Positions 1-64,000 of a DNA stretch of 64,000 bases are shown here, piece after piece (positions within the stretch are counted from its first letter, which is position 1; each line of letters begins with the position of its first letter). Made by a program: the position numbers and the translations under genes. This stretch comes from a virus, in IMG/VR virus record IMGVR_UViG_3300017758_000003, positions 1 to 64,000 of that record. The stretch is one strand, 5' to 3'. The notes beneath the pieces were generated by a model. It was not told the DNA's origin, ran no database searches, and saw nothing but the letters and a program-made list of their open reading frames with translations.

Positions 1-1
1 A

Positions 2-187
2 CATCCTCATTCATTTCACGGGGGGACAACAGTTAGTAAAGGTGAAAAGATTGTTATAGTACTTAGAAGTTATAAGAACAATATTCTAACTTACCTATTA
101 CAAATACCATGGGCACTAATACGTTTACTTTATGTTGTAGTGTTCTTTAATAAGGGTATAAGGAAGAATCCTAAAAGCGGGGGATAA
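2..187 (+). CDS. C-terminal fragment of a possible 2OG-Fe(II) oxygenase
   Basis: The reading frame is open from the left edge of the window and stops at 187, giving 61 residues. It contains HPHSFHGGTTVSKGEK, which resembles the distal iron-binding His followed by the 2-oxoglutarate-binding stretch of prolyl-hydroxylase-like dioxygenases. The tail after it is hydrophobic and basic. The first part of the protein, with the HxD pair, would lie outside the window, so the family call is tentative. The last bases belong to a 33-base repeat that recurs at 1153-1185 in another frame. Confidence 0.35.
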   Translation, partial: HPHSFHGGTTVSKGEKIVIVLRSYKNNILTYLLQIPWALIRLLYVVVFFNKGIRKNPKSGG

Positions 188-205
188 ACCAATATCAATA
201 TAGAT
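173..205. repeat. 33-base direct repeat, copy 1
   Basis: The 33 bases here are identical to 1153-1185, 980 bases downstream. This copy covers the stop of the preceding gene; the other covers the end of the 947-1183 gene. The shared bases are read in different frames at the two sites, so protein-level selection does not explain the identity. Recent duplication or recombination around the GIY-YIG gene between them is one explanation. Confidence 0.85.
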
Positions 206-222
206 GAAAAAAAAATAACATA

Positions 223-921
223 ATGAATAGGGAGAAAATAGTCAATATTTTAAAAAGGGTACCCAAAAGACAGGGTAAACGAAATGATGGTATTCCATAT
301 AATAGATATGGTTTAATAAAAAAATTATTAATGGAGGAAACCAACCTCACATTAACATCAAACACTTCAATTAGGTACTTGGATCGGTTGTTTTTAAGTG
401 AGGGGTTGGAACATGATATTCTAATAAAAGGATTTTTAAATTATAGGTGGAACTTACAAAGTTGCGTAAGAGTTTTAAAGAGGGGGTTTCTTAAGAAAGA
501 GTGTGAGAAAAACTCTGATTTGGTAAGGGATATACTTGATGATAAGTACAAAAGCATAGATTCTATTAATGAGGAGTTATCTTCTTTATATAAAAATCAC
601 TCACATTATTCCATTTACTTTATTGGGTTTGAGGATGTTCGTACCAATAATTTTATTGATTATTATAAGTTTGGTCAAACCACGAACATTGAAAAAAGGT
701 TGTCGAGTTATGATACAAATAATCCCCATAAACCTGTGGTATTAAGAATGTGGGGGGTCACAAAGAATAATTGTTTCCGAATAGAGAGATCGATAAAATC
801 GTGGGCGGACTCTAAAGGTTTAAGACATAAAAATGAATTCATTTATTACAGTGGTGATCATCAATACTTAAGTGATTCTATTAATAAAATTATTCACAAC
901 AAACACAATGAAGCGGCGTAG
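223..921 (+). CDS. GIY-YIG (T5orf172/MUG113-like) domain protein
   Basis: The protein has 232 residues. Residues 130-210 read as a GIY-YIG nuclease-like domain: a first strand IYFIGFED, then YYKFGQTTNIEKRL with the usual Gly and Arg after the second strand, and an acidic helix IERSIKSWA that could hold the metal-binding Glu. Residues 1-120 are basic and helical and match nothing I recognise; they may bind DNA. The gene lies between two copies of a 33-base direct repeat. GIY-YIG proteins in phages are often mobile or homing nucleases, but the T5orf172 subgroup is poorly characterised and a host-directed role is equally possible. Confidence 0.6.
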   Translation: MNREKIVNILKRVPKRQGKRNDGIPYNRYGLIKKLLMEETNLTLTSNTSIRYLDRLFLSEGLEHDILIKGFLNYRWNLQSCVRVLKRGFLKKECEKNSDLVRDILDDKYKSIDSINEELSSLYKNHSHYSIYFIGFEDVRTNNFIDYYKFGQTTNIEKRLSSYDTNNPHKPVVLRMWGVTKNNCFRIERSIKSWADSKGLRHKNEFIYYSGDHQYLSDSINKIIHNKHNEAA

Positions 922-946
922 TGAGATATAATCAATAGATGGACAT

Positions 947-1183
947 ATGAGAAAAGGTAAGATGTCATCAATAAGGTTAACTTCCAATAGTACGTATGGT
1001 ATGTACAATAATGATGGTACGTTAAAGGTTGAGGGGAAGAAAGAACTAAAGAAGTATCTGAAGATTAAAGAACAGGAACAAAAGTCTATAGATGATTCCA
1101 ATAGACCCAAAAGGATCAGGAGGAAGATAGACGGAGTATGGACCGAAATCTCAAAAGCGGGGGATAAACCAATATCAATATAG
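947..1183 (+). CDS. small basic hypothetical protein
   Basis: This 78-residue protein is rich in Lys and Arg (RPKRIRRKIDGVW near the C-terminus) and has no recognised domain. It starts 25 bases after the GIY-YIG gene on the same strand, so co-transcription is likely. A second Met at 962 is an alternative start. Its last codons fall in the 33-base repeat shared with 173-205. The composition suggests nucleic-acid binding, but this is only inference. Confidence 0.55.
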   Translation: MRKGKMSSIRLTSNSTYGMYNNDGTLKVEGKKELKKYLKIKEQEQKSIDDSNRPKRIRRKIDGVWTEISKAGDKPISI

Positions 1184-1185
1184 AT
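1153..1185. repeat. 33-base direct repeat, copy 2
   Basis: Identical to 173-205. It covers the stop codon of the 947-1183 gene. Confidence 0.85.
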
Positions 1186-1219
1186 AATACTATAGATGAA
1201 ATAGATATAGTTATAGTAT

Positions 1220-1300
1220 ATGTTATTCTTAAAACTCATAGGTACTCTAATACTATTCTATATCATAATGAATAGATTCTTCAAATGGTTAGATAAGTAG
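1220..1300 (+). CDS. 26-residue membrane micropeptide (paralogue of 51391-51483)
   Basis: A short ORF encodes a hydrophobic helix followed by a basic aromatic tail, MNRFFKWLDK. A second ORF 50 kb away (51391-51483) encodes a peptide with the same design, KLIG-x-L-x-LF-x-x-IMNR(F/W)FKWLDK. Conservation across the whole length of two unlinked tiny ORFs is strong evidence that both are translated. The likely location is the inner membrane with the positive tail in the cytoplasm. No function is known to me. Confidence 0.6.
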   Translation: MLFLKLIGTLILFYIIMNRFFKWLDK

Positions 1301-1380
1301 AAATACTCAAATACCATACGTACAAATTAAAAAGTATTATACGTACATACATATAGAATATAGATAAAGAACTATAGTAT

Positions 1381-1851
1381 ATGTATAAGAATATAATCCC
1401 AACTCTCATAGTAATAATCTCTCTATTAGGTAATAGTCTATATAGTCAAATAGATTGTAGTCCCTATCATAAGATAAAGAACTACACTATAGAAGAAGGA
1501 GTAAAATATAAATTCTCTATAGGGTTATGTCATCATTACAATAGTGGTTCTATAGACATAGGTTATAAGAATCATTATGTAAGTCTTATCTCTATGACAA
1601 GAAAAATATATAGTAGTATGGTCCCCTTGAATGATGAATTCTATATAGGGTATACGTATGATTATACTATAGGGAAAAAAGGAAATCATCACGTAGGTTC
1701 CACACTCTCATATCAGATCCATAATCATGAACCAGTAGTCAGATTCTATATAGATAAAAGAATCTATAAAGGGTTCTTCTTACATGGATCTTCTATACAG
1801 GTTTCTAATAGAATAAATCATTTGATAGGTGGTCTAAAAGTAGTGATATAG
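1381..1851 (+). CDS. exported protein, possible small outer-membrane beta-barrel
   Basis: The protein has 156 residues. Residues 1-22 form a signal peptide with a Lys near the start, a hydrophobic core and a cut after LYSQ, the site style common in Bacteroidota. The mature part alternates polar and aromatic residues (EFYIGYTYDYTIG, EPVVRFYIDKRIYKGFF), which suits beta-strands, and ends in a strand with a hydrophobic terminus. A small outer-membrane barrel or periplasmic beta protein is the best guess. It is the last plus-strand gene before the convergent region. Confidence 0.6.
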   Translation: MYKNIIPTLIVIISLLGNSLYSQIDCSPYHKIKNYTIEEGVKYKFSIGLCHHYNSGSIDIGYKNHYVSLISMTRKIYSSMVPLNDEFYIGYTYDYTIGKKGNHHVGSTLSYQIHNHEPVVRFYIDKRIYKGFFLHGSSIQVSNRINHLIGGLKVVI

Positions 1852-2382
1852 TCATACAAATTTATCACTTATCAGTCATACAATTCTACCCCCGAATAAT
1901 CATTTCCAGACCCCCTAAGAACGTCATACATACATAGTACCCATTCGTGTCCATAAGTCATACAATAGTGTCTTAGAATGTACCTATTAGAGTATCTTTT
2001 TGTCGTAGTAAATTAATTAGGTCTACGACACCCGCAATCGATGGTTTTTTACCCTGACATATATATAAACCCTAATTCTACCACTTTTTACCACTTTACT
2101 ACACCACGTAGGGTATTGTGTCCTGTGTGAATGAAAGACACTTTTTCTAAAAATTTATAAAAATGATACTGTTATATGATGTCATACTTAGGATTTTGTA
2201 TAATGAAACGGGTATTATACGGGGTTCAGATCACCCACAGTGTCATACATATAATCATTATAATTTTATACATGATTGTGTTCTATAAATTGTATAATGA
2301 AAATGAAGTAATACACTCATCTATCCCCACCAATATATAAGAATATAAAGTGTATGACATTATACCCTACGGGTGTCATACA
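1851..2382. repeat. convergent intergenic region with repeated GTCATAC sites
   Basis: No convincing gene lies here. GTCATAC recurs at 1851, 1875, 1923, 1957, 2181 and 2242. The last pair forms an inverted repeat, TGTATGACA at 2351-2359 and TGTCATACA at 2374-2382, with a 14-base spacer. The region lies between the 3' ends of a plus-strand and a minus-strand gene set, and two TGCCRATTA elements at 2388 and 2438 point into it from the right. It could hold operator sites, an origin or small RNAs. Confidence 0.5.
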
Positions 2383-2387
2383 TGTTG

Positions 2388-2450
2388 TGCCAATTAAAAT
2401 CTTGTCTAGTGTTCCACGGTGAAGGTTCTACAAACCGTGCCAATTAGAAT
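2388..2450 (-). promoter_or_regulatory. two TGCCRATTA elements
   Basis: Copies lie at 2388-2400 and 2438-2450. On the minus strand they read ATTTTAATTGGCA and ATTCTAATTGGCA. They follow the end of the 2474 gene and point into a region with no ORF, so they could drive an untranslated RNA toward 1850, or be spare copies. Confidence 0.5.
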
Positions 2451-2473
2451 CGGGATGGGCCCCTTCAGGATCT

Positions 2474-3148
2474 CTATGGGTTTTTTTGGTCGAGTCCGAT
2501 AATAGGACCACCATTTATCTGTGGACGAATCTTATATGATTTAAGTTTCTTTCCAAGATCGAAACCAATCTTAGATTCGTTGTCCTCAGAACTAAGGTCC
2601 AACTCTATTTGTGCAATAGATGTCATACGTGGAAGTAAGTTAAGTTCTATATTAATATCTTTTACGGTGTAACCTCTAAGGTACGCTTTCACTATAGTAT
2701 GATCTCTCTTAAGTCTTGTCATACATTCATCTTTCGGGGGGAGATTATCAATACCATATATAGAACGTTTCAGTAATACAATATCGTTTTGTGAATCTCT
2801 AATGTCTACAACAAGTTCTCTACCTTGTGATCTCATGATATTCTTTTTCGTGCCAATTAGAATTACGGACCCTCCTCCTTCGAGTCTGTCTTTGATGGTA
2901 ATCTGTCCAATGAAGATTACACCATCTTCTACTTTAAATTCTTGTTTGATTTGTTCAACTGTATAAGTAAGAATTTGGGATACTGTATCTTGTAGTTGTT
3001 TAGTGTTTGGAACAATATCATTATACTCTATATCTATATACACAGTAAACATATCATCAGATGAACCTTTAACTATTTGAATCTTCCCCGCAAAGTCCTC
3101 ATCGTTTAGTTGTACCGTTTTTCCCTCAAATAAATCAAGTAGTTTCAT
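2474..3148 (-). CDS. hypothetical protein with tag-like N-terminus
   Basis: The protein has 224 residues from ATG at 3148; a longer TTG-initiated reading to 3169 would run into the upstream regulatory element. The N-terminus MKLLDLFEG resembles the MKLLDVLTES start of the 54879 gene and contains L-F-E, a possible L-x-E processing site. The rest alternates strands and charged turns without a recognised domain. Upstream on the coding strand is TATATTTATAAGAAT directly before the ATG. An internal TGCCAATTAGAAT copy (2851-2863) is read in frame as ILIGT. Confidence 0.55.
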   Translation of the reverse strand: MKLLDLFEGKTVQLNDEDFAGKIQIVKGSSDDMFTVYIDIEYNDIVPNTKQLQDTVSQILTYTVEQIKQEFKVEDGVIFIGQITIKDRLEGGGSVILIGTKKNIMRSQGRELVVDIRDSQNDIVLLKRSIYGIDNLPPKDECMTRLKRDHTIVKAYLRGYTVKDINIELNLLPRMTSIAQIELDLSSEDNESKIGFDLGKKLKSYKIRPQINGGPIIGLDQKNP

Positions 3149-3163
3149 ATTCTTATAAATATA

Positions 3164-3242
3164 TGCCAATTAGAATCTGAGATGGATCTTCTTCTTGAGT
3201 CAGACTAACTAACATTTGCTAGTTTACCGTGCCAATTAAAAT
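3164..3242 (-). promoter_or_regulatory. two TGCCRATTA elements upstream of the 2474-3148 gene
   Basis: Copies lie at 3164-3176 and 3230-3242. The first ends 16 bases from the ATG at 3148. The second lies between the terminator at 3275-3306 and the gene, which fits a promoter at the head of a transcription unit. Confidence 0.55.
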
Positions 3243-3274
3243 CGTCCCTGATCCGTCGGGAATCTTGATGGAAT

Positions 3275-3306
3275 AAAAAAAGGAGCCCATTTATAATGAA
3301 CTCCTT
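3275..3306 (-). terminator. Rho-independent terminator
   Basis: On the minus strand a stem AAGGAG/CTCCTT is followed by a run of T. It lies 46 bases after the stop of the 3353-3547 gene. Confidence 0.7.
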
Positions 3307-3352
3307 AATTCCAGCGTTTGTCGTAATCGATTACTTAAACTATGATAGATGC

Positions 3353-3547
3353 TTATGCAACTGCCTTTTGTTTCAGTAACTGATTTCGGAACTTGACCGC
3401 CTTCGCTTTGTTAGTGAAGTACTCGTCATACTGTGTTCCTTTGATCGACACTCTTACTCTGTACTTGTTACCATTGCCATTAGTGACTTGGTACATGTTG
3501 TTACCGAGATTAGTGTAGCTGTAAGTAGATGTGGTTGTTCTTCCCAT
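3353..3547 (-). CDS. small AP2/arm-type DNA-binding-like protein
   Basis: This 64-residue protein has a three-strand plus helix pattern: YQVTNGNGNKYRVRVSIKG, then YDEYFTNKAKAVKFRNQLL. That resembles the small AP2-like or integrase-arm DNA-binding fold often seen attached to phage nucleases. It stands alone here with no catalytic domain. A terminator follows it and a TGCCRATTA element lies about 150 bases upstream. It could be a transcription regulator for the region, but no target is evident. Confidence 0.45.
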   Translation of the reverse strand: MGRTTTSTYSYTNLGNNMYQVTNGNGNKYRVRVSIKGTQYDEYFTNKAKAVKFRNQLLKQKAVA

Positions 3548-3695
3548 AATTTCTAATTACTAATTTTTGAACATTTATACAACCTATTTGACCAGGTTAT
3601 ACTAAAGTATACGTAATTAAAGCAAGAAAGTCAACCCCCCCGCTTGGGAGTTCATTATATTTCAACATGTCAAAGAACTAAATAGTGTGTGTGTG

Positions 3696-3730
3696 TGCCG
3701 ATTAGAATTGATCCTGTCTTCAGGATCCTG
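3696..3730 (-). promoter_or_regulatory. TGCCRATTA element with CAGGATCCTG block
   Basis: TGCCGATTAGAAT (3696-3708) is followed on the plus strand by the palindrome CAGGATCCTG at 3721-3730. Read in the direction of transcription, the palindrome lies upstream of the element, as a distal promoter block would. Confidence 0.55.
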
Positions 3731-3734
3731 ATCC

Positions 3735-3911
3735 TTATAGGATTCCTATACGATGCATCACGTAAAGTAGAATCATAAGACCCGCTCCGTACGTAACTGT
3801 GTAAAATTGAAACCTCTGCATATTTTCCCACTTCTCTTTAGTTCTTCCTTGTCTGTACATGTTATCCTCTTCTACAGTAGATAACATTTTTTCTTTTAAA
3901 TTTTCTCTCAT
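3735..3911 (-). CDS. small single-pass membrane protein
   Basis: This 58-residue ORF starts with a charged helix (MRENLKEKMLSTVEEDNMYR) and ends with a hydrophobic segment around residues 38-58 (TYGAGLMILLYVMHRIGIL). The N-terminus is probably cytoplasmic. It is the last gene of the chain running down from 5598. No family is recognised. Confidence 0.55.
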   Translation of the reverse strand: MRENLKEKMLSTVEEDNMYRQGRTKEKWENMQRFQFYTVTYGAGLMILLYVMHRIGIL

Positions 3912-3936
3912 ATGTGAAACGTTTTAATATTAATAA

Positions 3937-4071
3937 CTAGTCTATTTTGTGTCTGACTCTGTCAGCCCACGAGGAGATGTAGTTATTTTCCTCCTCAAGG
4001 GATTTATCAAATTCTTCTTGAGTCATCCCCATGCTCTTTAACTCTTCAGGTGTTAGTACTATCTTTTCCAT
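3937..4071 (-). CDS. 44-residue acidic hypothetical protein
   Basis: A small ORF rich in Glu and Asp, predicted helical (LTPEELKSMGMTQEEF). Its start overlaps the end of the 4046-4198 gene in another frame, an overlap typical of translationally coupled phage genes. No function is recognised. Confidence 0.5.
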   Translation of the reverse strand: MEKIVLTPEELKSMGMTQEEFDKSLEEENNYISSWADRVRHKID

Positions 4072-4198
4072 AATTTAACTTATCTAGTCTTTGCTGTAGT
4101 TTTTGAATAAACATTTTAATCTCGGGTGTCTGTTCTACCTTTTGTTTATATAGTCTCATTGTTTCTAAGATCATTCTATGGTCTTCACTTCTACTCAT
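4046..4198 (-). CDS. 50-residue helical hypothetical protein
   Basis: A short ORF predicted as one long amphipathic helix (HRMILETMRLYKQKVEQ, then IKMFIQKLQQRLDKL). Its ATG overlaps the stop of the 4195-4413 gene (ATGA) and its end overlaps the 3937-4071 start, so the three are coupled. No function is recognised. Confidence 0.5.
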   Translation of the reverse strand: MSRSEDHRMILETMRLYKQKVEQTPEIKMFIQKLQQRLDKLNYGKDSTNT

Positions 4199-4413
4199 CT
4201 CCTGTGCCGATTAAATTGTGCATCACCATCCTGATCCTTGTTGTTTAAATCAAGCTGTCTACCAAAGAAGTACATTAACTTCTTTTCTGCAGTTTTCATA
4301 GATTCTTCATCTCTTACTTCTGCAGCCTCTTCCCATTTACCCATCCAATAGGATATCTTGGGAAGGAATCCGTGTGGGTATTTCCCATCATAAGTTTTAC
4401 CATTCTTCTCCAT
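4195..4413 (-). CDS. small conserved-phage-type hypothetical protein
   Basis: The protein has 72 residues. The pattern PHGFLPKISYWMGKWEEAAEVRDEESMKTAEKKL resembles, from memory, a small helical protein found in marine T4-like phages (a YW-x-GK segment then a helix ending in a KL-x-YF motif). The C-terminal codons overlap a TGCCRATTA element at 4205-4217, which could start transcription of the next genes. Function is unknown. Confidence 0.55.
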   Translation of the reverse strand: MEKNGKTYDGKYPHGFLPKISYWMGKWEEAAEVRDEESMKTAEKKLMYFFGRQLDLNNKDQDGDAQFNRHRR

Positions 4414-4882
4414 ACAAATTGTTTTTTATGTCTTTTTCTAATTGAACTTCCTTTATCTCTACTAGATCCACGTTTAGAAATTCTTCTACTTGAACCTTTT
4501 TAACATATAAGGTTTTATCCTCAATGTAAATGTCACCTTCGAACCCGTCCAAATCACTATAGGGTATATCGTTACACACCCAATGTGGTTTGACTTTCGG
4601 ATTATAAGAAATCTTAACACATTCCTGCCGATTAAAATCCGACAGGTCCTGAGATCCTGATGGAAATGATATCCACGAACACACTGTTTTGTTGGAACCT
4701 CCATGAATTTGATTGGCAACATTCTTTCTATTATTTAATTTACCATTCGTTATAGTATAAACGAATTCACTCGGACTATAGTACTCAAGTATACCATCTA
4801 CTTTATTTCTTAATTGCCACTTCATGAAGTTTACTCCTTTACCTAAGTGGAATCTTAACCTGTTATCTCTTTTAAATTTCAT
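4397..4882 (-). CDS. hypothetical protein with FHLGKG-x-x-x-MKWQ N-terminus
   Basis: The protein has 161 residues from ATG at 4882; a TTG at 4888 is less likely. The start RFHLGKGVNFMKWQL followed by a central CSWISF segment is, as far as I recall, characteristic of a conserved protein of marine T4-like phages with no assigned function. The gene overlaps the zinc-ribbon gene upstream by 11 bases. A TGCCRATTA copy lies inside it at 4626-4638 and is read as DFNRQ. A cytosolic phage protein is likely. Confidence 0.6.
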   Translation of the reverse strand: MKFKRDNRLRFHLGKGVNFMKWQLRNKVDGILEYYSPSEFVYTITNGKLNNRKNVANQIHGGSNKTVCSWISFPSGSQDLSDFNRQECVKISYNPKVKPHWVCNDIPYSDLDGFEGDIYIEDKTLYVKKVQVEEFLNVDLVEIKEVQLEKDIKNNLYGEEW

Positions 4883-5027
4883 ATTCAACCTCCATTTCTT
4901 CTATTAATAAATTCTCGTTTGTTTTACAGTCGGGACACACCTGTTGAAATGTGCCAAGTACTTTATGTGGAAGGAGTTCTTCAGTGGTCCCATCCCACAT
5001 ACAGTAGTTACATTCTACATTAATCAT
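4872..5027 (-). CDS. zinc-ribbon micro-protein
   Basis: This 51-residue ORF has two Cys pairs, C6-x2-C9 (CNYC) and C31-x2-C34 (CPDC), spaced as in a treble-clef or ribbon zinc finger. It overlaps the genes on both sides by a few bases, so translation is probably coupled. A structural zinc site is likely; the partner is unknown. Confidence 0.6.
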   Translation of the reverse strand: MINVECNYCMWDGTTEELLPHKVLGTFQQVCPDCKTNENLLIEEMEVEYEI

Positions 5028-5598
5028 AATACCCCTCCTCTAAAAGTTCTTCTTCTCTTTCTTCTTCACTCTGAAGAAAAGTTACCTTAATCCCGTGAAC
5101 CATATCGTCCATCTTACAGATTTCTAACTTGTACATACCATCACCATAACCTGTTGATGATACAACTCCCGATTCATAGGTACCCCACTGTTCCTCCCTT
5201 AAGGTACGATCACACATTTTGACGTACCACTTTTCACCTTTTTCTTTAGTTGGTCTGAAGGGGTGATCACCAAACGGATCTCCCTTATCAGTTAACCATG
5301 GTAATTTCTTTGATAGTTTATCATTACGGTAGGATGTCATACAGCAGATACTCATCTGTCCACTGTCAACAGCGACATTACCCAAATCCTCCCATACAGG
5401 AGTTTGAATATTTTCGTGAAGTACACTGAGTGATGCGATTCTATCACCCCAATCACCCTCATCGGATTTTACCACCTCTGTGTCATACACACCAGGTCGC
5501 ATATTATTAATTTGAGTGTTGAACCACCCATCTACATCGTCATAACATGGGTCGGATACTATAACTTTTCCACCCAAACGGATTTGATTTTTTTTCAT
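5020..5598 (-). CDS. hypothetical protein of the VSDPCY type
   Basis: The protein has 192 residues. The start KVIVSDPCYDDVDGW and the later GDWGDRIASLSV and VDSGQMSICC stretches match a protein type found widely in phages and some bacteria, where the segment before the D-x-GQ site repeats a conserved GDWG core. Function is not established. A TGCCRATTA element 75 bases upstream of the ATG is the likely promoter. The tail is strongly acidic. Confidence 0.6.
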   Translation of the reverse strand: MKKNQIRLGGKVIVSDPCYDDVDGWFNTQINNMRPGVYDTEVVKSDEGDWGDRIASLSVLHENIQTPVWEDLGNVAVDSGQMSICCMTSYRNDKLSKKLPWLTDKGDPFGDHPFRPTKEKGEKWYVKMCDRTLREEQWGTYESGVVSSTGYGDGMYKLEICKMDDMVHGIKVTFLQSEEEREEELLEEGYYD

Positions 5599-5672
5599 TG
5601 TAACACCTTTAAAATTATAACTCGAATATACTAGTTATTTTTGGAATATACTAACTTATGTCATACATTCCG

Positions 5673-5685
5673 TGCCGATTAGAAT
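5673..5685 (-). promoter_or_regulatory. TGCCRATTA element before the 5598 gene
   Basis: TGCCGATTAGAAT lies 75 bases upstream of the next ATG. On the plus strand it is followed by a GGACC...GATCAGGATTC block, the upstream part of the bipartite pattern seen at other copies. Confidence 0.6.
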
Positions 5686-5735
5686 TCGCTCCCGTAGGGA
5701 CCGTGATCAGGATTCTTTCGGATATATTTATATTT

Positions 5736-6053
5736 CTACTGATGATCATCTACCAATAATTTATAATTAACTTCTAACAGTTGGTCAAGAATGTATGACA
5801 CTGTCTCTACATCTATTCCCTTTACTTCGAAATCGATATCATCACCTATTGAATCTCTACCCGTAAGTAGTCCTTCTTCAGTGATTCCCGTACAAACCCA
5901 TGTTTCAGGGTCAGTTAGACCCGTAACATCAACACTTATTTGGAACATCCTATCGAACTCGATTGGGTTTCCCTTAAGTTCATCCTTTATATAACGGACG
6001 ACTTTGGTTCGTACTTTGTGTTTATAATCTTCTAATAATTGAACGTATGACAT
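5736..6053 (-). CDS. hypothetical protein
   Basis: The protein has 105 residues with mixed strand and helix character (MFQISVDVTGLTDPETWVC, then a C-terminal helix). No family is recognised. It lies 32 bases after the 6086-6561 gene and probably shares its transcript. Cytosolic by composition. Confidence 0.55.
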   Translation of the reverse strand: MSYVQLLEDYKHKVRTKVVRYIKDELKGNPIEFDRMFQISVDVTGLTDPETWVCTGITEEGLLTGRDSIGDDIDFEVKGIDVETVSYILDQLLEVNYKLLVDDHQ

Positions 6054-6085
6054 ATACTAATTTTAATTAAACAAACGTGAAGTCA

Positions 6086-6561
6086 CTATTTCTTAGTGAG
6101 TTTCACATAAAGGTTTTTGTTCTCGGCAATTACCGAGTCCATGGCCACCGAGATTCTCTCATGTGCCTTTTTCATAAACGTTAGATCTTTCGATAACATA
6201 TCAATATCATCACCATCAATATCTGTTTTACCAACGATGACTCTGATATCTTTAGTACTTCCACCACGTCTAAAAAATGGGGAACGTGCATAAATGTACT
6301 CGTCCCTAATCACCGAGAGCTTGATCTCAGTAACATTTTCTTTGGCACGGAGTTGAAGAATGATTTCCTCAAGTAGTGCCACAGTATCGAATTGTGTCTT
6401 CCACTTAGTTACTACTGATTTGTAGTAATTCGTAAAGTCAGTAAGTTCCCCACTCATTTTATCGGGTGATTGATTTAAGAACAATTCGAATTGTGAAAGT
6501 TCCTTATCGGTACCAACAACTTGAGTGAAAACTCCATTTACATGTTTTATCTGTTTCGCCA
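6086..6561 (-). CDS. helical hypothetical protein
   Basis: The protein has 158 residues from ATG at 6561. A longer TTG reading to 6604 would run through the TGCCRATTA element and is unlikely. It is helical with one strand-rich piece (KLSVIRDEYIYARSPFFRRGG) and a Lys-rich end. No domain is recognised. It is the first gene after the element at 6599-6611, with a 37-base leader that is almost pure A and T. Confidence 0.55.
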
Positions 6562-6598
6562 TATTATATTTAAATTTAAAGTTATACTTAATCTCTCT

Positions 6599-6611
6599 TG
6601 CCAATTAGAAT
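6599..6611 (-). promoter_or_regulatory. TGCCRATTA element before the 6561 gene
   Basis: TGCCAATTAGAAT is followed on the plus strand by CGGAACAGGTCCCTGATCC, the typical GC-rich companion block. The start codon of the next gene is 37 bases downstream. Confidence 0.6.
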
Positions 6612-6697
6612 CGGAACAGGTCCCTGATCCTCCTTGGTCTTTCTTTATTTTTTTTCTTTCGCTAATATAATCATTATATCATTTAGTTATTAGTAAA

Positions 6698-6778
6698 TAA
6701 CTTAGAGTGCTTATCCATTATTGGCTGACACTATCTCAGAATAGTCAGTGGTATTGCTTGACTCATTGCTCTAAGTTA
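6698..6778. ncRNA. structured hairpin element
   Basis: Perfect 10-base arms TAACTTAGAG (6698-6707) and CTCTAAGTTA (6769-6778) enclose an inner stem with one bulge (CTGACACTAT paired with ATAGTCAG, about 6724-6747). The element lies between the stop of the 6791 gene and the next TGCCRATTA element. It could be a small RNA, a processing site or a terminator without a clear T run. Confidence 0.4.
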
Positions 6779-6790
6779 ATTTCTATATAA

Positions 6791-7519
6791 TTAAAAAGGT
6801 AGGTCATCTACTTCTTCCACAGTATCCAACGAAGGTGTCCCATCACTTTGAATTTTGCCAGGTTCATCCATTTCAGGTTTTACCTTACTGAAATTTTCTT
6901 TTAATTCCTTCATAACCTCATCTACCAATTCTTCTTTCTCAGAATCATTAAGGAATTCATACCAGTTCTCCATTTCTTCAAGAACTTCCTTTCTTGATGG
7001 TATTTTCTCAACATCAAAGTTCTCTACGAAACTTTCTCTACCATAACCTTCCCATTCTCTATCATACCATTCGGCATATCCCTCGAATGCATAAATTCCT
7101 CCTTGGTATGAATAATCCTCCTCCTCCATTATTTGTCCATTGGAAATTTTACATTTACCACAGAAATCACCGCCAGGTTCTTCGTAATACATCTCAACAC
7201 TTAGAGAGTAAAGTTCAGAACATTGTCTCCAAAATTCCATTGGTGGACTCCAAGCTGTATCATCACTCCAACTCCCCTCATCATCATCAGTAAATTCAAA
7301 TCCTTTTGAATCTACATCCCACTTTGTTCCATAACGAGCGATGTTGTGGTTATACCACCCACCATCATTAAACTTCTCATCTGTAATAGATTCATCTCTA
7401 CCGATAAGTTTTTCAAACATATTTATTTTGTCATCACCATTTTCAATGATTGACTTCATTTTACGGATGTCTTTTGAATCACCTGTAAAGTTTACCGAAT
7501 TGTAACACCAGTTTGGCAT
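6791..7519 (-). CDS. Api92/YubB (DUF1281)-like protein
   Basis: The protein has 242 residues and starts MPNWCYNSVNFTGDSKDI, the hallmark of the Api92/YubB group with a ferredoxin-like fold known from plasmids and phages. The middle is rich in Asp, Glu, Trp and Tyr (EGSWSDDTAWSPP, YSYQGGIYAFEGYAEWYDREWEGYG), typical of the group. The C-terminal 80 residues are acidic and probably disordered, ending DDLPF. The role in phages is unknown; the acidic surface would suit DNA mimicry, which is speculation. Confidence 0.65.
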   Translation of the reverse strand: MPNWCYNSVNFTGDSKDIRKMKSIIENGDDKINMFEKLIGRDESITDEKFNDGGWYNHNIARYGTKWDVDSKGFEFTDDDEGSWSDDTAWSPPMEFWRQCSELYSLSVEMYYEEPGGDFCGKCKISNGQIMEEEDYSYQGGIYAFEGYAEWYDREWEGYGRESFVENFDVEKIPSRKEVLEEMENWYEFLNDSEKEELVDEVMKELKENFSKVKPEMDEPGKIQSDGTPSLDTVEEVDDLPF

Positions 7520-7583
7520 AATTTATAGTTTTAAGTTATTACGATTATATTTTAATATGTAAAGATATAACATTTTTATCTTT

Positions 7584-7994
7584 TTACCACCAGGAACTAT
7601 AATAAACATCATATCCCTTTCTAATGGCTATTAGTGCCTCTTCAACAAATCCAAGGTCTTCTTCTTTATATTCTTCAGATGAATCATCCCCAAAAAAGAA
7701 ACCACAGGTATCAGGAAGTTTACCCGTTTTAATATCCTCCTCAAGAGTTTCTAAATCCTCCCAAGTTAATTGGACATTTACACAATTAAACTCAGATGAC
7801 TCACCACCCTTTTCATAGTAAAGGTCACTCATCCATCCTTGGAGATGCGGGTGTTTCCTCCAATAGTGGAGTTCTTTCTTATCTGTCAGAACTTCGTGTT
7901 CTTGTGTTTCTTCGTTGTATTTCTCTGTTTGGAAATCAACAGGTTTTTTAATGAACCCCTTTTTTACTCTATATGCGAATTGGTCTAATCCCAT
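7584..7994 (-). CDS. conserved phage protein of the MGLDQ-A-Y type
   Basis: The protein has 136 residues. The start MGLDQFAYRVKKG, the middle LHYWRKHPHLQGWM and the end YDVYYSSWW are a fingerprint I know from many phage genomes (sometimes labelled phosphoglycerate kinase without good reason). No catalytic motif is visible. It follows two TGCCRATTA elements and lies next to the Api92-like gene, another acidic, Trp-rich protein. Confidence 0.65.
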   Translation of the reverse strand: MGLDQFAYRVKKGFIKKPVDFQTEKYNEETQEHEVLTDKKELHYWRKHPHLQGWMSDLYYEKGGESSEFNCVNVQLTWEDLETLEEDIKTGKLPDTCGFFFGDDSSEEYKEEDLGFVEEALIAIRKGYDVYYSSWW

Positions 7995-8074
7995 TGTTTT
8001 ATTTTTTATTGATTACTATATAACAAAGATAACCATTATATTGTAAACACCAAACTATAATGGTTATATTTTTA

Positions 8075-8171
8075 TGCCAATTACATTAAGGGAGGACTCA
8101 GGATCCTGATCTGATCACCTTGGGATTTACTATTTTATTCGGCATACTGTCGTACATGTGCCAATTAGATT
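8075..8171 (-). promoter_or_regulatory. two TGCCRATTA elements before the 7994 gene
   Basis: Copies lie at 8075-8087 (TGCCAATTACATT) and 8159-8171 (TGCCAATTAGATT). The first is followed by a CAGGATCCTGATC block. Both lie between the terminator at 8208-8240 and the 7584-7994 gene. Confidence 0.6.
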
Positions 8172-8207
8172 TGAACAGGTGATCGGCATGCATAATAAAT
8201 TGAGCAT

Positions 8208-8240
8208 AAAAAAAACCCCACTAACTAAAGTGAGGTCTTT
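8208..8240 (-). terminator. Rho-independent terminator
   Basis: On the minus strand a CCTCACT...AGTGGGG stem is followed by eight T. It lies just after the 8260-8787 gene. Confidence 0.75.
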
Positions 8241-8259
8241 ATTTGTTAATGAAGTTTTA

Positions 8260-8787
8260 TTAGGTGTGCATATCGACATAAACAACATACTTCTTATTCG
8301 TAGGGTCATCATTTTCTAATTGAGATATATGCATTTGAGTAACACCACATTCTCCTAATTCCCATTCATAGAAGTAGTCTTGTAATACATCAAACTCTCG
8401 ACCTCGTTTATCTAAACCAATTTTTACTGTTTCGATTTGAAACATATCTTCACAATATTTCTTGGCACTATACCAATCGAAAGGACTTTTATGTTTACCC
8501 TCACTACATTTGATAAAGTTATCTTTATGGTAGTCCTCGACTTTCATCCACCCAACAACTTGCCGATTAATATCCTCAACAGTGGTCCCTTCATGTGGAC
8601 ACCACCTCGAATTACCCCATTCTTTATTTTTGTCATACGTGGAATACACTTCGTTATCCTCACTAATACAACCACCAATAGTTCTCCAATTATTTTCAGT
8701 TCCCCATCCTGATATTTCCGTTTCAACAGCATCGCAAGCCTCTTGTGGGGAAGAGGCGTTTACGACACAAAAATGTAGGTTATGCAT
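8260..8787 (-). CDS. conserved phage hypothetical protein
   Basis: The protein has 175 residues from ATG at 8787; the upstream in-frame codons lie inside the preceding gene. The N-terminus MHNLHFCVVNASSPQEACD and the GWGTENNWRTIGGC and DNEVY stretches are typical of a phage protein family without known function. Its start overlaps the end of the 8780-9262 gene by 8 bases, so the two are coupled. A TGCCRATTA copy lies within it at 8561-8573. Confidence 0.6.
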   Translation of the reverse strand: MHNLHFCVVNASSPQEACDAVETEISGWGTENNWRTIGGCISEDNEVYSTYDKNKEWGNSRWCPHEGTTVEDINRQVVGWMKVEDYHKDNFIKCSEGKHKSPFDWYSAKKYCEDMFQIETVKIGLDKRGREFDVLQDYFYEWELGECGVTQMHISQLENDDPTNKKYVVYVDMHT

Positions 8788-9262
8788 AATCTTTAGTTTT
8801 AGAGTATTCAATTCCTTCTTCTCCAAACAATTCAACTTTTAAAGCTTGTCGTTGTTCGTCGTAGTCCGAATGATTTTGTGATTTCCATTCTTCATAAAAA
8901 TTCTCTTTCCACCAACTATCCTCACACAATACCCGTATTACATCATAAGATATGTCTTTGTAATTTTCTTCGGCATATCCGTAAAGGTTTTGTTTGTGAT
9001 TTCTCTTTGGTACGAACTTACCCTCATCTGCATAATCCCCACTAACTACGATATTATCTCCTGCCCAAGAACCCACAAGTGGATTATCACTTCTCAAATC
9101 TCCACCCCCACGATTATTTCCATCGGCGAGTAGAATAGCAAGTCCTTGCATTATTGATTGTCTGTCTGATGAAAACTCCATCAACTTTGCACCACTACCA
9201 AATGCGTGTGGTGTCATTACTTCTCCTTTTGTGGTATTAACCACTTTATAATACTGTCCCAT
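8780..9262 (-). CDS. conserved phage protein of the MGQYYKVVN type
   Basis: The protein has 160 residues. The start MGQYYKVVNTTKGE, then PHAFGSGAKLMEF, GGGDL and VGSWAGDNIVVSGDYAD are a recognisable conserved phage pattern. Function is unknown. It is the middle gene of a three-gene unit with 9265-9537 and 8260-8787. Confidence 0.6.
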   Translation of the reverse strand: MGQYYKVVNTTKGEVMTPHAFGSGAKLMEFSSDRQSIMQGLAILLADGNNRGGGDLRSDNPLVGSWAGDNIVVSGDYADEGKFVPKRNHKQNLYGYAEENYKDISYDVIRVLCEDSWWKENFYEEWKSQNHSDYDEQRQALKVELFGEEGIEYSKTKDYA

Positions 9263-9264
9263 AA

Positions 9265-9537
9265 TTAAAATGTTATTTTAGTTGATACTTCATTAACAAC
9301 AGAGTACGACGACTTATTAATAGTCTCCTTTATTCTGTTAGAAAATTCCTCTCTTGTTTCTTCTTCGTGAACTTTGTCGATAGGTAGACTAATACCTAAA
9401 TTAGATATTGCAAATGGTGTTCCACTCGAAGAGTGTCCCCCAAATAACGAATACCTAATTGAACCTTCACTTAACCTACAAACTAATGTTTTAGGATTTC
9501 CGTAGACATCTTTAAGATGTAAATGTGATAACTTCAT
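9265..9537 (-). CDS. hypothetical protein
   Basis: The protein has 90 residues from ATG at 9537 (MKLSHLHLKDVYG); upstream in-frame codons are AT-rich leader. It looks beta-rich in the first half (TLVCRLSEGSIRYSLFGG) with a charged helix in the second. No family is recognised. It heads the unit that follows the element at 9619. Confidence 0.5.
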   Translation of the reverse strand: MKLSHLHLKDVYGNPKTLVCRLSEGSIRYSLFGGHSSSGTPFAISNLGISLPIDKVHEEETREEFSNRIKETINKSSYSVVNEVSTKITF

Positions 9538-9618
9538 GATTATTATTTTTAAATGATTACTAATACCCAAATATAATACTTTTTTCTTTATACACCAAAA
9601 CAATCTATCTTTTTTCTC

Positions 9619-9631
9619 TGCCGAATAGATT
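9619..9631 (-). promoter_or_regulatory. TGCCRATTA element (variant)
   Basis: TGCCGAATAGATT lies between the 9640 gene and the 9537 start, with an 81-base AT-rich leader. Confidence 0.45.
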
Positions 9632-9639
9632 AATGGCAG

Positions 9640-10026
9640 TTAAGATCCCCATGTAGAAACTAAAGGATGTTCTTTTACTTTCCAATCATTACCATTAATT
9701 GTTATGGTAAATTTGTATTGTTCACTATGACCACCGATATAACTATAATCAAACCAAACATTAATTTTATTATCCCCACAAGTTACCCCTAAGTTAGTTT
9801 GAACTTCATCATTGATGAAAGGTTTCATACTATCTATATCCCAAACGAAATCAGTAATCTCATCAATCATTTCTTCTTCTTCACTTGATACCTTTACACC
9901 ATTCCACCAAAAGAGTTCTAAATCTTCAATCTCTTCATTCATAACCATACAATTGAATTCAACTCTTTTCATATTAGTGGACATACTTTTATTCAATCCA
10001 CCTGACTTTGACTTATTATTTTTCAT
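9640..10026 (-). CDS. hypothetical protein
   Basis: The protein has 128 residues. After a basic start (MKNNKSKSGGLNK) it is beta-rich and acidic (EEIEDLELFWWNG, INVWFDYSYIGG, YKFTITING). An internal Met at residue 15 or 19 could be the true start. No family is recognised. It lies directly after the element pair at 10071-10161. Confidence 0.5.
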   Translation of the reverse strand: MKNNKSKSGGLNKSMSTNMKRVEFNCMVMNEEIEDLELFWWNGVKVSSEEEEMIDEITDFVWDIDSMKPFINDEVQTNLGVTCGDNKINVWFDYSYIGGHSEQYKFTITINGNDWKVKEHPLVSTWGS

Positions 10027-10070
10027 ACATCTAATATAACACTATTTTCTTTATACCACAACTAGTTATC

Positions 10071-10161
10071 TGCCAACTATAATTCGTAACAGCGAAGAGT
10101 AAGAGCAACTGATCCAGCGCACTGAGCTCGCAGATATTAATTGGCACGTGCCAAATAGAAT
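10071..10161. promoter_or_regulatory. paired TGCCRATTA module with palindromic junction
   Basis: A forward copy TGCCAACTATAAT (10071-10083) and a reverse copy ending in ATTAATTGGCA (to 10146) bound a 76-base module. The reverse copy abuts another forward copy at 10149-10161, giving a back-to-back palindrome TTGGCACGTGCCAA at 10141-10154. The module precedes the 10026 gene. Confidence 0.55.
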
Positions 10162-10200
10162 TCACAGTGCATGATGACTATAGTCATCATTTTAGAGCAT

Positions 10201-10227
10201 AAAAAAAGGGAATACTTTCGTACTCCC
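10201..10227 (-). terminator. Rho-independent terminator
   Basis: On the minus strand a GGGAGTA...TATTCCC stem is followed by seven T, 27 bases after the 10255-11034 gene. Confidence 0.7.
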
Positions 10228-10254
10228 AAATTCATATCAGATATTAGTTTGAGT

Positions 10255-11034
10255 TTACACCCGAATGAATATCTTTTTGTCAGTTCTACGTTTGAAGTTA
10301 TAGATGTCTTCAATCATACGAGAATAACTTGCCTTATCTCCACATAACTTAAAGTAGTGTGGTACTATCTCGGCTTTCTTCATAAATTCACTCATTACAA
10401 ATGACCCCTCTTTATTTTTAAAGTTTGACTTGGAATCTTCAACAGTTGAATACTTGTTAAGAACACTTAACATAGTTCTTACAAAAACTGTTCTGTAATA
10501 AATCTTAGGAGCGAACGGTTCGAGGGATAAAATGAAGTCGGCATACATTCTTGCCTTATCCATAGACCCCGCTTTAAATCTTCCCTCACTAAAGACTTCT
10601 TTCTTCATACCACTAGCAAGACCTCCCTTTAAGAATATACAACTATCAGTCAAACTAAATATTGGATACTCTTTTCTGAACTCCATAAGTTTAACATAGT
10701 TTTTATTCCCTTTACTTACGTAATGTGAAAGGTAGTCATTCTTAGACCAATTTTTCATAGTCTTATTAATTGACATCATTTCATCTTCTCCGTACTTGTT
10801 CGCAGTTATAAAGTATAGACCTTTCCCTGCGATCTTAGCCGCCTCGAATCTATGTTGTCCGTCGATAATCTGTTTTTTACGATTAACAATAATAGGAACT
10901 TTTAATAATCCCTCGTCTTCCATAGATTTTGCAATCTCCTTAATTCGAGCTTTAGACTTAACTCGATTGTGGTCCATTGGTTTGAACATTTCTAGGTTTG
11001 TGGTGTAATACACCGTGTCATTTTGATATCTCAT
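10255..11034 (-). CDS. ParB-like nuclease-domain protein
   Basis: The protein has 259 residues. Residues 25-75 carry the ParB/Srx-like fold: IKEIAKSMEDEGLLKVPIIV, then KQIIDGQHRFEAAK with the DGQHR motif that binds nucleotide in ParB-type proteins. The rest is helical and basic (ending FKRRTDKKIFIRV) and does not look like a standard ParB HTH, so chromosome partition is unlikely. Phage ParB-domain proteins include DNA-binding regulators and nucleases. It is the only gene of its transcription unit, with an element 105 bases upstream and a terminator after it. Confidence 0.65.
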   Translation of the reverse strand: MRYQNDTVYYTTNLEMFKPMDHNRVKSKARIKEIAKSMEDEGLLKVPIIVNRKKQIIDGQHRFEAAKIAGKGLYFITANKYGEDEMMSINKTMKNWSKNDYLSHYVSKGNKNYVKLMEFRKEYPIFSLTDSCIFLKGGLASGMKKEVFSEGRFKAGSMDKARMYADFILSLEPFAPKIYYRTVFVRTMLSVLNKYSTVEDSKSNFKNKEGSFVMSEFMKKAEIVPHYFKLCGDKASYSRMIEDIYNFKRRTDKKIFIRV

Positions 11035-11138
11035 AAATCATTATCTTTTTTAGGTGAAACATTAACTAATATCATAGACAAATATAACACTAATAATGTA
11101 ATACACCAAATAAATTCGTATTACATTAGTTAAATGTG

Positions 11139-11151
11139 TGCCAATTAAATT
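11139..11151 (-). promoter_or_regulatory. TGCCRATTA element before the ParB-like gene
   Basis: TGCCAATTAAATT is followed on the plus strand by GACCAGTCCTGAACCC. It sits between a terminator (11191-11220) and the ATG at 11034. Confidence 0.6.
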
Positions 11152-11190
11152 TGACCAGTCCTGAACCCAGTTCCAGTCCAGCTTAGAAAG

Positions 11191-11220
11191 AGAAAACCCC
11201 CATCATTTCTGATGAGGGTA
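11191..11220 (-). terminator. Rho-independent terminator
   Basis: On the minus strand a CCCTCATCA...TGATGGGGG stem is followed by TTTT, 83 bases after the 11303 gene. Confidence 0.7.
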
Positions 11221-11302
11221 TTTCATAGTAATCACTGTAAACATTTATTGTCATGAAGATTTACAGACTACAAATGTACTGTGTAATTTTTTCATATCCT
11301 AA

Positions 11303-11509
11303 TTATAGGGTAACATTAACTGACGCGGTAAAGTTGTGGCTTTGCATTATTTCGCGGGATACCACCGAATGAATGGTACTTGCGACTTTTTTATATTCAT
11401 CTATTGACCAAGACGTACTTGGTGTTTTTAAATGAATCTGACCATCTTTAACCGTAAACCGAACTCTTATACTTTTCTTACTCACTTTGCTTAATAACTG
11501 ACTGAACAT
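11303..11509 (-). CDS. small hypothetical protein
   Basis: The protein has 68 residues with two or three strands (KSIRVRFTVKDGQIHLKTP) and one helix. Its start overlaps the end of the DUF1737-like gene, so it is likely translated with it. No family is recognised. Confidence 0.5.
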   Translation of the reverse strand: MFSQLLSKVSKKSIRVRFTVKDGQIHLKTPSTSWSIDEYKKVASTIHSVVSREIMQSHNFTASVNVTL

Positions 11510-11678
11510 ATTCTAATTTATTTATGGTGTCTACATGTTGTGAACCACGAAAACGGTTTTGTTGGTGTATCACATTGACGTGTACACCTCCACTTGGTGT
11601 GAACCCTTCCTTGATTAACGTGTTTACTTTGGTTTGTAAACCTTCGGGTGATGATGAATATACTACTTTATATTCCAT
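11478..11678 (-). CDS. DUF1737-like protein
   Basis: The protein has 66 residues: MEYKVVYSSSPEGLQTKVNTLIKEGFTPSGG fits the DUF1737 pattern (EYKVV, then a helix with VN-x-x-I-x-EG and a GG turn). These small alpha/beta proteins are common in bacteria and phages and have no known role. It is first in a two-gene unit after the cluster of elements at 11781-12063. Confidence 0.6.
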   Translation of the reverse strand: MEYKVVYSSSPEGLQTKVNTLIKEGFTPSGGVHVNVIHQQNRFRGSQHVDTINKLEYVQSVIKQSE

Positions 11679-11780
11679 TTTAAATGTTTTATTAATGATT
11701 ACTTCTTCAAATATATAAAAAATAATTGATTATATCAAGTCTTTCTGTAAAAAAATTTGTGATCTGGACCGTCCCAGGTC

Positions 11781-12063
11781 AATTTTATTTGGCAACAGTG
11801 CCAATTAGAATGTGAGATGGAGACTGAACCGTCGGGTGTGGACTAATAAAACCGAAAGAAAATGTGCCGATTACATTACTTGATACCAATTCACCTTCAG
11901 AAAAAAATCAAAAAAAGTTTGGAACATCAGAAAAAAGTTCGTGAATTGGATACCCATTCTAAAATCTAATTGGCAGACAATCGACTCTATACCTGGAGAA
12001 GAAGGATTCGTTTCGACGTGCACATCTATACATTTTAGTTGGCGGGATCATGCCAATTAGATT
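11781..12063. promoter_or_regulatory. cluster of TGCCRATTA elements in both orientations
   Basis: Forward copies lie at 11799-11811, 11865-11877 and 12051-12063. Reverse copies end at 11794, 11975 and about 12043. The pair 11865/11975 encloses a 111-base module with an inner stem ACCAATTCAC / GTGAATTGG. No gene lies between 11719 and 12187. The cluster heads the 11678-11303 unit and follows the terminator at 12113-12138. Confidence 0.6.
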
Positions 12064-12112
12064 TAAGCCAGGCAGCTGTCATAAAAGTTGACCACCTATT
12101 TCTATAAAACAA

Positions 12113-12138
12113 GAAAACCCCCACAAAAAGTGGGGGTC
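12113..12138 (-). terminator. Rho-independent terminator
   Basis: On the minus strand a CCCCCAC/GTGGGGG type stem with a short A/T loop is followed by TTTTC. It ends the six-gene unit 13942-12188. Confidence 0.75.
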
Positions 12139-12187
12139 TCACAGACTAACCAAAACAATGTGTCACTTAAGACACTCACACAACAAA

Positions 12188-12511
12188 CTAAATTTCTACC
12201 ATATTACTAAAGTCTCTATGGATATCAATTGGAACTTCATAGGTCTTACCATTCTTTGGATGTTTCCAAACTTCGGTTTCCCCACAATATTTTTCTTCTA
12301 AAAATTCTAAACCTAATGGGTTACTTTCTTCATACATCTTACGTATTACATTTTCAAAGTTTACCATCTTTTGTTTTATTTTCTTACCTGCAAAGTCTTT
12401 ATACTTAAATTCAACTTTGTATTTCTTCTCGAACTCTTGTACACAAGATGCATTATAGTTACTTGAATATACTTGAGTGAATACTTCCACCATTTCGTTA
12501 GTCCATTCCAT
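12188..12511 (-). CDS. hypothetical protein
   Basis: The protein has 107 residues, helical in the first two thirds (MEWTNEMVEVFTQVYSS, FENVIRKMYEE), with a C-terminal strand pair (VWKHPKNGKTYEVPIDIH). No family is recognised. It is the last gene of a six-gene minus-strand unit and lies 2 bases from its neighbour. Confidence 0.55.
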   Translation of the reverse strand: MEWTNEMVEVFTQVYSSNYNASCVQEFEKKYKVEFKYKDFAGKKIKQKMVNFENVIRKMYEESNPLGLEFLEEKYCGETEVWKHPKNGKTYEVPIDIHRDFSNMVEI

Positions 12512-12513
12512 AA

Positions 12514-12747
12514 TTAATCAGTTACATATATTACATCCGATGTCTTTTCATCTTGGTAGTACATCGACCCACCATCATTTCCTTCATCATCTGATTGAGG
12601 AATTAAAATTGTTCCATCAGTAAATTCTATTACTACGGGTCTCTTATACCACATAAGGTTTTCCATATCCTTATCTCCCAACCACTTTACTGATTTAATC
12701 GTTTTACCTTTTAGGTACTTGTTGAATTGTTTTAAATGTTTGTCCAT
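12514..12747 (-). CDS. small conserved-phage-type protein
   Basis: The protein has 77 residues. The pattern LKGKTIKSVKWLGDKDMENLMWYKRPVVIEF then DGTILIPQSDDEGNDGG matches a small beta-rich protein I recall from many phages (a GK-x-I start, then F-x-DGT and a D-x-EGNDGG signature). Function is unknown. Confidence 0.55.
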   Translation of the reverse strand: MDKHLKQFNKYLKGKTIKSVKWLGDKDMENLMWYKRPVVIEFTDGTILIPQSDDEGNDGGSMYYQDEKTSDVIYVTD

Positions 12748-12805
12748 TACAATATTTTTAAATGATTACTTATTCAAAGATATAAAACTTTTTCTATTAT
12801 ACAAG

Positions 12806-13000
12806 TTAATATTCATCTTTTTTCCTGCCGTTTAAAATCGAGGATACCTTCTTGAGTTTCTCTTTGAATTCTTCTACCATACATTCTTCATCAACAACTA
12901 CCTTATCCTCATCATCATAGAAGTAGTACACTGGAATACTTATAAAATTCTTATCACTGGTTGACCTACTGGTCAAATAATTATCTTCGTTGTTTATCAT
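12806..13000 (-). CDS. small acidic hypothetical protein
   Basis: The protein has 64 residues with an acidic centre (YYFYDDEDKVVVDEECMVEEF) and a basic end. It overlaps the phosphoesterase gene by 4 bases (ATGA), so the two are translationally coupled. A TGCCRATTA-like sequence at 12836-12848 is read in frame as ILNGR. No function is recognised. Confidence 0.5.
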   Translation of the reverse strand: MINNEDNYLTSRSTSDKNFISIPVYYFYDDEDKVVVDEECMVEEFKEKLKKVSSILNGRKKDEY

Positions 13001-13386
13001 AATTCTTTTATTGCTTGCCCATTAAAATATCCACATGTCACGGGGATCTTTCGTGGGTTGGATATGAAGTATGTAATACACCACCAAAACTTTTCTAATT
13101 GTGTATTACATTCAAAGGGCTTTACTCCCTCTGCAGTTGATAACGTAATATGTGGGAATTTATTAGACGAATCTCCACCTTTAACTAATAGACAATCTAC
13201 TTTCTCATCAGTATATCTTCCGATAACTTCAAGCTTAAGTTTCTTACCAATCTTTAAATCGTCTATGTCTTTGGGACGGAAGTCGATCGTTTGGTGATGG
13301 TAAAAGTGATTGGCATGTTTCGGTGGGAAGAGTTTTTTCAAACTCTCAACCTCATCTACAAAATATCCACTATAAATTACATTCAT
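12997..13386 (-). CDS. 2H phosphoesterase-like protein
   Basis: The protein has 129 residues with two HxT motifs in hydrophobic strands, HQTIDF (H31, T33) and PHITLS (H79, T81). This is the signature of the 2H phosphoesterase superfamily, which acts on cyclic phosphates or 2'-5' bonds in RNA and cyclic oligonucleotides. The start IYSGYFVDEVES and the stretch GVKPFEC are typical of phage members linked to RNA repair. Some phage 2H enzymes (Acb1 of T4) degrade cyclic-nucleotide alarm signals of CBASS immunity. Which substrate applies here cannot be told from sequence. The motif spacing (48 residues) is shorter than in LigT or Acb1. Confidence 0.6.
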   Translation of the reverse strand: MNVIYSGYFVDEVESLKKLFPPKHANHFYHHQTIDFRPKDIDDLKIGKKLKLEVIGRYTDEKVDCLLVKGGDSSNKFPHITLSTAEGVKPFECNTQLEKFWWCITYFISNPRKIPVTCGYFNGQAIKEL

Positions 13387-13397
13387 TGTATTACATT

Positions 13398-13628
13398 TTA
13401 TCTAAGGAGTGTAACAACACTTCCAAATTCAAATTCAAACTCACTAACTAAATGTTCGTAGTCTCCTGATGTCATACGTTTAATCATCTTATCGATGTTA
13501 CTTGGTGACATTCCGATTTCTCTACCTAAACGTTTTGCGGTGCCCATTAAAAAGTAGGCATTCCCGTCAGGTCCTGTTAAATCGATTTCAATTCCCCTTG
13601 TGGGCATTTCTGATTTTAACTTTATCAT
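13398..13628 (-). CDS. conserved phage protein of the RGIEIDLTGPDGNA type
   Basis: The protein has 76 residues. PTRGIEIDLTGPDGNAYFLMGTAKRLGREIG followed by a helix and SGDYEHLVSEFE matches a small family found in many phages. Function is unknown. It overlaps the upstream gene by one base and belongs to the six-gene unit. Confidence 0.6.
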   Translation of the reverse strand: MIKLKSEMPTRGIEIDLTGPDGNAYFLMGTAKRLGREIGMSPSNIDKMIKRMTSGDYEHLVSEFEFEFGSVVTLLR

Positions 13629-13942
13629 TATTTTTTATTTAAGTCGGTTAATTTAATCCATCCTTCCTTGATTCCTTTCCTGCATTGTTCAGTTCCCATT
13701 CCTAAGAATTCACCTCTATATTTAGAAGTAGTCCTTGAATAGTTCCAATAGTGCTCATCGAATACATACTTAGGTCTTCGTTCATTACCATTACCATATC
13801 TATCAAAAGACCTATAACAAATCTTCGTTCCATAAGATACGAACGTTTCCCCGTGGGGGTCCGACATAATACATTGATTGGCAGAAGGGTTACCACCTCG
13901 TGTGGTCATTGGTTTTACATTTACAAATTGAGATAATCTCAT
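13628..13942 (-). CDS. conserved phage protein (NQ-x-I / YSRTTSKYR type)
   Basis: The protein has 104 residues. The segments NPSANQCIMSDPHGETFVSYGTKIC and HYWNYSRTTSKYRGEFLGM, plus the end GWIKLTDLNK, follow a pattern I know from short phage proteins of unknown role. It is first in the unit that begins with the element at 14012. Confidence 0.6.
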   Translation of the reverse strand: MRLSQFVNVKPMTTRGGNPSANQCIMSDPHGETFVSYGTKICYRSFDRYGNGNERRPKYVFDEHYWNYSRTTSKYRGEFLGMGTEQCRKGIKEGWIKLTDLNKK

Positions 13943-14011
13943 AATTACTTTTTTTATTGATTACTAATATTCAAATATAACACTTTTTTCTTTATATACC
14001 AAATAAAAGTG

Positions 14012-14024
14012 TGCCGATCAAAAT
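14012..14024 (-). promoter_or_regulatory. TGCCRATTA element heading the 13942-12188 unit
   Basis: TGCCGATCAAAAT is followed by CCTTGATGGGCCCTGATTCC on the plus strand. The first ATG is 70 bases downstream. Confidence 0.6.
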
Positions 14025-14048
14025 CCTTGATGGGCCCTGATTCCTATC

Positions 14049-14276
14049 CTATGATAACATCTCGACATTTAATTCTTTTACGAGTTCCCTAACTTGTTCT
14101 TGGGTTAATTGAATATGTGCATGTGGTAATCCGTATTTGTCTACGTCGGGTTGAATATTAATTTGCACCATAACACCATTCTCTCCACCACTAAAGCGAG
14201 TTAATTTAATTTCTGATTCGTTGTAACCAAAATCCGTTTCCTTACGACCTTTGATTGTTTTTAGTTCTGTTGACAT
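14049..14276 (-). CDS. small hypothetical protein
   Basis: The protein has 75 residues: beta-rich with a C-terminal helix (LTQEQVRELVKELNVEML). The segment GVMVQINIQPDVDKYGLPHAHIQL suggests a small alpha/beta fold. No family is recognised. It is preceded by a long regulatory stretch with element copies at 14341-14549 and has no gene partner. Confidence 0.5.
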   Translation of the reverse strand: MSTELKTIKGRKETDFGYNESEIKLTRFSGGENGVMVQINIQPDVDKYGLPHAHIQLTQEQVRELVKELNVEMLS

Positions 14277-14340
14277 AATTTATATTTTGTATAAAGATAT
14301 GAAACTTTTTCTATTATACCAAATTTAAGTTATCTATGTT

Positions 14341-14549
14341 TGCCAATTACATTACTTGATACCCATTCCCGCGGAGGGTTCTTTACCAGGTGCAGCTGCA
14401 GTTTTTTAACTGGTGAAGTTGCATGGTCCTAGCAATGATTTTAATTGGCAAAAGATTTACTCTGATAATCAACAAGTTACGTTCCCTAATAGTATGGCAT
14501 GTTGTGCTAGGTGATCACAGCGCTGGTCCAGTATGGATTATAATTGGCA
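14341..14549. promoter_or_regulatory. TGCCRATTA module and extra reverse copy
   Basis: Forward copy 14341-14353 and reverse copy 14438-14450 bound a 110-base module that begins with the same 22 bases as the 11865 module, apart from one A/G change. Another reverse copy lies at 14537-14549. No ORF is present. The cluster is upstream of the 14276 gene. Confidence 0.55.
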
Positions 14550-14600
14550 CAAGATCGTACAGAAGACTGGCGAACATGTCTTCAAGAAACTTATCGGCAT

Positions 14601-14738
14601 AAAAAAACCCCCACCATTTCTGATAGGGGTTAATTTTCGTTTCACATAAATAGACCGATTAAACCTTTGGTTTAACCTATGAACAAATATATAACACTAT
14701 TATATAATAAACAAACTCTTTATAGTGTTATTTTATGT
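14601..14738 (-). ncRNA. candidate small RNA between an element and a terminator
   Basis: On the minus strand a TGCCRATTA element (14738-14750) is followed about 100 bases later by a terminator (14601-14630: CCCCTATCAGAAATGGTGGGGG then seven T). No ORF of useful size lies between. The interval can form a perfect 10-base stem, ATAACACTAT (14691-14700) with ATAGTGTTAT (14722-14731), and a second stem at 14657-14677 with a three-base loop. Promoter, structured body and terminator together look like a small-RNA gene. Confidence 0.5.
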
Positions 14739-14795
14739 GCCGATTAATATCTGACCTGAGACACGGGTGATGAAACGAACGAGAAGTTCGTATAA

Positions 14796-14826
14796 TAAAA
14801 AAACCCACTCTGTGAGAAGTGAGTTT
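14796..14826 (-). terminator. Rho-independent terminator
   Basis: On the minus strand an AACTCAC...AGTGGGTT type stem is followed by a run of T. It ends the 14854-15093 unit. Confidence 0.7.
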
Positions 14827-14853
14827 TATTTGGTCTACTTATGTTCGATATTA

Positions 14854-15093
14854 TCAACTTGCAATTAACGAATATCTATTCATACTTTCTAATTCGACAT
14901 CATATCCAAAACCAATTCGGTTTGTAATACGTTGTCCAAGTCCTCGAGTACATTGAATTTCTTCTAATGGTGTACCAAGATGTTTTTTAACGAATTTATT
15001 TAAATTGTTTACGTTGAAGTGATGTTTACATCTACTATTATCAACGATAGTAAGGGTGTACCCCCTACGAGTTTTTGTTAGGTAACCTTTCAT
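14854..15093 (-). CDS. small basic hypothetical protein
   Basis: The protein has 79 residues, basic, with an N-terminal beta hairpin (KGYLTKTRRGYTLTIVD) and a helix (NNLNKFVKKHLG). No family is recognised. It is a single-gene unit between an element at 15241 and the terminator at 14796-14826. Confidence 0.5.
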   Translation of the reverse strand: MKGYLTKTRRGYTLTIVDNSRCKHHFNVNNLNKFVKKHLGTPLEEIQCTRGLGQRITNRIGFGYDVELESMNRYSLIAS

Positions 15094-15240
15094 GACATTT
15101 TATTTTAGTGATTAACATACCACCAATGTAATACATTCTTTTTATATAACCAAATTAATGTGATACTTTTTTATTAACAAAGTTATTAGAGTCTAATTTA
15201 TCTTCCCCTGCAGGTCCTAGATATTCTATTCGGCAGATCC

Positions 15241-15253
15241 TGCCAATTAGTTT
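15241..15253 (-). promoter_or_regulatory. TGCCRATTA element before the 15093 gene
   Basis: TGCCAATTAGTTT lies 148 bases upstream of the next ATG, right after the terminator at 15301-15328. A short AT-rich leader follows. Confidence 0.45.
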
Positions 15254-15300
15254 GAAGTTATTTTTATTTAAGTTTATTTTATTTTTTATTTTTCGAGTAT

Positions 15301-15328
15301 AAAAAAACCCCTCTCTTTCGAGGGGGGT
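15301..15328 (-). terminator. Rho-independent terminator
   Basis: On the minus strand a CCCCTCGAAAGAGAGGGG stem-loop is followed by seven T. It ends the 15361-15837 unit. Confidence 0.75.
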
Positions 15329-15360
15329 AATTAACAAGTAACAGAAAAGTTTGAAAACTA

Positions 15361-15837
15361 TTACTCTATTTCATACTTAACACCTTTGTAAGTTATACTT
15401 TTTATGTTGTCAAGTTTGATAGTCATAACATTGACATCACGACTTTGGTAAGTCGGTAAGTAGGTTTCAAAATCATCTTTAAAAATTTCGTTCCCATTAA
15501 ATTCGTAGTCATTAGAAGTATGGACATTTTCAAACCCCTCAATCATTAGGTATTTGTTATCGTTGTTTCTATGTTTAACTACACAATCTGAAATGTGTTC
15601 AAACCAATTTTCTTTTACCTCAAAAGTAGGGTTGGTTTTTTGTTTCCTTTTTTCATAATCGGGTAACAAACGAACATTCTTTTTTGATGTTTTAAAAACC
15701 TTATCAAAATAAGGGTTGTTTTTTTTGTTCATCTTTACTTTGGTTAAAGTAACCAAGTTAATGAAATCTCCTTTTTCAAAAGAAGTTGTCAATCTCTCAA
15801 GTTCATTTTGATTGATTGTTGATACTGATTTTTTCAT
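15361..15837 (-). CDS. hypothetical protein
   Basis: The protein has 158 residues, basic in the first half (KVKMNKKNNPYFDKVFKTSKK) and mixed beta in the second. The end NVMTIKLDNIKSITYKGVKYEIE reads as a small beta unit. No family is recognised. It is a single-gene transcription unit with three element copies upstream (15930-16072). Confidence 0.55.
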   Translation of the reverse strand: MKKSVSTINQNELERLTTSFEKGDFINLVTLTKVKMNKKNNPYFDKVFKTSKKNVRLLPDYEKRKQKTNPTFEVKENWFEHISDCVVKHRNNDNKYLMIEGFENVHTSNDYEFNGNEIFKDDFETYLPTYQSRDVNVMTIKLDNIKSITYKGVKYEIE

Positions 15838-15929
15838 AATTTGTTTTGTTTTATGTGATTAACTATACTCAAATATAACACTTTTTATCTGTTACAACAA
15901 AATATAATGAAGTTTTTTTTATATTTCTC

Positions 15930-16072
15930 TGCCGACTAATTTGTCAAGAGACCCACTGTCCGTCGTCTACTTGAAGTAGATGAGATGTACGGGTAACATT
16001 TCATTGGGCAGTGCCGATTACATTAGGGAAGGATGCATGGTGAAGGTTTCATTGGGCAGTGCCAATTAGATT
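15930..16072 (-). promoter_or_regulatory. three TGCCRATTA elements with a 17-base duplicated flank
   Basis: Copies lie at 15930, 16012 and 16060. The latter two share TTTCATTGGGCAGTGCC immediately before the RATTA part, an exact 17-base repeat 48 bases apart. The 16012 copy is followed by AGGGAAGGATGCATGGTG, also seen after the copy at 16574. Confidence 0.55.
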
Positions 16073-16110
16073 AAGACAGGGACGGTGAACCTTCAGTCGT
16101 ATTAGGGAAT

Positions 16111-16138
16111 AAAAAAACCCCCACAATTTCTGCGGGGG
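16111..16138 (-). terminator. Rho-independent terminator
   Basis: On the minus strand a CCCCCGC...GTGGGGG type stem is followed by seven T. It ends the 16477-16167 unit. Confidence 0.75.
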
Positions 16139-16166
16139 AATCAAAACAAATTAACTAAACTAACTA

Positions 16167-16301
16167 CTAAACATTCCAAACAATACTAACGATTGTTCTT
16201 ATCACAAAGTAAGAGAACGACAAACCAATTATCCACCAACATAAGTTGTCAAATTTATCACTCTCTAACCAAGTGGTTATTTTTTCTAATTTCTCTTCCA
16301 T
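16167..16301 (-). CDS. 44-residue membrane peptide
   Basis: A short ORF with a charged N-terminal helix (MEEKLEKITTWLESDKF) and one transmembrane helix (LCWWIIGLSFSYFVIRTIVSIVW). It overlaps the end of the 16286-16477 gene by 16 bases, so the two membrane peptides are coupled and may act together. Function is unknown. Confidence 0.55.
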   Translation of the reverse strand: MEEKLEKITTWLESDKFDNLCWWIIGLSFSYFVIRTIVSIVWNV

Positions 16302-16477
16302 GATAATCTATACTTTTGAATTTGAAATTTAACGTATGAATACAAACAATATACTAAGGTTGAATAGAACATTACCAAACAAGTTGCCCAAAAACCAAAC
16401 AACAATAACATTCCAATTCCATTTTCATTCGTTTCTAAAACGAATATGTCTACTAACGATTTAATACTTTCTAACAT
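16286..16477 (-). CDS. 63-residue membrane peptide
   Basis: One long hydrophobic segment around residues 20-48 (GIGMLLLFGFWATCLVMFYS) is followed by a basic tail (FQIQKYRLSWKRN), suggesting a cytoplasmic C-terminus. It is the first gene downstream of the element modules at 16574-16786, in a pair with another membrane peptide. Confidence 0.55.
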   Translation of the reverse strand: MLESIKSLVDIFVLETNENGIGMLLLFGFWATCLVMFYSTLVYCLYSYVKFQIQKYRLSWKRN

Positions 16478-16573
16478 AACTTTTTTTTTAAGTGTTTATA
16501 AATGATTACATAACAAATATAATAATAATACTTGTATACCCAAAACAAATCAATATAAAGTTTGAACATAATC

Positions 16574-16786
16574 TGCCGAATACATTAGGGAAGGATGCAT
16601 GGTGTGCCTCGGTCACACAGCAACTTCTTCTTCTGATCGCACAGTGAGTCTGCTGTTGTATTCTATTTGGCACTTGCCAATTACATTAAGGGAGGATGCA
16701 TGGTGATTCGTGATCAAGAAGAATATGGTATGAGTTATATGGTGGAGTCGAAGTTACCATCTCAGGATCTGCTATTGTAATTGGCA
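16574..16786. promoter_or_regulatory. two tandem TGCCRATTA inverted-repeat modules
   Basis: Module 1 runs from TGCCGAATACATT (16574) to ATTCTATTTGGCA (to 16672). Module 2 runs from TGCCAATTACATT (16675) to ATTGTAATTGGCA (to 16786). They abut at TTGGCACTTGCCAA. Both start with ACATTA-GGGA-GGATGCATGGTG-like sequence but differ inside. They are the right end of the element family. Confidence 0.6.
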
Positions 16787-17020
16787 CCCCTCCCCACTAT
16801 ATAGGGGTATAGGGGGACCCCCCTGCAGGTACCCCCTCCCGTATCCCCCCTTAATATAGGGTATTTTCGTACTCTGTACAGGGGGGTCAATGCCCTGAGT
16901 GAAATTTTTGGCAATTTTTTAGGGAAAATCGACTTTTTTTTTTCTCGGGGGGTAAAAAACCTCTATAGGGTAAAAGGGGTCATTTATGAAAATAAAAATT
17001 TTGCCAATTTTTCGGGGAAT
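16787..17020. other. divergent intergenic region with C and G runs
   Basis: The stretch 16787-16890 has unusual runs of C and G in an AT-rich genome, including the near-palindrome AGGGGGACCCCCCT. The stretch 16900-17035 holds an imperfect direct repeat: TTTTTGGCAATTTTTTAGGG near 16905 and TTTTGCCAATTTTTCGGGG near 16995, each followed by AA-rich sequence ending in GACT. It separates the minus-strand element region from plus-strand genes and may hold control sites for both. Confidence 0.4.
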
Positions 17021-17044
17021 TTGACTATCAACAATAAATTATGT

Positions 17045-17356
17045 ATGTTATCTAATGTAAAAAAGAATGATATGGTAAAATGGATGAGTAAAGAAGAGGA
17101 AGAATTAAATGAGATAATTTGTACATCAACAAGAGAAGGATTCTTATCGTTTTTAGAAGATACTACTCAAAGATATGTGGATTCTATAGATACATTAGAC
17201 GAACTTAGTGTTGTTGCCTTGTTATTGGCGGTAAGAATGGGTCAGTATGAGGAAGATGAAGATTATGAGATTTGTTCAATTGTAAAGGAGAAGATGGATA
17301 TGATAGATAAACACGGGATGAAACTATTAAAACAAAAGGAAGATGAAAAAAATTAA
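17045..17356 (+). CDS. small helical acidic protein
   Basis: The protein has 103 residues from ATG at 17045; a further Met (MSKEEEELNE) is also possible. It is all-helical and acidic. The end YEEDEDYEICSIVKEKMDMIDKHG resembles UVR-like helical hairpins (YE-x-C/A-x-x-x-K-x-K) seen also in the 39429 and 49798 genes. It is the first plus-strand gene after the control region and overlaps the next ORF by 14 bases. Confidence 0.55.
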   Translation: MLSNVKKNDMVKWMSKEEEELNEIICTSTREGFLSFLEDTTQRYVDSIDTLDELSVVALLLAVRMGQYEEDEDYEICSIVKEKMDMIDKHGMKLLKQKEDEKN

Positions 17357-17477
17357 GTGGGACGTATTGTTTACGTGGATAGTTATATTCGGAATTACTT
17401 ATTTCATATGGAGTTCTTTATTCTCAATAATGTTCGGGCTTGTAAATTTCCCAACTATAAACATTCCTTTAAGTTAA
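17343..17477 (+). CDS. 44-residue membrane peptide
   Basis: A small ORF overlapping the end of the previous gene. It has a short basic start (MKKIKWDVLF) and one or two hydrophobic segments (WIVIFGITYFIWSSLFSIMF). Coupled translation with the upstream gene is likely. Function is unknown. Confidence 0.5.
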   Translation: MKKIKWDVLFTWIVIFGITYFIWSSLFSIMFGLVNFPTINIPLS

Positions 17478-17902
17478 GAGAATATCTCTTTTAGATCTGA
17501 AATAAATTCAAACTCCAATCCCATAAGGTTCAATAGGTAGTTTAATAGTATCAGTATTATTACTCCTATGATTAATTGTACTATTATGGTTTGTCTATTT
17601 AACCATTTTATCCATAGGGTGTTTTGTGTCCATACTACATATCGTTTCCACCATTTGGTTTTCTCCATCTTCTCAATTGACTTTTCCTGTAAGTAAGATG
17701 ATGGGTTTAATATATTACCTATGGTTTCCATTACATACTTGAAATGTTTTGTGAATACTATAGGGATGTAGATAAATGGGATCATCATTATTATTAGTCC
17801 TAAGAAGAATAACCCTATTGTATCTTGGTATTCTATTAGTATTAGGTTACCCACCGCAAAGGGTACCACTGTCCATAATGTATGTTTTATCCATTTTTTC
17901 AT
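17474..17902 (-). CDS. multi-pass membrane protein
   Basis: The protein has 142 residues with three or four predicted transmembrane segments: about residues 9-24, 28-50 (GLFFLGLIIMMIPFIYIPIVF) and 107-128 (IIVQLIIGVIILILLNYLLNL). The basic loop with WWKRYVVW is probably cytoplasmic. It overlaps the GT25 gene by 4 bases (ATGA) and may act with it at the membrane. No family is recognised. Confidence 0.55.
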   Translation of the reverse strand: MKKWIKHTLWTVVPFAVGNLILIEYQDTIGLFFLGLIIMMIPFIYIPIVFTKHFKYVMETIGNILNPSSYLQEKSIEKMEKTKWWKRYVVWTQNTLWIKWLNRQTIIVQLIIGVIILILLNYLLNLMGLEFEFISDLKEIFS

Positions 17903-18831
17903 ATTAATCCATTCCCTTTTAATTTAACCCACTTCCAAGTTACTCCCCATTTCTTATACTCCCTTAATTTCCTATCACAATATTTGTACATAAGTTCAGA
18001 GGTATGACTCCAAGGTTGTGGTAATACCTTCGTGAAATGTCTATTCACTTGGGATGTTGTACTATAAATAAAGTCAGGATGTGTTTTATCATCTTGTGAG
18101 AATCCTGAATCCCATGTAGTTCCTTCAGTATCTAACATATGAGCTTGTTGAGATATGTAAGAGAAGTATGGGGAATATACATAAGGGAAGACCCCTCTCA
18201 TTCTTGGTCCTAAGGTATCTAAGTATAAATCAACTGGCATGTTGATCTTATAGTCCTCCCTAATCTTCCATAGAACTGAACGGTCCAAGATGTATGCGTG
18301 TGCACCAATACCATCAAATGGATTGGGTTTTTGTAATGAATCTGTATATTTCTCTCCCTGTATCTGTTGTGTCGTTCTTCCAACCCACATAATATCAGAA
18401 TAATATTTCTCTGAGTCGTCTATAAACTTCTTATAGTCTCCACTGAATATATGTTCACATAACTCAGGAGATGGTCTTGCATCATCCTCTAAGAATAATA
18501 CTTTCCTACCTTCAACATTCTCCCATGCAAATTCCCATGCTTTCCTATGGGCAAGTGCAATACCTATCATATTCTCTGTAAGTCCAAAGTGTTCATAGTC
18601 GTGCCATTCCCCATTTAAGGTTCCATCACTTAAAAGTTCCTCAACATCAAAGTCCTTTGGAAATACCGAATCTGAGAATACATAATCAAACCCCTCAAAG
18701 GAACTCCATGCCTTTATGAAGTCCTCTTTTCTCTTTTTGTTGTTTGGGTCAGTAATAACCACCGCTGATGATGCACCAAAGTTTCTTAAATGTACCTTGT
18801 GATACTTTACTTTACTTTTTTTCTTCGACAT
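17899..18831 (-). CDS. glycosyltransferase family 25-like protein
   Basis: The protein has 310 residues. The stretch NMIGIALAHRKAWEFAWENVEGRKVLFLEDDARP (about residues 87-120) is the core of GT25 enzymes, which add sugars such as galactose to LPS or protein glycans; EDD at 115-117 is the expected metal and nucleotide-sugar site. A later GAHAYILDRSVLWKI matches the acceptor-side region. The gene lies in a three-gene minus-strand set with two membrane proteins. Acceptor and sugar are unknown; other glycan genes in the window suggest a shared surface-modification role. Confidence 0.7.
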   Translation of the reverse strand: MSKKKSKVKYHKVHLRNFGASSAVVITDPNNKKRKEDFIKAWSSFEGFDYVFSDSVFPKDFDVEELLSDGTLNGEWHDYEHFGLTENMIGIALAHRKAWEFAWENVEGRKVLFLEDDARPSPELCEHIFSGDYKKFIDDSEKYYSDIMWVGRTTQQIQGEKYTDSLQKPNPFDGIGAHAYILDRSVLWKIREDYKINMPVDLYLDTLGPRMRGVFPYVYSPYFSYISQQAHMLDTEGTTWDSGFSQDDKTHPDFIYSTTSQVNRHFTKVLPQPWSHTSELMYKYCDRKLREYKKWGVTWKWVKLKGNGLI

Positions 18832-19063
18832 CTAACATATCCTGTGTGAATTCATCAACCATGTTCTCCACTTCTTTCTTACCCCCCTTAGTTCTCATAT
18901 CTACACTCTTACCTCTTCTCGATGCAAGTTCTACAAGTATAATGAGTAAAAAAACCTCGGGTATTATAATCTCCCATTCCATTCCTGTTTTCTTCATCGA
19001 AATGGTGATCACCACATAAGAGAAGAAACGGATCTTTTTAATAAAATTGATTAAACGTTTCAT
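18812..19063 (-). CDS. single-pass membrane protein with acidic tail
   Basis: The protein has 83 residues. One hydrophobic segment (WEIIIPEVFLLIILVELAS, about residues 29-48) is flanked by basic residues, and an acidic helix ends the protein. It overlaps the GT25 start by 20 bases. It may anchor or regulate the glycosyltransferase, but this is inferred from position only. Confidence 0.5.
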   Translation of the reverse strand: MKRLINFIKKIRFFSYVVITISMKKTGMEWEIIIPEVFLLIILVELASRRGKSVDMRTKGGKKEVENMVDEFTQDMLDVEEKK

Positions 19064-19106
19064 ATACTTAAATTATACAGATAAATACTTATAAAATAAA
19101 GTCGTT

Positions 19107-19796
19107 ATGTATAAACATGTTTGTTCTTTTGGTACCATTTGTCACACCGCAAGGTTTATGCAACGTATCCACCTAAAAAAGGAGTCCTATCCCTTTGATT
19201 GGACATTTTCTGATGAAACTATTATAAGTGACTGTCTTGAGGATCGTTTTGAAAAGTTTTTGGACAAATCATACTATACTGATGTTAAAAACGACTTCCA
19301 TGAGTTTAATTGTGGACATACTCACTATCACGAAGATTTCTTCTTCCATAAAGATCCACGTAGAGATGATCACTATCAGTACTATAAAAGATGTGTTGAT
19401 CGTTTTAATACTATGTGTGAATCACATAATAGAAAGTTATTCGTTGTTTTGTTTTCCCCCGAAATTACAAAACACCCCTTAAGTCTCTCTAAGATAGTTG
19501 AGAGTGGTTCAGATAAACAAACTATTATTGAGGACATGAAACGTAGGGGACGTATCATTAATAACTCCTTATCTAACTATACAACTAACTATAAGTTATG
19601 TGTTGTTATGAACTTTGGTGATAATGAAGTTCAGACTTATGATCTTCAGGTTGATGGTTGTGTAGACTTTCTTACTCTTAATACCATTTCCCCCTCGCAA
19701 GGTGTAACATTTTCAGGAGGTTGGAGTACGAACCAACATCCAGACAATTATTATATGTCAGGTTTATTTACAGAACTATACAGACTAACTCTCTAA
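19107..19796 (+). CDS. DUF1796 papain-like protein
   Basis: The protein has 229 residues. The start SFGTICHTARFMQR then SYPFDWTFSDETIISDCLEDRFEKFLD is the DUF1796 signature (S-x-G-x-x-C followed by PFDW), predicted to be a papain-like cysteine hydrolase. Candidate catalytic residues are the early Cys and a His in the middle (HEFNCGHTHYHEDFFFH). Such proteins turn up in polysaccharide clusters and large phages and their substrates are unknown. It lies among glycosyltransferase genes, which supports a glycan-related role. Confidence 0.65.
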   Translation: MYKHVCSFGTICHTARFMQRIHLKKESYPFDWTFSDETIISDCLEDRFEKFLDKSYYTDVKNDFHEFNCGHTHYHEDFFFHKDPRRDDHYQYYKRCVDRFNTMCESHNRKLFVVLFSPEITKHPLSLSKIVESGSDKQTIIEDMKRRGRIINNSLSNYTTNYKLCVVMNFGDNEVQTYDLQVDGCVDFLTLNTISPSQGVTFSGGWSTNQHPDNYYMSGLFTELYRLTL

Positions 19797-19859
19797 CCTC
19801 TTCTGACCCTTCGGGGTACCGTCGGATGACCACTTCGTGGGATTGAAATATTTATTTGT

Positions 19860-20588
19860 GTGAGATTAGTATGGACATATAGTAGAGATTTTAAAAGAGG
19901 TAGTCTTAATAATAAATCTGAAGAAGAGTACATACAATGGTTATTTAAGAAATCCATCACATCCTCCCCCGACATTTATGAAAAGATAATCTATACTGAT
20001 AAGGAGAACGTAGGACTGTTTAAGGATATAGTAGACAAAATTATAATACGAGAGAAGAAAGACTTCATTTTTCTTGCCGATCTAAAGTTTGATGTTTCAG
20101 AGTTACTACAAGGTGAGTTCTTGATATTGGATGGTGATTTAGTTATAAATAAACCCCTTATTATCCCCCCGTGTGATTTTGCATTTGAATACCAAGGTAA
20201 AATAAAACCAAAAGTAAAAGAATTACATAACATACTTCTTAGTGAGGGAGTGTCAGATAAAGTTCCTGTATGGGGAACTAACAATGATTACTACTATAAC
20301 TTAGGTTTAATGTACTTTAATAATGATTTGTTAAAGGAAAAACTTTTGTATGAGTATAGATCCACTCAAAACTACTTTATCGAACATATAGAACCTAAGT
20401 ACGGGTTTAATAAAAGAAATATACAGTTTTCCGCGTGTGGGTCACAAATCTTAGTAAAACAATTTGAACTAAACAACGAGTGTAATATAGAAGAACTCAA
20501 ACATGACAATGTAGATAGTTTTACACACTACGGACACCTAAAGAAATTCGATTTAATGAATGAGTTTAGACCTAATAAATTAATTTAA
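19860..20588 (+). CDS. glycosyltransferase-like (GT-A fold) protein
   Basis: The protein has 242 residues with a GTG start at 19860 and TATTTATT just before it. The segments EGFL-type ILDGDLVINKPL (a DxD-like DGD site near residue 93) and YYYNLGLMYFNNDLL (the N-x-G-x-x-x-F pattern of small GT-A transferases that read an acceptor) support the call. Catalysis is not proven; the family is not certain. It follows the DUF1796 gene on the same strand. Confidence 0.5.
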   Translation: MRLVWTYSRDFKRGSLNNKSEEEYIQWLFKKSITSSPDIYEKIIYTDKENVGLFKDIVDKIIIREKKDFIFLADLKFDVSELLQGEFLILDGDLVINKPLIIPPCDFAFEYQGKIKPKVKELHNILLSEGVSDKVPVWGTNNDYYYNLGLMYFNNDLLKEKLLYEYRSTQNYFIEHIEPKYGFNKRNIQFSACGSQILVKQFELNNECNIEELKHDNVDSFTHYGHLKKFDLMNEFRPNKLI

Positions 20589-20636
20589 GTAACGTTATTC
20601 TATTTTCCTGATATTTATATAGAAAACCACATTAAA

Positions 20637-21767
20637 ATGAAGAAAATTAAACTAACAGAATCACAATATAATAAACTTATGTTGAATGAAGGTTCATACG
20701 ATCAGATCGTAGGACTTATGGGTTCTAAACTTAAATCAGGTGCAAAAACTTTAAGTAGTACCGACCTATCAAGTATTGCTGATAGTATATATGATGCAAT
20801 CAAAGGTGTGGGTACTGATGAAGACGCAATTAAAGCGGGGTTTTCAAAATGTGTCAACCTACATGATGTACAAGCATTAGCAAGAACTTTTCAAAAAAAT
20901 ACAGGAGAATCAATAGTCAGTTGGTTAGATGGTGACATTGATAGTGAAAATGATTGGAACGTTTATGTCTTAAGACCTATTAGAAACGCATACAACACGT
21001 CCAAACAACAAGGACACTTTGAAGCGGTGAAGGTAAGTAAGGTTGAAGAATCAATCATTGCAAAATTTCCTTGTCTAAAAGATACACCTGGTTATAAATT
21101 TTATAAGGAAGATGCTGGTAGAGGTATTCTTTACTTTACTGCAGATGGTGGAAACTATTATGGTATTAAACCTGATGGAACATTATACCTGTATAGTAGA
21201 GACGAAAACAAGTATGTTGCCTTCCCTGAAAAAACTAAATGTGTCGGTGCACAATATACCTCAATAGATGAATTAAACTTACATAATATTGCAGAGTACG
21301 GAGATACTCATGAATATGGTAGTGAAATCGAAGAAGCGGGACTTAACTTAAACCCAGGTGGTGTTACACCTGAGAAGAAGGAAGATCCTGTTAAAAAAGA
21401 TGATGAAGTTAAAAAAGATGATGAGGTTAAAACAGACGCAAGTGCTGGTCAAGAAAAACAACCTGTACAATCAACAACAAGATTAATGACAGGGACTGAT
21501 GTTTCTGAAATCCAAAAAATGTTACACGACGCAGGTCTTGGTGACGTTGTTGGGTCTATTGATGGTAAGTTAGGTAAGAATACTTTAGCAGGAATTAAAG
21601 AATTTTTGTTAGGTGCTAATAGAAAGAAGATTGAAGCAATTGCAAAACTTGAACCTAAAGGAATAGAAAAGATTAAGACTAATGTTACCTCCCCTGAATT
21701 AAGAGTGGCGGAATATGGTTCAACACTAAACGAAAGTCAGAAAAGATTTAAAAGATTAATTCGATAA
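20637..21767 (+). CDS. tagged virion cargo candidate: annexin-like and peptidoglycan-binding domains
   Basis: The protein has 376 residues. Residues 1-18 (MKKIKLTESQYNKLMLNE) are the shared tag, with L-N-E as a possible protease site. Residues about 45-120 (AIKGVGTDEDAIKAGFSKC... ) follow the annexin repeat pattern with the GxGTDE motif. Residues about 285-330 (VSEIQKMLHDAGLG... IDGKLGKNTLAGI) look like a PG_binding_1 unit. The protein ends ESQKRFKRLIR, close to the end of the next gene product. A TATTTATA-type motif lies at 20611-20620. An internal head protein is inferred. Confidence 0.6.
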   Translation: MKKIKLTESQYNKLMLNEGSYDQIVGLMGSKLKSGAKTLSSTDLSSIADSIYDAIKGVGTDEDAIKAGFSKCVNLHDVQALARTFQKNTGESIVSWLDGDIDSENDWNVYVLRPIRNAYNTSKQQGHFEAVKVSKVEESIIAKFPCLKDTPGYKFYKEDAGRGILYFTADGGNYYGIKPDGTLYLYSRDENKYVAFPEKTKCVGAQYTSIDELNLHNIAEYGDTHEYGSEIEEAGLNLNPGGVTPEKKEDPVKKDDEVKKDDEVKTDASAGQEKQPVQSTTRLMTGTDVSEIQKMLHDAGLGDVVGSIDGKLGKNTLAGIKEFLLGANRKKIEAIAKLEPKGIEKIKTNVTSPELRVAEYGSTLNESQKRFKRLIR

Positions 21768-22105
21768 TGAAAATAGTTCTTACTGAAACACAATTAAACT
21801 CTCTTGTTGAGACTGATTATGAAGCATACGTCAAAACAGTATTTAAAGACGAAGAGAAATTAAAAGACGAAGTAGATACACACATTTCAGAAGACTCTGA
21901 AAAATGTAAGTGTGAATGTAACGAGGATGGGGAAGATTGTAAGTGTCCACCTGAGTGTGAAGAATGTGACTGTAATGAAAAAGAGTTAGGAGAATGGAAT
22001 CCGAACGAATCTGTACCAACACAACCTGGTGGTTTAATGCAGGGAGCAATGTTTCCTAAATGGATACAAGAAAATAAAAACAACTTTAAAAGATTAATTA
22101 AATAA
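21767..22105 (+). CDS. tagged cysteine-cluster protein
   Basis: The protein has 112 residues. The tag MKIVLTETQLNSLVE ends in L-V-E. A block around residues 47-70 holds nine Cys among acidic residues (KCKCECNEDGEDCKCPPECE and on), as in metallothioneins and other metal-sequestering peptides. The end NKNNFKRLIK matches the end of the preceding gene product. The ATG overlaps the previous stop by one base. A metal-carrying head protein is an inference; a disulfide-rich role is the alternative. Confidence 0.6.
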   Translation: MKIVLTETQLNSLVETDYEAYVKTVFKDEEKLKDEVDTHISEDSEKCKCECNEDGEDCKCPPECEECDCNEKELGEWNPNESVPTQPGGLMQGAMFPKWIQENKNNFKRLIK

Positions 22106-22107
22106 TT

Positions 22108-22338
22108 ATGGCAGACCAAGCATCATCAAGACAAACAACTAATGATATTAGAAGTAACCTAACCTATATCAACTCACTAATAGATGCTGAAGCGGCTAAA
22201 GGTGGAGAATGTATTGTGGTATCACCACAATATATAACAGACCCAATGATTAATACACTAGTAAATGCTAAAGGTTACAATGTAACTACAAAATCAGATT
22301 CATTGGGATCCTATAAAGAATATAAAATATCGTGGTAA
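22108..22338 (+). CDS. small conserved-phage-type protein
   Basis: The protein has 76 residues: helical start (NDIRSNLTYINSLIDAEAAKGGECIVVSPQYITD) then a strand-turn-strand end GYNVTTKSDSLGSYKEYKISW. I recall this ending, x-YKISW, in small proteins of marine phages with no assigned role. It lacks the tag although it lies between tagged genes, 2 bases after one of them. Confidence 0.55.
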   Translation: MADQASSRQTTNDIRSNLTYINSLIDAEAAKGGECIVVSPQYITDPMINTLVNAKGYNVTTKSDSLGSYKEYKISW

Positions 22339-22667
22339 TGAAAAATATTAAACTAACAGAAGAACAATATAACAGACTATTTGAAAAGAAACAAATAGAA
22401 GAACAATCGTCGCAACAAGTTACATGGCCACAAATGGATGATGATGAAAAAAGGGAATACCTACAAAACTTTACATCTGATTCTGAAAAAATAGAACAAA
22501 TGTTACGTAGTCCTGAAGATCCTACGAAGGAGTTTGAAGGTATGAGTGACGATGGTAGTGTCGGTGACATTTCCGTTGAAAGATCAACACAAGAGATACT
22601 CGATGATATAGAGGGGGATGCCGATGAAATTCGACGTTCCATAGAAATTATAAAATCGAGAATGTAG
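22338..22667 (+). CDS. tagged acidic protein
   Basis: The protein has 109 residues from ATG at 22338, which shares a base with the previous stop (TAATG). The tag MKNIKLTEEQYNRLFE ends in L-F-E. The rest is acidic, Gln- and Ser-rich and predicted helical near the end (STQEILDDIEGDADEIRRSIEII). A terminator follows 11 bases after the stop. A small internal head protein is inferred. Confidence 0.6.
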   Translation: MKNIKLTEEQYNRLFEKKQIEEQSSQQVTWPQMDDDEKREYLQNFTSDSEKIEQMLRSPEDPTKEFEGMSDDGSVGDISVERSTQEILDDIEGDADEIRRSIEIIKSRM

Positions 22668-22678
22668 GTAGGTGGTTA

Positions 22679-22705
22679 AGAGGGACGTTTGTCCCTCTTT
22701 TTTTT
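22679..22705 (+). terminator. Rho-independent terminator
   Basis: A GAGGGAC/GTCCCTC stem with a short TTT loop is followed by nine T. It closes the 20637-22667 operon. Confidence 0.85.
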
Positions 22706-22749
22706 GCCCCCTTGACTTCCAAGATAAAATTCCTTACTTTTAGTATAGA

Positions 22750-22908
22750 ATGAAACAACAATACAAAATCAAAATAACTCCATTATCAGAAGAAAAGTTC
22801 TGTTCAGTTAAACCTCATGTAATTGAAATAGAAACAGATAATTTAGAGTGGAGTATGGACCAATACCAAAGGAATAGAAATCCACTCAAGTGGGAATTAG
22901 TAAAGTAG
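22750..22908 (+). CDS. 52-residue conserved-phage-type protein
   Basis: A short ORF with beta-rich start (YKIKITPLSEEKFCSVKPHVIEIE) and the end LEWSMDQYQRNRNPLKWEL. The motif EWSM-x-QYQRNR-x-P is, from memory, common in small proteins of T4-like marine phages. Its end overlaps the end of a minus-strand gene by 12 bases. Function is unknown. Confidence 0.6.
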   Translation: MKQQYKIKITPLSEEKFCSVKPHVIEIETDNLEWSMDQYQRNRNPLKWELVK

Positions 22909-23268
22909 TTGTTTGTGTTTATCTAATACTTTGTATCCATAATCAATTCTTGTCTCAATCAAAGGAGCGGAAAAACCAACAATCTCCTTTATCTCTAAAA
23001 CCAATTCATTATCCTCACCAATTAATTTGGGGTTATCAAAGTAAACATACCTGTTTTTTTCAAAACCATTTAACATCTTATAATACGTAGACTCAAAGGT
23101 ATTGAGTTCGTCAAGTAATTTTTCTAAATGTAGTAGATAAGGTGATACTTTCTTTTCGACGATAAAAGAGTAATCGACCGATTGTAAATAACCAAGTACC
23201 ATATAAGACTTATGTTCAAAATCAATCGGATCATTAATATACCAACCTATAGGTAGAGTTGTAATCAT
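22897..23268 (-). CDS. conserved-phage-type hypothetical protein
   Basis: The protein has 123 residues. The start LPIGWYINDPIDFEHKSYMVLGYLQ followed by a long helix matches a conserved protein of T4-like phages, with no known role. TATTTATAG lies just upstream of the ATG (23271-23279). It is the last gene of the minus-strand sugar operon or has its own promoter. Confidence 0.55.
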   Translation of the reverse strand: MITTLPIGWYINDPIDFEHKSYMVLGYLQSVDYSFIVEKKVSPYLLHLEKLLDELNTFESTYYKMLNGFEKNRYVYFDNPKLIGEDNELVLEIKEIVGFSAPLIETRIDYGYKVLDKHKQLLY

Positions 23269-23283
23269 ACCTATAAATAGTTT

Positions 23284-23937
23284 TTAAATTAATCTTTTTT
23301 CTTTGAATTCATTTAATATTAAACCTGCAAAATCTCTGTGACCCTTTGGGGACCAATGACTATCTTGGGATAGACCTTTAGTGTAATTTTTGAATCCTTG
23401 ATATTGTGACCACTTTGTGTGATCCCAAACAACACATGTAACTCCTCTCATATTAAGTTCTTGTTTAAGTGAGTAACCTAACATCATATAGTACGTGTCT
23501 AATGAAGGTCCCACATCTCTAAAATCAACGAGAAATGAATTCCATGTATTTTCTTTGTTCTTATCTTCACACTCTATCGGTCCACTTGAAATTATTGGGT
23601 CTCCTCTTTTCCCCCCGTTCCATATTCCTAAGTCATCAGCAGTACTTTTTTTCATGTAGTTTCTTGCGGGATAAGATAAACCAATACTAACATAATCTCC
23701 CTCCTCAATCTTACTTAGTTTTTCAATAACCTTAAATAAGATATGTGGTGAAGAGTTACCACCCACACCATAATCTTGTCTTAATAGGTTTAATTCTTTT
23801 GATACAATTTTTTGCCAAACGATCATTTTATCACCTCGATCTTCTAAGATATCATCCCACTGATTTTGTGTCATATCCAAAGGTCGTCCGAATTTATCTG
23901 AAAAACTATCACCAAAGACCCACAGTTTACTTTTCAT
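23284..23937 (-). CDS. SGNH/GDSL hydrolase
   Basis: The protein has 217 residues. Block I is WVFGDSFSDKFG (nucleophile Ser at residue 11), block III is GVGGNSS near residue 58, and block V is DSHWSPKGH near the end with the Asp-His pair. These enzymes are esterases or deacylases of lipids and acylated sugars. In a nucleotide-sugar operon a deacetylase or esterase acting on a surface glycan is likely. No signal peptide is present, so it acts in the cytoplasm or virion. Confidence 0.7.
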   Translation of the reverse strand: MKSKLWVFGDSFSDKFGRPLDMTQNQWDDILEDRGDKMIVWQKIVSKELNLLRQDYGVGGNSSPHILFKVIEKLSKIEEGDYVSIGLSYPARNYMKKSTADDLGIWNGGKRGDPIISSGPIECEDKNKENTWNSFLVDFRDVGPSLDTYYMMLGYSLKQELNMRGVTCVVWDHTKWSQYQGFKNYTKGLSQDSHWSPKGHRDFAGLILNEFKEKRLI

Positions 23938-24770
23938 CAGTTTACTGCCCTACCTTTCATCAGTTCCCAATCTCTAAGTGCCCTCACGTCATCGTTTGTT
24001 GATTCTGTAGCACATAACACATTATTGGTTGTGTGTAACTTGAAAGATAAATCAATCATTGCCGCCAAGTCTTTTGGGAAACAGTGACCACCAAAACCAA
24101 AGTCACCATCAGGTCCTGGTACCGACCAATGTGAATCACCAAGTCTTGGATCTAATGTTGCATATTCCACAACCTTATCATAGTCAATTTCAAGTTTATT
24201 ACACAGTTGATATATTTCATTTGCAAAACTAACTTTTACAGATAGAAACGTGTTAGTTAGGTACTTTACCATTTCAGCGTGTGTCGAGTCAGTTTTAATA
24301 ATCTTAGCATTAGGAAATACTTTTGCAAATATTTGTTTAAGATTTGTTGTGTGAGGTCTTGGACCTCCTAATATAATCCTATCTTGATTGTTATAATCCT
24401 CTACTGCATTTCTTTCTGTAAGAAATTCGGGATTAAAAATTATATTAAGGAACTCATAACTTGAATTTAATCTTTCTGTTGTACCACATACAACAGTAGA
24501 TTTTAAAATAATTGTTTTCTTTTCGTTGTTATTTGAACAAATTAAATCAACGGCATCAAGTGTACTTTCAATGATGGAAGTATCACAACTTCTATCACTA
24601 TTCATCGGTGTGGGTAGACACACGAATATATAAAGTGAACTCGTAACAACCTCTTCTAATGTTGAGTTACTTAAATGTTCTTTTTTATCATACGTATTAA
24701 CCTTAAAATATTTACTAAATTTTTGAGTCACTGCGTTTCCTACAAATCCTTGTCCTATTACTCCAATCAT
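23937..24770 (-). CDS. truncated UDP-glucose/GDP-mannose dehydrogenase family protein
   Basis: The protein has 277 residues against 400-450 for the family. GQGFVGNAV at residues 6-14 is the NAD-binding loop, FNPEFLTERNAVEDY (about 112-126) and FGGHCFPKDL (Cys230) are the family motifs around the catalytic Cys. The C-terminal nucleotide-sugar-binding domain is missing. Whether it oxidises a sugar nucleotide is uncertain. It overlaps both neighbours by a few bases in the minus-strand operon. Confidence 0.7.
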   Translation of the reverse strand: MIGVIGQGFVGNAVTQKFSKYFKVNTYDKKEHLSNSTLEEVVTSSLYIFVCLPTPMNSDRSCDTSIIESTLDAVDLICSNNNEKKTIILKSTVVCGTTERLNSSYEFLNIIFNPEFLTERNAVEDYNNQDRIILGGPRPHTTNLKQIFAKVFPNAKIIKTDSTHAEMVKYLTNTFLSVKVSFANEIYQLCNKLEIDYDKVVEYATLDPRLGDSHWSVPGPDGDFGFGGHCFPKDLAAMIDLSFKLHTTNNVLCATESTNDDVRALRDWELMKGRAVN

Positions 24771-25681
24771 AATAATTCTGTTCTTAAATACTCCATTAGG
24801 TTTATGGTCGGGTCGAAATCAAACCTATCTCTTAGTTTGGTACAATCCAATCCATACCTTCTGTCGTGTCCCATCCTGTCTTGTATAAATTCAAATTTAA
24901 CAGGGTAGTTTATTATACCTCCGATATTACGGAGGATTTCTTTATTTGTATAACGGTCACCAGTACCGATATTCCATATTCCAATATCCGATAACATCAA
25001 ATCAAAAATGATATTAACATTATCCTCAACCCAAATCCATTCTCTTATTTGACTACCATCACCATATACGGGGACAACTTGATTATTACTAATACAATCC
25101 ATGACCTTTGGTAAGAACTTTTCTTTGTGTTGAAACTTACCATAATTGTTACACGATCTTGTTATCACATAAGGAAGTTCAAATGTTCTACCCGCTGAGA
25201 TAACAATTTGATCTGCAGAAGATTTGGATGCGGAATAGTAAGATGATGGTTTACAAACATCACCTTCTAATGACATTTTTTTATGGGATCCCGTATCGTT
25301 TAAATCACCATAAACTTCATCTGTAGATATTTGTACAAACTTGTAAAAGGTTTTCATTTTACGTGCTAATTCAACTAAATTGTATGTACCATTTATGTTT
25401 GTTTGTATAAATGGGTTACCGTCATCAATAGAATTATCAACGTGTGATTCGGCAGCGAAGTTTACGATGTACTGTACATCACCTATATCTTCTTTAGTTA
25501 AATCACAAATATCTTTTTCAATAAACTCAACGTTAGGTGGTATTCTTTCTAAATTAGAGGCGTATGTTAGTTTATCCACCACAATTATCTCAAAACCTTT
25601 ATGTCCCGAATTATGTTTATTCAATAGATGTACAAAGGATGATCCTATAAACCCTGCACCACCTGTGATTAAAACTTTCAT
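24767..25681 (-). CDS. rfbB: dTDP-glucose 4,6-dehydratase
   Basis: The protein has 304 residues, slightly shorter than bacterial RfbB. It is an extended short-chain dehydrogenase: TGGAGFIGSS at 6-15 binds NAD, STDEVYGDL at 119-127 carries the Thr, Asp and Glu of dehydratases, and YSASK at 149-153 is the YxxxK pair. It would convert dTDP-glucose to the 4-keto-6-deoxy form, the branch point to rhamnose and other deoxy sugars. It is followed by the dehydrogenase gene with a 4-base overlap. Confidence 0.8.
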   Translation of the reverse strand: MKVLITGGAGFIGSSFVHLLNKHNSGHKGFEIIVVDKLTYASNLERIPPNVEFIEKDICDLTKEDIGDVQYIVNFAAESHVDNSIDDGNPFIQTNINGTYNLVELARKMKTFYKFVQISTDEVYGDLNDTGSHKKMSLEGDVCKPSSYYSASKSSADQIVISAGRTFELPYVITRSCNNYGKFQHKEKFLPKVMDCISNNQVVPVYGDGSQIREWIWVEDNVNIIFDLMLSDIGIWNIGTGDRYTNKEILRNIGGIINYPVKFEFIQDRMGHDRRYGLDCTKLRDRFDFDPTINLMEYLRTELL

Positions 25682-25768
25682 TGTGTAAAATACCTATATG
25701 TATTTATGAACAAGAATGTTCCATAAAATAGAAGCGCTGTTATTAAGAACACATCTATAGTTTCAATT

Positions 25769-26488
25769 TTATTCAAAAAATTCTTCATATCTCCTTGTGT
25801 TTAAGGAAAAGTCTTTAGTCTGATGTAGACTTGACTTTTTTATATCTGTATTCCTTGTGGTTGCGTAGTCATAAATTGACTTTCTTTTAGTACCAACATT
25901 TATCACACCTTTAAAATCCTTGTTTTTACAGATATTAATAATCATCGGACTAATAACATCAACATAATCTTTGGATGTGTACAGATTATCGTACGCATTT
26001 TCGTAGGGAAATTTACCATTTCCAAAACTTGTTCGTACTATTACGTGGTTAGGTACGAATTTGACAGATGATTCACCCCCTAATTTTGACCAAGCATATA
26101 AATTATATGGGTTAATTGGATCAACTTCAGAATAATTACCTGACATACCATCATAAACATAGTCAGTTGAAATGTATATTAACCTTTTATTGGTTTTAAT
26201 ACAAAATCTTGACAAGTTTGCAGTCCCAACAATATTTGTCTGTATAAATTGGTCTTTTTCTGACAAAGTTTCACTAACGTCTATCATGGCAGCAGTGTGT
26301 ATTATGGTATTAAAGGGTAATAACTCCTCAAAATGGTGTTTCGAACCTATTGTACACATTTCTCTACTGAAATTTGTCATAATAAGTCCGTTAGAATCCT
26401 TTTTTAGTTGTTTCCCTAATAGACCATTACCGCCAGTGACAGCAATTCTATCGATATCATTAACGGGATATGTATTTTGTACCTCCAC
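25769..26488 (-). CDS. rfbD: dTDP-4-dehydrorhamnose reductase-like protein
   Basis: The protein has 239 residues, shorter than typical RfbD (about 290). TGGNGLLGKQL (18-28) is the NAD(P) loop, STDYVYDG (107-114) and YAWSK (131-135) match RmlD-type reductases. The reduction would finish dTDP-rhamnose or a related sugar. No RmlA or RmlC homologue is visible nearby, so the pathway must borrow from the host or from genes outside the window. Confidence 0.65.
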   Translation of the reverse strand: MEVQNTYPVNDIDRIAVTGGNGLLGKQLKKDSNGLIMTNFSREMCTIGSKHHFEELLPFNTIIHTAAMIDVSETLSEKDQFIQTNIVGTANLSRFCIKTNKRLIYISTDYVYDGMSGNYSEVDPINPYNLYAWSKLGGESSVKFVPNHVIVRTSFGNGKFPYENAYDNLYTSKDYVDVISPMIINICKNKDFKGVINVGTKRKSIYDYATTRNTDIKKSSLHQTKDFSLNTRRYEEFFE

Positions 26489-26546
26489 CCTATAATCTAA
26501 GAAAAATATTCCTAAAAGTCCACCCCCACCAAACTAATAAAACCAC

Positions 26547-26555
26547 ATATTTATA
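26547..26555 (+). promoter_or_regulatory. ATATTTATA motif before a start codon
   Basis: The motif ends 3 bases before the ATG at 26559. Similar ATATTTAT(A/T) sequences lie upstream of other genes: 20611, 27723, 28683, 50452, 51697 and 54857 on the plus strand, and on the minus strand before 3148, 23268, 34644, 39776 and 59947. The spacing to the start codon is only 3-40 bases, so leaderless or nearly leaderless transcripts are possible. Confidence 0.45.
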
Positions 26556-26558
26556 GAT

Positions 26559-27449
26559 ATGGATAAAAAGACACTATTAGAAGATATTAAAAGAATACAC
26601 ACACTAACTTATGGTGGTCAGAAGACAAATATGATTGTTGAGGGGTTATTTGATAGTGATGATACGAAAGCGGACGAAGTTTCTGACGATGTTAGTGAAT
26701 TCATAGATAGTTTAAAACAGACTTCTATTAGTGGTTTATCTCAAGAGGAAAAGGGTAGTATGGAATACAAGAAAAGTGTAGAATCCATGCAAATTTCATT
26801 AGTTTTATTGGGTTATGAGTTACCTGTACACGGTATAGATGGTTTATTTGGTCCTGAAACTGCAAGTGCAGTGAAACAATTCATGAGTGATAACCAAATG
26901 GAGATTGGTAGTGAGGAAATGTTAATGGTTACTCCTGAAGTAATGAGTTTATTAACTAAAAAAGTACAAGAAAAGGGTGTTAGTAGTGAAGATCTTAAAA
27001 AACACATAAATAAACCGTTAAAACACGATGGTTCTTTAGGTGAAAAAACTGATGGTATAACAATTGCCACTTATTTAATGAAGAAAAACTATTCCAAAGC
27101 ACAATCGGCAGGAATTGCAGGTAATTTGTATGTGGAGTCGGGTTATAGGACTGGTGTTATAGGCGATAATGGTACTTCCTATGGGTTAGCACAATGGCAC
27201 AAGACAAGATGGGAACGTTTGAATAAGTTCTGTGAATCTGAAGGATTAGATCCATCAGAAGCAGAAGCCCAACTAATATATTTAGATTGGGAACTACGTA
27301 CACGTGAGAAAAGGGCATATAAAGAGTTAATGAAAACCGATACACCCTATGATTCAGCATATGCGTTTGCAAAGTACTTCGAAAGACCACGCAAAATAAA
27401 CCCCAAAAGAATGTCTAAGGCTGAGGAGATATATAAACGTTTAGGATAG
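26559..27449 (+). CDS. tail-lysozyme-type protein with peptidoglycan-binding domain
   Basis: The protein has 296 residues. Residues about 74-111 (SMQISLVLLGYELPVHGIDG... FGPETASAVKQF) are a PG_binding_1 unit. Residues about 165-260 (YSKAQSAGIAGNLYVESGY with Glu193, then DNGTSYGLAQWHKTRWERL) match phage tail lysozyme (Phage_lysozyme2 type), which cuts the sugar backbone during infection. The N-terminus MDKKTLLEDIKRI has L-L-E, but does not clearly match the tag. It is followed directly by a tagged gene. Confidence 0.75.
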   Translation: MDKKTLLEDIKRIHTLTYGGQKTNMIVEGLFDSDDTKADEVSDDVSEFIDSLKQTSISGLSQEEKGSMEYKKSVESMQISLVLLGYELPVHGIDGLFGPETASAVKQFMSDNQMEIGSEEMLMVTPEVMSLLTKKVQEKGVSSEDLKKHINKPLKHDGSLGEKTDGITIATYLMKKNYSKAQSAGIAGNLYVESGYRTGVIGDNGTSYGLAQWHKTRWERLNKFCESEGLDPSEAEAQLIYLDWELRTREKRAYKELMKTDTPYDSAYAFAKYFERPRKINPKRMSKAEEIYKRLG

Positions 27450-27450
27450 T

Positions 27451-27666
27451 ATGAAAGTATCAATAACCGAAAGTCAACTTAAATTAATAGTAGAGGACAG
27501 TAAAAAGTCCAAAAAAGACAAAAAAACACCCAAAAAAGACCAAAACAAGGGTGATTTTGACCGTTTGGCCTATTATTTAGAGTATTATAGTAATCTCACA
27601 CCATCAGGATTTGATATCTGTAAAAAAGGTGATGATATCATCATTTCCATCCCTGAACGTAACTAA
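27451..27666 (+). CDS. tagged lysine-rich protein
   Basis: The protein has 71 residues. The tag MKVSITESQLKLIVE ends in I-V-E. A Lys-rich block follows (SKKSKKDKKTPKKDQNK), as in DNA-associated internal head proteins, then a small alpha/beta piece (DICKKGDDIIISIPERN). It starts one base after the lysozyme stop, so the two are co-expressed. Confidence 0.6.
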   Translation: MKVSITESQLKLIVEDSKKSKKDKKTPKKDQNKGDFDRLAYYLEYYSNLTPSGFDICKKGDDIIISIPERN

Positions 27667-27773
27667 ACTTGTTTTTTTCGTTTTTTTCATGTAACATTGT
27701 ATTAACAATTACTTAACATTGGATATTTATTAAGTAACGAATCACAATAAACAGACTTAAAAAAACAAGTAAC

Positions 27774-28145
27774 ATGAAAAATTTATTTTTAGTAATGTCT
27801 ATACTTCTGTCGACCACAATTTACGGTCAAGAGTTCAACACAGATGTAAAGAAGTCTACAAAAGAGTTTGAACTTATGTATGATGATTACTATAAAGTTA
27901 CCATGAGTGAAATTGATGGTACGATAACACAAGAAGGTTTTTACTCTGTCGGTGAGGACGGTAAATTAGACAGAGAAGGTAAGTGGGTGTTATATAGTGA
28001 TGGAGAAATCCTTAGTGTTGGTCAATTTAGTAACGATCAACTTGTTTGGATTAAAAGTGGTGGTGAGAAATTCACAAGACAACAAATCATAGATGAAAGA
28101 AAAAGATTAAGGTCAACGTCAGTTGCACTTAACACAATTAAGTAA
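27774..28145 (+). CDS. secreted protein with MORN-like repeats
   Basis: The protein has 123 residues. Residues 1-18 are a signal peptide cut after IYGQ. The centre (QEGFYSVGEDGKLDREGKWVLYSDGEILSVGQF) resembles the beta-strand units of MORN-type repeats common in Bacteroidota exported proteins. It has its own upstream motif ATATTTATTA at 27723. It probably sits in the periplasm or outer membrane surface. Function is unknown. Confidence 0.55.
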   Translation: MKNLFLVMSILLSTTIYGQEFNTDVKKSTKEFELMYDDYYKVTMSEIDGTITQEGFYSVGEDGKLDREGKWVLYSDGEILSVGQFSNDQLVWIKSGGEKFTRQQIIDERKRLRSTSVALNTIK

Positions 28146-28162
28146 TAACTTAAACACATCAC

Positions 28163-28191
28163 AAAAAAAGGGGACTATATGTCCCCTTTCT
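28163..28191. terminator. bidirectional terminator between convergent genes
   Basis: An AGGGGAC/GTCCCCT stem with a TATAT loop has A before and T after, so it can serve both strands. It lies between the stops at 28145 and 28204. Confidence 0.8.
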
Positions 28192-28203
28192 TATTTCCTT
28201 AAT

Positions 28204-28521
28204 CTAACGATTATTTTTTCCTTTAGGTTTCCTACCTTTTCTTTTCGTCCCTTTGACGGCTCCAACCACATCACTTGTTTGATCAACAAGATCTTTAGCT
28301 GCGTTCTTAACGTCACCAAGTTCTTCTTTGACTCTCTTAGCTCTACGTTTTACTTCTTTTGTTGTTTTCTTTACAGTGTCTTTTACATCTTCAACTGCGT
28401 CTTCCACAACATCGGGGATATAATCTTGATCTTCGTCTTTGATCTTACCTTTTTTAATAAGGTAAACAACTACTCCCGCTGCGATTGCTGTAAGCAATAA
28501 AATAATTAAAATTGTTTTCAT
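28204..28521 (-). CDS. YtxH-like membrane-anchored helical protein
   Basis: The protein has 105 residues. One transmembrane helix (IILLLTAIAAGVVVYLI, residues 5-22) is followed by a long amphipathic charged helix of about 50 residues and a basic end (GTKRKGRKPKGKNNR). This design resembles YtxH/gas-vesicle-like stress proteins and late-embryogenesis-like helices. A membrane or envelope role is inferred. Confidence 0.5.
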   Translation of the reverse strand: MKTILIILLLTAIAAGVVVYLIKKGKIKDEDQDYIPDVVEDAVEDVKDTVKKTTKEVKRRAKRVKEELGDVKNAAKDLVDQTSDVVGAVKGTKRKGRKPKGKNNR

Positions 28522-28585
28522 ACGAATTGTTTTTTGAATAAATACGAAATTATACGGGGAAAGTAAATGGTTGGGTGAAAATTTA

Positions 28586-28652
28586 CCCAGTATACTAGTT
28601 TATATTATACTAGTTATAAAAGCTAGGCCTAGTATAAATATATAATACTGGG
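28586..28652. repeat. palindromic element upstream of a lipoprotein gene
   Basis: Arms CCCAGTAT (28586-28593) and ATACTGGG (28645-28652) enclose further symmetry: two ACTAGT copies and the palindrome CTAGGCCTAG. A smaller inverted repeat GGGT/ACCC overlaps its left side. It lies in the divergent interval between the 28521 and 28695 starts and could be an operator or an RNA leader. Confidence 0.4.
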
Positions 28653-28682
28653 CAAAAATCTTTTCTTTAATAATATATTTTG

Positions 28683-28692
28683 ATATTTATTA
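28683..28692 (+). promoter_or_regulatory. ATATTTATTA motif before the lipoprotein gene
   Basis: The motif ends 2 bases before the ATG at 28695, one of the tightest examples of this spacing. Confidence 0.45.
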
Positions 28693-28694
28693 GT

Positions 28695-29621
28695 ATGAGG
28701 AACCTAACAATACTATTATTCGTAATTACCATAACAAGTTGTTCACCCCTACAATTTAAATATTCAACTCTAAATCACGCAGGTCAGATTGATGGAATTT
28801 ATAATAATAAGACGGTAAAAATAGACACCATTGAAAATGAGTTTCAGTTAGCGAGAAAATTTAGAACCGACGATAGATTCAGATGGGATTTTGCCCAATA
28901 TGCGATGAGACAAGATATGAGATGGAGTTATGATTTCTATTGGAATAATAGAATGTATAGACGTGGAGTTGGTTCTCCATTCAATTTCTACTGGAACTCT
29001 CAACAATATTGGTGGAGTTGGGCTAGTAATTCCCCTTTCAATATGGGATTCAATCAATGGGACCCATTTGGATTTAACAACTATGGTTGGGGTAGTACAT
29101 ACTATGGATATAACTATGGTTGGAATTTATACAATAACTATGGTTGGGGTTTTAATAATTGGGGATCGAGAGATACATGGAATACATACGCTTGGAATAA
29201 TAGAGACGATTTAAGGGACGTTGTAAGAGTAAGAGGTAGAAGAGGGTCAAATAGTGTTGTTAACACAAATAATGATGTCTCAAATACTCCTAACAAAAGA
29301 ATTGTGATTAATAATGAAGATGGTATTGTTATAAGAAATAATAACGGAGAAATCATAAGAATTAATAATGGGAGGAACAATAATAATATTAGAGTTTACA
29401 ACAACCCAAATAGGGTACCCAATAATCTGAGACCTAACAATAACAATAGAGTTATTAATAACAATAATGTTAGGGGTTCGTGGAGACCAAACAACAATAA
29501 TAACAACGTCAACTCAAGAAGTTCTTCATCACCGAGATCTTATGTTCCACCACCAAATGGAGGAAACACAAGTGGTGGAAAAGTGATAAGTAGAGGTTCA
29601 AGAGGAAATAACAAACAATAA
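28695..29621 (+). CDS. Asn-rich lipoprotein
   Basis: The protein has 308 residues from ATG at 28695; an in-frame TTG at 28680 lies in the promoter motif. ILLFVITITSC is a lipoprotein signal with the modified Cys about residue 16. The mature part is rich in aromatic residues and Gly early (FNNYGWGSTYYGYNYGWNLY) and in Asn and Arg later (runs of NNN and RPNNNN). This repetitive composition suggests a flexible surface protein. It overlaps the next tagged gene by one base. Confidence 0.55.
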   Translation: MRNLTILLFVITITSCSPLQFKYSTLNHAGQIDGIYNNKTVKIDTIENEFQLARKFRTDDRFRWDFAQYAMRQDMRWSYDFYWNNRMYRRGVGSPFNFYWNSQQYWWSWASNSPFNMGFNQWDPFGFNNYGWGSTYYGYNYGWNLYNNYGWGFNNWGSRDTWNTYAWNNRDDLRDVVRVRGRRGSNSVVNTNNDVSNTPNKRIVINNEDGIVIRNNNGEIIRINNGRNNNNIRVYNNPNRVPNNLRPNNNNRVINNNNVRGSWRPNNNNNNVNSRSSSSPRSYVPPPNGGNTSGGKVISRGSRGNNKQ

Positions 29622-29890
29622 TGAAAAAAGTAATCATTACAGAAACACAAGTAAAAAAACTAATTGATAATGTCGTTGAAGATTTAGATTATCACAGGGT
29701 TGATGATGCGTCTCCTGAAAAAGACAAATACGTCATGTCTCAAGAAAATGAAGAGGATGAAGTAGGTGAGGGGAGAAGGTCTCTTTCAAGAACAAGAAAG
29801 AAAAGATTATTCTCCAAGGCGGAAGTAATGGCAAACCCCGCAAGATTTAAACACCACGATAGAAAATTAAAAGGGGTAAAACTTAAATAG
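29621..29890 (+). CDS. tagged basic protein
   Basis: The protein has 89 residues. The tag MKKVIITETQVKKLIDNVVE matches the shared pattern with V-V-E in place of L-x-E. The second half is basic (RRSLSRTRKKRLFSKAEVM... KLKGVKLK) and could bind DNA or RNA. It overlaps the Asn-rich gene stop by one base. Confidence 0.6.
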   Translation: MKKVIITETQVKKLIDNVVEDLDYHRVDDASPEKDKYVMSQENEEDEVGEGRRSLSRTRKKRLFSKAEVMANPARFKHHDRKLKGVKLK

Positions 29891-30374
29891 AATAAGTAAT
29901 AACATTGATTGACGAAGCAACAATATTTCCGTCAGAATCATTCTCTAATTCAATTTCAATATTTTCATCAATACCAATAATACCTCTTGGTTCTTGTTGA
30001 TCAATATCCGCAGAATCCCAATCAATTTTTACTTTGATTGTTGCATCCGTTGGATCTTCTGAACCTTCAGGATAATATTGAATATACAAATCTAATTCTT
30101 CAGGACCTTGAACGTCATATACTGAAATTGTTTTGATTCCCCAACTACGGTGTTCTGATTCGATCAGGTAGTTTACGGTGAACTCTAAATTTTCAATATC
30201 TTCTATCTCTTGACCTTTGAATGTTAAACTCGAACTATAGTTAAAATCAAGTTCACATTTCATTTCATATCTGTTATCACCCATACCTTCATTTAGTTCA
30301 TTCGTTTCACCCTCAGATGAAACATATTCGTTTATTTTATTCATTTGTTCAGTAGTCAAAACAATTTTTTTCAT
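29883..30374 (-). CDS. tagged beta-rich protein
   Basis: The protein has 163 residues from ATG at 30374; upstream in-frame codons lie in leader sequence. The tag MKKIVLTTEQMNKINE ends in I-N-E. The body alternates beta-strands with acidic turns (YEMKCELDFNYSSSLTFKG, ATIKVKIDWDSADID), suggesting a small beta-sandwich. Its stop overlaps the end of the plus-strand tagged gene. No family is recognised. Confidence 0.6.
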   Translation of the reverse strand: MKKIVLTTEQMNKINEYVSSEGETNELNEGMGDNRYEMKCELDFNYSSSLTFKGQEIEDIENLEFTVNYLIESEHRSWGIKTISVYDVQGPEELDLYIQYYPEGSEDPTDATIKVKIDWDSADIDQQEPRGIIGIDENIEIELENDSDGNIVASSINVITYSI

Positions 30375-30553
30375 AATATTCTTTTTATAATAAATACACC
30401 CAAAGTGATTAATATATATGAGAAATACCAAGATTTCAATATTTATTTGATACTGTAGTTTGTCTTAGTTGTACAAATATATAACATATTTTTTGTAATA
30501 TCAAAAAAATATACTATATTTGTTGGGTCAACATAAAATAGAAAAAAGACTAT

Positions 30554-30868
30554 ATGAGTTATATTATTGGTTCTTCATGTGTTGGAGTATGTGACACAGT
30601 CTGTGTTGAGGTTTGTCCCGTAGACTGTATTCATGGACCCATAGATCCTAACGGAAGTGGTGGCGAAGTGAACACATTTTCATCAGAAGAACTAAAAGAC
30701 AAACAACTTTTCATAAATCCTGACGAATGTATTGATTGTGGTGCTTGTTTACCCGAGTGTCCCGTTGATGCTATTTACCCCGACGAAGAAACAACAATAT
30801 CAGTTGAGGGTAATGATGTATCTGTAATTAAAAATTACACATTCTTTGGACAACAATATACTCGTTAG
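30554..30868 (+). CDS. ferredoxin with two iron-sulfur cluster motifs
   Basis: The protein has 104 residues with two Cys motifs: residues 9-25 (CVGVCDTVCVEVCPVDC) and a later CIDCGACLPECP. This is the bacterial two-cluster (FdxA-like) ferredoxin design. An electron-transfer role is expected, with no visible redox partner in the window. The N-terminal motif has an extra Cys. It starts with a 13-base A/T leader and overlaps the region upstream of the lysozyme gene. Confidence 0.8.
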   Translation: MSYIIGSSCVGVCDTVCVEVCPVDCIHGPIDPNGSGGEVNTFSSEELKDKQLFINPDECIDCGACLPECPVDAIYPDEETTISVEGNDVSVIKNYTFFGQQYTR

Positions 30869-30893
30869 CGGTAATCCACTAAAAACAATAATC

Positions 30894-31472
30894 ATGAAAA
30901 ATCATTTTACAATTAAATCGTTATGTCTTTTCGCAATACTATTAGTTTCCGCGAAAGTACACAAAACAGGTGAGATCAATGCCATGGTAAGACCACAAAT
31001 CGAACCAATAGTGTTTATTGAACCACTACCAATTGAACCTGTCATTATTAAAGATGAATTAGATCCTTTTTTAAATTCGATAGGGCAAAAAGAAAGTGGT
31101 AACAATTATAAAATAGTTAACACTTACGGTTATATGGGTAAGTACCAGTTTGGTAAAGGTACCCTGAAAGGATTAGGTTACGATCTAACAAGGGAGGAGT
31201 TTTTAAATCACCCTGAAATCCAAGAGAAGGCAATGTTAGATCTTCTAAGACATAATAAAAAGAAACTACAGAAATACATCAACAAATACGAAGGTAAAGT
31301 AGTACATGGTGTTCATATTACTGAATCAGGTATTTTAGCGGCAGCACATCTTGCTGGTCAAGGTAATGTTAGAAAATTCTTTAGGAAAGGATACCAATTC
31401 AAAGATGGTTATGGTACGACCTTAACTTCATATATGACAAAATTTGCAGGGTACGATCTGAGATTAGATTGA
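30894..31472 (+). CDS. secreted lytic transglycosylase-like protein
   Basis: The protein has 192 residues from ATG at 30894. Residues 1-20 form a signal peptide (FTIKSLCLFAILLVSA). The domain LDPFLNSIGQKESGNNYKIVNTYGYMGKYQFGKGTL fits the SLT/lysozyme-like fold with Glu in QKESGN as the catalytic acid and GKYQFG as the usual following motif. It would cut cell-wall glycan from the periplasmic side. It lies 25 bases after the ferredoxin stop on the same strand. Confidence 0.65.
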   Translation: MKNHFTIKSLCLFAILLVSAKVHKTGEINAMVRPQIEPIVFIEPLPIEPVIIKDELDPFLNSIGQKESGNNYKIVNTYGYMGKYQFGKGTLKGLGYDLTREEFLNHPEIQEKAMLDLLRHNKKKLQKYINKYEGKVVHGVHITESGILAAAHLAGQGNVRKFFRKGYQFKDGYGTTLTSYMTKFAGYDLRLD

Positions 31473-31480
31473 TAGAATAA

Positions 31481-31512
31481 AGAGGGGGGGGTTTTAATTA
31501 ACCCCTTTTTTC
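31481..31512. terminator. bidirectional terminator between convergent genes
   Basis: AGGGG...CCCCT with an AATTAA loop and T run lies between the stops at 31472 and 31498; the minus-strand gene end overlaps it. Confidence 0.7.
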
Positions 31513-33288
31513 GTTTACTCCCTTTTGTGTGTAATCATCTACATTATCGTAAGGTTTGTCGAAATCATAGTTTACATCTGTAATATCCATAAACGATGGT
31601 TCTCCTAAGTCTTTCCAAGTTCTTTGGGACATGATACTAACAGTTGCGTCATTATCTAAAACATTACTAATAACGTAAAAATTAGAGTTATCATCTTTGT
31701 TCCCTGAACGACTATAAGTAGTTACCAAATATGTGATTTGACCATCCATTTGTTCTTGTAGTTGGTCTTCAGTATCTGTATCGTCATTCTGTGTTGTATC
31801 AGGTACATCTTGGGTAGGTTCTTCAGGTTTTTCTTGGTCATCACCTTTTTTCTTTATACCTAATTTACCTTCAATATCGAAAACACCATAAGTCGGATCT
31901 AACATTTCTTTATAATCAGGAGTATACTGTACACCACCATGTTCTAACCACTCACCTCTACCTGCGTTATAGATACCAACCAATTCATTTTCTTTGTTTT
32001 CCATGATCTTAATATCTGCGTCTTGTTTAGATACAAATATCGGTTTGAATGAAGATTCAAGTAATTTTGTAAAGATTTTACCAATTCCAAAGTCTTTAGG
32101 TTGTAATCCTGCTTCAGATGCTACTCTAAATAACCTATCGGATAAAGCTCTACGAATACCACTTTTCTTAATTATAAATTTAAAAGTTTCATAAGATTGG
32201 AACATATCATCTACATTCCCTTGATTTATTTGTTCAAAATAACTTCTGACCAAGTTTTCGTCCATGGCCTCAAAAGATCTTATCTTACTCAGAACACCAC
32301 CATTTTGTATAAATCTTAATTTAAGTGGTCTACGAACCCTTCTAAACTCAAATTCGTGTCCCTCTCTTTCGTTTACTCTTGATGCCTCATCTCTTGATAC
32401 ATTTAACTCTTTCGATTCGTCATAATCAACAGATGCAATTAATTCTTGTACATCTCTTTTATTTAATTCAGGATAAATACAACTAATACATGTGTTATAA
32501 TCATCATCTTGCATCCTCATATCTCTATCACCACCCGTGTTGTACATGTTAGTGAGTTTATATGGGTATGTTTGGTTAGGATCTTTCTTTGGTTGAAGTA
32601 CACTGATAAAATACTTATCACTCTCTTCTTTAGATTCATCGATGATCATATAATAAGTCCTACCTTCCGATCTATATGTTGCCCACATATTACCTGGTCT
32701 ATCCCATGTGATACACCATTGATTACTTGCATTAGGGTTATGTTTGGATCTTACCATATCCTGCCAATAACCAAATTTTATACTTTCTTTTTGGTTTTTG
32801 GGTCTATATATTCTGAACCCCTCCCCATTATCATAAACCAAGTATTTGTTCCCAAACCACAAATCTCTTGATGCTTCGATTTTATCGGTTTTAGAGACAC
32901 CAGCCTTTTCGAAGAACGGATCTTCTTCATCAACTTCTTCTTCTAAGTTAATACCGAAATCTAAAAATAGACTTTTGATTTGGGGGTACGTATAACTTAT
33001 GATGTTCTTTAATTCCTTTTCTTCGAATTTAGACGTACCATACTCACCATCATACCTTGATAGAAATGAAATGATTTCAGGTCTTTTGGTACTTAATTTT
33101 CCTTGTAGTGCGGGTATATTATTGCCGTCGACATCTCTGCCACCTTTGAATTTGGTTAGGATGTACTCAACATCCTCCATTGTAATAGAGTCGTTGTCTA
33201 CACTCCACTTTTTAAAGAGATTCTCAAGAAGTTTCTTGTTTTGAACTTCCTCGAGTAACATCTCATAGATTATATCCTTAATTTCCAT
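31498..33288 (-). CDS. large hypothetical protein with tag-like N-terminus
   Basis: The protein has 596 residues. MEIKDIIYEMLLEEVQNKKLLENL has L-L-E near residue 11-13, so head packaging is possible though the LTE-x-Q core is absent. A central block ASNQWCITWDRPGNMWATYRSEGRTYYMIIDE resembles a domain in other large phage proteins (a WC-x-T start, then a YR-x-G strand) of unknown function. The C-terminal part is acidic with an Asp/Glu/Gln-rich linker. It may be a virion or DNA-associated protein; the evidence is weak. Confidence 0.5.
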   Translation of the reverse strand: MEIKDIIYEMLLEEVQNKKLLENLFKKWSVDNDSITMEDVEYILTKFKGGRDVDGNNIPALQGKLSTKRPEIISFLSRYDGEYGTSKFEEKELKNIISYTYPQIKSLFLDFGINLEEEVDEEDPFFEKAGVSKTDKIEASRDLWFGNKYLVYDNGEGFRIYRPKNQKESIKFGYWQDMVRSKHNPNASNQWCITWDRPGNMWATYRSEGRTYYMIIDESKEESDKYFISVLQPKKDPNQTYPYKLTNMYNTGGDRDMRMQDDDYNTCISCIYPELNKRDVQELIASVDYDESKELNVSRDEASRVNEREGHEFEFRRVRRPLKLRFIQNGGVLSKIRSFEAMDENLVRSYFEQINQGNVDDMFQSYETFKFIIKKSGIRRALSDRLFRVASEAGLQPKDFGIGKIFTKLLESSFKPIFVSKQDADIKIMENKENELVGIYNAGRGEWLEHGGVQYTPDYKEMLDPTYGVFDIEGKLGIKKKGDDQEKPEEPTQDVPDTTQNDDTDTEDQLQEQMDGQITYLVTTYSRSGNKDDNSNFYVISNVLDNDATVSIMSQRTWKDLGEPSFMDITDVNYDFDKPYDNVDDYTQKGVNEKRG

Positions 33289-33330
33289 ATTATATAAGAA
33301 GTGTTTGTTTCTTATATAAATATAGGGGTT

Positions 33331-33672
33331 TTAACTAATCGTTGGAACTTGTGATGAAAGTGAAAGTTTTATAGTTTGAATCTCTTCTAACGCATTTTGA
33401 AGTAGTCTTTCAGTCATAATTAATTTCACTATAACCTCGGCGTTAGGATTCATGTGGTCACTCACAAGATTGTTAAGTATCATATTTTTTACAATATCCT
33501 CACTTTGATTAATCTTCAACTTATTCTTCTTTCTTTGATGATATTTCTGTGAGTTTTCACGAGTACAAGAAACACAGTAGATACTATGACCATCGTGCAT
33601 ACGCTTATTTTTGTAAAATTGTGAAATGGGCAATTCTTCTTTACAACCACTACATTTTTTCTTATTAATCAT
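33331..33672 (-). CDS. zinc-finger (HNH-associated type) protein
   Basis: The protein has 113 residues from ATG at 33672. KKCSGCKEELPISQFYKNKRMHDGHSIYCVSCTREN has two CxxC pairs with the LP-x-x-x-F spacing of the small zinc fingers that precede HNH nucleases. The HNH His-Asn core is not visible, so a DNA-binding regulator is more likely than a nuclease. The C-terminus is helical. It is divergent from the GIY-YIG gene at 33731. Confidence 0.6.
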   Translation of the reverse strand: MINKKKCSGCKEELPISQFYKNKRMHDGHSIYCVSCTRENSQKYHQRKKNKLKINQSEDIVKNMILNNLVSDHMNPNAEVIVKLIMTERLLQNALEEIQTIKLSLSSQVPTIS

Positions 33673-33730
33673 AATATATTTCTTATTATTTATACAAAAG
33701 TAAGTATTATTTAGAATATCACCAAAATAT

Positions 33731-34297
33731 ATGGAAAAATTTTTATTCAAGAAAGGTTACTACAGTATCTATGAAATCAAAACCAAAGGTAAGGTAAAGT
33801 ATATGGTTGATAACGGTAAAACCTTGTTTGTTGCGAGGTTCAATAAATGGATAACAAACCCATACAGAGACAAAAAAACATTCACAACTTTAAAGAAAGC
33901 TCAAGAATATGTTTCTAAAAAACTTATGATATCAAAACAAAAAAAGAAAAAGAAACTTGATAAATTACCTAAATCACTTTATTTGGTACTTCTCAAAGAA
34001 GAGAAATCAGGTAATCTTTTTGTTAAGGTTGGTATAACATCCAAAAAATATATAATGAGAAGATTTTCTAAAAAGTATGGGTACGAGGGGTATACACTTG
34101 AAAAGATACTTCGTAGGATTAATACTCCACGTGCGGAGAGATTAGAAGAGAGTATAAAACTTACATTAAAAAAGAAAAGGTCCGTAAAAAGTTACAGACC
34201 CTTGTTGGAAAACTTCGGTGGTTATACCGAATGTTATAATATTGATTCTCTTGATTCTATAGTTCAGGTATTTGACTCTGCAACGAAGAATGATTAA
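33731..34297 (+). CDS. GIY-YIG/T5orf172-like nuclease-domain protein
   Basis: The protein has 188 residues. Residues about 83-171 read as a GIY-YIG-like domain (LYLVLLKEEKSGNLFVKVGITSKKY... IMRRF) with a helix bearing Glu (TPRAERLEESIKL). The N-terminal 75 residues are basic with a Lys-rich linker (SKQKKKKKLDKLPK), which would suit DNA binding, perhaps as in phage endonucleases with AP2-like modules. It is a second GIY-YIG type besides the one at 223. A homing nuclease is one possibility. Confidence 0.5.
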   Translation: MEKFLFKKGYYSIYEIKTKGKVKYMVDNGKTLFVARFNKWITNPYRDKKTFTTLKKAQEYVSKKLMISKQKKKKKLDKLPKSLYLVLLKEEKSGNLFVKVGITSKKYIMRRFSKKYGYEGYTLEKILRRINTPRAERLEESIKLTLKKKRSVKSYRPLLENFGGYTECYNIDSLDSIVQVFDSATKND

Positions 34298-34644
34298 CCG
34301 ATCCCAATAAAAGATAAAAACTTATCTATAAGGTCACCGTGTTTACTTTTACAATCTCTCATAATATCTTTCTCTTTTTCAGTAAGAGAAGAACCTGTGG
34401 AGTAACCCCAAACACCGTCCATATCTAAACCTCTTTTAGTTCTTTGGAACTTTGCGATTGCTGATGAAGTTCCATCACCATGTAATCCATCAATTTCTAA
34501 TTTAGATCCGACTACTTTATTCAAAAAACATTGAATTGCTTTCTTCGCATTTAATTCTGCGGTCTGTTCGGTCAATACTTGTTCCTCGACAACATTGTCC
34601 AATATACTCTTGATTTGAGATTCAGTAAAAATGTATTTCTTCAT
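34294..34644 (-). CDS. tagged peptidoglycan-binding protein
   Basis: The protein has 116 residues. The tag is MKKYIFTESQIKSILDNVVE. Residues about 35-80 (KKAIQCFLNKVVGSKLEIDGLHGDGTSSAIAKFQ) look like a PG_binding_1 domain. There is no catalytic part. TATAAATAT lies just upstream (34650-34658). Its presence as tagged cargo suggests it travels in the virion and binds the cell wall. Confidence 0.65.
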   Translation of the reverse strand: MKKYIFTESQIKSILDNVVEEQVLTEQTAELNAKKAIQCFLNKVVGSKLEIDGLHGDGTSSAIAKFQRTKRGLDMDGVWGYSTGSSLTEKEKDIMRDCKSKHGDLIDKFLSFIGIG

Positions 34645-34675
34645 AATATTATAAATATATCAAAATAAGGAACTG

Positions 34676-35077
34676 TTAGAATTTACTCATCTGACGTAAA
34701 TCGTCAATTTCTTCTTGAATTTCCACCAAATCTTTAGGTAGTATTAAATCTAAACCAGATTTAATTGATTTCTCTAAAACCCCATCAACGAAAATAAGAA
34801 GAGTTGGAGCCATTCGGATCCTATATTTCTTTTTAGATACTGGTGCAGATTCTACATCACATCTAAAATAAGTAACACCTCTTAAAGATTCCCATTCTTT
34901 AAATTCATTTGATTTATTAAACTCAACCCAAAACTCAACAACCGTTATGGTTACATCATCATCCCCAAAAGGATGACTTTCATGTACCTCATCTTCAAAA
35001 TCAGAATCCGTAATCCATTGTTGTGAATATAATTGTGTAGATATTAATAGGGATAATAATATAAATATACCTTTCAT
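34676..35077 (-). CDS. exported thioredoxin-fold protein without CxxC
   Basis: The protein has 133 residues from ATG at 35077. Residues 1-17 form a signal peptide cut after LYSQ. The body fits a thioredoxin fold, with the cis-Pro region KYRIRMAPTLLIFVDG (about residues 90-105). The active-site position reads VEFNKSNEF, with no Cys pair, so redox catalysis is unlikely; a chaperone or binding role is possible. It overlaps no neighbour but lies 2 bases from the coiled-coil gene. Confidence 0.6.
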   Translation of the reverse strand: MKGIFILLSLLISTQLYSQQWITDSDFEDEVHESHPFGDDDVTITVVEFWVEFNKSNEFKEWESLRGVTYFRCDVESAPVSKKKYRIRMAPTLLIFVDGVLEKSIKSGLDLILPKDLVEIQEEIDDLRQMSKF

Positions 35078-35078
35078 T

Positions 35079-35363
35079 TTAGTTCTGTTTTTGTAACTCG
35101 TACAATCTTCCATCAATCTTCTCTAACTCCCTTAATATGGACTCCACGTCTTCTTGAGTATCCATAATGGTTTGTCTAATCAATTCATCTTTAAGATCGT
35201 ATTCTGTTCTGGTTATGTTCGGTTTAGGTAATTCCTTAGCTTCTTGTATGTCACCTTGAATTGTAAACCACATACCAACCACAGTAGCTATAAAAAATAT
35301 GACTATTCCTATTGTTTTTAAATCTAATGTGATTTTAGTTCCTTCTCCTATTTCTTTTGCCAT
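35079..35363 (-). CDS. membrane-anchored coiled-coil protein
   Basis: The protein has 94 residues: a transmembrane helix (IGIVIFFIATVVGMWF, about residues 17-35) followed by a charged coiled-coil. A similar design occurs in the 60322 gene. Spanins and holin-regulators have this shape, but no specific family is recognised. It lies between exported-protein genes. Confidence 0.5.
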   Translation of the reverse strand: MAKEIGEGTKITLDLKTIGIVIFFIATVVGMWFTIQGDIQEAKELPKPNITRTEYDLKDELIRQTIMDTQEDVESILRELEKIDGRLYELQKQN

Positions 35364-35367
35364 GTCT

Positions 35368-35934
35368 TTAATCTATTAAATAACTGTAAGGTGTGTCATT
35401 AGTGTTTGAACCTATTGGAAAGTTTTCTAATCTCATTGATACAGTCATGTTAGATTGTATATAAGGGTTATAAAACTCACCTTCAGCGGTTAAACATATT
35501 AATCCACTATGTTGACCACCTAATTGACCCGCATCTTGAACTATTACTTCATTCCAAACTACATACTCTTGGTCACCTGGTATTTCAACACCTGCGTACT
35601 TATCATCGGGATTTTCCCAAGTGTAAGTACCAATATCTAATAACTCACCATCATCTGTTGCGTCTGAATCTAAACAATATAATGCAAAGTGTTGTCTGTC
35701 TAATCTTATTTCCCCATCATCTACTTGGAGATAAAGGATAAATATTTTTCTTAATTTACCATCTACCACTTTTGAACCACCATATGACTTTACTTGAGCG
35801 TATCTCTCATAAGGATCAAATGTGTCACCATTTAAAGTAATTTCGAAAACAGGAACTAATGGTTCTTGAACTTCTTCCTTTTCACAAGACCACATTAGTG
35901 AAAGAAGTAAAAATATTAATGATAATTTTTTCAT
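35368..35934 (-). CDS. lipoprotein
   Basis: The protein has 188 residues. A signal with lipobox LMWSC gives a lipidated Cys at residue 17, followed by the acidic EKEE, a rule that favours surface export in Bacteroidota. The mature part is beta-rich. It follows the outer-membrane barrel gene by 11 bases and may be its partner. Confidence 0.6.
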   Translation of the reverse strand: MKKLSLIFLLLSLMWSCEKEEVQEPLVPVFEITLNGDTFDPYERYAQVKSYGGSKVVDGKLRKIFILYLQVDDGEIRLDRQHFALYCLDSDATDDGELLDIGTYTWENPDDKYAGVEIPGDQEYVVWNEVIVQDAGQLGGQHSGLICLTAEGEFYNPYIQSNMTVSMRLENFPIGSNTNDTPYSYLID

Positions 35935-35945
35935 GATTATTGATT

Positions 35946-37172
35946 TTATCTAAATGTATAGTTTAATCCGAATGTACTGTAGAAAAATTCTGTATCCCAC
36001 ATTTTTGTATATTCTCCTTCTACAAAGATTCCTAACTTTCTTCCTACTTTCCAACCAATGTTAGCTCCAAATTGGAAGTCCTCCCATTGTTCAAATTCAG
36101 AATCCTGTCTTAGTCCACCTTTGCCCCAATTATCTCTATTACCATAATTGAAGATATCGTCACCCCTTAGATAGGTGTGATATGGTAGTAGATAATTACC
36201 GTAAACGTGTGCCCAAAATTTTGGGGAGTAGTGGTAAAAATCAAAACCAACTACAGGTGATATAAGTCCAAACTGACCTATCTCATCCCATATTCCATTG
36301 TTAAAATCATTGATTAAATCTCTAAAGATACCATCTCTAAATTCTAAATCAGAATCTGCCACTCTTTCACCATCTTCATTTTGCCAAAACCAACCCTGTC
36401 TTACTTGTTCGTTACCAAACTCATCTATATATGTTTCAGTATAGAACTGATCCGTATAACCACTATCGTATCCTAAAGTGTACCAAGGATTCATTGGGTT
36501 ACCAAATTCATCTTCTTCATTTACCCACACTTCAAATGGATTGTATCCATACGCTCTGTCATGTGTTCTGTACATTGCTCCTGCTGATAATGAGAATTTC
36601 TTACCGATTGGTAATCTTGCTCTTACTTCGGCCGATTGATATTTGAAATCAAACGCTCCTTGTTCTCTTGATTCTAATTTAACTATATGGTATTTACCTG
36701 TATGTCTAAGGAAGTATCTTGAGTTAGTCCAAATATCACCTCTGTTACGTTCTTTCTCCCAATGGAATAAATATTCGAATCCCTTTACGGCTGATGTTGG
36801 TGCGGATAATGCAATTTGTCTTTCTCTGTCTGCGTTACCTGTCCAAAAGTTACCTGGTTTTCTTTCATAATCAAATCTAGCTAACTTTCTAATACCAAAC
36901 CCTATTCTATAATCAAATGGATTATATTCTGTACCATCCACAACCTGTGGGATGCTATAGACACTACCATTATCGTTAGTTCTCACAAAATATTCTTTCC
37001 TTGATGGTTCATATGAGTTGCGGATGTCTCCCGCCCCATAAATTGTTCCATATTTTAAAAAGTCATTGTAGAATTCTTTAAGAAAAGAGTCTTTTTTCTC
37101 TTTTACTTCCTTTTGTGCAAGTGCTGGTGTGGCACAAAGAATGCACATTAATAATACTATTACGTTTCTCAT
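35946..37172 (-). CDS. outer-membrane beta-barrel protein
   Basis: The protein has 408 residues. A signal peptide ends in TPALAQ. The mature part has many alternating strands with Tyr and Trp girdles (WTNSRYFLRHTGKYHIVKLE, FWAHVYGNYLLPYH) and ends NYTFR, an aromatic-rich last strand as BAM substrates have. A barrel of 12 or more strands is likely. A phage-encoded outer-membrane protein could block receptor access or alter permeability. The lipoprotein gene follows it by 11 bases. Confidence 0.65.
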   Translation of the reverse strand: MRNVIVLLMCILCATPALAQKEVKEKKDSFLKEFYNDFLKYGTIYGAGDIRNSYEPSRKEYFVRTNDNGSVYSIPQVVDGTEYNPFDYRIGFGIRKLARFDYERKPGNFWTGNADRERQIALSAPTSAVKGFEYLFHWEKERNRGDIWTNSRYFLRHTGKYHIVKLESREQGAFDFKYQSAEVRARLPIGKKFSLSAGAMYRTHDRAYGYNPFEVWVNEEDEFGNPMNPWYTLGYDSGYTDQFYTETYIDEFGNEQVRQGWFWQNEDGERVADSDLEFRDGIFRDLINDFNNGIWDEIGQFGLISPVVGFDFYHYSPKFWAHVYGNYLLPYHTYLRGDDIFNYGNRDNWGKGGLRQDSEFEQWEDFQFGANIGWKVGRKLGIFVEGEYTKMWDTEFFYSTFGLNYTFR

Positions 37173-37262
37173 CTTTTAATTAAAGTGTTTTTTAATCATT
37201 ATTTTTACTTTAACTATAAATATCTTTTAAACACAATAACGATACCCAAGAAGTAAAAAAAT

Positions 37263-37868
37263 TTACTGATTTTCTAAATACGAAGATAAGTAACCTGAAA
37301 TCCTACCAGCCTGAATTTGAACGTGCTCCCAGTCATCTTTAGTTAATTTCTTCTTTTTAGATACATAATCCATACCTATGTTTCCTATGTATTTGTCATC
37401 TAATGTGAATAAAGGAATTACATAAGATGATTTAGTACCTACAGAGTCTGCAGCACCTTTGAGTCCAAAAGTTGCAGTTTTAGGGTCTGCAAAATTTGGA
37501 ATGAAAATACCATTACCTTCCATCAAGAAATGCATTGCTTTTGGATATAAAGAACATGGTATATTATTAAAAATGTGACTTACTGATGAGACCCCCGCTT
37601 TAGATACTTCGTAAAAGATTGAGAATTTCTGAATTGACTTACCTGTTGGGTAGAAATTACCTCCGTTATGAAATTGTGCAATCCACACTCTATCAGCACC
37701 GTACTCAGTCCTTATTTGTTCAATTTCGTTATCAATAATCGATGTATTGATAATATTCTCTTTGATTTTGTCTCTTTTTTTGTCGTGATGTCTTTTCATC
37801 CTTTGATTGATGAATAGGTAGAGGACAGGTCCTACAACACCAGTTAAAAACGCTCCTAATAACTCCAT
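37263..37868 (-). CDS. membrane-anchored GAF-like domain protein
   Basis: The protein has 201 residues. One transmembrane helix at residues 5-22 (GAFLTGVVGPVLYLFI) is followed by a basic stretch. Residues about 45-195 (YGADRVWIAQFHNGGNFYPTGKSIQKFSIFYEVS... YVIPLF... GNIGMDY) match a GAF-like sensor fold. I recall similar proteins in other phages. The ligand is unknown. Its start is preceded by an AT-rich leader with TATTTATTG on the coding strand. Confidence 0.55.
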   Translation of the reverse strand: MELLGAFLTGVVGPVLYLFINQRMKRHHDKKRDKIKENIINTSIIDNEIEQIRTEYGADRVWIAQFHNGGNFYPTGKSIQKFSIFYEVSKAGVSSVSHIFNNIPCSLYPKAMHFLMEGNGIFIPNFADPKTATFGLKGAADSVGTKSSYVIPLFTLDDKYIGNIGMDYVSKKKKLTKDDWEHVQIQAGRISGYLSSYLENQ

Positions 37869-38045
37869 TTAGTTGGTATATTTTTTAATATAAATTAATA
37901 TATCAATAAATACATGAATACTTGGTCTTATTGACCTATTTTTGAATTTTAGGTGCGAAAAAAACAATTATTATTGTAAAAGTCTCGATACCATTGATTG
38001 TATGGGGAATTTTATGTATTATAAATTAAATGATAGTTATATATA

Positions 38046-38597
38046 ATGACCAAAATTATAAATCTTTTTGGTGGTCCAGGTATTGGGAAATCATCCATTT
38101 CTGCTGGACTAACCTATAATTTGAAGAAAAGACACATAACTTGTGACAATCCTTATGAGTTTCCTAAACTATTAGCGTGGGATGAAAACCATTCTGCAAT
38201 TGCGGACCAACTATTCGTACTTGCAAACCAACATAGAGGGATCGTTAAGTCGTACGGTAAGGTAGAATTTATAATATTAGACTCACCAATATTATTATCA
38301 TTAACATATAAAACTTACTATGATAAGAATGGTGGAGACGTGTATCCCTCCAATTTATATGGTGAGACATTTGATAAGTTATTAATTGAAATAAATAACA
38401 AATACGATAATATTAATATTTTATTAGATCGTACAAAAGGTATACATAACGACATAGAGAGATACCAAAACTTAGAGGAATCGATTGAATTGGATAGGGA
38501 AATCGAAAACACTCTTATACAACATAGTCTTCCCTATCACAAAATAAAAGTTGATGATCAAACAGTAAATAATATCGTAGATCTCCTTTTACAATAA
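38046..38597 (+). CDS. P-loop nucleotide kinase-like ATPase
   Basis: The protein has 183 residues with a Walker A loop GGPGIGKSS at 9-17 and a possible Walker B VEFIILDSP. The layout resembles the small AAA_28/phage nucleotide kinase group. A D-x-R segment (LLDRTKGIHNDIERYQ) may act as the lid. A role in nucleotide metabolism or nucleotide binding is likely, but the substrate is unknown. Confidence 0.6.
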   Translation: MTKIINLFGGPGIGKSSISAGLTYNLKKRHITCDNPYEFPKLLAWDENHSAIADQLFVLANQHRGIVKSYGKVEFIILDSPILLSLTYKTYYDKNGGDVYPSNLYGETFDKLLIEINNKYDNINILLDRTKGIHNDIERYQNLEESIELDREIENTLIQHSLPYHKIKVDDQTVNNIVDLLLQ

Positions 38598-38606
38598 TTT
38601 AATTAT

Positions 38607-39227
38607 ATGAAAATAATGTACAAAAAAATAATCAATCTAATAATAATATGTTTTGTTATTGGCACATCATCTCTTTATGGTCAAGTTAAAACCTACAAGG
38701 GAGAATTATATACGGTAATCTATTCTGAGGATTACCAACAACCGTTACAAGTCACTTATAAGGTTTTATGTCCTACGGGAGTAGTAAGTAGAAGTGGAAT
38801 GGATTTTTGGAAGCCCGATGGTTGGAAAACTTCAGATAATGGTGACTACAAGGCAAATGTTTATGACAAAGGTCATATGGCTCCCGCAGCGAATTTTAAT
38901 TGTTATGATAAGAAAACATTAAAGAAAACTTTTAATTATCTAAATTGTGCATTACAACATGAATCTTTAAATAGGGGACCATGGAAGGAACTTGAAAGAT
39001 TCGAAAGAGATTTGGCAAAGGTATTTGAAACTGTAAAGGTGAGTATAACAATACACTTCAATAATGAACCAAAGTACGTAGAAGGTGGAGCATTAATACC
39101 AAGTGGTTTTACTAAAGTTATATGGGCAGGAAAACATGAGTGGACGTTTTATTTTGATAATATAAATTTAAAAGGTAGGGATTGGAGTGATTTCCAAATA
39201 CCTAATGAAAGACCCGCCGATTATTAA
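38607..39227 (+). CDS. secreted DNA/RNA non-specific endonuclease (NUC1 family)
   Basis: The protein has 206 residues. A signal peptide ends in SLYGQ (residue 26). YDKGHMAPAAN, with His90, and LNRGPWKELE with Asn122 are the beta-beta-alpha-metal motifs of NUC1/EndA nucleases. It would degrade nucleic acid in the periplasm or outside the cell, perhaps to harvest nucleotides from lysed DNA or to destroy incoming phage DNA. It starts 9 bases after the P-loop gene. Confidence 0.75.
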   Translation: MKIMYKKIINLIIICFVIGTSSLYGQVKTYKGELYTVIYSEDYQQPLQVTYKVLCPTGVVSRSGMDFWKPDGWKTSDNGDYKANVYDKGHMAPAANFNCYDKKTLKKTFNYLNCALQHESLNRGPWKELERFERDLAKVFETVKVSITIHFNNEPKYVEGGALIPSGFTKVIWAGKHEWTFYFDNINLKGRDWSDFQIPNERPADY

Positions 39228-39436
39228 TGTCCCGTTACCCCCCGTATAAAAGACCTATTCAAAAAATAAACGGTTATTTGTATATAATACATGCGGAATA
39301 CGACATGGATCGTGTTAAAGATACAAGTTCAGTAAAAGAATGGTTAGGGGTTGATCACGTATTTAAGGTACACAGTAAAGGTACCTTAATTTTTTGTGAA
39401 CAAATACATGATGTTGAGTGGGAAGAAGTTACCTAA
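39227..39436 (+). CDS. small hypothetical protein
   Basis: The protein has 69 residues, starting one base before the nuclease stop (TAATG overlap) so they are coupled. It has several strands (NGYLYIIHAEYDMDRV, TLIFCEQIHDVEWEEV) and no recognised domain. Possibly a partner or inhibitor of the nuclease; this is only inferred from position. Confidence 0.5.
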   Translation: MSRYPPYKRPIQKINGYLYIIHAEYDMDRVKDTSSVKEWLGVDHVFKVHSKGTLIFCEQIHDVEWEEVT

Positions 39437-39776
39437 CTTTTATTTGTCTGACCTTTTTAACGGGTTTTACCGACTTATAAATTAACTTAAAGTTTTCCAT
39501 AATATCCTTGTATACCGCAGCTAACTCGTAATTTTCTATTTCTTCATTTCTCTTCCATAAAATTGTAATAAAACTTAGTAATTCATTTTCTGAAAGTTTC
39601 ATTTTATTACCTAAGGAGGTGTTAACCAACTTCAAAGTAAGATATGATATACCTTTTCTTTTACCGTCAGCTAATGAAAAATATTGATCAACCTTAATAC
39701 CCGATAACACTTTTGTGTTAACCTTATCTAGGAGTTTTAAGAATGATGGATGGTTAATGTCTACATTTATTGCCAT
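39429..39776 (-). CDS. small helical protein with UVR-like end
   Basis: The protein has 115 residues. NEEIENYELAAVYKDIMENFKLIYKS near the end resembles UVR/UvrB-C helical hairpins, as in the 17045 and 49798 genes. The end is basic (KPVKKVRQIKVR). ATATTTATAG lies upstream on its strand (39788-39797). Function is unknown. Confidence 0.5.
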   Translation of the reverse strand: MAINVDINHPSFLKLLDKVNTKVLSGIKVDQYFSLADGKRKGISYLTLKLVNTSLGNKMKLSENELLSFITILWKRNEEIENYELAAVYKDIMENFKLIYKSVKPVKKVRQIKVR

Positions 39777-39822
39777 AGTTCTCGTTTTACTATAAATATG
39801 TTGATAGTTAGGTTATGTTTGG

Positions 39823-40206
39823 TTATTTACCCCATTTTCCTTCTTTAACTATCTGACATATTACACCGTAAACCGATAAGTCTTGGTATGTGTCAACAAC
39901 AGATTCCCCTACATTGTCTTTGTTTCCAAGGACTATCAACTGTTTCAGTCTTTGAATCTTATCATTCATTCTAAACCATAAACCTGTTTGAGACATTTTT
40001 CTATCTTCCTTACGAGTTAAGTCAGTTCCCAATGAAATATTGTCAGGACCGTAGTTTGATTGTTTTAAACAAAATAATTCGTATTGTTCCTTTTGAATTT
40101 TCTTAAATAATTCAGTAGTTTCAGGATATAATGATTCTACATGGTCAACAACTGTGGTTGTTTTAGTGTTAATGGTTTCTACTTCTAAAGTTTCTGTGTC
40201 TATCAT
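39823..40206 (-). CDS. DUF1599-like (Nmad1-type) protein
   Basis: The protein has 127 residues. The segment YELFCLKQSNYGPDNISLGTDLTRKEDRKMSQTGLWFRMNDKIQRLKQLI followed by VVDTYQDLSVYGVI matches the DUF1599/nucleotide-modification-associated pattern (a MazG-like all-alpha fold with DTY-x-DLS). Related proteins may hydrolyse modified nucleotides. No other modification gene is evident nearby except a GMP reductase. Confidence 0.65.
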   Translation of the reverse strand: MIDTETLEVETINTKTTTVVDHVESLYPETTELFKKIQKEQYELFCLKQSNYGPDNISLGTDLTRKEDRKMSQTGLWFRMNDKIQRLKQLIVLGNKDNVGESVVDTYQDLSVYGVICQIVKEGKWGK

Positions 40207-40310
40207 CTTTAATGTTTTTTTAAATAATACAGAAAAAAAAGTGTAAAGTCAAATCTTACTATGATAGATTATTTCAAATAATATAGTATTTATTAGATAA
40301 AGACATAACA

Positions 40311-40550
40311 ATGGCATCAAAGGCATCAAAAAGAAAAAGTAACCAAAATTCAAATTCACAGAAACCTAAGAATCAACAGTTGATTCAAATGTTGTCATTT
40401 AGAATCGTTCCTGCATACTTTAAAGAAATTGAAAAGGTTGCCGACAAAAAGGAAATGACTGTTTCTAAATTAATTAGATCCTATATCAAAGATGGTATGC
40501 ATAGAGATAAGGATTTCACAGCAGACGACAAAGGTTTTAATATCGGTTAA
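40311..40550 (+). CDS. ribbon-helix-helix DNA-binding protein
   Basis: The protein has 79 residues. After a basic, Ser/Asn-rich start, LIQMLSFRIVPAYFKEIEKVADKKEMTVSKLIRSYIKDGM fits the MetJ/Arc ribbon-helix-helix fold: a beta strand SFRIVP then two helices. It is probably a transcription regulator. ATATTTATTA-like sequence (40284-40293) lies 17 bases upstream. Its target is unknown. Confidence 0.65.
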   Translation: MASKASKRKSNQNSNSQKPKNQQLIQMLSFRIVPAYFKEIEKVADKKEMTVSKLIRSYIKDGMHRDKDFTADDKGFNIG

Positions 40551-41588
40551 TTACTTATTAAATCTCTCAAACGAATTTTTTGTTATCAGATTATAATTAA
40601 CTCCACCAATAAAATTGGGGAGTTTTTTATTATTAGTATAACTCATCGCGGATTTAAGGTACGATGTGAAGTTATCAACCCATCCCTTTAGAGTGTATTC
40701 AACTTTGTGTGTTCTTACAACACCCTCAGAGGTTTTCAATTCGTCATTACCCCATGATTTCTGAACCTCTTTAGTACTCATACCTCTAAAATTTTTAAAT
40801 AGGGGTATATCTACATTAAACATCTCAAGGGAGGTCTTACTATATTGATCGATAACCTCACCCTTTGAGTCGGTTGTGAGACCACAACTCTCAAGGGACT
40901 TGTTGAATATCGAACCTAACATTACATAATCAGCACCAAGAGCCAACGCCTTAATTACATCGGCGTATTTTTTGAATCCACCGTCAGCGACAATTTTAGT
41001 TTTAATGAAAGGATTTCTTTTTTTAATGTCATTACACTCACTAATCAAACTCGCCATAGGATATCCAACACCTGTTTGTACGGTTGTTAAACAACCACCA
41101 CCATTACCAATTCCGATCCTCACATAGTCGACTCCCGCCAAACCATAATCGTAAAATGTCGTTGGATTTGCGACATTACCGACCATTAGAACAATTTGAT
41201 CACCATATTTTTGTTTGGCAGTTTTACTACTTTGGATTAGGTCTTTCATATGACCGTTCGCAATGTCAATTAATACTCTGTATTGTTTTCCATCAGGTAT
41301 TTCCACGTCATTTTCTAAAAAATACATATCAAAATCAGTTAGACTAAATGATGTGAAATGTTCATCATTAAGAAAATCCTCCATCCATGGTTGGGGTGTA
41401 TTGCGGGGAAAAACCACCGTTATACCCAAATCACTAAAGTAATGATGGTTATTCCCATCAACAACGGTATCCATTGGTGCGGTCATCAAAGGTAGTTTAT
41501 CTCCATAATATGGATTTGTCTCAGAACGAGAACGAATTGCACTAATTTTTGCAGGTTGGATCAAAAGATCATCGAAATCGAATAACAT
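40551..41588 (-). CDS. guaC: GMP reductase / IMP dehydrogenase family enzyme
   Basis: The protein has 345 residues, the length of GuaC (about 347). The active loop GNGGGCLTTVQTGVGYP has the catalytic Cys166 and the TGVGYP ending characteristic of GMP reductase, whereas IMP dehydrogenase has a different tail and usually CBS domains (absent here). VADGGFKKYADVIKALALGADYVMLGSIF binds the phosphate. It would convert GMP to IMP with NADPH, shifting purine pools. GMPR assignment over IMPDH is likely but not certain. Confidence 0.75.
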   Translation of the reverse strand: MLFDFDDLLIQPAKISAIRSRSETNPYYGDKLPLMTAPMDTVVDGNNHHYFSDLGITVVFPRNTPQPWMEDFLNDEHFTSFSLTDFDMYFLENDVEIPDGKQYRVLIDIANGHMKDLIQSSKTAKQKYGDQIVLMVGNVANPTTFYDYGLAGVDYVRIGIGNGGGCLTTVQTGVGYPMASLISECNDIKKRNPFIKTKIVADGGFKKYADVIKALALGADYVMLGSIFNKSLESCGLTTDSKGEVIDQYSKTSLEMFNVDIPLFKNFRGMSTKEVQKSWGNDELKTSEGVVRTHKVEYTLKGWVDNFTSYLKSAMSYTNNKKLPNFIGGVNYNLITKNSFERFNK

Positions 41589-41607
41589 GTGTTTTGGTTT
41601 TTTAAAA

Positions 41608-42015
41608 TTAATTTTCCTCCGACGGATAGAACAGACTTGCGATATCCTCTAATAATAATTGACTAAATTTTTTGTTTGAGTCGGGAAATCCCTTTTTACC
41701 CTTTTCAGTTAGGAAGAAGACCTCTTCGGTATTTTCGTCTTCATATGAATTTACAATACCTTCTTTTTTTAATTCGTAAAGAACAGAACCTGTGAATATT
41801 CTTCTTAGTATTTTATCTAATTGACCGTTAGACCATTCAACTGTGAAATCAGGAGTTAGTTGTTTGACGTACTCTTCAGTGACTACATGTGTTAACTCTT
41901 TTCTCGCATAATTCTCACCAATCTCAAAGATATCGAAAAATCCCGATTCCCTAATAATATCAAGTATACCGTCCACTTTACGATCCACAATCTTCGGTGA
42001 GTTAATCTGTTCCAT
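41608..42015 (-). CDS. winged-helix-like hypothetical protein
   Basis: The protein has 135 residues. The start SPKIVDRKVDGILDIIRE and a region LDKILRRIFTGSVLYELKKEGIVNSYEDENTEEVFFLTEKGKKGF look like a winged-helix with a beta wing. No family is recognised. It lies 19 bases after (5' of) the GMP reductase and could be co-transcribed with it. Confidence 0.45.
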   Translation of the reverse strand: MEQINSPKIVDRKVDGILDIIRESGFFDIFEIGENYARKELTHVVTEEYVKQLTPDFTVEWSNGQLDKILRRIFTGSVLYELKKEGIVNSYEDENTEEVFFLTEKGKKGFPDSNKKFSQLLLEDIASLFYPSEEN

Positions 42016-42108
42016 ACTTAAATTATAAGGAAAAAAAACAAATAAGTCAAGTACGTCATAGGCTTTACGATTACACTTATTTTATTTATATTCTAAAAAA
42101 AAGAATAG

Positions 42109-43362
42109 ATGAAAAACAACGGTAAAATTTTTATACAAATTGCGTCGTACAGAGATCCCGAATTATTACCTACTTTGAGGGACTGTATTGAAAAGGCGCA
42201 CAAACCCAAAAATTTGGTTTTCAGTATCTGTTGGCAACATTCAAAAGAAGATGAATGGGACAACCTTGACGAATTTAAAAATGATAAACGTTTTAAAATT
42301 GTAGATGTTGATTACACCAAATCAAAAGGGGCTTGTTGGGCGAGAAACTCTCTACAACAACAATATGATGGTGAACAATATACACTTCAATTAGATTCAC
42401 ATCATAGATTTATCCAAGATTGGGATAAGGAACTTATTGATATGTTAAAAGGGTTACAGAAAAAGGGACACAAAAAACCACTATTAACCAGTTACATATC
42501 GTCTTATAATCCTGAAACTGACCCTGATGGTCGTATTCAGGTACCATGGAAGATGAACTTCGATAGATTTATTCCTGAAGGTGCAATTTTCTTCTTACCC
42601 GCATCGATTGAGAATCATAAAGAATTATCAGAACCAATTACTTCAAGGTTTTATTCCGCACACTTCGCATTTAGTGTTGGATCTTTTGTTGAGGAAGTTC
42701 CTCACGACCCCGAATATTATTTCCACGGAGAAGAAATATCAATTGCTGTAAGGGCATTTACTTGGGGATATGATTTATTCCATCCACATAAAGTGATTGC
42801 TTGGCACGAATACACAAGAAAGGGTAGAACTAAACAATGGGATGACGATAAAACATGGGGAAACAGGAACAGTAGTTCACACCTTAGAAATAGAAAATTG
42901 TTTGGGATGGATGGTCACGAAAAAGATATTGATTTTGGTATTTATGACTTTGGTACTGTGAGAACACTTGAGGATTATGAAAAATATGCTGGAATATCTT
43001 TTGGTAAGAGGGCAGTTCAAAAGTATACTATGGATAGGGGATTACCTCCAAACCCACAATTAAGTGACGAGGAGTATGAAAACTCATTTATGAGAATATT
43101 TAAACATTGTATTGACATACATAAATCAAGTTTAAAATTAGAGGACTACAATTTCATTGCTGTTATTTTCGAAAATGAAAAGGGTGAATCTTTAGATAGG
43201 AAAGATTTACAACCAAGTGAAATTAGAGGATTACAGACAACTCCTGATGAATGGGTGAAAATATGGAGAGAATTTAACGTGGAGGAGAAACCACATAAAT
43301 GGATTGTTTGGCCACACTCAGAAAAAGAGGGTTGGTGTGAAAAATTAGAAGGAATACTATAA
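42109..43362 (+). CDS. GlcNAc-type glycosyltransferase (Skp1-transferase-like)
   Basis: The protein has 417 residues. FIQIASYRDPELLPTLRDCIEKA near the N-terminus, SKGACWARNSLQQQYDGEQYTLQLDSHHRFIQDWD about residues 82-120, and a later YYFHGEEISIAVRAFTWGYD match the bacterial/Dictyostelium GlcNAc-transferase family (PF11397), where the DSH replaces DxD. Acceptor unknown. First gene of a seven-gene operon; TTATTTATA lies about 20 bases upstream. The C-terminal 70 residues are Trp- and charge-rich. Confidence 0.7.
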   Translation: MKNNGKIFIQIASYRDPELLPTLRDCIEKAHKPKNLVFSICWQHSKEDEWDNLDEFKNDKRFKIVDVDYTKSKGACWARNSLQQQYDGEQYTLQLDSHHRFIQDWDKELIDMLKGLQKKGHKKPLLTSYISSYNPETDPDGRIQVPWKMNFDRFIPEGAIFFLPASIENHKELSEPITSRFYSAHFAFSVGSFVEEVPHDPEYYFHGEEISIAVRAFTWGYDLFHPHKVIAWHEYTRKGRTKQWDDDKTWGNRNSSSHLRNRKLFGMDGHEKDIDFGIYDFGTVRTLEDYEKYAGISFGKRAVQKYTMDRGLPPNPQLSDEEYENSFMRIFKHCIDIHKSSLKLEDYNFIAVIFENEKGESLDRKDLQPSEIRGLQTTPDEWVKIWREFNVEEKPHKWIVWPHSEKEGWCEKLEGIL

Positions 43363-43365
43363 AAT

Positions 43366-44205
43366 ATGAAAAAAGCGTTATTAGGTGTGGCAAATAACTT
43401 GGGGAGTAATATCCAAAAAGTTAGTTTATGGTCACAAAGTTTTAAAGATGTCACTAACGGTGAGGTCATTTTGTTATTGGCGAACGGAACAGAAGATGAT
43501 TTGAAAGTCTGTGAAGAATTAGGGATTGAATCTCATTTAGTTACAGTAGAAAATGAGTGGTTTTTTAATCATAAAAGATTAGGACATACACTAGACTTCT
43601 TGAGATCAACTGACATTGATTTATTTATGATTACTGACGTATTCGATGTAGTCTTTCAAGGGGACCCATTTGAACTTATGGATACATCAACCTACTCTGT
43701 ATTTGCGGGTGGTGAGGGTGTAGATATAAATCAGGAACCATGGAATATGGATAACATTAAAAAGATCTTCCCTGAATATATTGATGGATGTATTGGAAAA
43801 GAAATAGTAAACTCGGGTGTTATTGGTGGTACCAAAGAGGGTTTAATTCCTGTTTATGAAAGAATGTATCAATTATGTGAAGATGGTTCAGATGACCATA
43901 ACATTAAAGATCAAGCGGCATTTAATGTGATGATATCAAGAAACGAGATTGAAGGTTTTAAAATGTTCAATTTAGATGAAGGTTGGGTACAACACAGTGC
44001 GGTATCAGGACCAACACAATTTTTTAAATCATGGGGATTCATTAACAATCTTAAGTATGGGATTCCTCAAATGATAGATAAAACTGTTTGTACATCTGAA
44101 GGTACACCATTTAGAATTGCACACCAATTCAACAGAGTACCTGAATGGCACAATTTAATAAACGAAAAGTATAATATAAAATTTGAAAAGGATGTCCATA
44201 GATAA
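43366..44205 (+). CDS. GT-A glycosyltransferase-like protein
   Basis: The protein has 279 residues. TDIDLFMITDVFDVVFQGDPFEL (about residues 82-105) has a TD-x-x-DVVF pattern seen in DUF616/PLOD-like transferases, and IVNSGVIGGTKEGLIPVYERM plus HNIKDQAAFNVMI match the acceptor-side motifs. It starts 4 bases after the previous stop and overlaps the next start. Sugar and acceptor are unknown. Confidence 0.6.
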   Translation: MKKALLGVANNLGSNIQKVSLWSQSFKDVTNGEVILLLANGTEDDLKVCEELGIESHLVTVENEWFFNHKRLGHTLDFLRSTDIDLFMITDVFDVVFQGDPFELMDTSTYSVFAGGEGVDINQEPWNMDNIKKIFPEYIDGCIGKEIVNSGVIGGTKEGLIPVYERMYQLCEDGSDDHNIKDQAAFNVMISRNEIEGFKMFNLDEGWVQHSAVSGPTQFFKSWGFINNLKYGIPQMIDKTVCTSEGTPFRIAHQFNRVPEWHNLINEKYNIKFEKDVHR

Positions 44206-45001
44206 ACTCGATAATACATCTGTAGTCGTATGTTCATATCATAGAACTTTAGACCCTACAGTAAATTATGATGGGCACCATATTGTAAGATCTTTCCACG
44301 AAGAAAAATTCCCAAACTTTCATGTATTGTTTGATGATCATCACGGATATAGTGAGGAATATGTTTCAGAAAAATATGGTGGACCAAACATTTGTATTTA
44401 CAACGACGAAGACTTCGCAAAATATGGTTTTGATAAACCAATAAGTAGTTATCATTTTTGGGGTTCACATCAGAATCCTAAGTACTTCTTTGCACACTTT
44501 AGAATGTTAACTTTCTTTTTAAAGAACCCAAACTATGAATATTATTGGTTCTTTGATGACGATGTAAAATTTGAAGGATCAGTAAAAAGTCTATTAGAAA
44601 ATTATTCGGACGTAGATGATGATTTTATAGTTGTTCAAGCTTTCAAAAAAGAAGACTATCCTGAACACCCAAATGTTTCAGTGATCAATAGTAGAATGGA
44701 AGGATCAAGAGGTCATTGGTTAGGACATTGTCCTGGTCCTGGTGACAACTTCAAATCTACTGAAAAACATATTGGTTCTTTCTATCCTGTAGTTAGATAT
44801 TCTAAGAGATCGATGGAACACTTAATGAAATTACATGAAGAAGGTTATTATGGTTATTCGGAAGGTTTTGTACCAACATCGTTGGCATCTGATGGCTTTA
44901 AAGTTTCATCAATGATGGATGAACATAATAATTTCTTTATTAAAAACGAAGTGTGTACATTACTTCATAAAGGACAAGAATTTACTTGGGAATGGCTGTA
45001 A
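44192..45001 (+). CDS. glycosyltransferase with DDDV motif
   Basis: The protein has 269 residues from ATG at 44192; the in-frame TTG at 44183 is unlikely. YYWFFDDDVKFEGSVKSLLEN holds the DDD acidic site of GT-A enzymes, and SVVVCSYHRT the nucleotide-binding strand. It overlaps its neighbours by 10-14 bases. No specific family is assigned. Confidence 0.6.
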   Translation: MSIDKLDNTSVVVCSYHRTLDPTVNYDGHHIVRSFHEEKFPNFHVLFDDHHGYSEEYVSEKYGGPNICIYNDEDFAKYGFDKPISSYHFWGSHQNPKYFFAHFRMLTFFLKNPNYEYYWFFDDDVKFEGSVKSLLENYSDVDDDFIVVQAFKKEDYPEHPNVSVINSRMEGSRGHWLGHCPGPGDNFKSTEKHIGSFYPVVRYSKRSMEHLMKLHEEGYYGYSEGFVPTSLASDGFKVSSMMDEHNNFFIKNEVCTLLHKGQEFTWEWL

Positions 45002-46383
45002 TTAACAAACCTGTAATTGTCATGGCTTTATATGACATAGGACGAGACAATTGGAAGAATTTTAATCTTTCTTATAACACATATCTATGGTGGATGAAAA
45101 ACACACTTTCATTAGACGCAGATTTTGTTATCTATACGGAAGAAAAATTTTCTGATGAGATTAGGAAGATGAGAGAGGAGTTTGATCCTACCTTTCAAAG
45201 AACTAAACTTATTGTAAAACCCATAGAGGAATTAGAATATTATATTGAGTATAATGATAGACTAACACAATTAATGTTTTCGGATCAGTTTAAAGAGAAG
45301 GCACATCATAACGTACCTGAAATGACCCAACCATTATATAACATCATAATGTTTAATAAGTTAAGTTTCCTAAAAGATTCTAAAGACAATGGATATTTTG
45401 ATGGTGACTTATTTATTTGGGCTGATGCGGGTGGTCTTAGAGAAAACATAGATACCTATCAAGGTATTAAATGGCCCGATTTGGATAAATTGAGAGGTCT
45501 CGATACAAAGAAAGTAACATTCTTTTCTCACTCACCCGAATTTGATATAGACAACAATGAGTTTCACTCTCTTTCACAAGTAAGACATATACAAGGGACT
45601 TGTTTCTTTGTACCAAAAGACTGTTTAGATAAATTTGTTACTACATTCAAAGAAACAGTAAATGAATCTTTGGATTCGGGTTATATAGGAAGTGATGAAA
45701 AGGTTTTAGATATTACATACTGTAAATCAAAACAAGATTACAATCTTATTCATTGTACGTGGAGAGAATACTTTGACATTTTTCATGGAAACCCTGTTGT
45801 GGATATTCCTGAAGAGGTGGTCGTTGAAAAAACCAATGTATTTCTTGATTTAGGAACACATGGATGTCAAGGTTTACATGGATTTGCAACATCAGTCCTG
45901 AGTTTCGACGAAACTTGGGATATACACACTTTTGAACCAAATAAGTTATTACACCCAATAAACTGTATTGAACAATTTGATTTTAAAGTTACTTCACATA
46001 AGAAAGCGGTATGGATTAAGGAAGGTACTAGTGTTTTTAAACAATACGGTGGTGACGGTAAGAGTCAGGGAAGTCTATTAGAAGAAACATATGGTGATAA
46101 ACACTATAACGATTATCACGATTCAATAGAGGTAGAAACGATTGATTTCTTGAACTTCATTCACACCTTTGACCCAAATCAAAATATCTATATAAAAATG
46201 GACATCGAATGGGCTGAATGGGCGGTATTAGAAGACTTACTTAGTAGGGGTTGGCCAAAAAACATTAAACATATATGGATTGAATTCCATGGGGTAATAG
46301 GTAATCAGTTCTATAAAAATAAATCAATATGGTTAATGGATCAAATCAGAGAAAAGGGTTGTGAAGTTACTGAATGGCACTAA
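44992..46383 (+). CDS. HtrL/YibB-like glycosyltransferase fused to FkbM methyltransferase
   Basis: The protein has 463 residues from ATG at 44992. The first half (VIVMALYDIGRDNWKNF, DFVIYTEEKF, LFIWADAGGLRENID) resembles the HtrL/YibB transferase-like family. The second half (VFLDLGTHGCQGLHGFATSV, then IYIKMDIEWAEWAVLEDLL) is an FkbM-type SAM methyltransferase. A sugar-adding and O-methylating bifunctional enzyme is inferred. A similar fusion is the next gene. Confidence 0.65.
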   Translation: MAVINKPVIVMALYDIGRDNWKNFNLSYNTYLWWMKNTLSLDADFVIYTEEKFSDEIRKMREEFDPTFQRTKLIVKPIEELEYYIEYNDRLTQLMFSDQFKEKAHHNVPEMTQPLYNIIMFNKLSFLKDSKDNGYFDGDLFIWADAGGLRENIDTYQGIKWPDLDKLRGLDTKKVTFFSHSPEFDIDNNEFHSLSQVRHIQGTCFFVPKDCLDKFVTTFKETVNESLDSGYIGSDEKVLDITYCKSKQDYNLIHCTWREYFDIFHGNPVVDIPEEVVVEKTNVFLDLGTHGCQGLHGFATSVLSFDETWDIHTFEPNKLLHPINCIEQFDFKVTSHKKAVWIKEGTSVFKQYGGDGKSQGSLLEETYGDKHYNDYHDSIEVETIDFLNFIHTFDPNQNIYIKMDIEWAEWAVLEDLLSRGWPKNIKHIWIEFHGVIGNQFYKNKSIWLMDQIREKGCEVTEWH

Positions 46384-46393
46384 AACATAGAAA

Positions 46394-47851
46394 ATGAATA
46401 TAAAATTAATAACAGTAACGTGGTCACATGAAAATACATATGACATAGAAAATACCACATTATATAAATCTTTTAAACGATATAATCCTCATAAAGAAAT
46501 TGTACACCATCATTTTAACAGAGGTCACTTCCATAAAGAAGAAAATGAATTTAGAAATAGGTTTGGTAACGAGAGTGAATACCTTCTTTATAAAATACAT
46601 TTATGGAGAGACATAGTCAGAAATATTGAGTGTGATTACATAGTATTTTGTGATGCAAACGATGTTGTATGTTTAGGTAATGTGGGTGACTTAATAGGTC
46701 AGTTTGATTTGGAGAATAATATCATATGTGGACACGAAAAAAATCAGTGGCCAACACCTGAAGCAAAACAATCTTGGCCAGAGTACAAAGATTATAATCA
46801 ATACGACACAAGTGAGCGTAAGTACTTAAACTCAGGAATGATTTTATCAAAAAAAGATAAGTATGTTGAAATGTTAGATGTTATGGTTGAAAAATTAATG
46901 TTTGGAAAAGACATTAAAACTTTCAATAATGACCAAGGTGTTTTTACGTATTATTATAATACGGGGGTTGAACCGAGAATTAAATTAGATTACTCCAATG
47001 TCTTCACAGTAAACACATTCTCAAGATCACACGACGAATATGAGATGGTGGGTCACAGAATACAATCTAAAAAAAATGAGACTCAACCTTTATTTGTACA
47101 CGATAATGGTTGGAATCACGGAAGTCCAAGATTTTTAAATCATTTTGAGTTAAAAAGACATTTTATTAACTCATATCCGAGACTTAAAGACATATCTAGA
47201 GAAAGACCGATTAATGCGACTCATCAAGAGTACTTAATCAGAATGAGAGATGAGTTTGGTTTTAATCCAAATATTATATATGATGTTGGTGCTTGTGTAA
47301 ATCATTGGAATACAATTGCGAAAGAGGTTTGGCCAAATGCTAAGTATTATTTATTCGAAGCGATGGAAGAATCAGAAGATTTATTTTTAGAGGGAAATGA
47401 CCCATATGAAATTGGTGTATTTAGTGATGTCGATGATAAAGAGGTTACATTTTATAAAAATGTTACATTCCCTGGTGGTAATTCCTATTACATGGAAAAC
47501 CCACAACATAGTAGTATGGCATCCGCTTTATTTGAGAATCCATCCAACCAATTTGCGAGAAAAACAAAGACTTTAGATACGGTTATGAAGAGAAGAGGAT
47601 TTCCACTACCACAACTTTTGAAAATAGACGTACAAGGTTGTGAAATTGACATCCTAAAAGGTTGTCCTGAAATACTTAATAATGTAGAACATCTGATTGT
47701 TGAGTTACAACATGTTGAATATAACATTGGAGCTCAATTACAAGACGAATCAATACCAATTATAGAGTCGTTAGGTTTTGAATTAATAACACCTTCCTTC
47801 TCACTGTCAAGTCACGCAGATAGTGACTATCATTTTAAAAAAATAAAATAA
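46394..47851 (+). CDS. PLOD-like glycosyltransferase fused to FkbM methyltransferase
   Basis: The protein has 485 residues. The first half (DYIVFCDANDVVCLGNVGDL with DAND, then KYLNSGMILSKKDKYVEML and NNDQGVFTYYYN) matches PLOD-like GT-A enzymes. The second half (IIYDVGACVNHWN, LKIDVQGCEIDILKGCPEIL) is FkbM-like, with the DVQG-x-E motif. It lies 10 bases after the preceding fusion but is not a close copy of it. Two such fusions in tandem suggest alternating methylated sugars on one glycan. Confidence 0.65.
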   Translation: MNIKLITVTWSHENTYDIENTTLYKSFKRYNPHKEIVHHHFNRGHFHKEENEFRNRFGNESEYLLYKIHLWRDIVRNIECDYIVFCDANDVVCLGNVGDLIGQFDLENNIICGHEKNQWPTPEAKQSWPEYKDYNQYDTSERKYLNSGMILSKKDKYVEMLDVMVEKLMFGKDIKTFNNDQGVFTYYYNTGVEPRIKLDYSNVFTVNTFSRSHDEYEMVGHRIQSKKNETQPLFVHDNGWNHGSPRFLNHFELKRHFINSYPRLKDISRERPINATHQEYLIRMRDEFGFNPNIIYDVGACVNHWNTIAKEVWPNAKYYLFEAMEESEDLFLEGNDPYEIGVFSDVDDKEVTFYKNVTFPGGNSYYMENPQHSSMASALFENPSNQFARKTKTLDTVMKRRGFPLPQLLKIDVQGCEIDILKGCPEILNNVEHLIVELQHVEYNIGAQLQDESIPIIESLGFELITPSFSLSSHADSDYHFKKIK

Positions 47852-47861
47852 ATTAATAACT

Positions 47862-48074
47862 ATGAAACAACATGTATATAACTTTTTAAAGTCTCAAGCC
47901 GAGGCAGATAAAAACAAGGCACTTGCAAGTATTGAACTACTAACTAATAATCCTGCAGGTATTGGGGATCACTCAACAAAGGATTATTGGGACAATTGTA
48001 CTGAAACACTTAAATTACTTTCATCTGCTGATGAGAGATTAGAAATATTAGAGAAATACTTCAAACAGTCATAG
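47862..48074 (+). CDS. small helical conserved-phage-type protein
   Basis: The protein has 70 residues, all helical, with the central TNNPAGIGDHSTKDYWDNCTETLKLL. I recall this NPAGIGDHST segment in small T4-like phage proteins. It sits inside the glycan operon, with ATG of the carbamoyltransferase directly after its stop. It may have been carried along rather than belong to the pathway. Confidence 0.55.
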   Translation: MKQHVYNFLKSQAEADKNKALASIELLTNNPAGIGDHSTKDYWDNCTETLKLLSSADERLEILEKYFKQS

Positions 48075-49634
48075 ATGGGTTTACCAAACATTGCATTACA
48101 CAGTCATCATAATGCTGCATTTGCCGTTGAATTAGACGGTGATATTGTGACGGTCATTGAGTTAGAAAGATTTGTAAATCAGAAAAACGCAAGTCATTGT
48201 TTTTTTCAACCAATCCATGTTCATGAACCTATCATAGGTGAAGTATATCAGTATTTGAAACTGAACTATGGTTTTACAAAATACGAAAACTTTATTATGG
48301 GTCATGGTCATCAAGAATTTCCTGAATCATGGAAAAAAATGATCCCCGCAAATAATTACATAAAAAATGAAGATCACCATATTTCACATGCATCTTCAAG
48401 TTTTTATCAGTCACCACATGATGAAGCAGTTATCATTTCTTTTGATGGTGGTGCAAATGATGGTTTCTTTAGAATCCTACACGGAATAAAAGGACAGGAC
48501 CTAAAAGATATAAAACACTACTCGATTGATTTAGGTAGTCATTACCACCTTATAGGTTTGTTTTGTGAAGATATAAAACATTATAACCAACTAACTGCCG
48601 CAGGTAAGGTCTTAGGTTTACAATCATACGGTAAAATTAGAGACGAATGGGTACAACCATTGAAAGATTTCTTTAATTCAAGGATACCCTATTTCGTGGA
48701 TTTAGAACAAAAGAAGAAAACACTATCAGACAGAATCGGTATACCATTTTCTGAAGAAAATAAATTAAAGGGACAAGATCAATACGACTTTGCCCGTACT
48801 GCACAACATGCATTTGAATTAATATTTTTCGAGTTGGTAGATGAGAGTATCAAACAGTACCAACTACCTATAATACTTACAGGTGGTTGTGCATTGAATA
48901 TAACTCTTAACAGTAGAGTTAAAGACACTTACCCTCATTTAGATGTGTTTATTGCACCTAATTCGAGTGATTGTGGTATTCCCGTAGGTTTACTTTGTAC
49001 ACTCGTTAAACCAAAGAAAATTATAGACGTAACGTATAAAGGTGTTGCTGCGTTAGACCGAACTTTACTTATGGAGTATGTCAATACACATAACGCTAAA
49101 AAGGTTAATGTAGATGCAATCGTTGAGGATCTGAGTATTCAAAGGATATTAGGGTTAGTACAAGGTAATTCCGAACATGGTCCAAGGGCATTAGGTAACA
49201 GAAGTATTATATGTTCCCCAATTCCATTAGATATGAAAGACACTTTAAACCACAAAGTAAAACACAGAGAATGGTTTAGACCATTTGCACCAATAGTTCG
49301 TTTAGAAGATGTTTCTGAATATTTTGAATGGGAAGGTGAAAGTAGATGGATGAACTTCTGTCCAATGGTAAAAGAAGAGTGGAGGGATAGATTACCCGCA
49401 ATAACCCACATTGATGGTACTGCGAGAGTACAAACAGTAACTAAAGAACAAAATCCTTTAGTTTATGAAATACTAACTAAATTTAAAGAGAAAACAGGTG
49501 TGGGGGTTTTGGTAAATACATCTTTTAACGTAGATAGGAAACCAATATTATCATCATATAAAGATGCATTTAAAGTATTCAACGAAACTGAATTAGATAG
49601 ATTATACTTAGACGGATATTACTTTACTAAATAA
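48075..49634 (+). CDS. NodU/CmcH-type carbamoyltransferase
   Basis: The protein has 519 residues. The N-terminal Kae1-like half has EDHHISHASSSFYQSPHDEAVIISFDGGAND (metal-binding His and phosphate loop). The C-terminal half has SEHGPRALGNRSI and VNTSFNVDRKPI, the carbamoyl-transfer motifs. It would move a carbamoyl group from carbamoyl phosphate to a sugar hydroxyl. It is the last gene of the operon, with a terminator after it. A decorated glycan or a hypermodified base are both possible acceptors. Confidence 0.75.
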   Translation: MGLPNIALHSHHNAAFAVELDGDIVTVIELERFVNQKNASHCFFQPIHVHEPIIGEVYQYLKLNYGFTKYENFIMGHGHQEFPESWKKMIPANNYIKNEDHHISHASSSFYQSPHDEAVIISFDGGANDGFFRILHGIKGQDLKDIKHYSIDLGSHYHLIGLFCEDIKHYNQLTAAGKVLGLQSYGKIRDEWVQPLKDFFNSRIPYFVDLEQKKKTLSDRIGIPFSEENKLKGQDQYDFARTAQHAFELIFFELVDESIKQYQLPIILTGGCALNITLNSRVKDTYPHLDVFIAPNSSDCGIPVGLLCTLVKPKKIIDVTYKGVAALDRTLLMEYVNTHNAKKVNVDAIVEDLSIQRILGLVQGNSEHGPRALGNRSIICSPIPLDMKDTLNHKVKHREWFRPFAPIVRLEDVSEYFEWEGESRWMNFCPMVKEEWRDRLPAITHIDGTARVQTVTKEQNPLVYEILTKFKEKTGVGVLVNTSFNVDRKPILSSYKDAFKVFNETELDRLYLDGYYFTK

Positions 49635-49636
49635 AA

Positions 49637-49659
49637 AAACCCTCTTATTTTGAGGGTTT
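49637..49659. terminator. bidirectional terminator
   Basis: AAACCCTC/GAGGGTTT with a TTATTTT loop has A before and T after. It ends the glycan operon and overlaps the end of the minus-strand gene 49645-49794. Confidence 0.8.
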
Positions 49660-49794
49660 TTCTTCTTGTTTCTTTTCAGGTATTTGAACACCTTTCTTAA
49701 GAGTTTCTTGTTTTACATAATGGTTTTTAGTTGCCGTCTTATGTTTTTCTAAAATCTTTTTTTTGTCCTCGTCGGACATTCCTAATACACTCAT
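49645..49794 (-). CDS. 49-residue lysine-rich hypothetical protein
   Basis: A small ORF (MSVLGMSDEDKKKILEKHK start) with a helical first half and a Lys/Glu-rich tail. It lies 3 bases from the next minus-strand gene and probably shares its transcript. The terminator hairpin overlaps its last codons. No function is recognised. Confidence 0.45.
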   Translation of the reverse strand: MSVLGMSDEDKKKILEKHKTATKNHYVKQETLKKGVQIPEKKQEEKPSK

Positions 49795-49797
49795 ATT

Positions 49798-50103
49798 TTA
49801 ATTTTTTAAAATGTTTATTGCTTGTTCTTTCTTGGACTTTAATTCATCACACTTTTCATATTCTTCAGTATCTTCATATATCTCTATAAGTCGATCAACA
49901 ATCTCAAGAAACAATTCTAAATCCGAAGAATAAACAATGATCGACGATGTTATATTATAATGATTTAATATCTCATTGTCAACACTTACAATGAAATTAT
50001 ATATCATTTCAAGTTCTTCCTCTTCATAATTACCAACGTGAAGAACTCTTGTGGCTTGTAGTAGAAAATTTATAGACATTCTCATTTGTAATGAACTAAT
50101 CAT
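49798..50103 (-). CDS. small helical protein with UVR-like end
   Basis: The protein has 101 residues, all helical; an internal Met at residue 8 could be the start. The end YEDTEEYEKCDELKSKKEQAINIL follows the UVR-type E-Y-E-x-C/A-x-x-L-K pattern also found in the 17045 and 39429 genes. Its start overlaps the 50096 stop by 8 bases, so they are coupled. Function is unknown. Confidence 0.5.
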   Translation of the reverse strand: MISSLQMRMSINFLLQATRVLHVGNYEEEELEMIYNFIVSVDNEILNHYNITSSIIVYSSDLELFLEIVDRLIEIYEDTEEYEKCDELKSKKEQAINILKN

Positions 50104-50422
50104 AACTCAATTGTTTATTCAAGACATTAAAACACTTAATAAACCCGTCGACTTCAATTTCATCTCTTGTTTTACGAGATTCTTGTCTAGGACAAAGGAC
50201 AGTTCCGTCCCCTAATGAGATGGTATATAACCATTGGTGATTACCAAACCTTTCTATTGTTAAGTACACTTTTTGTTTGTCAAAAAAGTAATATAACTTT
50301 TTAGTTTCAAAAAGGTATAGGGTAGAGAGGCCCAATACACCTACATACGGGAACATTACTCCAACGAACCTATCATAGGATTTTGGATATTGTGTCTTTA
50401 TTTTCTTCCAGTTCAACATCAC
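50096..50422 (-). CDS. hypothetical protein
   Basis: The protein has 108 residues. The pattern WKKIKTQYPKSYDRF, then VYLTIERFGNHQWLYTISL, suggests a small alpha/beta phage protein with a strand pair in the middle. It lies upstream of 49798 and overlaps it, opposite to the M23 gene. No function is recognised. Confidence 0.5.
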   Translation of the reverse strand: MMLNWKKIKTQYPKSYDRFVGVMFPYVGVLGLSTLYLFETKKLYYFFDKQKVYLTIERFGNHQWLYTISLGDGTVLCPRQESRKTRDEIEVDGFIKCFNVLNKQLSYD

Positions 50423-50463
50423 TATAAATTACAGATTTTCTTTTTAATTGTATATTTATTAGT

Positions 50464-51060
50464 ATGAATATTAAACTGACAGAGTCTCAACTTATAAATA
50501 TCATCGAAAATGTGGATAAACTGACAGGTGCAGAGAAATTCGCAGATACCGTTGATAAATTAGCCAGTTTATATAAAGATGAATTACCTGATAGTGTCAT
50601 TAATAAAATGATTGATGACGTTGATGGTGCTCACTTCACTGAGGAGGAATTTCAAGTACCACTCAAACAATATAAATTAACAAGTCCCTATGGTCCGAGA
50701 AATATTGGCGGTAATGCAAGTAGAAATCATAAGGGGGTTGATTTGGGAGTACCTTCGGGAACTCCAATTTATTGTCCTGCCGATGGTAAGGTTATAAGAT
50801 CTAAAAATGCTGGTGGTAAATGTGGTGGTTTTTTAAAAATTAAACACACCAACGGTTTTGAAACAAAATATTGTCATTTGACTAATTTTAATATAGTCAA
50901 AAAAGGTCAACAGGTGATAAAGGGACAACTTGTAGGTAAAACAGGTGGTGGACCAAATGACCCGTACAGAGGTAACTCAATGGGACCACACTTACATTAT
51001 GAGGTTTTAAAGGGTGGCACACATGTTGACCCACAAACCATTCACACTACACTTTCTTAA
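50464..51060 (+). CDS. tagged M23 peptidoglycan endopeptidase
   Basis: The protein has 198 residues. The tag MNIKLTESQLINIIE ends in I-I-E. The M23 domain (about residues 66-196) has the zinc ligands H89-x3-D93 and H176-x-H178 (HLHYE), plus the GKTGGGPND loop. It cleaves peptide cross-links in peptidoglycan. Unlike host M23 enzymes it has no signal peptide. The tag suggests it is packaged in the head, perhaps to open the wall from inside or at entry. ATATTTATT lies 2-3 bases before the ATG. Confidence 0.75.
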   Translation: MNIKLTESQLINIIENVDKLTGAEKFADTVDKLASLYKDELPDSVINKMIDDVDGAHFTEEEFQVPLKQYKLTSPYGPRNIGGNASRNHKGVDLGVPSGTPIYCPADGKVIRSKNAGGKCGGFLKIKHTNGFETKYCHLTNFNIVKKGQQVIKGQLVGKTGGGPNDPYRGNSMGPHLHYEVLKGGTHVDPQTIHTTLS

Positions 51061-51106
51061 CTTTTTTAATTTTTTACGATAGTTATATGTAATTTTTATT
51101 ACGTAT

Positions 51107-51346
51107 ATGGAAATTATAGAATTTTATTACGAAGAATCTGACCAAACACTCGAAGTTAGATTTTCTACAGAGACAGATGGTGAATATTATAGGTTACTAA
51201 CTCTTAGGTTAGATGAAATACAATACTACGCTCCTACGGTCGTAGATGAACACGATTTAATTGACGGAATAGAATCCGATTTCGTATTGGAAATACTTGA
51301 GACTTATTACTCTGAAAATTCTTTAGGTTCTGAGGAACTTTTGTAA
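51107..51346 (+). CDS. small conserved-phage-type protein
   Basis: The protein has 79 residues and is strongly acidic (DEHDLIDGIESDFVLEILETYYSE). The pattern IIEFYYEESDQTLEVRFSTETDGEYYRLL is, from memory, common in T4-like phages. Function is unknown. It begins a run of small plus-strand genes. Confidence 0.55.
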   Translation: MEIIEFYYEESDQTLEVRFSTETDGEYYRLLTLRLDEIQYYAPTVVDEHDLIDGIESDFVLEILETYYSENSLGSEELL

Positions 51347-51390
51347 GACTCAGGTCCGAAATCCCATTATAGTATATTTATCATTTGATC

Positions 51391-51483
51391 ATGGAAAACA
51401 TAATTCTATTGTGTAAATTAATCGGGATATTAGTACTTTTTTGGTTTATTATGAATAGATGGTTTAAGTGGTTAGATAAATAA
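51391..51483 (+). CDS. 30-residue membrane micropeptide (paralogue of 1220-1300)
   Basis: One hydrophobic helix is followed by MNRWFKWLDK, the same tail as the peptide at 1220-1300 (MNRFFKWLDK). An ATATTTAT-type motif lies 11-18 bases upstream of the ATG. See that entry for the reasoning. Confidence 0.6.
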   Translation: MENIILLCKLIGILVLFWFIMNRWFKWLDK

Positions 51484-51491
51484 TTAATATA

Positions 51492-51695
51492 ATGGGAATA
51501 AAATTAAAACCAAGTAGTAAAGAATACGTAAGAGATTCAAAAGGGAAAATGACCAATAAATGGACATGGAAACACTATACACCTAGTAATACCTCCACTG
51601 AAGAATTAAAAAAACTTTATGAAAGCCCGAGTCAAAGTAGAAACAAAACCAAAATCAAAAAAGAGTTAATCAAACGAGGAGTTATCAAAGATTAA
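51492..51695 (+). CDS. small basic hypothetical protein
   Basis: The protein has 67 residues, basic (YVRDSKGKMTNKWTWKHYTPSN, RNKTKIKKELIKRG), with a C-terminal helix. It starts 8 bases after the micropeptide stop. I recall similar short proteins (SKEY-x-R-x-x-x-G) in marine phages but no role. Nucleic-acid binding is possible. Confidence 0.5.
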   Translation: MGIKLKPSSKEYVRDSKGKMTNKWTWKHYTPSNTSTEELKKLYESPSQSRNKTKIKKELIKRGVIKD

Positions 51696-51708
51696 CATAT
51701 TTATTGGT

Positions 51709-52080
51709 ATGAGTTTCTTAGAACAAAGGGATAAAGACAGAATTGTTGCATTTATAAGATTCGTTAAAGACGAGTTAGGCATTAAAACCATGCCCTCAAT
51801 CAAACTATTGAATGGTAGAGGAGTCTTGAAGACAACGGCACATTACAATTATTCTCAACCCACGAAAGTTATTAAAGTAAATTCAAAAAATAGACATATT
51901 GTTGATATTATGAGGAGTTGTGCACATGAATTAGTTCATCACTCACAATACGAACAAGGTCTTTTAGACGGTCCCAAACCACCCGACATTGGTGGAAATA
52001 TAGAAGATGAAGCAAACTCAAGGGCGGGACAGTTTATCAAGTTGTACTCGAAGATGGATAGTACAATTTATGATGAATAA
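51709..52080 (+). CDS. small zincin metallopeptidase-like protein
   Basis: The protein has 123 residues. SCAHELVHHSQYEQG has the HExxH-type motif (H-E-L-V-H-H) and GGNIEDEANSRAG downstream could give the third ligand (Glu). The fold is gluzincin-like, close to WLM/SprT-type mini-proteases. Its substrate is unknown. ATATTTATT lies 3-4 bases before the ATG. Confidence 0.6.
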   Translation: MSFLEQRDKDRIVAFIRFVKDELGIKTMPSIKLLNGRGVLKTTAHYNYSQPTKVIKVNSKNRHIVDIMRSCAHELVHHSQYEQGLLDGPKPPDIGGNIEDEANSRAGQFIKLYSKMDSTIYDE

Positions 52081-52120
52081 AACACCATTCATCATATAAA
52101 CCAATATAATATTTCATAGT

Positions 52121-52327
52121 ATGAAGAAGAAGATGATGGTAATAGCGTTAAGTTCAATATTATTAGTAGGATGTGGGTCCACTAAGGAACTAGACAAATG
52201 TTGCAAAGAAACAACTCAAGAGGAAAACAAAGTAGAGAAAATTGTAAGTAAAGACCCATTGATGAAATTATTAGCGTCTGCCTTAATTATATTCGCAATT
52301 AATACAATTGTGACTGGTGGTCGATAA
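52121..52327 (+). CDS. short lipoprotein with C-terminal membrane segment
   Basis: The protein has 68 residues. A lipobox ILLVGC places a lipidated Cys near residue 18. A second hydrophobic stretch (LMKLLASALIIFAINTIV, residues 47-64) is near the end. This resembles a miniature one-molecule spanin, though the 28-residue linker looks too short to span a periplasm. A lipoprotein embedded at both ends in one membrane is the alternative. Confidence 0.5.
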   Translation: MKKKMMVIALSSILLVGCGSTKELDKCCKETTQEENKVEKIVSKDPLMKLLASALIIFAINTIVTGGR

Positions 52328-52332
52328 GTGAA

Positions 52333-52707
52333 CTAATTTTCATGTTCAAAGAGTTTATTTACCCTCTTTAATACTCGGTCACATAAAGACCTATAGTTTT
52401 TGTCGTATTGGTAATTACTTTGGTGTACTTTGTTCCCATATAGAATAGTTGCGTGGTTCCTACGAAGTAAACTACCTATTTTTGCGTATGGATAACCGAA
52501 ACGTTCTCTTAGAATGTATGAAAATAGTTGTCTACCTTCAACAATATCTCTTAATCTCGATCTTGAAGTTAATTCTTCAATACTAATCGATCGTTCTTCT
52601 GATATTATTTTTAAAACCATATCGGTGTTAACAATCATTTTTTTGTTCGAAATAATTCTTGCTTTAGTGTTGGGATTTAATCCAACATACAAATACGGAT
52701 GTACCAT
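52333..52707 (-). CDS. stand-alone DnaA domain IV-like DNA-binding protein
   Basis: The protein has 124 residues. GRQLFSYILRERFGYPYAKIGSLLRRNHATILYGNK (58-93) matches the DnaA C-terminal DNA-binding domain: basic-loop helix and the R-N-H-A-T-I-L version of the DnaA-box signature. No AAA+ domain is present. It could bind DnaA boxes at the phage or host origin to block or guide replication. Its stop faces the lipoprotein gene end. Confidence 0.75.
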   Translation of the reverse strand: MVHPYLYVGLNPNTKARIISNKKMIVNTDMVLKIISEERSISIEELTSRSRLRDIVEGRQLFSYILRERFGYPYAKIGSLLRRNHATILYGNKVHQSNYQYDKNYRSLCDRVLKRVNKLFEHEN

Positions 52708-52709
52708 TA

Positions 52710-53291
52710 TTAAAATTTATGTAAAGTGATTTCTAAATGTGATTCGATGGCCTTGTCGTATTGGTTACCATCAATTAAAATATTAGTATAGAAAACTTGG
52801 GACGTTAGTTTTAAAACATTTGAAGGCATTGCTCCATAGGTGTCAAGTGAGAATGTATATCTCGTTTTTTCACCCATATAATCAGTTTCAAGAATAGTTC
52901 GTTCTGTACAATATACACATGGAAAATCAATAGGTATCCATTCATCACCTAAACCATCGGTGATTCTTAAGTCATAATAATCGAATTCCCATTGAGTATC
53001 ATCAATATCAAATCTTCTATTAATAATCGTACTTTCAAAATCTTGAGTTAGTAATAGATTACCTTGACTATCGACACCCGTCACATAGAAAGAACCCACA
53101 GACGCTTGATCTTCAGAAGTTACTGTAACTTCACTATCATAGTTTACATTGTCAATAACAACATCAATATCTACAACATCCCACCTACCATTTAAGTTAA
53201 GTTGGGGGTTACTTTCAAGTTCGTATTTTTCACATGATGCGAACAGTAAAACTGTTACTATCCACAAAAATATTGTTCTAAATTTATTCAT
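52710..53291 (-). CDS. lipocalin-like lipoprotein
   Basis: The protein has 193 residues. The lipobox LLFASC gives a lipidated Cys at residue 20. The body LNLNGRWDVVDIDVV and many strands (DTQWEFDYYDLRIT, KTRYTFSLDTYG) resemble lipocalin-like Bacteroidota lipoproteins (G-x-W-x-V start). Ligand unknown. It lies 2 bases from the DnaA-like gene and is probably co-transcribed upstream of it. Confidence 0.6.
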   Translation of the reverse strand: MNKFRTIFLWIVTVLLFASCEKYELESNPQLNLNGRWDVVDIDVVIDNVNYDSEVTVTSEDQASVGSFYVTGVDSQGNLLLTQDFESTIINRRFDIDDTQWEFDYYDLRITDGLGDEWIPIDFPCVYCTERTILETDYMGEKTRYTFSLDTYGAMPSNVLKLTSQVFYTNILIDGNQYDKAIESHLEITLHKF

Positions 53292-53372
53292 CTCATCTAA
53301 TTTTAAACAAATATAAGTATTTTTTTTGATATCACAACAAATTTCAAAATATTTTTATGATATTTATGTATA

Positions 53373-53600
53373 ATGAGAATAGTAGTAAGTGAAAAACAGT
53401 TAGGTATGCTAGCGTCATACCAGTCTGATCTTGACGAACAAGAATCAGGTGATACAGGTGGTTCAGGAACTACGGCAGGATCTAAAGGACAGTGGGAAAC
53501 AGGGGTATCAAGAGGTCCTGATAACCAAATTGGTCTTACTAAATGGTCTGACATAGTTGGATCTAAAATAAGTAGAGGTAAAGCAAACCCACTATATTAA
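53373..53600 (+). CDS. protein with a divergent tag
   Basis: The protein has 75 residues. MRIVVSEKQLGML is a weaker match to the tag (SE-x-Q in place of TE-x-Q), and no clear L-x-E follows (the next acidic residue is D). The rest is Gly, Ser and Thr rich (ESGDTGGSGTTAGSKGQW). It starts a four-gene operon of large candidate virion proteins. Confidence 0.5.
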   Translation: MRIVVSEKQLGMLASYQSDLDEQESGDTGGSGTTAGSKGQWETGVSRGPDNQIGLTKWSDIVGSKISRGKANPLY

Positions 53601-53601
53601 G

Positions 53602-54855
53602 ATGGTAGTACAAAGAGACGGTTTAATATTAGAAAGACATAATAGTATGATTAACTATAATGGTCATTCTTCAATTACCAAAGAAAAAAGAAATTATGTA
53701 TTTGAAGCACATCTAACGGTAGACGAGAGATATTTCGTTTTACATGATGAAGTGTTCGATATTCAAGAACAGACGAAATTGGGTAACTTATGGGAGTCTG
53801 TAGATATATTTAAAACGATATTTTCAAATGTACAGGTGGATAACCCCGAATATAAAGAAATTCAAGAAGGATGGGCAAACTTACCTGTATTAGAAAATAG
53901 TGATAATTTATATAAATTAAGAGACTTCCTATTAGAATGGGACTTTTTTGATGATACATGGGTTGGTAGAAAAGTATCTGACGCAGGTACCGCAATAAAA
54001 GACACCGCAAGTGCTGCATGGGATAAAGTTAAGGAAATGGGTGTCGCCATAAGTAAGGGAGATTGGACAGAAATATTAAGTTTATTAGGAAAGGGTGTTT
54101 TATTTATATTAAGAAAATTAAAAGATGCCGCTTATAGTACTATAGGTATTATTGTGGATGCGATACTAGTAGCTACAGGTATTGGTAAAACAGCACAGGT
54201 TGTTGTTTGGGGATTAATCACGGCATTGGATGTATACCAAATTGCAAATAACGATTGGCCCGACGGTGATGATCGTGAACCACTATGGAAATACTTGGAC
54301 TTAGGTTTTGATATTTTAGGATTAACACTCGCAGGGGTTGCCGCTAAAGGTGCACGTGCAGTCTTTAAACCATTATCAGGATTAAGTTCAAAACAAATGG
54401 CGGTAAAGGTTGCAAAGAGTCCAAGAATGAAAAGTTTTATTCAAAAGATGTATAATGGTAGTAAGAAAACTGCAAGTAAATTAAAAAGTATACAATCGAG
54501 AATTGCGAAGAAGTGGCCATCAGGTGCTAAGTTCATCGGTAAGATAATTGGGGGGTTAGCATCAATAGTAAAAAAATTACAATCTTATTTAGGTAGGATA
54601 CTAAGTAAATCTAACTTAAAAGGAGTACAAAAGGGTGTAAAACCAGGAAAAGGTTTCGTACCTACAGTAAAAACAGGTAAAGAGTTTGCCAAGAGGGCGG
54701 CTGTTGCTGGTGGTGTCGCAGGAGGAATCTCCTACGGTGCAGAAAAAATAATCGGGGCTAAGGGTAATCAAGAAGACCCACTTGACTATATTAATAATAC
54801 AGGTAGGGGTCCTGCCTTTGGTGTGGAACTCGATCAGGACGCAATCGATTTATAA
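53602..54855 (+). CDS. large candidate virion protein with hydrophobic segments
   Basis: The protein has 417 residues. Two or three hydrophobic stretches lie about residues 185-255 (STIGIIVDAILVATGIG, VVVWGLITALDVYQ, LGFDILGLTLAGVAAKG), then a long basic part rich in Lys and Gly, ending GVELDQDAIDL. An internal ejection protein that reaches the membrane is a good guess from this architecture, but no family match is known to me. Confidence 0.5.
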   Translation: MVVQRDGLILERHNSMINYNGHSSITKEKRNYVFEAHLTVDERYFVLHDEVFDIQEQTKLGNLWESVDIFKTIFSNVQVDNPEYKEIQEGWANLPVLENSDNLYKLRDFLLEWDFFDDTWVGRKVSDAGTAIKDTASAAWDKVKEMGVAISKGDWTEILSLLGKGVLFILRKLKDAAYSTIGIIVDAILVATGIGKTAQVVVWGLITALDVYQIANNDWPDGDDREPLWKYLDLGFDILGLTLAGVAAKGARAVFKPLSGLSSKQMAVKVAKSPRMKSFIQKMYNGSKKTASKLKSIQSRIAKKWPSGAKFIGKIIGGLASIVKKLQSYLGRILSKSNLKGVQKGVKPGKGFVPTVKTGKEFAKRAAVAGGVAGGISYGAEKIIGAKGNQEDPLDYINNTGRGPAFGVELDQDAIDL

Positions 54856-54878
54856 CATATTTATATATAAAATTAAAA

Positions 54879-57086
54879 ATGAAATTATTAGACGTATTAA
54901 CCGAAAGTAATAAAGAAGTTGAAGAACAACTACAAGGTATTCTTAGAGGTGCCGCGAAAAACATATCTAAAGTAAAGGGAGCTATAGATGATGTTGTAAA
55001 ATTTGCACTTAATTCAGGTCAAGTTATTAAAAATGTAGATGGTGTTGCATTAGCAACATCTGATGACATTATAAAAGCGATGAAAGCGGGAACTTTAGGT
55101 TCTACGGGAGCATCTCAATTAGCATCTGGATTACTCAAATCAAACAGGTTACCTAAAGACATACAAAGAACATTAGTTAATGAAATTGCTGCGGGGTCTA
55201 AATTTCAGAAAGTCGTTGGTAGTGTTAAATCTGAGAAAGCATTAAAAACAAGACTCAGTAAAAAAGGTTATACTGCAGAGACTATCGAACTTATGATTGG
55301 TAGGGCTAAAGACCAAAAGATTGGTCCTTTTGCAGTAGTAAGTAAGGTTAAACCTAAAGTAAAGACAACCACAACAAAGAAAGCCACAACGACTACCAAA
55401 GCAACCACTACCAAGGCAGCAACAACAGGTACGAGTACAGTAAGTAAAAAATTAGATGATATTCTTGCCGCCCTAACGGGTACCGCTAAGAAGTCGGGTC
55501 AGGGTCAAAGAATATTAAAGTCTGCAAATAGATGGAAAAATTCTAAACTTGGAAAAGGTTTAGTTGGTGTTGTTACGAGAGTTGGATCTTTTGCACTCAT
55601 CAAGAATTTACTATGGTTATTACTAATTGCGGGTGTTGGAGGATACATTATTTCAAAAATGTGGAAAAACTTTTGGTCTGAGGGAGATCCAATCCCATCT
55701 GATGACGATTTGATACCAGTAAACGATTGGCTTGAATGTATTGTAACACCTTTAGGTGATGACGCAAATGCAGAGATCATCGAACAAAATGGTGTAGCAG
55801 TAAAATATAAAATTGATAAGTTTGGTGGTAAAGAAACAGGTGGTCATGTAATTTTCACACCTGACTATAGAGTGAAGGCGGCGAACGGTATTGAAGGTAC
55901 TTGGTCTTGTAACCAAACAGGTTTAGAGGAATCAATCAATGAACAAGGATTAAGTGGAATTGGTGATTCAAACTCATCTAATTCAAACTCATCTAATTCA
56001 GATTCATCTAAAATTGAGATATCAGCGAAAGATATGAGTAGAGCCATAGACAGTATTGAAGACAACTTAAGTGGTGATTATTTAGAATCAGATTCTACAG
56101 ACCTTAAAGACGCTTATAATATCGTAAAAGGTTTACAAAACAGATCATATAAAGGTAGAGATGCCATACGTGTACTTATTAAGAATTACCCAAAAATTAA
56201 GGGTAAAGAATTAGGTACTCACATATTAGAACTTGAAAACTTAGATTTTGAAGCAACTGAAATAAGAGACGAACTTTTAAGTTTACTTGGATATTCAGTA
56301 GAAAAAAGTGGTGGTAACGATGATTCATCTAATAAGAAAGGTGATTCTGATGGTGGTGATGGAAACCCTAAAACAGGTTTATCACATATTACAGTTGTAT
56401 GGGATGGTAAAGATGGTGGAGGAAAAGGAAAAGGTATTAAGTATGTACCATGTGATAGTTTCCCATTCAAGATCGGATGTATCAGTGATAAAATTAAAGA
56501 CGTTCAAAAATGTGCTGGTGATTTAAAGGTGGATGGTTATTATGGACCAAAGACTGATGCAAGACTTGCCAAAGTTATAATTGGTTATTCTAAAACAATT
56601 ACAAAAAAGAGTTATGATAAAATAACAAAAGAATGTAAAGGTAAAAAGTCTGACGGTGTTACTAAATTGAAGGCAGTTGATCCTGTAAAAAAGAGAGAGA
56701 AACTTACTAAGATCACACCATTAGAAATACAACCTATTGTATTACCAAAATTAGACATAGAAAAAATGATCAAGGTTCATGGACCTGAGAAGTTAGAGAA
56801 TTACATTCAAAAAACTATTGACGGTAAACGAATAAAAGATATCATTGATAATGAGGTAAAATTCAGAGGTGGAAGGTTCATATTGAAATTGAAAGAAGAA
56901 CTTACTGAGAAACAGTTAAAGGCAATAAATTACTATTTTGCATCAAAAGGTTTCAGTTTAGATAAAAAGAAAGAAACCCTTAAACAAGGAAAGTATGTTT
57001 GGAAGGCGGAGACATCAACCGCAAGAAGAATTGCAAGAAAGGAATTATCAATTGAGAAACTAAAAGACAAGCAAAATGAAAATTAA
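54879..57086 (+). CDS. largest candidate virion protein with peptidoglycan-binding unit
   Basis: The protein has 735 residues. MKLLDVLTESNKE resembles the start of the 2474 gene, with L-T-E as a possible cut site. A Thr-rich linker (KTTTTKKATTTTKATTTK) precedes a transmembrane-like segment (ALIKNLLWLLLIAGVGGYII, about residues 238-258). A Ser/Asn linker (NSNSSNSNSSNSD) follows, then a PG_binding-like unit (ISDKIKDVQKCAGDLKVDGYYGPKTDARLAKV) in the second half. The design suits a virion protein passing the envelope. Confidence 0.5.
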   Translation: MKLLDVLTESNKEVEEQLQGILRGAAKNISKVKGAIDDVVKFALNSGQVIKNVDGVALATSDDIIKAMKAGTLGSTGASQLASGLLKSNRLPKDIQRTLVNEIAAGSKFQKVVGSVKSEKALKTRLSKKGYTAETIELMIGRAKDQKIGPFAVVSKVKPKVKTTTTKKATTTTKATTTKAATTGTSTVSKKLDDILAALTGTAKKSGQGQRILKSANRWKNSKLGKGLVGVVTRVGSFALIKNLLWLLLIAGVGGYIISKMWKNFWSEGDPIPSDDDLIPVNDWLECIVTPLGDDANAEIIEQNGVAVKYKIDKFGGKETGGHVIFTPDYRVKAANGIEGTWSCNQTGLEESINEQGLSGIGDSNSSNSNSSNSDSSKIEISAKDMSRAIDSIEDNLSGDYLESDSTDLKDAYNIVKGLQNRSYKGRDAIRVLIKNYPKIKGKELGTHILELENLDFEATEIRDELLSLLGYSVEKSGGNDDSSNKKGDSDGGDGNPKTGLSHITVVWDGKDGGGKGKGIKYVPCDSFPFKIGCISDKIKDVQKCAGDLKVDGYYGPKTDARLAKVIIGYSKTITKKSYDKITKECKGKKSDGVTKLKAVDPVKKREKLTKITPLEIQPIVLPKLDIEKMIKVHGPEKLENYIQKTIDGKRIKDIIDNEVKFRGGRFILKLKEELTEKQLKAINYYFASKGFSLDKKKETLKQGKYVWKAETSTARRIARKELSIEKLKDKQNEN

Positions 57087-57726
57087 TATAGATAACTTAG
57101 TTAAACAGACCTTAAATGAGAGGTACGAATTAAATAATAAATTCAAACTCATTTTAGAGAATGAAGAAACTAACGACGATGGTAAGTTTGATGATGTTGT
57201 GGATGCACTTGCCGATTTAGAAGGAATGGGTAAGAGTGATGATGAAATCGAAGGTTCTTTAGATGAAGGTATTACTGATTTCTTATCTCAGTATATTTCA
57301 CCAGGTGGTGACAACGCATCTGATTCCGAAGGTAATTCTTTATCAAAGGGGGATCTGAAAAATAAAGTTAGTAGTGGTTTAATGTCACAAATACGTGAGT
57401 ATATTATTAGAAAACTATTAGGTATGGTTGGATTCACTGGTGATTTACGTGATGCTGTAGCAGCTGCACTTGCAGATTTAAATTTGGGTGATGTATTAAT
57501 TGTGTTCAAAGGACAAGAAAGTTGTAAAAAACATGGAGATAAATTAGCCGATGCATTTATGGAAGGATTATTTGTATATGTTTCGGGTGGTGCAGAAAAA
57601 AATTCAGCAGCAGCCAACTTCCTAAGACAGGTTGGTGGTGAGTATTTGAAAGGTACTAACTTTGGGGAGATGTTGGCAGATTCTATCTGTGGTATGAACC
57701 TTAGAAGTAAGTTGAAAGTTAATTAA
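57076..57726 (+). CDS. candidate virion protein with tag-like start
   Basis: The protein has 216 residues. The start MKINIDNLVKQTLNERYELNNKFKLILEN has L-N-E (residues 13-15) and L-E, so processing is possible though the LTE-x-Q core is absent. The rest is acidic then helical with small residues (LRDAVAAALADLNLGDVLIVFKG). It overlaps the 54879 gene by 11 bases. No function is recognised. Confidence 0.5.
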   Translation: MKINIDNLVKQTLNERYELNNKFKLILENEETNDDGKFDDVVDALADLEGMGKSDDEIEGSLDEGITDFLSQYISPGGDNASDSEGNSLSKGDLKNKVSSGLMSQIREYIIRKLLGMVGFTGDLRDAVAAALADLNLGDVLIVFKGQESCKKHGDKLADAFMEGLFVYVSGGAEKNSAAANFLRQVGGEYLKGTNFGEMLADSICGMNLRSKLKVN

Positions 57727-57759
57727 CATTCACAAAAAAATCTGTTCAAAAAAATGTTA

Positions 57760-57789
57760 AATACCCTGTTGATTCGGGGTATTTTTTTT
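57760..57789 (+). terminator. Rho-independent terminator
   Basis: AATACCC/GGGGTATT with a TGTTGATTC loop and a T run; it closes the virion-protein operon. Confidence 0.8.
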
Positions 57790-57798
57790 ATCTAAAAG

Positions 57799-57912
57799 AT
57801 ATTTATAGTAAGAGATTGGGATTTTGGTCGATCCACAATTGATAAACGAGAACAAAACAAAAGGAGGTGTAATCTAATATCTCGGCAAAGGGGTCATATG
57901 ACCTCTTTGTTC
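57799..57912 (+). ncRNA. candidate small RNA after an ATATTTATA motif
   Basis: The motif at 57799-57807 is followed by no ORF but by AAAAGGAGGTG (like the end-pairing site of 16S rRNA) and a hairpin CAAAGGGGTCATATGACCTCTTTG at about 57884-57908. The middle shares ATTGAT-x-AACGAGAA and GGCAAAG blocks with the region near 62069. A promoter, a body and a hairpin suggest an RNA gene; evidence is moderate. Confidence 0.4.
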
Positions 57913-57940
57913 GTTTTACACTTCAGAGTTTAGCATAAAA

Positions 57941-57968
57941 AAAATGAACCATTTTCACAGTTCATTTT
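57941..57968 (-). terminator. terminator after the tmRNA
   Basis: On the minus strand AAATGAAC...GTTCATTT stem plus T run, right after the tmRNA 3' end. Confidence 0.65.
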
Positions 57969-57970
57969 AG

Positions 57971-58353
57971 TGGAGGTGGAGGGTTTCGAACCCTCGTCTT
58001 GCTAGTCCCAACTATAGAGGACTACACGTTTAGGATAGTATTTTCTAATACTCCAAAATTTGATGACCATTTTTTAACTATTGTGATCAACACCCAATAG
58101 ACCATTCGATTTTGGGTTCAATGGTAATCCACCTTTTTAGGAGTTTCTGTTTCTAGGTATTTCACTCTCTAACCCATTGTAGTAATAACCTTAGGATACT
58201 GCTACTTTAGAATCAACAGATACTAGACCCATTAATTCCATTTGTGAATAAACGTCTCCGTTTAAAAATATTCTCCATAGATTTAAGTGATAGGAAACAT
58301 CTCACTACGTGCCCTGTTATAATTGATTACTCCAATCAATTCCAGTCACCCCC
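57971..58353 (-). ncRNA. ssrA: transfer-messenger RNA (tmRNA)
   Basis: Both ends match tmRNA. The 5' strand GGGGGTGACTGG pairs with CACCTCC near the 3' end as a 7-base acceptor stem (one G-U pair), with discriminator A. The T arm is GAGGG-TTCGAAA-CCCTC. The CCA is not encoded (CTA follows). The RNA is 383 nt, and an internal coding stretch ends at TAA 58191-58193 with codons for a tag ending K-V-A-V-S, unlike the usual A-L-A-A. The start of the tag codon cannot be fixed by eye. It rescues stalled ribosomes. Confidence 0.8.
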
Positions 58354-58355
58354 AA

Positions 58356-58535
58356 TTATTTTACCTCTTTTATAAGATCTTTTGTTGGTTTCTTAGGTGA
58401 TTTTGGTTTAGAACCACCACCTGATGTCTTTTTTCTTGGTTTTCTGTTTGGTTTTGGTTTAGAAACCACTACAGGTTTCACCTCTTCCTTTTTGATACCA
58501 AAGAGTTTTTTAAAAAAGTCGATAATTTTTTTCAT
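58356..58535 (-). CDS. 59-residue lysine/proline-rich protein
   Basis: A small ORF starting MKKIIDFFKKLFGIKKEEV, an amphipathic helix, then a Lys/Pro/Ser-rich tail. It ends 2 bases before the tmRNA 5' end, so both may share a transcript. Composition suits binding to nucleic acid or membrane. Function is unknown. Confidence 0.55.
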   Translation of the reverse strand: MKKIIDFFKKLFGIKKEEVKPVVVSKPKPNRKPRKKTSGGGSKPKSPKKPTKDLIKEVK

Positions 58536-58589
58536 AATTTTAGTTTGTTTTTAGATAAATATACTGTTATATGTGTTAATTGTAAATCT

Positions 58590-59315
58590 TTATTTTGTTG
58601 GTACATACTCGACTATTGAGGGAGACTCAGTGTTAATAGGGTTTTCACCTTGACAATTTAGTGGAAAATGTTTCTCATATAACGCCTCAAAAAATAGTTT
58701 GTTTTTTAACCATTTTTTATCAGTTTCACCAATAGACTTATGATAGAGTTTAATTTTAGTTGTTACACCAATCTTTATACCTTCAATATAATTTAAAAGA
58801 CATATTGGTAGATCATAAAAGTGAAACCCTTCAAATTGAGGGTCAAAGTTATGTTTAATTCTTTTTTTATGTACCATCATAAATAACCCGTCAATTACTA
58901 CGACATCTTTGATTGTGTCCCCAAACGATTTAGAATAATTAGACATGTATTTTTTTGGTCCATTGATATGACCCACCTGACCTTGCATTGATTCTCTATC
59001 TTTCCACCATTGTCCTGAAATAAGTTTATCTGTTCCCGCAATTCCTAAAATACCATATTCGGGATTTTTGTTAAACAACTTTAAGATTTTAGGTGTAATG
59101 TTTTTGGTTTCAAACTCTAAATCATCATGAATGAATACAACAACATCGTTTGATGATTTTTCTAATCCTTCGTTATATATGTCTGATAAAGATCTTTCAC
59201 CATTATTTTCATAAACCAAATATTCATTTTTTGGGTGTGAGAAAAACTTCTTTACATGACTTAAATAATCTTGATCTATTTTTCTTGTTGAGTAAACTAC
59301 GGTAATTGTATTCAT
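58590..59315 (-). CDS. family-2-like glycosyltransferase
   Basis: The protein has 241 residues. YSTRKIDQDYLSHVKK, NEGLEKSSNDVVVFIHDDLEFE (DD at the metal site) and VVVIDGLFMMVHKKRIKHNFDPQFEGFHFYDL follow the GT2-type pattern with an acceptor-side F-H-x-x-D segment. It lies apart from the main glycan operon. Acceptor unknown. Confidence 0.65.
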   Translation of the reverse strand: MNTITVVYSTRKIDQDYLSHVKKFFSHPKNEYLVYENNGERSLSDIYNEGLEKSSNDVVVFIHDDLEFETKNITPKILKLFNKNPEYGILGIAGTDKLISGQWWKDRESMQGQVGHINGPKKYMSNYSKSFGDTIKDVVVIDGLFMMVHKKRIKHNFDPQFEGFHFYDLPICLLNYIEGIKIGVTTKIKLYHKSIGETDKKWLKNKLFFEALYEKHFPLNCQGENPINTESPSIVEYVPTK

Positions 59316-59342
59316 GTAGTAATAATAAATAAAAAACTACAA

Positions 59343-59531
59343 TTAATCAACTTCTTTTTTCTCCTCGATAAGTTTATTAAGTTCTTCTTGTGTGAAAGTT
59401 ACTGCAAGATTCATATCCCAATCCTTATCAGACTCTGAAAATCTTTTTTCTACTCTCTTTCTTAATATGGACAAAACTCCGAGGTCATGTGCTCGATGGT
59501 ACAATTCTTCATAAAAATCACTATTTGTCAT
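59343..59531 (-). CDS. small conserved-phage-type helical protein
   Basis: The protein has 62 residues. MTNSDFYEELYHRAHDLGVLSILRKRVEKRF is a pattern I recall from other phages (a FYE-x-LY-x-x-AH start). All-helical and charged. A TATTTATA-type motif lies upstream on its strand. Function is unknown. Confidence 0.55.
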   Translation of the reverse strand: MTNSDFYEELYHRAHDLGVLSILRKRVEKRFSESDKDWDMNLAVTFTQEELNKLIEEKKEVD

Positions 59532-59569
59532 TGAACTAGTTTTTAAGTGTTTTATAAATACATCAAAAA

Positions 59570-59947
59570 TTAAACTCTATCATAGTCATCCTCTACTCTT
59601 ATAATATCATCTTCACCGAAGTAATCACCTGTTTGAACTTCTATAAATTCAATAATCTCATCAGTTTCATTTATCGCTCTGTGTCTACCCCCTAAAGGTA
59701 TTCTTATACTTTCACCGTAAGATCTAAATATCTTTTGGTCGTCTAATATTATCGATAGTTCACCTTTAATTACTGTCCATGATTCCCTTCTTCTTAAGTG
59801 GTATTGATATGAGAGTTTAGAATTGGGGTTTATTCTTATATGTTTTACTTTAACATTTTCGTTTTCAAATAATATTGTATAGTCACCCCACGGGCAATCA
59901 ACTTTTGATTTGTCTACACCTTTCCACTTTATATCTATCATATTCAT
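59570..59947 (-). CDS. cupin protein (mannose-6-phosphate isomerase type II-like)
   Basis: The protein has 125 residues from ATG at 59947 (or 59941). The segment DCPWGDYTILFE, then KHIRINPNSKLSYQYHLRRRESWTVIKGELSIIL and PLGGRHRAINETDEIIEFIEVQTG is the C-terminal cupin domain of GDP-mannose-forming enzymes. Standing alone it may isomerise a phosphosugar. It fits the window's sugar chemistry. TATTTATG precedes the ATG. Confidence 0.65.
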   Translation of the reverse strand: MNMIDIKWKGVDKSKVDCPWGDYTILFENENVKVKHIRINPNSKLSYQYHLRRRESWTVIKGELSIILDDQKIFRSYGESIRIPLGGRHRAINETDEIIEFIEVQTGDYFGEDDIIRVEDDYDRV

Positions 59948-59961
59948 AAATATACCTTGGG

Positions 59962-60038
59962 TTGGGAAGATGGGGATTGAACCCATATGTAACCAATTAC
60001 TCTTTCTACTGCGTATAAGACAGAGGAGATACTTCCCA
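59962..60038 (-). tRNA. tRNA-like element with no clear anticodon arm
   Basis: A 7-base acceptor stem (TGGGAAG with CTTCCCA, discriminator A) and a T arm (ATGGG-TTCAATC-CCCAT) are present, so it looks like a tRNA at both ends. The middle, about 45 nt, does not fold into a standard D arm plus 5-base anticodon stem. It can form small alternatives (GTAA-TTGG-TTAC, or CTGT-CTTATAC-GCAG). It may be a degenerate tRNA, a non-standard one or an RNA mimic. The real anticodon is unclear. Confidence 0.4.
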
Positions 60039-60044
60039 ATATAG

Positions 60045-60123
<79 letters not shown>

Positions 60124-60209
60124 TACCGAAGGACGGACTCGAACCGTCACGGACATTACTGTCCAAGGGATTTTAAGTCCCTCGTGTCTACCAATTCCAC
60201 CACTTCGGC
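60124..60209 (-). tRNA. tRNA-Leu (UAA)
   Basis: An 86-nt class II tRNA with acceptor GCCGAAG/CTTCGGT, an anticodon stem AGGGA/TCCCT around loop CTTAAAA (anticodon UAA), and a long variable arm (GGACAGTAATGTCC). It decodes UUA. Confidence 0.85.
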
Positions 60210-60265
60210 ATGGTGTAAATGTATGAACCAAATTATTTAGAATCAACCCCCCACCCCATATAAAC

Positions 60266-60293
60266 AAAAAAACCCCACATTTCTGTGGGGTTT
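60266..60293 (-). terminator. Rho-independent terminator
   Basis: On the minus strand CCCCACA...TGTGGGG plus seven T, after the 60322-60645 gene. Confidence 0.8.
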
Positions 60294-60321
60294 ACTATCA
60301 TTCTTTAACGTTTATTTTTGA

Positions 60322-60645
60322 CTATTCAGTCAACAACTGTTTAGATGTTTTTACGGGTTCACACCCATCTTTATCGATCTTAGTTAACCTATTCTCGAAC
60401 TTATCAAATCTACTGTCAATGTGACGATATAGATTATCAATTTGATTGTTGAGGTCTTTCACCTCACCATCCACCCTAAGGTGGATCTCTCTTTGATTAT
60501 TGTCTAAATCTAATTGTGTTCCATTTATGACTTCCTCGAAATCATTGGAACGTTGTTTAACCTTAAATATACCTACTATAGCATACCCTAAACCGAGCAC
60601 ACCAATTGATGTAAACATACCTAAAACGAATTCTAAATTTTCCAT
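60322..60645 (-). CDS. membrane-anchored coiled-coil protein
   Basis: The protein has 107 residues. A transmembrane helix (TSIGVLGLGYAIVGIF, about residues 12-30) is followed by a heptad-like coiled-coil (EVKDLNNQIDNLYRHIDSRFDKF). Its position near holin and endolysin genes would suit a lysis regulator, but no family is recognised. The 35079 gene has the same design. Confidence 0.5.
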   Translation of the reverse strand: MENLEFVLGMFTSIGVLGLGYAIVGIFKVKQRSNDFEEVINGTQLDLDNNQREIHLRVDGEVKDLNNQIDNLYRHIDSRFDKFENRLTKIDKDGCEPVKTSKQLLTE

Positions 60646-60688
60646 AATTTATAATTTTAATTTAATTTATGTCAAAGAACGATAGTTG

Positions 60689-60760
60689 TACTCCGTAGGA
60701 GAATCGAACTCCTATTACCAGGATGAAAACCTGGCGTCCTAACCGTTAGACGAACGGAGC
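60689..60760 (-). tRNA. tRNA-Glu (UUC)
   Basis: Acceptor GCTCCGT/ACGGAGT, anticodon stem CCAGG/CCTGG with loop TTTTCAT (anticodon UUC), T arm AGGAG-TTCGATT-CTCCT, CCA not encoded. It decodes GAA. Confidence 0.85.
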
Positions 60761-60869
60761 ATCTGTCTAAAATAAATAATAAGAAATATAATTTAGATAA
60801 TCAATCCCATAGTTCCGACTATTTATATATTAGGGTGAATGACCCATTAAAAAAGTAAAAATAAAAATT

Positions 60870-61112
60870 ATGGCATTTAAAGACTTATTTAAAGACGAAA
60901 ACGACATTAATGAAAAATCTGTCGTTGGATTTGCATCATTTGCAATTATGACTTTGTTCGCACTTGCAGATTTACTTACAGGGTATTTTGGTACAGACCT
61001 TGTAATCAATGAGTTTATCTATAACTCATTCGTAGTTATTACATTAGGTTCTTTTGGTATTGCTGAAGTTGGTAAAATCTTTGGTAAAAAAGGACAAGAA
61101 GGACAAGAATAA
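60870..61112 (+). CDS. candidate holin
   Basis: The protein has 80 residues with a charged N-terminal helix (MAFKDLFKDENDINEKS) and two predicted membrane segments (GFASFAIMTLFALADLLTGYF, then NSFVVITLGSFGIAEVGKI). A short charged tail follows. The design and the immediately downstream endolysin fit a class II holin, which permeabilises the inner membrane to release the enzyme. CTATTTATATA lies about 40 bases upstream. Confidence 0.65.
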   Translation: MAFKDLFKDENDINEKSVVGFASFAIMTLFALADLLTGYFGTDLVINEFIYNSFVVITLGSFGIAEVGKIFGKKGQEGQE

Positions 61113-61122
61113 AAAACAAAGA

Positions 61123-62004
61123 ATGATTTTAAAAATTGGATCAAGAGGAAAAGAAGTCAAAGAACTTCAAGAATTTCTTGAAATCGGAGCGGATGGTGTC
61201 TTCGGTTCAGGAACTGAATCTGCAGTTAAGAAATGGCAGTCCGAAAATGGTTTGGGGAGTGACGGTATTGTCGGTCCTGCCACTTGGGATGCTATGGGTA
61301 TTGCTACTACTGATAATTCAGAAAAAATATATGAAACGGAAAATGGATTGATTGTTAATAGACATCTTTTACCTGTGGGGGAATATAAACAAGGTCCCAC
61401 AAATAAAGAATATGTTTTCATACACCACACAGCGGGGTGGCATAATCCATATAATTGTATTGACCAATGGGCCAGAGATACTAGAGGTGCGGTAGCCACT
61501 GAATTTGTATTAGGTGGTCCGTCCGTAAAAGGTAACGACACTAAATATGATGGAGAAATGGTACAATGTATACCCGAGGGTGGATACGGTTGGCATTTAG
61601 GAAAAAATGGTTCACGACACATGCACACACACTCAGTTGGTATCGAGGTTTGTAACTTCGGTTGGGTTAAGAATGGTAAAACATACGCAGGTACAAGAGT
61701 ACACGAAAGTCAATTAGTTACACTTGACCAAGAGTTTAGAGGACACAAAACATGGCATCGTTATTCTGATACACAAATAGAATCACTAAGAAAGTGGATT
61801 TTATGGGTTGGTGAGAGAGATTCAATAGATGTTCGTAAAGGTTTACCTGAATCAATTAAAAAAATTGGTGTCTCCGCATTTGAATTTAATGAAGATGCAT
61901 ACTACGGTAGAATCAAAGGGTTATGGACCCATACTAACACTCGTAAAGATAAGGTTGACATGTTCCCACAAAAAGAGTTGGTAGACATGTTAGTTAGTTT
62001 ATAG
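61123..62004 (+). CDS. endolysin: N-acetylmuramoyl-L-alanine amidase with peptidoglycan-binding domain
   Basis: The protein has 293 residues from ATG at 61123; the longer reading overlaps the holin. Residues 3-58 (SRGKEVKELQEFLEI... DGVFGSGTESAVKKWQ) are PG_binding_1. Residues about 95-280 are Amidase_2: FIHHTAGW (His101/102), THSVGIEV, then WTHTNTRKDKVD with the distal His270 and Asp. It cleaves the bond between sugar and peptide. A terminator follows. Confidence 0.8.
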   Translation: MILKIGSRGKEVKELQEFLEIGADGVFGSGTESAVKKWQSENGLGSDGIVGPATWDAMGIATTDNSEKIYETENGLIVNRHLLPVGEYKQGPTNKEYVFIHHTAGWHNPYNCIDQWARDTRGAVATEFVLGGPSVKGNDTKYDGEMVQCIPEGGYGWHLGKNGSRHMHTHSVGIEVCNFGWVKNGKTYAGTRVHESQLVTLDQEFRGHKTWHRYSDTQIESLRKWILWVGERDSIDVRKGLPESIKKIGVSAFEFNEDAYYGRIKGLWTHTNTRKDKVDMFPQKELVDMLVSL

Positions 62005-62010
62005 GGCAAA

Positions 62011-62041
62011 AATAAACCCCAACAAGGATTGCTGGGGTTTT
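62011..62041 (+). terminator. Rho-independent terminator
   Basis: AAACCCC/GGGGTTT with AACAAGGATTGCT between and T run. It closes the lysis operon. The hairpin is symmetric enough to serve the minus strand too. Confidence 0.75.
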
Positions 62042-62154
62042 AGGTCTTCAACGGTTTCAACACCATTGATTAACGAGAAAAACGAGAAGGTTATCGGCAA
62101 AGAGAACCTCTGATGTATAAATATATATAAAAATCAAAAAAGTTACGATATCTC
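62042..62154. other. intergenic region with RNA-like element
   Basis: No ORF is seen. ATTGATTAACGAGAAAAACGAG at about 62069 and GGCAAAG at about 62094 resemble a stretch at 57842-57890. AGGTT/AACCT can pair around GGCAAAGAG. TATAAATAT at 62117-62125 on the plus strand equals the ATATTTATA motif on the minus strand, so an RNA running left toward the terminator is possible. Confidence 0.35.
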
Positions 62155-64000
62155 CTAAATTAGGGGTAAATTTCCTAAAAAAGTTAAAGAATCATTTTCG
62201 TACTTGATCTCCACTGTCGTGTTTTCTACAATTTGACCTAATAAAATTTGATCACTTATAAAGTCTTCACACATATTTTGTATAATTCTCCTAATAGGTC
62301 TTGCACCATATTCCTCTTCAGAATTTCTTGAAAGAATTTCCTTATACACTGTTGGATGAAATTTTATATTGTAATTCTTATCTCTCAATCTACTCTTCAA
62401 TTTGTTCATTTCGATAGTGACAATCTTCTTCAAAGACTTATTATCTAATTTATTGAATACGATTATATCATCAACCCTATTGAGAAACTCAGGACTAAAT
62501 TGTTGTTTCAAAGATTTTCTAATTATAGAGTCTTTAACCTTTTCTCTATTAGTTCCATCGTCAAAACCTACACCACTACCAAAATCAGCAACTTTTTTAG
62601 CACCGATATTAGATGTCATGATTATTAAAGTATTTGTAAAGTTTACTTTTCTACCGAAAGAATCAGTTAAATGTCCTTCGTCCAAAATTTGAAGTAATAA
62701 ATTAAAAACGTCTTTATGTGCCTTTTCAATCTCATCAAATAGTATAACAGAGAAAGGATTGTTTTTAATTTTTTCTGTTAATTGACCACCTTCATCATAA
62801 CCAACATACCCTGGTGGAGAACCAATTAGTTTTGATAAATTATGTTTCTCCATAAACTCACTCATATCAACCCTGATTATTTTTTCGGGATCATTGAATA
62901 GTGTTTCGGCTAAAGTTTTTGCGAGGTAAGTTTTTCCCACCCCCGTTGAACCTAAGAACATGAATGACCCAATCGGTCTATTAGAACCTCTAACACCAAC
63001 TCTATTTCTTCTTATCGCTTTAGAGATTGTTGCGATGGCATCGTGTTGTCCGATAACCTTTTTCGTTATGTGGTTCTCTAAATTGAGTAAGTTTTTAGAT
63101 TCTTTAGTATCGAGTTTATTGATGGGTACACCAACAGTATCACTTATCATTTCGTAAACATCATCAATATCGATAGGTTTCTTATTTTGTTTTTGTTCTT
63201 CATTCCATTTCCTTTTCTCAGTTTCCAATTTTTTGAGGACGTTCTTTTCTTGATCTCTTAGATTTGCCGCCAGTTCATAGTTTTGGTCTTTAACTACTTC
63301 AAGTTTCTGAAGTTTAATGTCTTCCGCATTTTTTTTCAATTTTTCTATTGAGTCAGGAACTTTCACAGTAATTTTCTTTTCAGAACCCAACTCGTCTAAT
63401 ATGTCAATTGCCTTATCGGGAAATTGTTTGTCTGTTATATATCTCTTTGATAATTTGACTATGGTTTCAATAACACCTTTAGTATATAAGACCCTATGAT
63501 AATCCTCGTAAGATAATTTTAAGTTCTTTAATATTTCAGTAGTCTCATCAGATGTTGGTTCTCTAAGGATAATTTTTTGGAATCTTCTAACCAACGCACC
63601 ATCTTTCTCAATGTTCTTTTTAAATTCATCGAAAGTGGTTGCCCCAATACATTGTATTTCACCTCGGGCTAATGCGGGTTTAAGTATGTTTGCTGCATCC
63701 ATAGAACCTGAAGCATTACCTGCACCCACCATCGTGTGTAATTCATCAATGAATACAATTACGTTTGGTGCATCTTCTAATTCATTTAGTATTGCCTTGA
63801 TTCTCTCCTCGAATTGTCCACGGTATTTTGTTCCCGCAACCAATGCCGTTAGATCAAGTGCCATAATCCTCTTATCTAACAAGTTAGTTGGACAGGTACC
63901 TTCTGTTATCATAATTGCCAATTTTTCAACAAGTGCGGACTTACCGACACCCGCTTCACCGACAATAACAACATTATTTTTCTTTTTCCTTGATAGGATC
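62155..64000 (-). CDS. clpC: ClpC-type AAA+ unfoldase, partial at the N-terminus
   Basis: The reading frame runs off the right edge, so the start is missing; at least 614 residues are present. The first ATPase has GEAGVGKS (Walker A) and VIVFIDELHTMVGAG. The second has GSTGVGKTYLAK and ILFDEIEKAH. Between them ANLRDQEKNVLKKLETEKRKW looks like the UVR segment of ClpC rather than the long coiled-coil of ClpB. A protease-loop (for ClpP binding) is not obvious. It would unfold proteins; in a phage it may remodel virion or host proteins. Confidence 0.75.
   Translation of the reverse strand, partial: ILSRKKKNNVVIVGEAGVGKSALVEKLAIMITEGTCPTNLLDKRIMALDLTALVAGTKYRGQFEERIKAILNELEDAPNVIVFIDELHTMVGAGNASGSMDAANILKPALARGEIQCIGATTFDEFKKNIEKDGALVRRFQKIILREPTSDETTEILKNLKLSYEDYHRVLYTKGVIETIVKLSKRYITDKQFPDKAIDILDELGSEKKITVKVPDSIEKLKKNAEDIKLQKLEVVKDQNYELAANLRDQEKNVLKKLETEKRKWNEEQKQNKKPIDIDDVYEMISDTVGVPINKLDTKESKNLLNLENHITKKVIGQHDAIATISKAIRRNRVGVRGSNRPIGSFMFLGSTGVGKTYLAKTLAETLFNDPEKIIRVDMSEFMEKHNLSKLIGSPPGYVGYDEGGQLTEKIKNNPFSVILFDEIEKAHKDVFNLLLQILDEGHLTDSFGRKVNFTNTLIIMTSNIGAKKVADFGSGVGFDDGTNREKVKDSIIRKSLKQQFSPEFLNRVDDIIVFNKLDNKSLKKIVTIEMNKLKSRLRDKNYNIKFHPTVYKEILSRNSEEEYGARPIRRIIQNMCEDFISDQILLGQIVENTTVEIKYENDSLTFLGNLPLI

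What the first reader, a model, noticed from the sequence alone, without database searches (positions are those of the whole stretch)
50464..51060. Peptidoglycan peptidase carries the head tag and no signal peptide
The M23 enzyme (zinc ligands present) has the tag and lacks a secretion signal. Two other tagged proteins bind or may bind peptidoglycan (20637 and 34294). If the tag means head packaging, enzymes would be delivered with the DNA or stay in the head until lysis. This differs from the usual tail-borne lysozymes, one of which lies at 26559.
Basis: partly seen in the sequence, partly recalled or inferred. Interest (0 to 1): 0.7.

Follow-up and report, generated by a model that had tools for sequence, protein, structure and literature searches.

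The report
Head-targeted cell-wall peptidase of phage
A marine T4-like phage gives a cell-wall-cutting enzyme a short, removable address label that very probably sends it into the virus head, and unrelated wall-cutting enzymes in related phages carry the same kind of label, which suggests that such phages pack wall enzymes together with their DNA.

Summary
ORF 50464-51060 is an intact M23 endopeptidase (all zinc and catalytic residues present) with no signal peptide. It starts with MNIKLTESQLINIIE, a tag shared by nine ORFs of this 78-kb T4-like record.

The tag looks like a T4-type capsid-targeting propeptide. It is followed by the gp21 site [I/L]-x-E in 87 of 102 non-redundant tagged proteins (39.5 +/- 4.6 by shuffling). 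The record encodes a gp21-type prohead protease, and the major capsid protein has the same site (LINE|AA). In five M23 relatives the tag is kept and the linker diverges. The site moves along the chain but survives in every one.

A tag DNA pattern hits 74 viral stretches, 69 at ORF starts; its reversed control hits none. Tagged proteins elsewhere include a T4-type lysozyme with LysM and a SleB-type hydrolase.

Best reading: the M23 enzyme enters the prohead, is trimmed by the protease and leaves with the DNA to open peptidoglycan at entry, as T7 gp16 does. Packaging is well supported by sequence; action at entry is inference. New variant of a known kind.

The parts
50464..51060 (+). M23 zinc endopeptidase with an N-terminal head tag
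50464..50508 (+). Tag and putative propeptide MNIKLTESQLINIIE; predicted gp21-type cut after E15 (IIE|N)
   Evidence: site statistics; six-sequence M23 alignment
50725..51033 (+). M23 catalytic domain (H89, D93, H138, H176, H178)
20637..21767 (+). Tagged protein MKKIKLTESQYNKLMLNE|G, weak PG_binding_1; ends ...TLNE|SQKRFKRLIR
21767..22105 (+). Tagged protein MKIVLTETQLNSLVE|T; ends ...WIQE|NKNNFKRLIK
22338..22667 (+). Tagged protein MKNIKLTEEQYNRLFE|K
26559..27449 (+). Phage_lysozyme2 + PG_binding_1 protein with a second-class propeptide-like N-terminus ending MIVE|G
27451..27666 (+). Tagged protein MKVSITESQLKLIVE|D, directly after 26559
29621..29890 (+). Tagged protein MKKVIITETQVKKLIDNVVE|D
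29883..30374 (-). Tagged protein MKKIVLTTEQMNKINE|Y
34294..34644 (-). Tagged PG_binding_1 protein MKKYIFTESQIKSILDNVVEEQVLTE|Q
51709..52080 (+). Conserved neighbour of the M23 gene, untagged
53373..53600 (+). Small tagged protein MRIVVSEKQLGMLASYQSDLDE|Q, conserved near M23 in relatives
53602..54855 (+). Conserved 417-aa protein of the same module, function unknown
54879..57086 (+). 735-aa module protein with one hydrophobic segment by eye and a short N-terminus ending [IL]xE in each relative (MKLLDVLTE|S, MKLIDIIFE|S, MKLLDIILE|N)
57076..57726 (+). 216-aa module protein, N-terminus ...TLNE|RYE conserved in relatives
60870..62004 (+). Likely separate lysis cassette: small ORF holin-like by eye, then Amidase_2 + PG_binding_1 endolysin

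Best explanation
The M23 protein is head cargo of a T4-like phage. Its first 15 residues are a capsid-targeting propeptide, which takes it into the prohead core and is cut off by the gp21-type prohead protease after IIE. The mature enzyme (residues 16-198) stays with the DNA and leaves through the tail at infection. Released in the periplasm, it cuts peptidoglycan peptide cross-links at the entry site, much as the transglycosylase domain of T7 gp16 opens the wall. Shown by sequence: the intact M23 domain, the tag, the site after the tag, the protease, the same site in the major capsid protein, and conservation of this layout in relatives. Inferred: packaging, cleavage, ejection, and action at entry.
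For: Site coupled to tag: [IL]xE within 30 aa of the tag in 87 of 102 non-redundant tagged proteins, against 39.5 +/- 4.6 by shuffling, max 56 of 2000; smaller set 22/27 against 8.6, and 32% of untagged N-termini. T4 gp21 cuts after L/I-x-E, and T4 capsid-targeting sequences are N-terminal propeptides of 10-19 residues (PMC9026906). Same record: head maturation protease phrog_207 E=1.5e-44, portal, terminase; major capsid protein with LINE|AA, unchanged in the relatives listed. M23 relatives keep the tag and a site at shifting positions: IIE|N, LKE|S, IVE|S, LKE|D, IKE|E, ILE|Q. A third M23 lineage has a different propeptide-like start, MKIKLIDILLE|E. Tag pattern: 74 viral stretches, 69 at ORF starts; reversed pattern 0; 5 hits in the cellular genome collection, none opening a tagged ORF of usable length. 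phrog_207 in 15 of 23 tag-selected long records against 2 of 11 controls, Fisher p=0.03. Tagged wall proteins of other folds: lysozyme + LysM, Hydrolase_2, PG_binding_1. No signal peptide. Conserved gene neighbourhood with other propeptide-bearing proteins.
Against: No proteomics: neither packaging nor cleavage has been seen. [IL]xE is a short motif, found in about a third of untagged N-termini. 8 of 23 tag-selected records show neither phrog_207 nor the portal phrog_213, probably because they are fragments. The control set is small and mixed. T4 internal proteins are delivered to the cytoplasm (PMC9026906), where an M23 enzyme would not meet its substrate; release in the periplasm is assumed. 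The M23 gene lies about 18 kb from the terminase-portal-protease head cluster. The phage probably has a contractile tail, judged by sheath genes in relatives, with its own wall-piercing device, so a second enzyme may be auxiliary.
Confidence: 0.6

Rival explanations
1. The tag is a head-targeting propeptide and M23 is packaged, but the enzyme is not used at entry: it rides along, trims the prohead interior, or is released only when progeny lyse the cell.
For: Same packaging evidence. Nothing in the sequence shows where the enzyme acts.
Against: The M23 active site is conserved in relatives. Tagged wall enzymes of several unrelated folds recur, which points to selection for the wall-cutting activity in the particle. 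A separate lysis amidase exists.
Confidence: 0.2
2. M23 is a late endolysin or auxiliary lysin, released through the holin like other signal-less endolysins; the tag is unrelated to the head.
For: Best PHROG matches include endolysins; signal-less endolysins are normal.
Against: The tag is shared with many non-lysins and coupled to prohead protease sites. An amidase endolysin with a holin-like neighbour lies at 60870-62004. M23 lies in a different, conserved module.
Confidence: 0.1
3. M23 is a tail or baseplate component; the tag is a docking peptide for the tail.
For: Many phage M23 domains sit in tape measure proteins.
Against: Here M23 is a stand-alone 198-aa protein; the tag sits on dozens of unrelated proteins and is followed by the prohead protease site, which tail proteins do not need.
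Confidence: 0.1

Closest known systems
T4 internal proteins IPI/IPII/IPIII and Alt with capsid-targeting sequences
   Same: Short N-terminal propeptide, cut by a gp21-type protease after L/I-x-E, on unrelated cargo, in a phage with T4-like terminase, portal, protease and major capsid protein
   Different: Other consensus (MKIxLTESQLxxLIxE); at least nine tagged proteins in this record; cargo includes wall hydrolases; packaging not yet shown
T7 gp16 and relatives (SP6 gp36, phiKMV gp36)
   Same: Peptidoglycan hydrolase proposed to travel inside the head and act at entry
   Different: Podoviruses, with no gp21-type propeptide as far as I know; gp16 is a large channel protein with a transglycosylase domain, whereas this is a small free M23 endopeptidase
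Cyanophage A4 pre-ejectosome internal protein (PDB 9k2v)
   Same: M23 domain in a head-internal protein (E=1.5e-6 by sequence; Foldseek rank 38)
   Different: M23 is one domain of a protein of about 1000 aa; its N-terminus was not examined for a tag
PhiCrAss001 capsid cargo proteins (PMC10172136)
   Same: Several virus-encoded proteins stored in the head and thought to be delivered with the DNA
   Different: No cleavage is mentioned in that paper; cargo there is polymerase-related and channel proteins

Membership tests
Peptidase family M23 | HxxxD and HxH zinc motifs plus catalytic His | tested here: met
   H89/D93, H138, H176/H178 invariant in six sequences; Pfam 94.6 bits
Peptidase family M23 | M23 (LytM-type) fold | tested here: met
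   Model of modest quality (mean pLDDT 62, domain mostly 66-87) matches M23 structures, best E=4.6e-9
T4-type capsid-targeting propeptide | Short N-terminal sequence shared by unrelated cargo | tested here: met
   A4: 78 tagged proteins, only columns T6 and E7 (nearly) invariant, 5% mean identity; varied Pfam content
T4-type capsid-targeting propeptide | Followed by prohead protease site L/I-x-E | tested here: met
   87/102 against 39.5 expected
T4-type capsid-targeting propeptide | gp21-type protease in the genome, same motif in the major capsid protein | tested here: met
   phrog_207 E=1.5e-44; LINE|AA
T4-type capsid-targeting propeptide | Needed for packaging; cut in the mature head | not testable with these tools
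   Needs particles
T4-type capsid-targeting propeptide | Homology of the tag itself to the T4 sequence | not tested
   No alignment to T4 propeptides was made
T7 gp16-type internal wall hydrolase | Peptidoglycan hydrolase domain | tested here: met
   (different chemistry: endopeptidase)
T7 gp16-type internal wall hydrolase | Located inside the head, ejected, acts at entry | not testable with these tools
   Needs particles and infection assays
T7 gp16-type internal wall hydrolase | Large channel-forming protein with membrane segments | tested here: not met
   M23 protein is 198 aa without a hydrophobic segment in its first 45 residues; not filed as a gp16 homologue

The most novel reading that the evidence does not exclude
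A large group of marine and freshwater T4-like phages, probably of Bacteroidota, uses two or more classes of prohead-protease-removed tags to load many different proteins into the head. Wall hydrolases of several unrelated folds have been recruited to this route more than once, so that a contractile-tailed phage delivers a set of wall enzymes together with its DNA.
Probability: 0.45. Interest if true: 0.8.

Novelty: new variant of a known kind. Interest (0 to 1): 0.62.

Why it matters
If the tag is a head address, the packaged proteins of these uncultured phages can be read from sequence alone: tag plus [I/L]-x-E site predicts which proteins enter the cell with the DNA. It would also show that T4-like phages, which have a contractile tail to pierce the wall, still carry wall enzymes in the head, a strategy described so far for short-tailed phages, and would make the role of head-borne hydrolases testable.

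Tried and rejected
Close M23 relatives by single sequence in viral contigs gave only long proteins of another kind; relatives with the tag came from whole-record search and from the alignment. A tblastn search with a 23-aa composite tag found nothing, probably too short. Module proteins 53602 and 54879 have no match among isolated phages. The AlphaFold model of 54879 is poor (mean pLDDT 48) and was not used. The isolate Flavobacterium phage immuto (T4-like, with protease) has none of this tag but has short N-termini such as MKKSELVKLIKE|E; no proteomics paper on it turned up. Relative G002 (176 kb, protease 96% identical) has no tagged ORF, probably because its contig begins near the homologue of record position 64,800, so the tag region lies off its end. 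A host search with the M23 alignment in cellular genomes found nothing. A codon-position test of the tag was not informative, since the M23 relatives are too close. No paper found describes this tag.

Full report
Observation. The window is part of a 78,043-base IMG/VR record. ORF 50464-51060 encodes 198 aa with an M23 domain at residues 88-190 (E=4e-27). H89, D93, H138, H176 and H178 are invariant among six relatives; their assignment to the LytM zinc and catalytic residues is from general knowledge of the family. The N-terminus has no signal peptide: peak hydropathy 0.81, against 2.2-3.1 for eight ORFs of the same window with signal-peptide-like N-termini. The protein begins MNIKLTESQLINIIE. 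Similar N-termini occur on nine ORFs of the record; shuffled proteins give 0.6 on average, max 6 in 200.

What the tag is. The rest of the record (64001-78043, L002) holds a T4-like head cluster: terminase, portal and a head maturation protease of the gp21 family (phrog_207, E=1.5e-44), a scaffold-like acidic protein, and the start of a gp23-like major capsid protein with LINE|AA at about residue 60, unchanged in the relatives listed. T4 gp21 cuts after L/I-x-E, and T4 internal proteins are brought into the head by N-terminal propeptides of 10-19 residues that end at such a site (PMC9026906). I therefore asked whether the tag is coupled to that site. In a first set, 22 of 27 tagged proteins have [IL]xE at residues 13-38; shuffling the same residues gives 8.6 (max 19 in 2000), and 32-40% of untagged N-termini have one in similar stretches. 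In a larger set of 102 non-redundant tagged proteins, chosen by the tag and not by the site, 87 have it within 30 residues of the core, against 39.5 +/- 4.6 (max 56 in 2000). The glutamate peaks 8-9 and 13 residues after the core. Several of the exceptions have VxE or MxE.

Reach of the tag. A DNA pattern for MKIxLTE[S/T/R]Q[L/F] matched 74 stretches of viral contigs, 69 of them at ORF starts; many of these are copies of the same gene in related contigs. The reversed pattern, of the same composition, matched none. In the cellular genome collection (257 billion bases) it matched five places, none opening a tagged ORF of usable length. Of 23 long records selected by the tag pattern, or by the tagged M23 of L127, 15 have phrog_207; of 11 control records 2 do (Fisher p=0.03). 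The eight tag records without it also lack the portal family, which suggests missing head regions, though that search had no positive control. The control set is small and partly chosen by M23 similarity.

The M23 family. Tagged relatives lie in G003, G004 and G009 (50-58% identity over the full length), in L125 and in the more distant L127. In the alignment the tag and the catalytic domain are kept while the linker between them varies in length and sequence. The predicted site moves: IIE|N, LKE|S, IVE|S, LKE|D, IKE|E, ILE|Q. A third M23 lineage (G029, G033) has a different short N-terminus, MKIKLIDILLE|E.

Other wall enzymes with tags. Among 78 tagged proteins (a set that includes four M23 family members, most of them brought in by M23 searches), Pfam found M23 in 4 and PG_binding_1 in 4, and LysM, Phage_lysozyme and Hydrolase_2 in one each. 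L131 4931-5989 combines T4-type lysozyme and LysM; L169 9068-10336 has PG_binding_1; L176 2546-3385 has Hydrolase_2 just above its cut-off. In the window, 34294 has PG_binding_1 above cut-off and 20637 below. The lysozyme at 26559 starts MDKKTLLEDIKRIHTLTYGGQKTNMIVE|G. A pattern for this second class finds 10 N-termini among 4630 non-redundant ORFs, against 0.2 in shuffles; the pattern was drawn up after seeing some of them, and at least one of the ten (L129) looks unrelated.

Surroundings. In relatives the M23 gene sits with 51709, 53373 (tagged), 53602, 54879 and 57076. 54879 and 57076 keep short N-termini ending in [IL]xE. This looks like a set of head-internal proteins, which is inference. 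A likely separate lysis cassette lies at 60870-62004 (Amidase_2 + PG_binding_1; the preceding small ORF looks holin-like by eye only).

Mechanism. Most likely the M23 protein is taken into the prohead by its tag, trimmed after E15, kept with the DNA, ejected at infection and active on peptidoglycan in the periplasm. The last two steps are inferred by analogy with T7 gp16 (PMC5380687; PMC8954989) and with the M23 domain in the cyanophage A4 pre-ejectosome (PDB 9k2v). Against this, T4 internal proteins reach the cytoplasm, and sheath genes in relatives suggest a contractile tail with its own piercing device.

Verdict. The contrast with tail lysozymes and the claim of an unusual location need correction. 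I rate it a new variant of a known kind.

Noticed in passing
window 21735-21767 and 22073-22105; G016 240050-240484: Tagged proteins 20637 and 21767, and one in G016, also end in a short basic tail after an xxE site (TLNE|SQKRFKRLIR, WIQE|NKNNFKRLIK, MMNE|SVQKIKANFKRFL), perhaps a C-terminal propeptide like that of T4 Alt.
   Followed up: partly
G016 240050-250938 (L121 and neighbours): Eight or more tagged ORFs lie together in 11 kb of a 269-kb relative; one looks ParB-like and one has an HExxH motif by eye.
   Followed up: partly
window 29621-29890: Tagged 89-aa protein matches the N-terminal part of a 228-aa tagged protein of G016 (E=6e-9), so it may be a shortened copy.
   Followed up: no
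window 1381, 27774, 28680, 34676, 35368, 35946, 38607, 52710: Eight ORFs have signal-peptide-like or lipobox-like N-termini; many envelope proteins for one phage.
   Followed up: no
window 62155-63921: 588-aa ORF looks ClpB/ClpA-like by eye (GTKYRGQFEERIKAIL); an Hsp20 gene follows at record position 64356.
   Followed up: no
window 42109-49634: Run of ORFs that look like glycosyltransferases by eye, ending in a carbamoyltransferase.
   Followed up: no
L085 14991-15269, L087 14990-15268: 92-aa protein MRIIITEDQKNKIMN... scores on the tag profile but has no [IL]xE site; it looks like pterin dehydratase by eye, so tag likeness alone can mislead.
   Followed up: no
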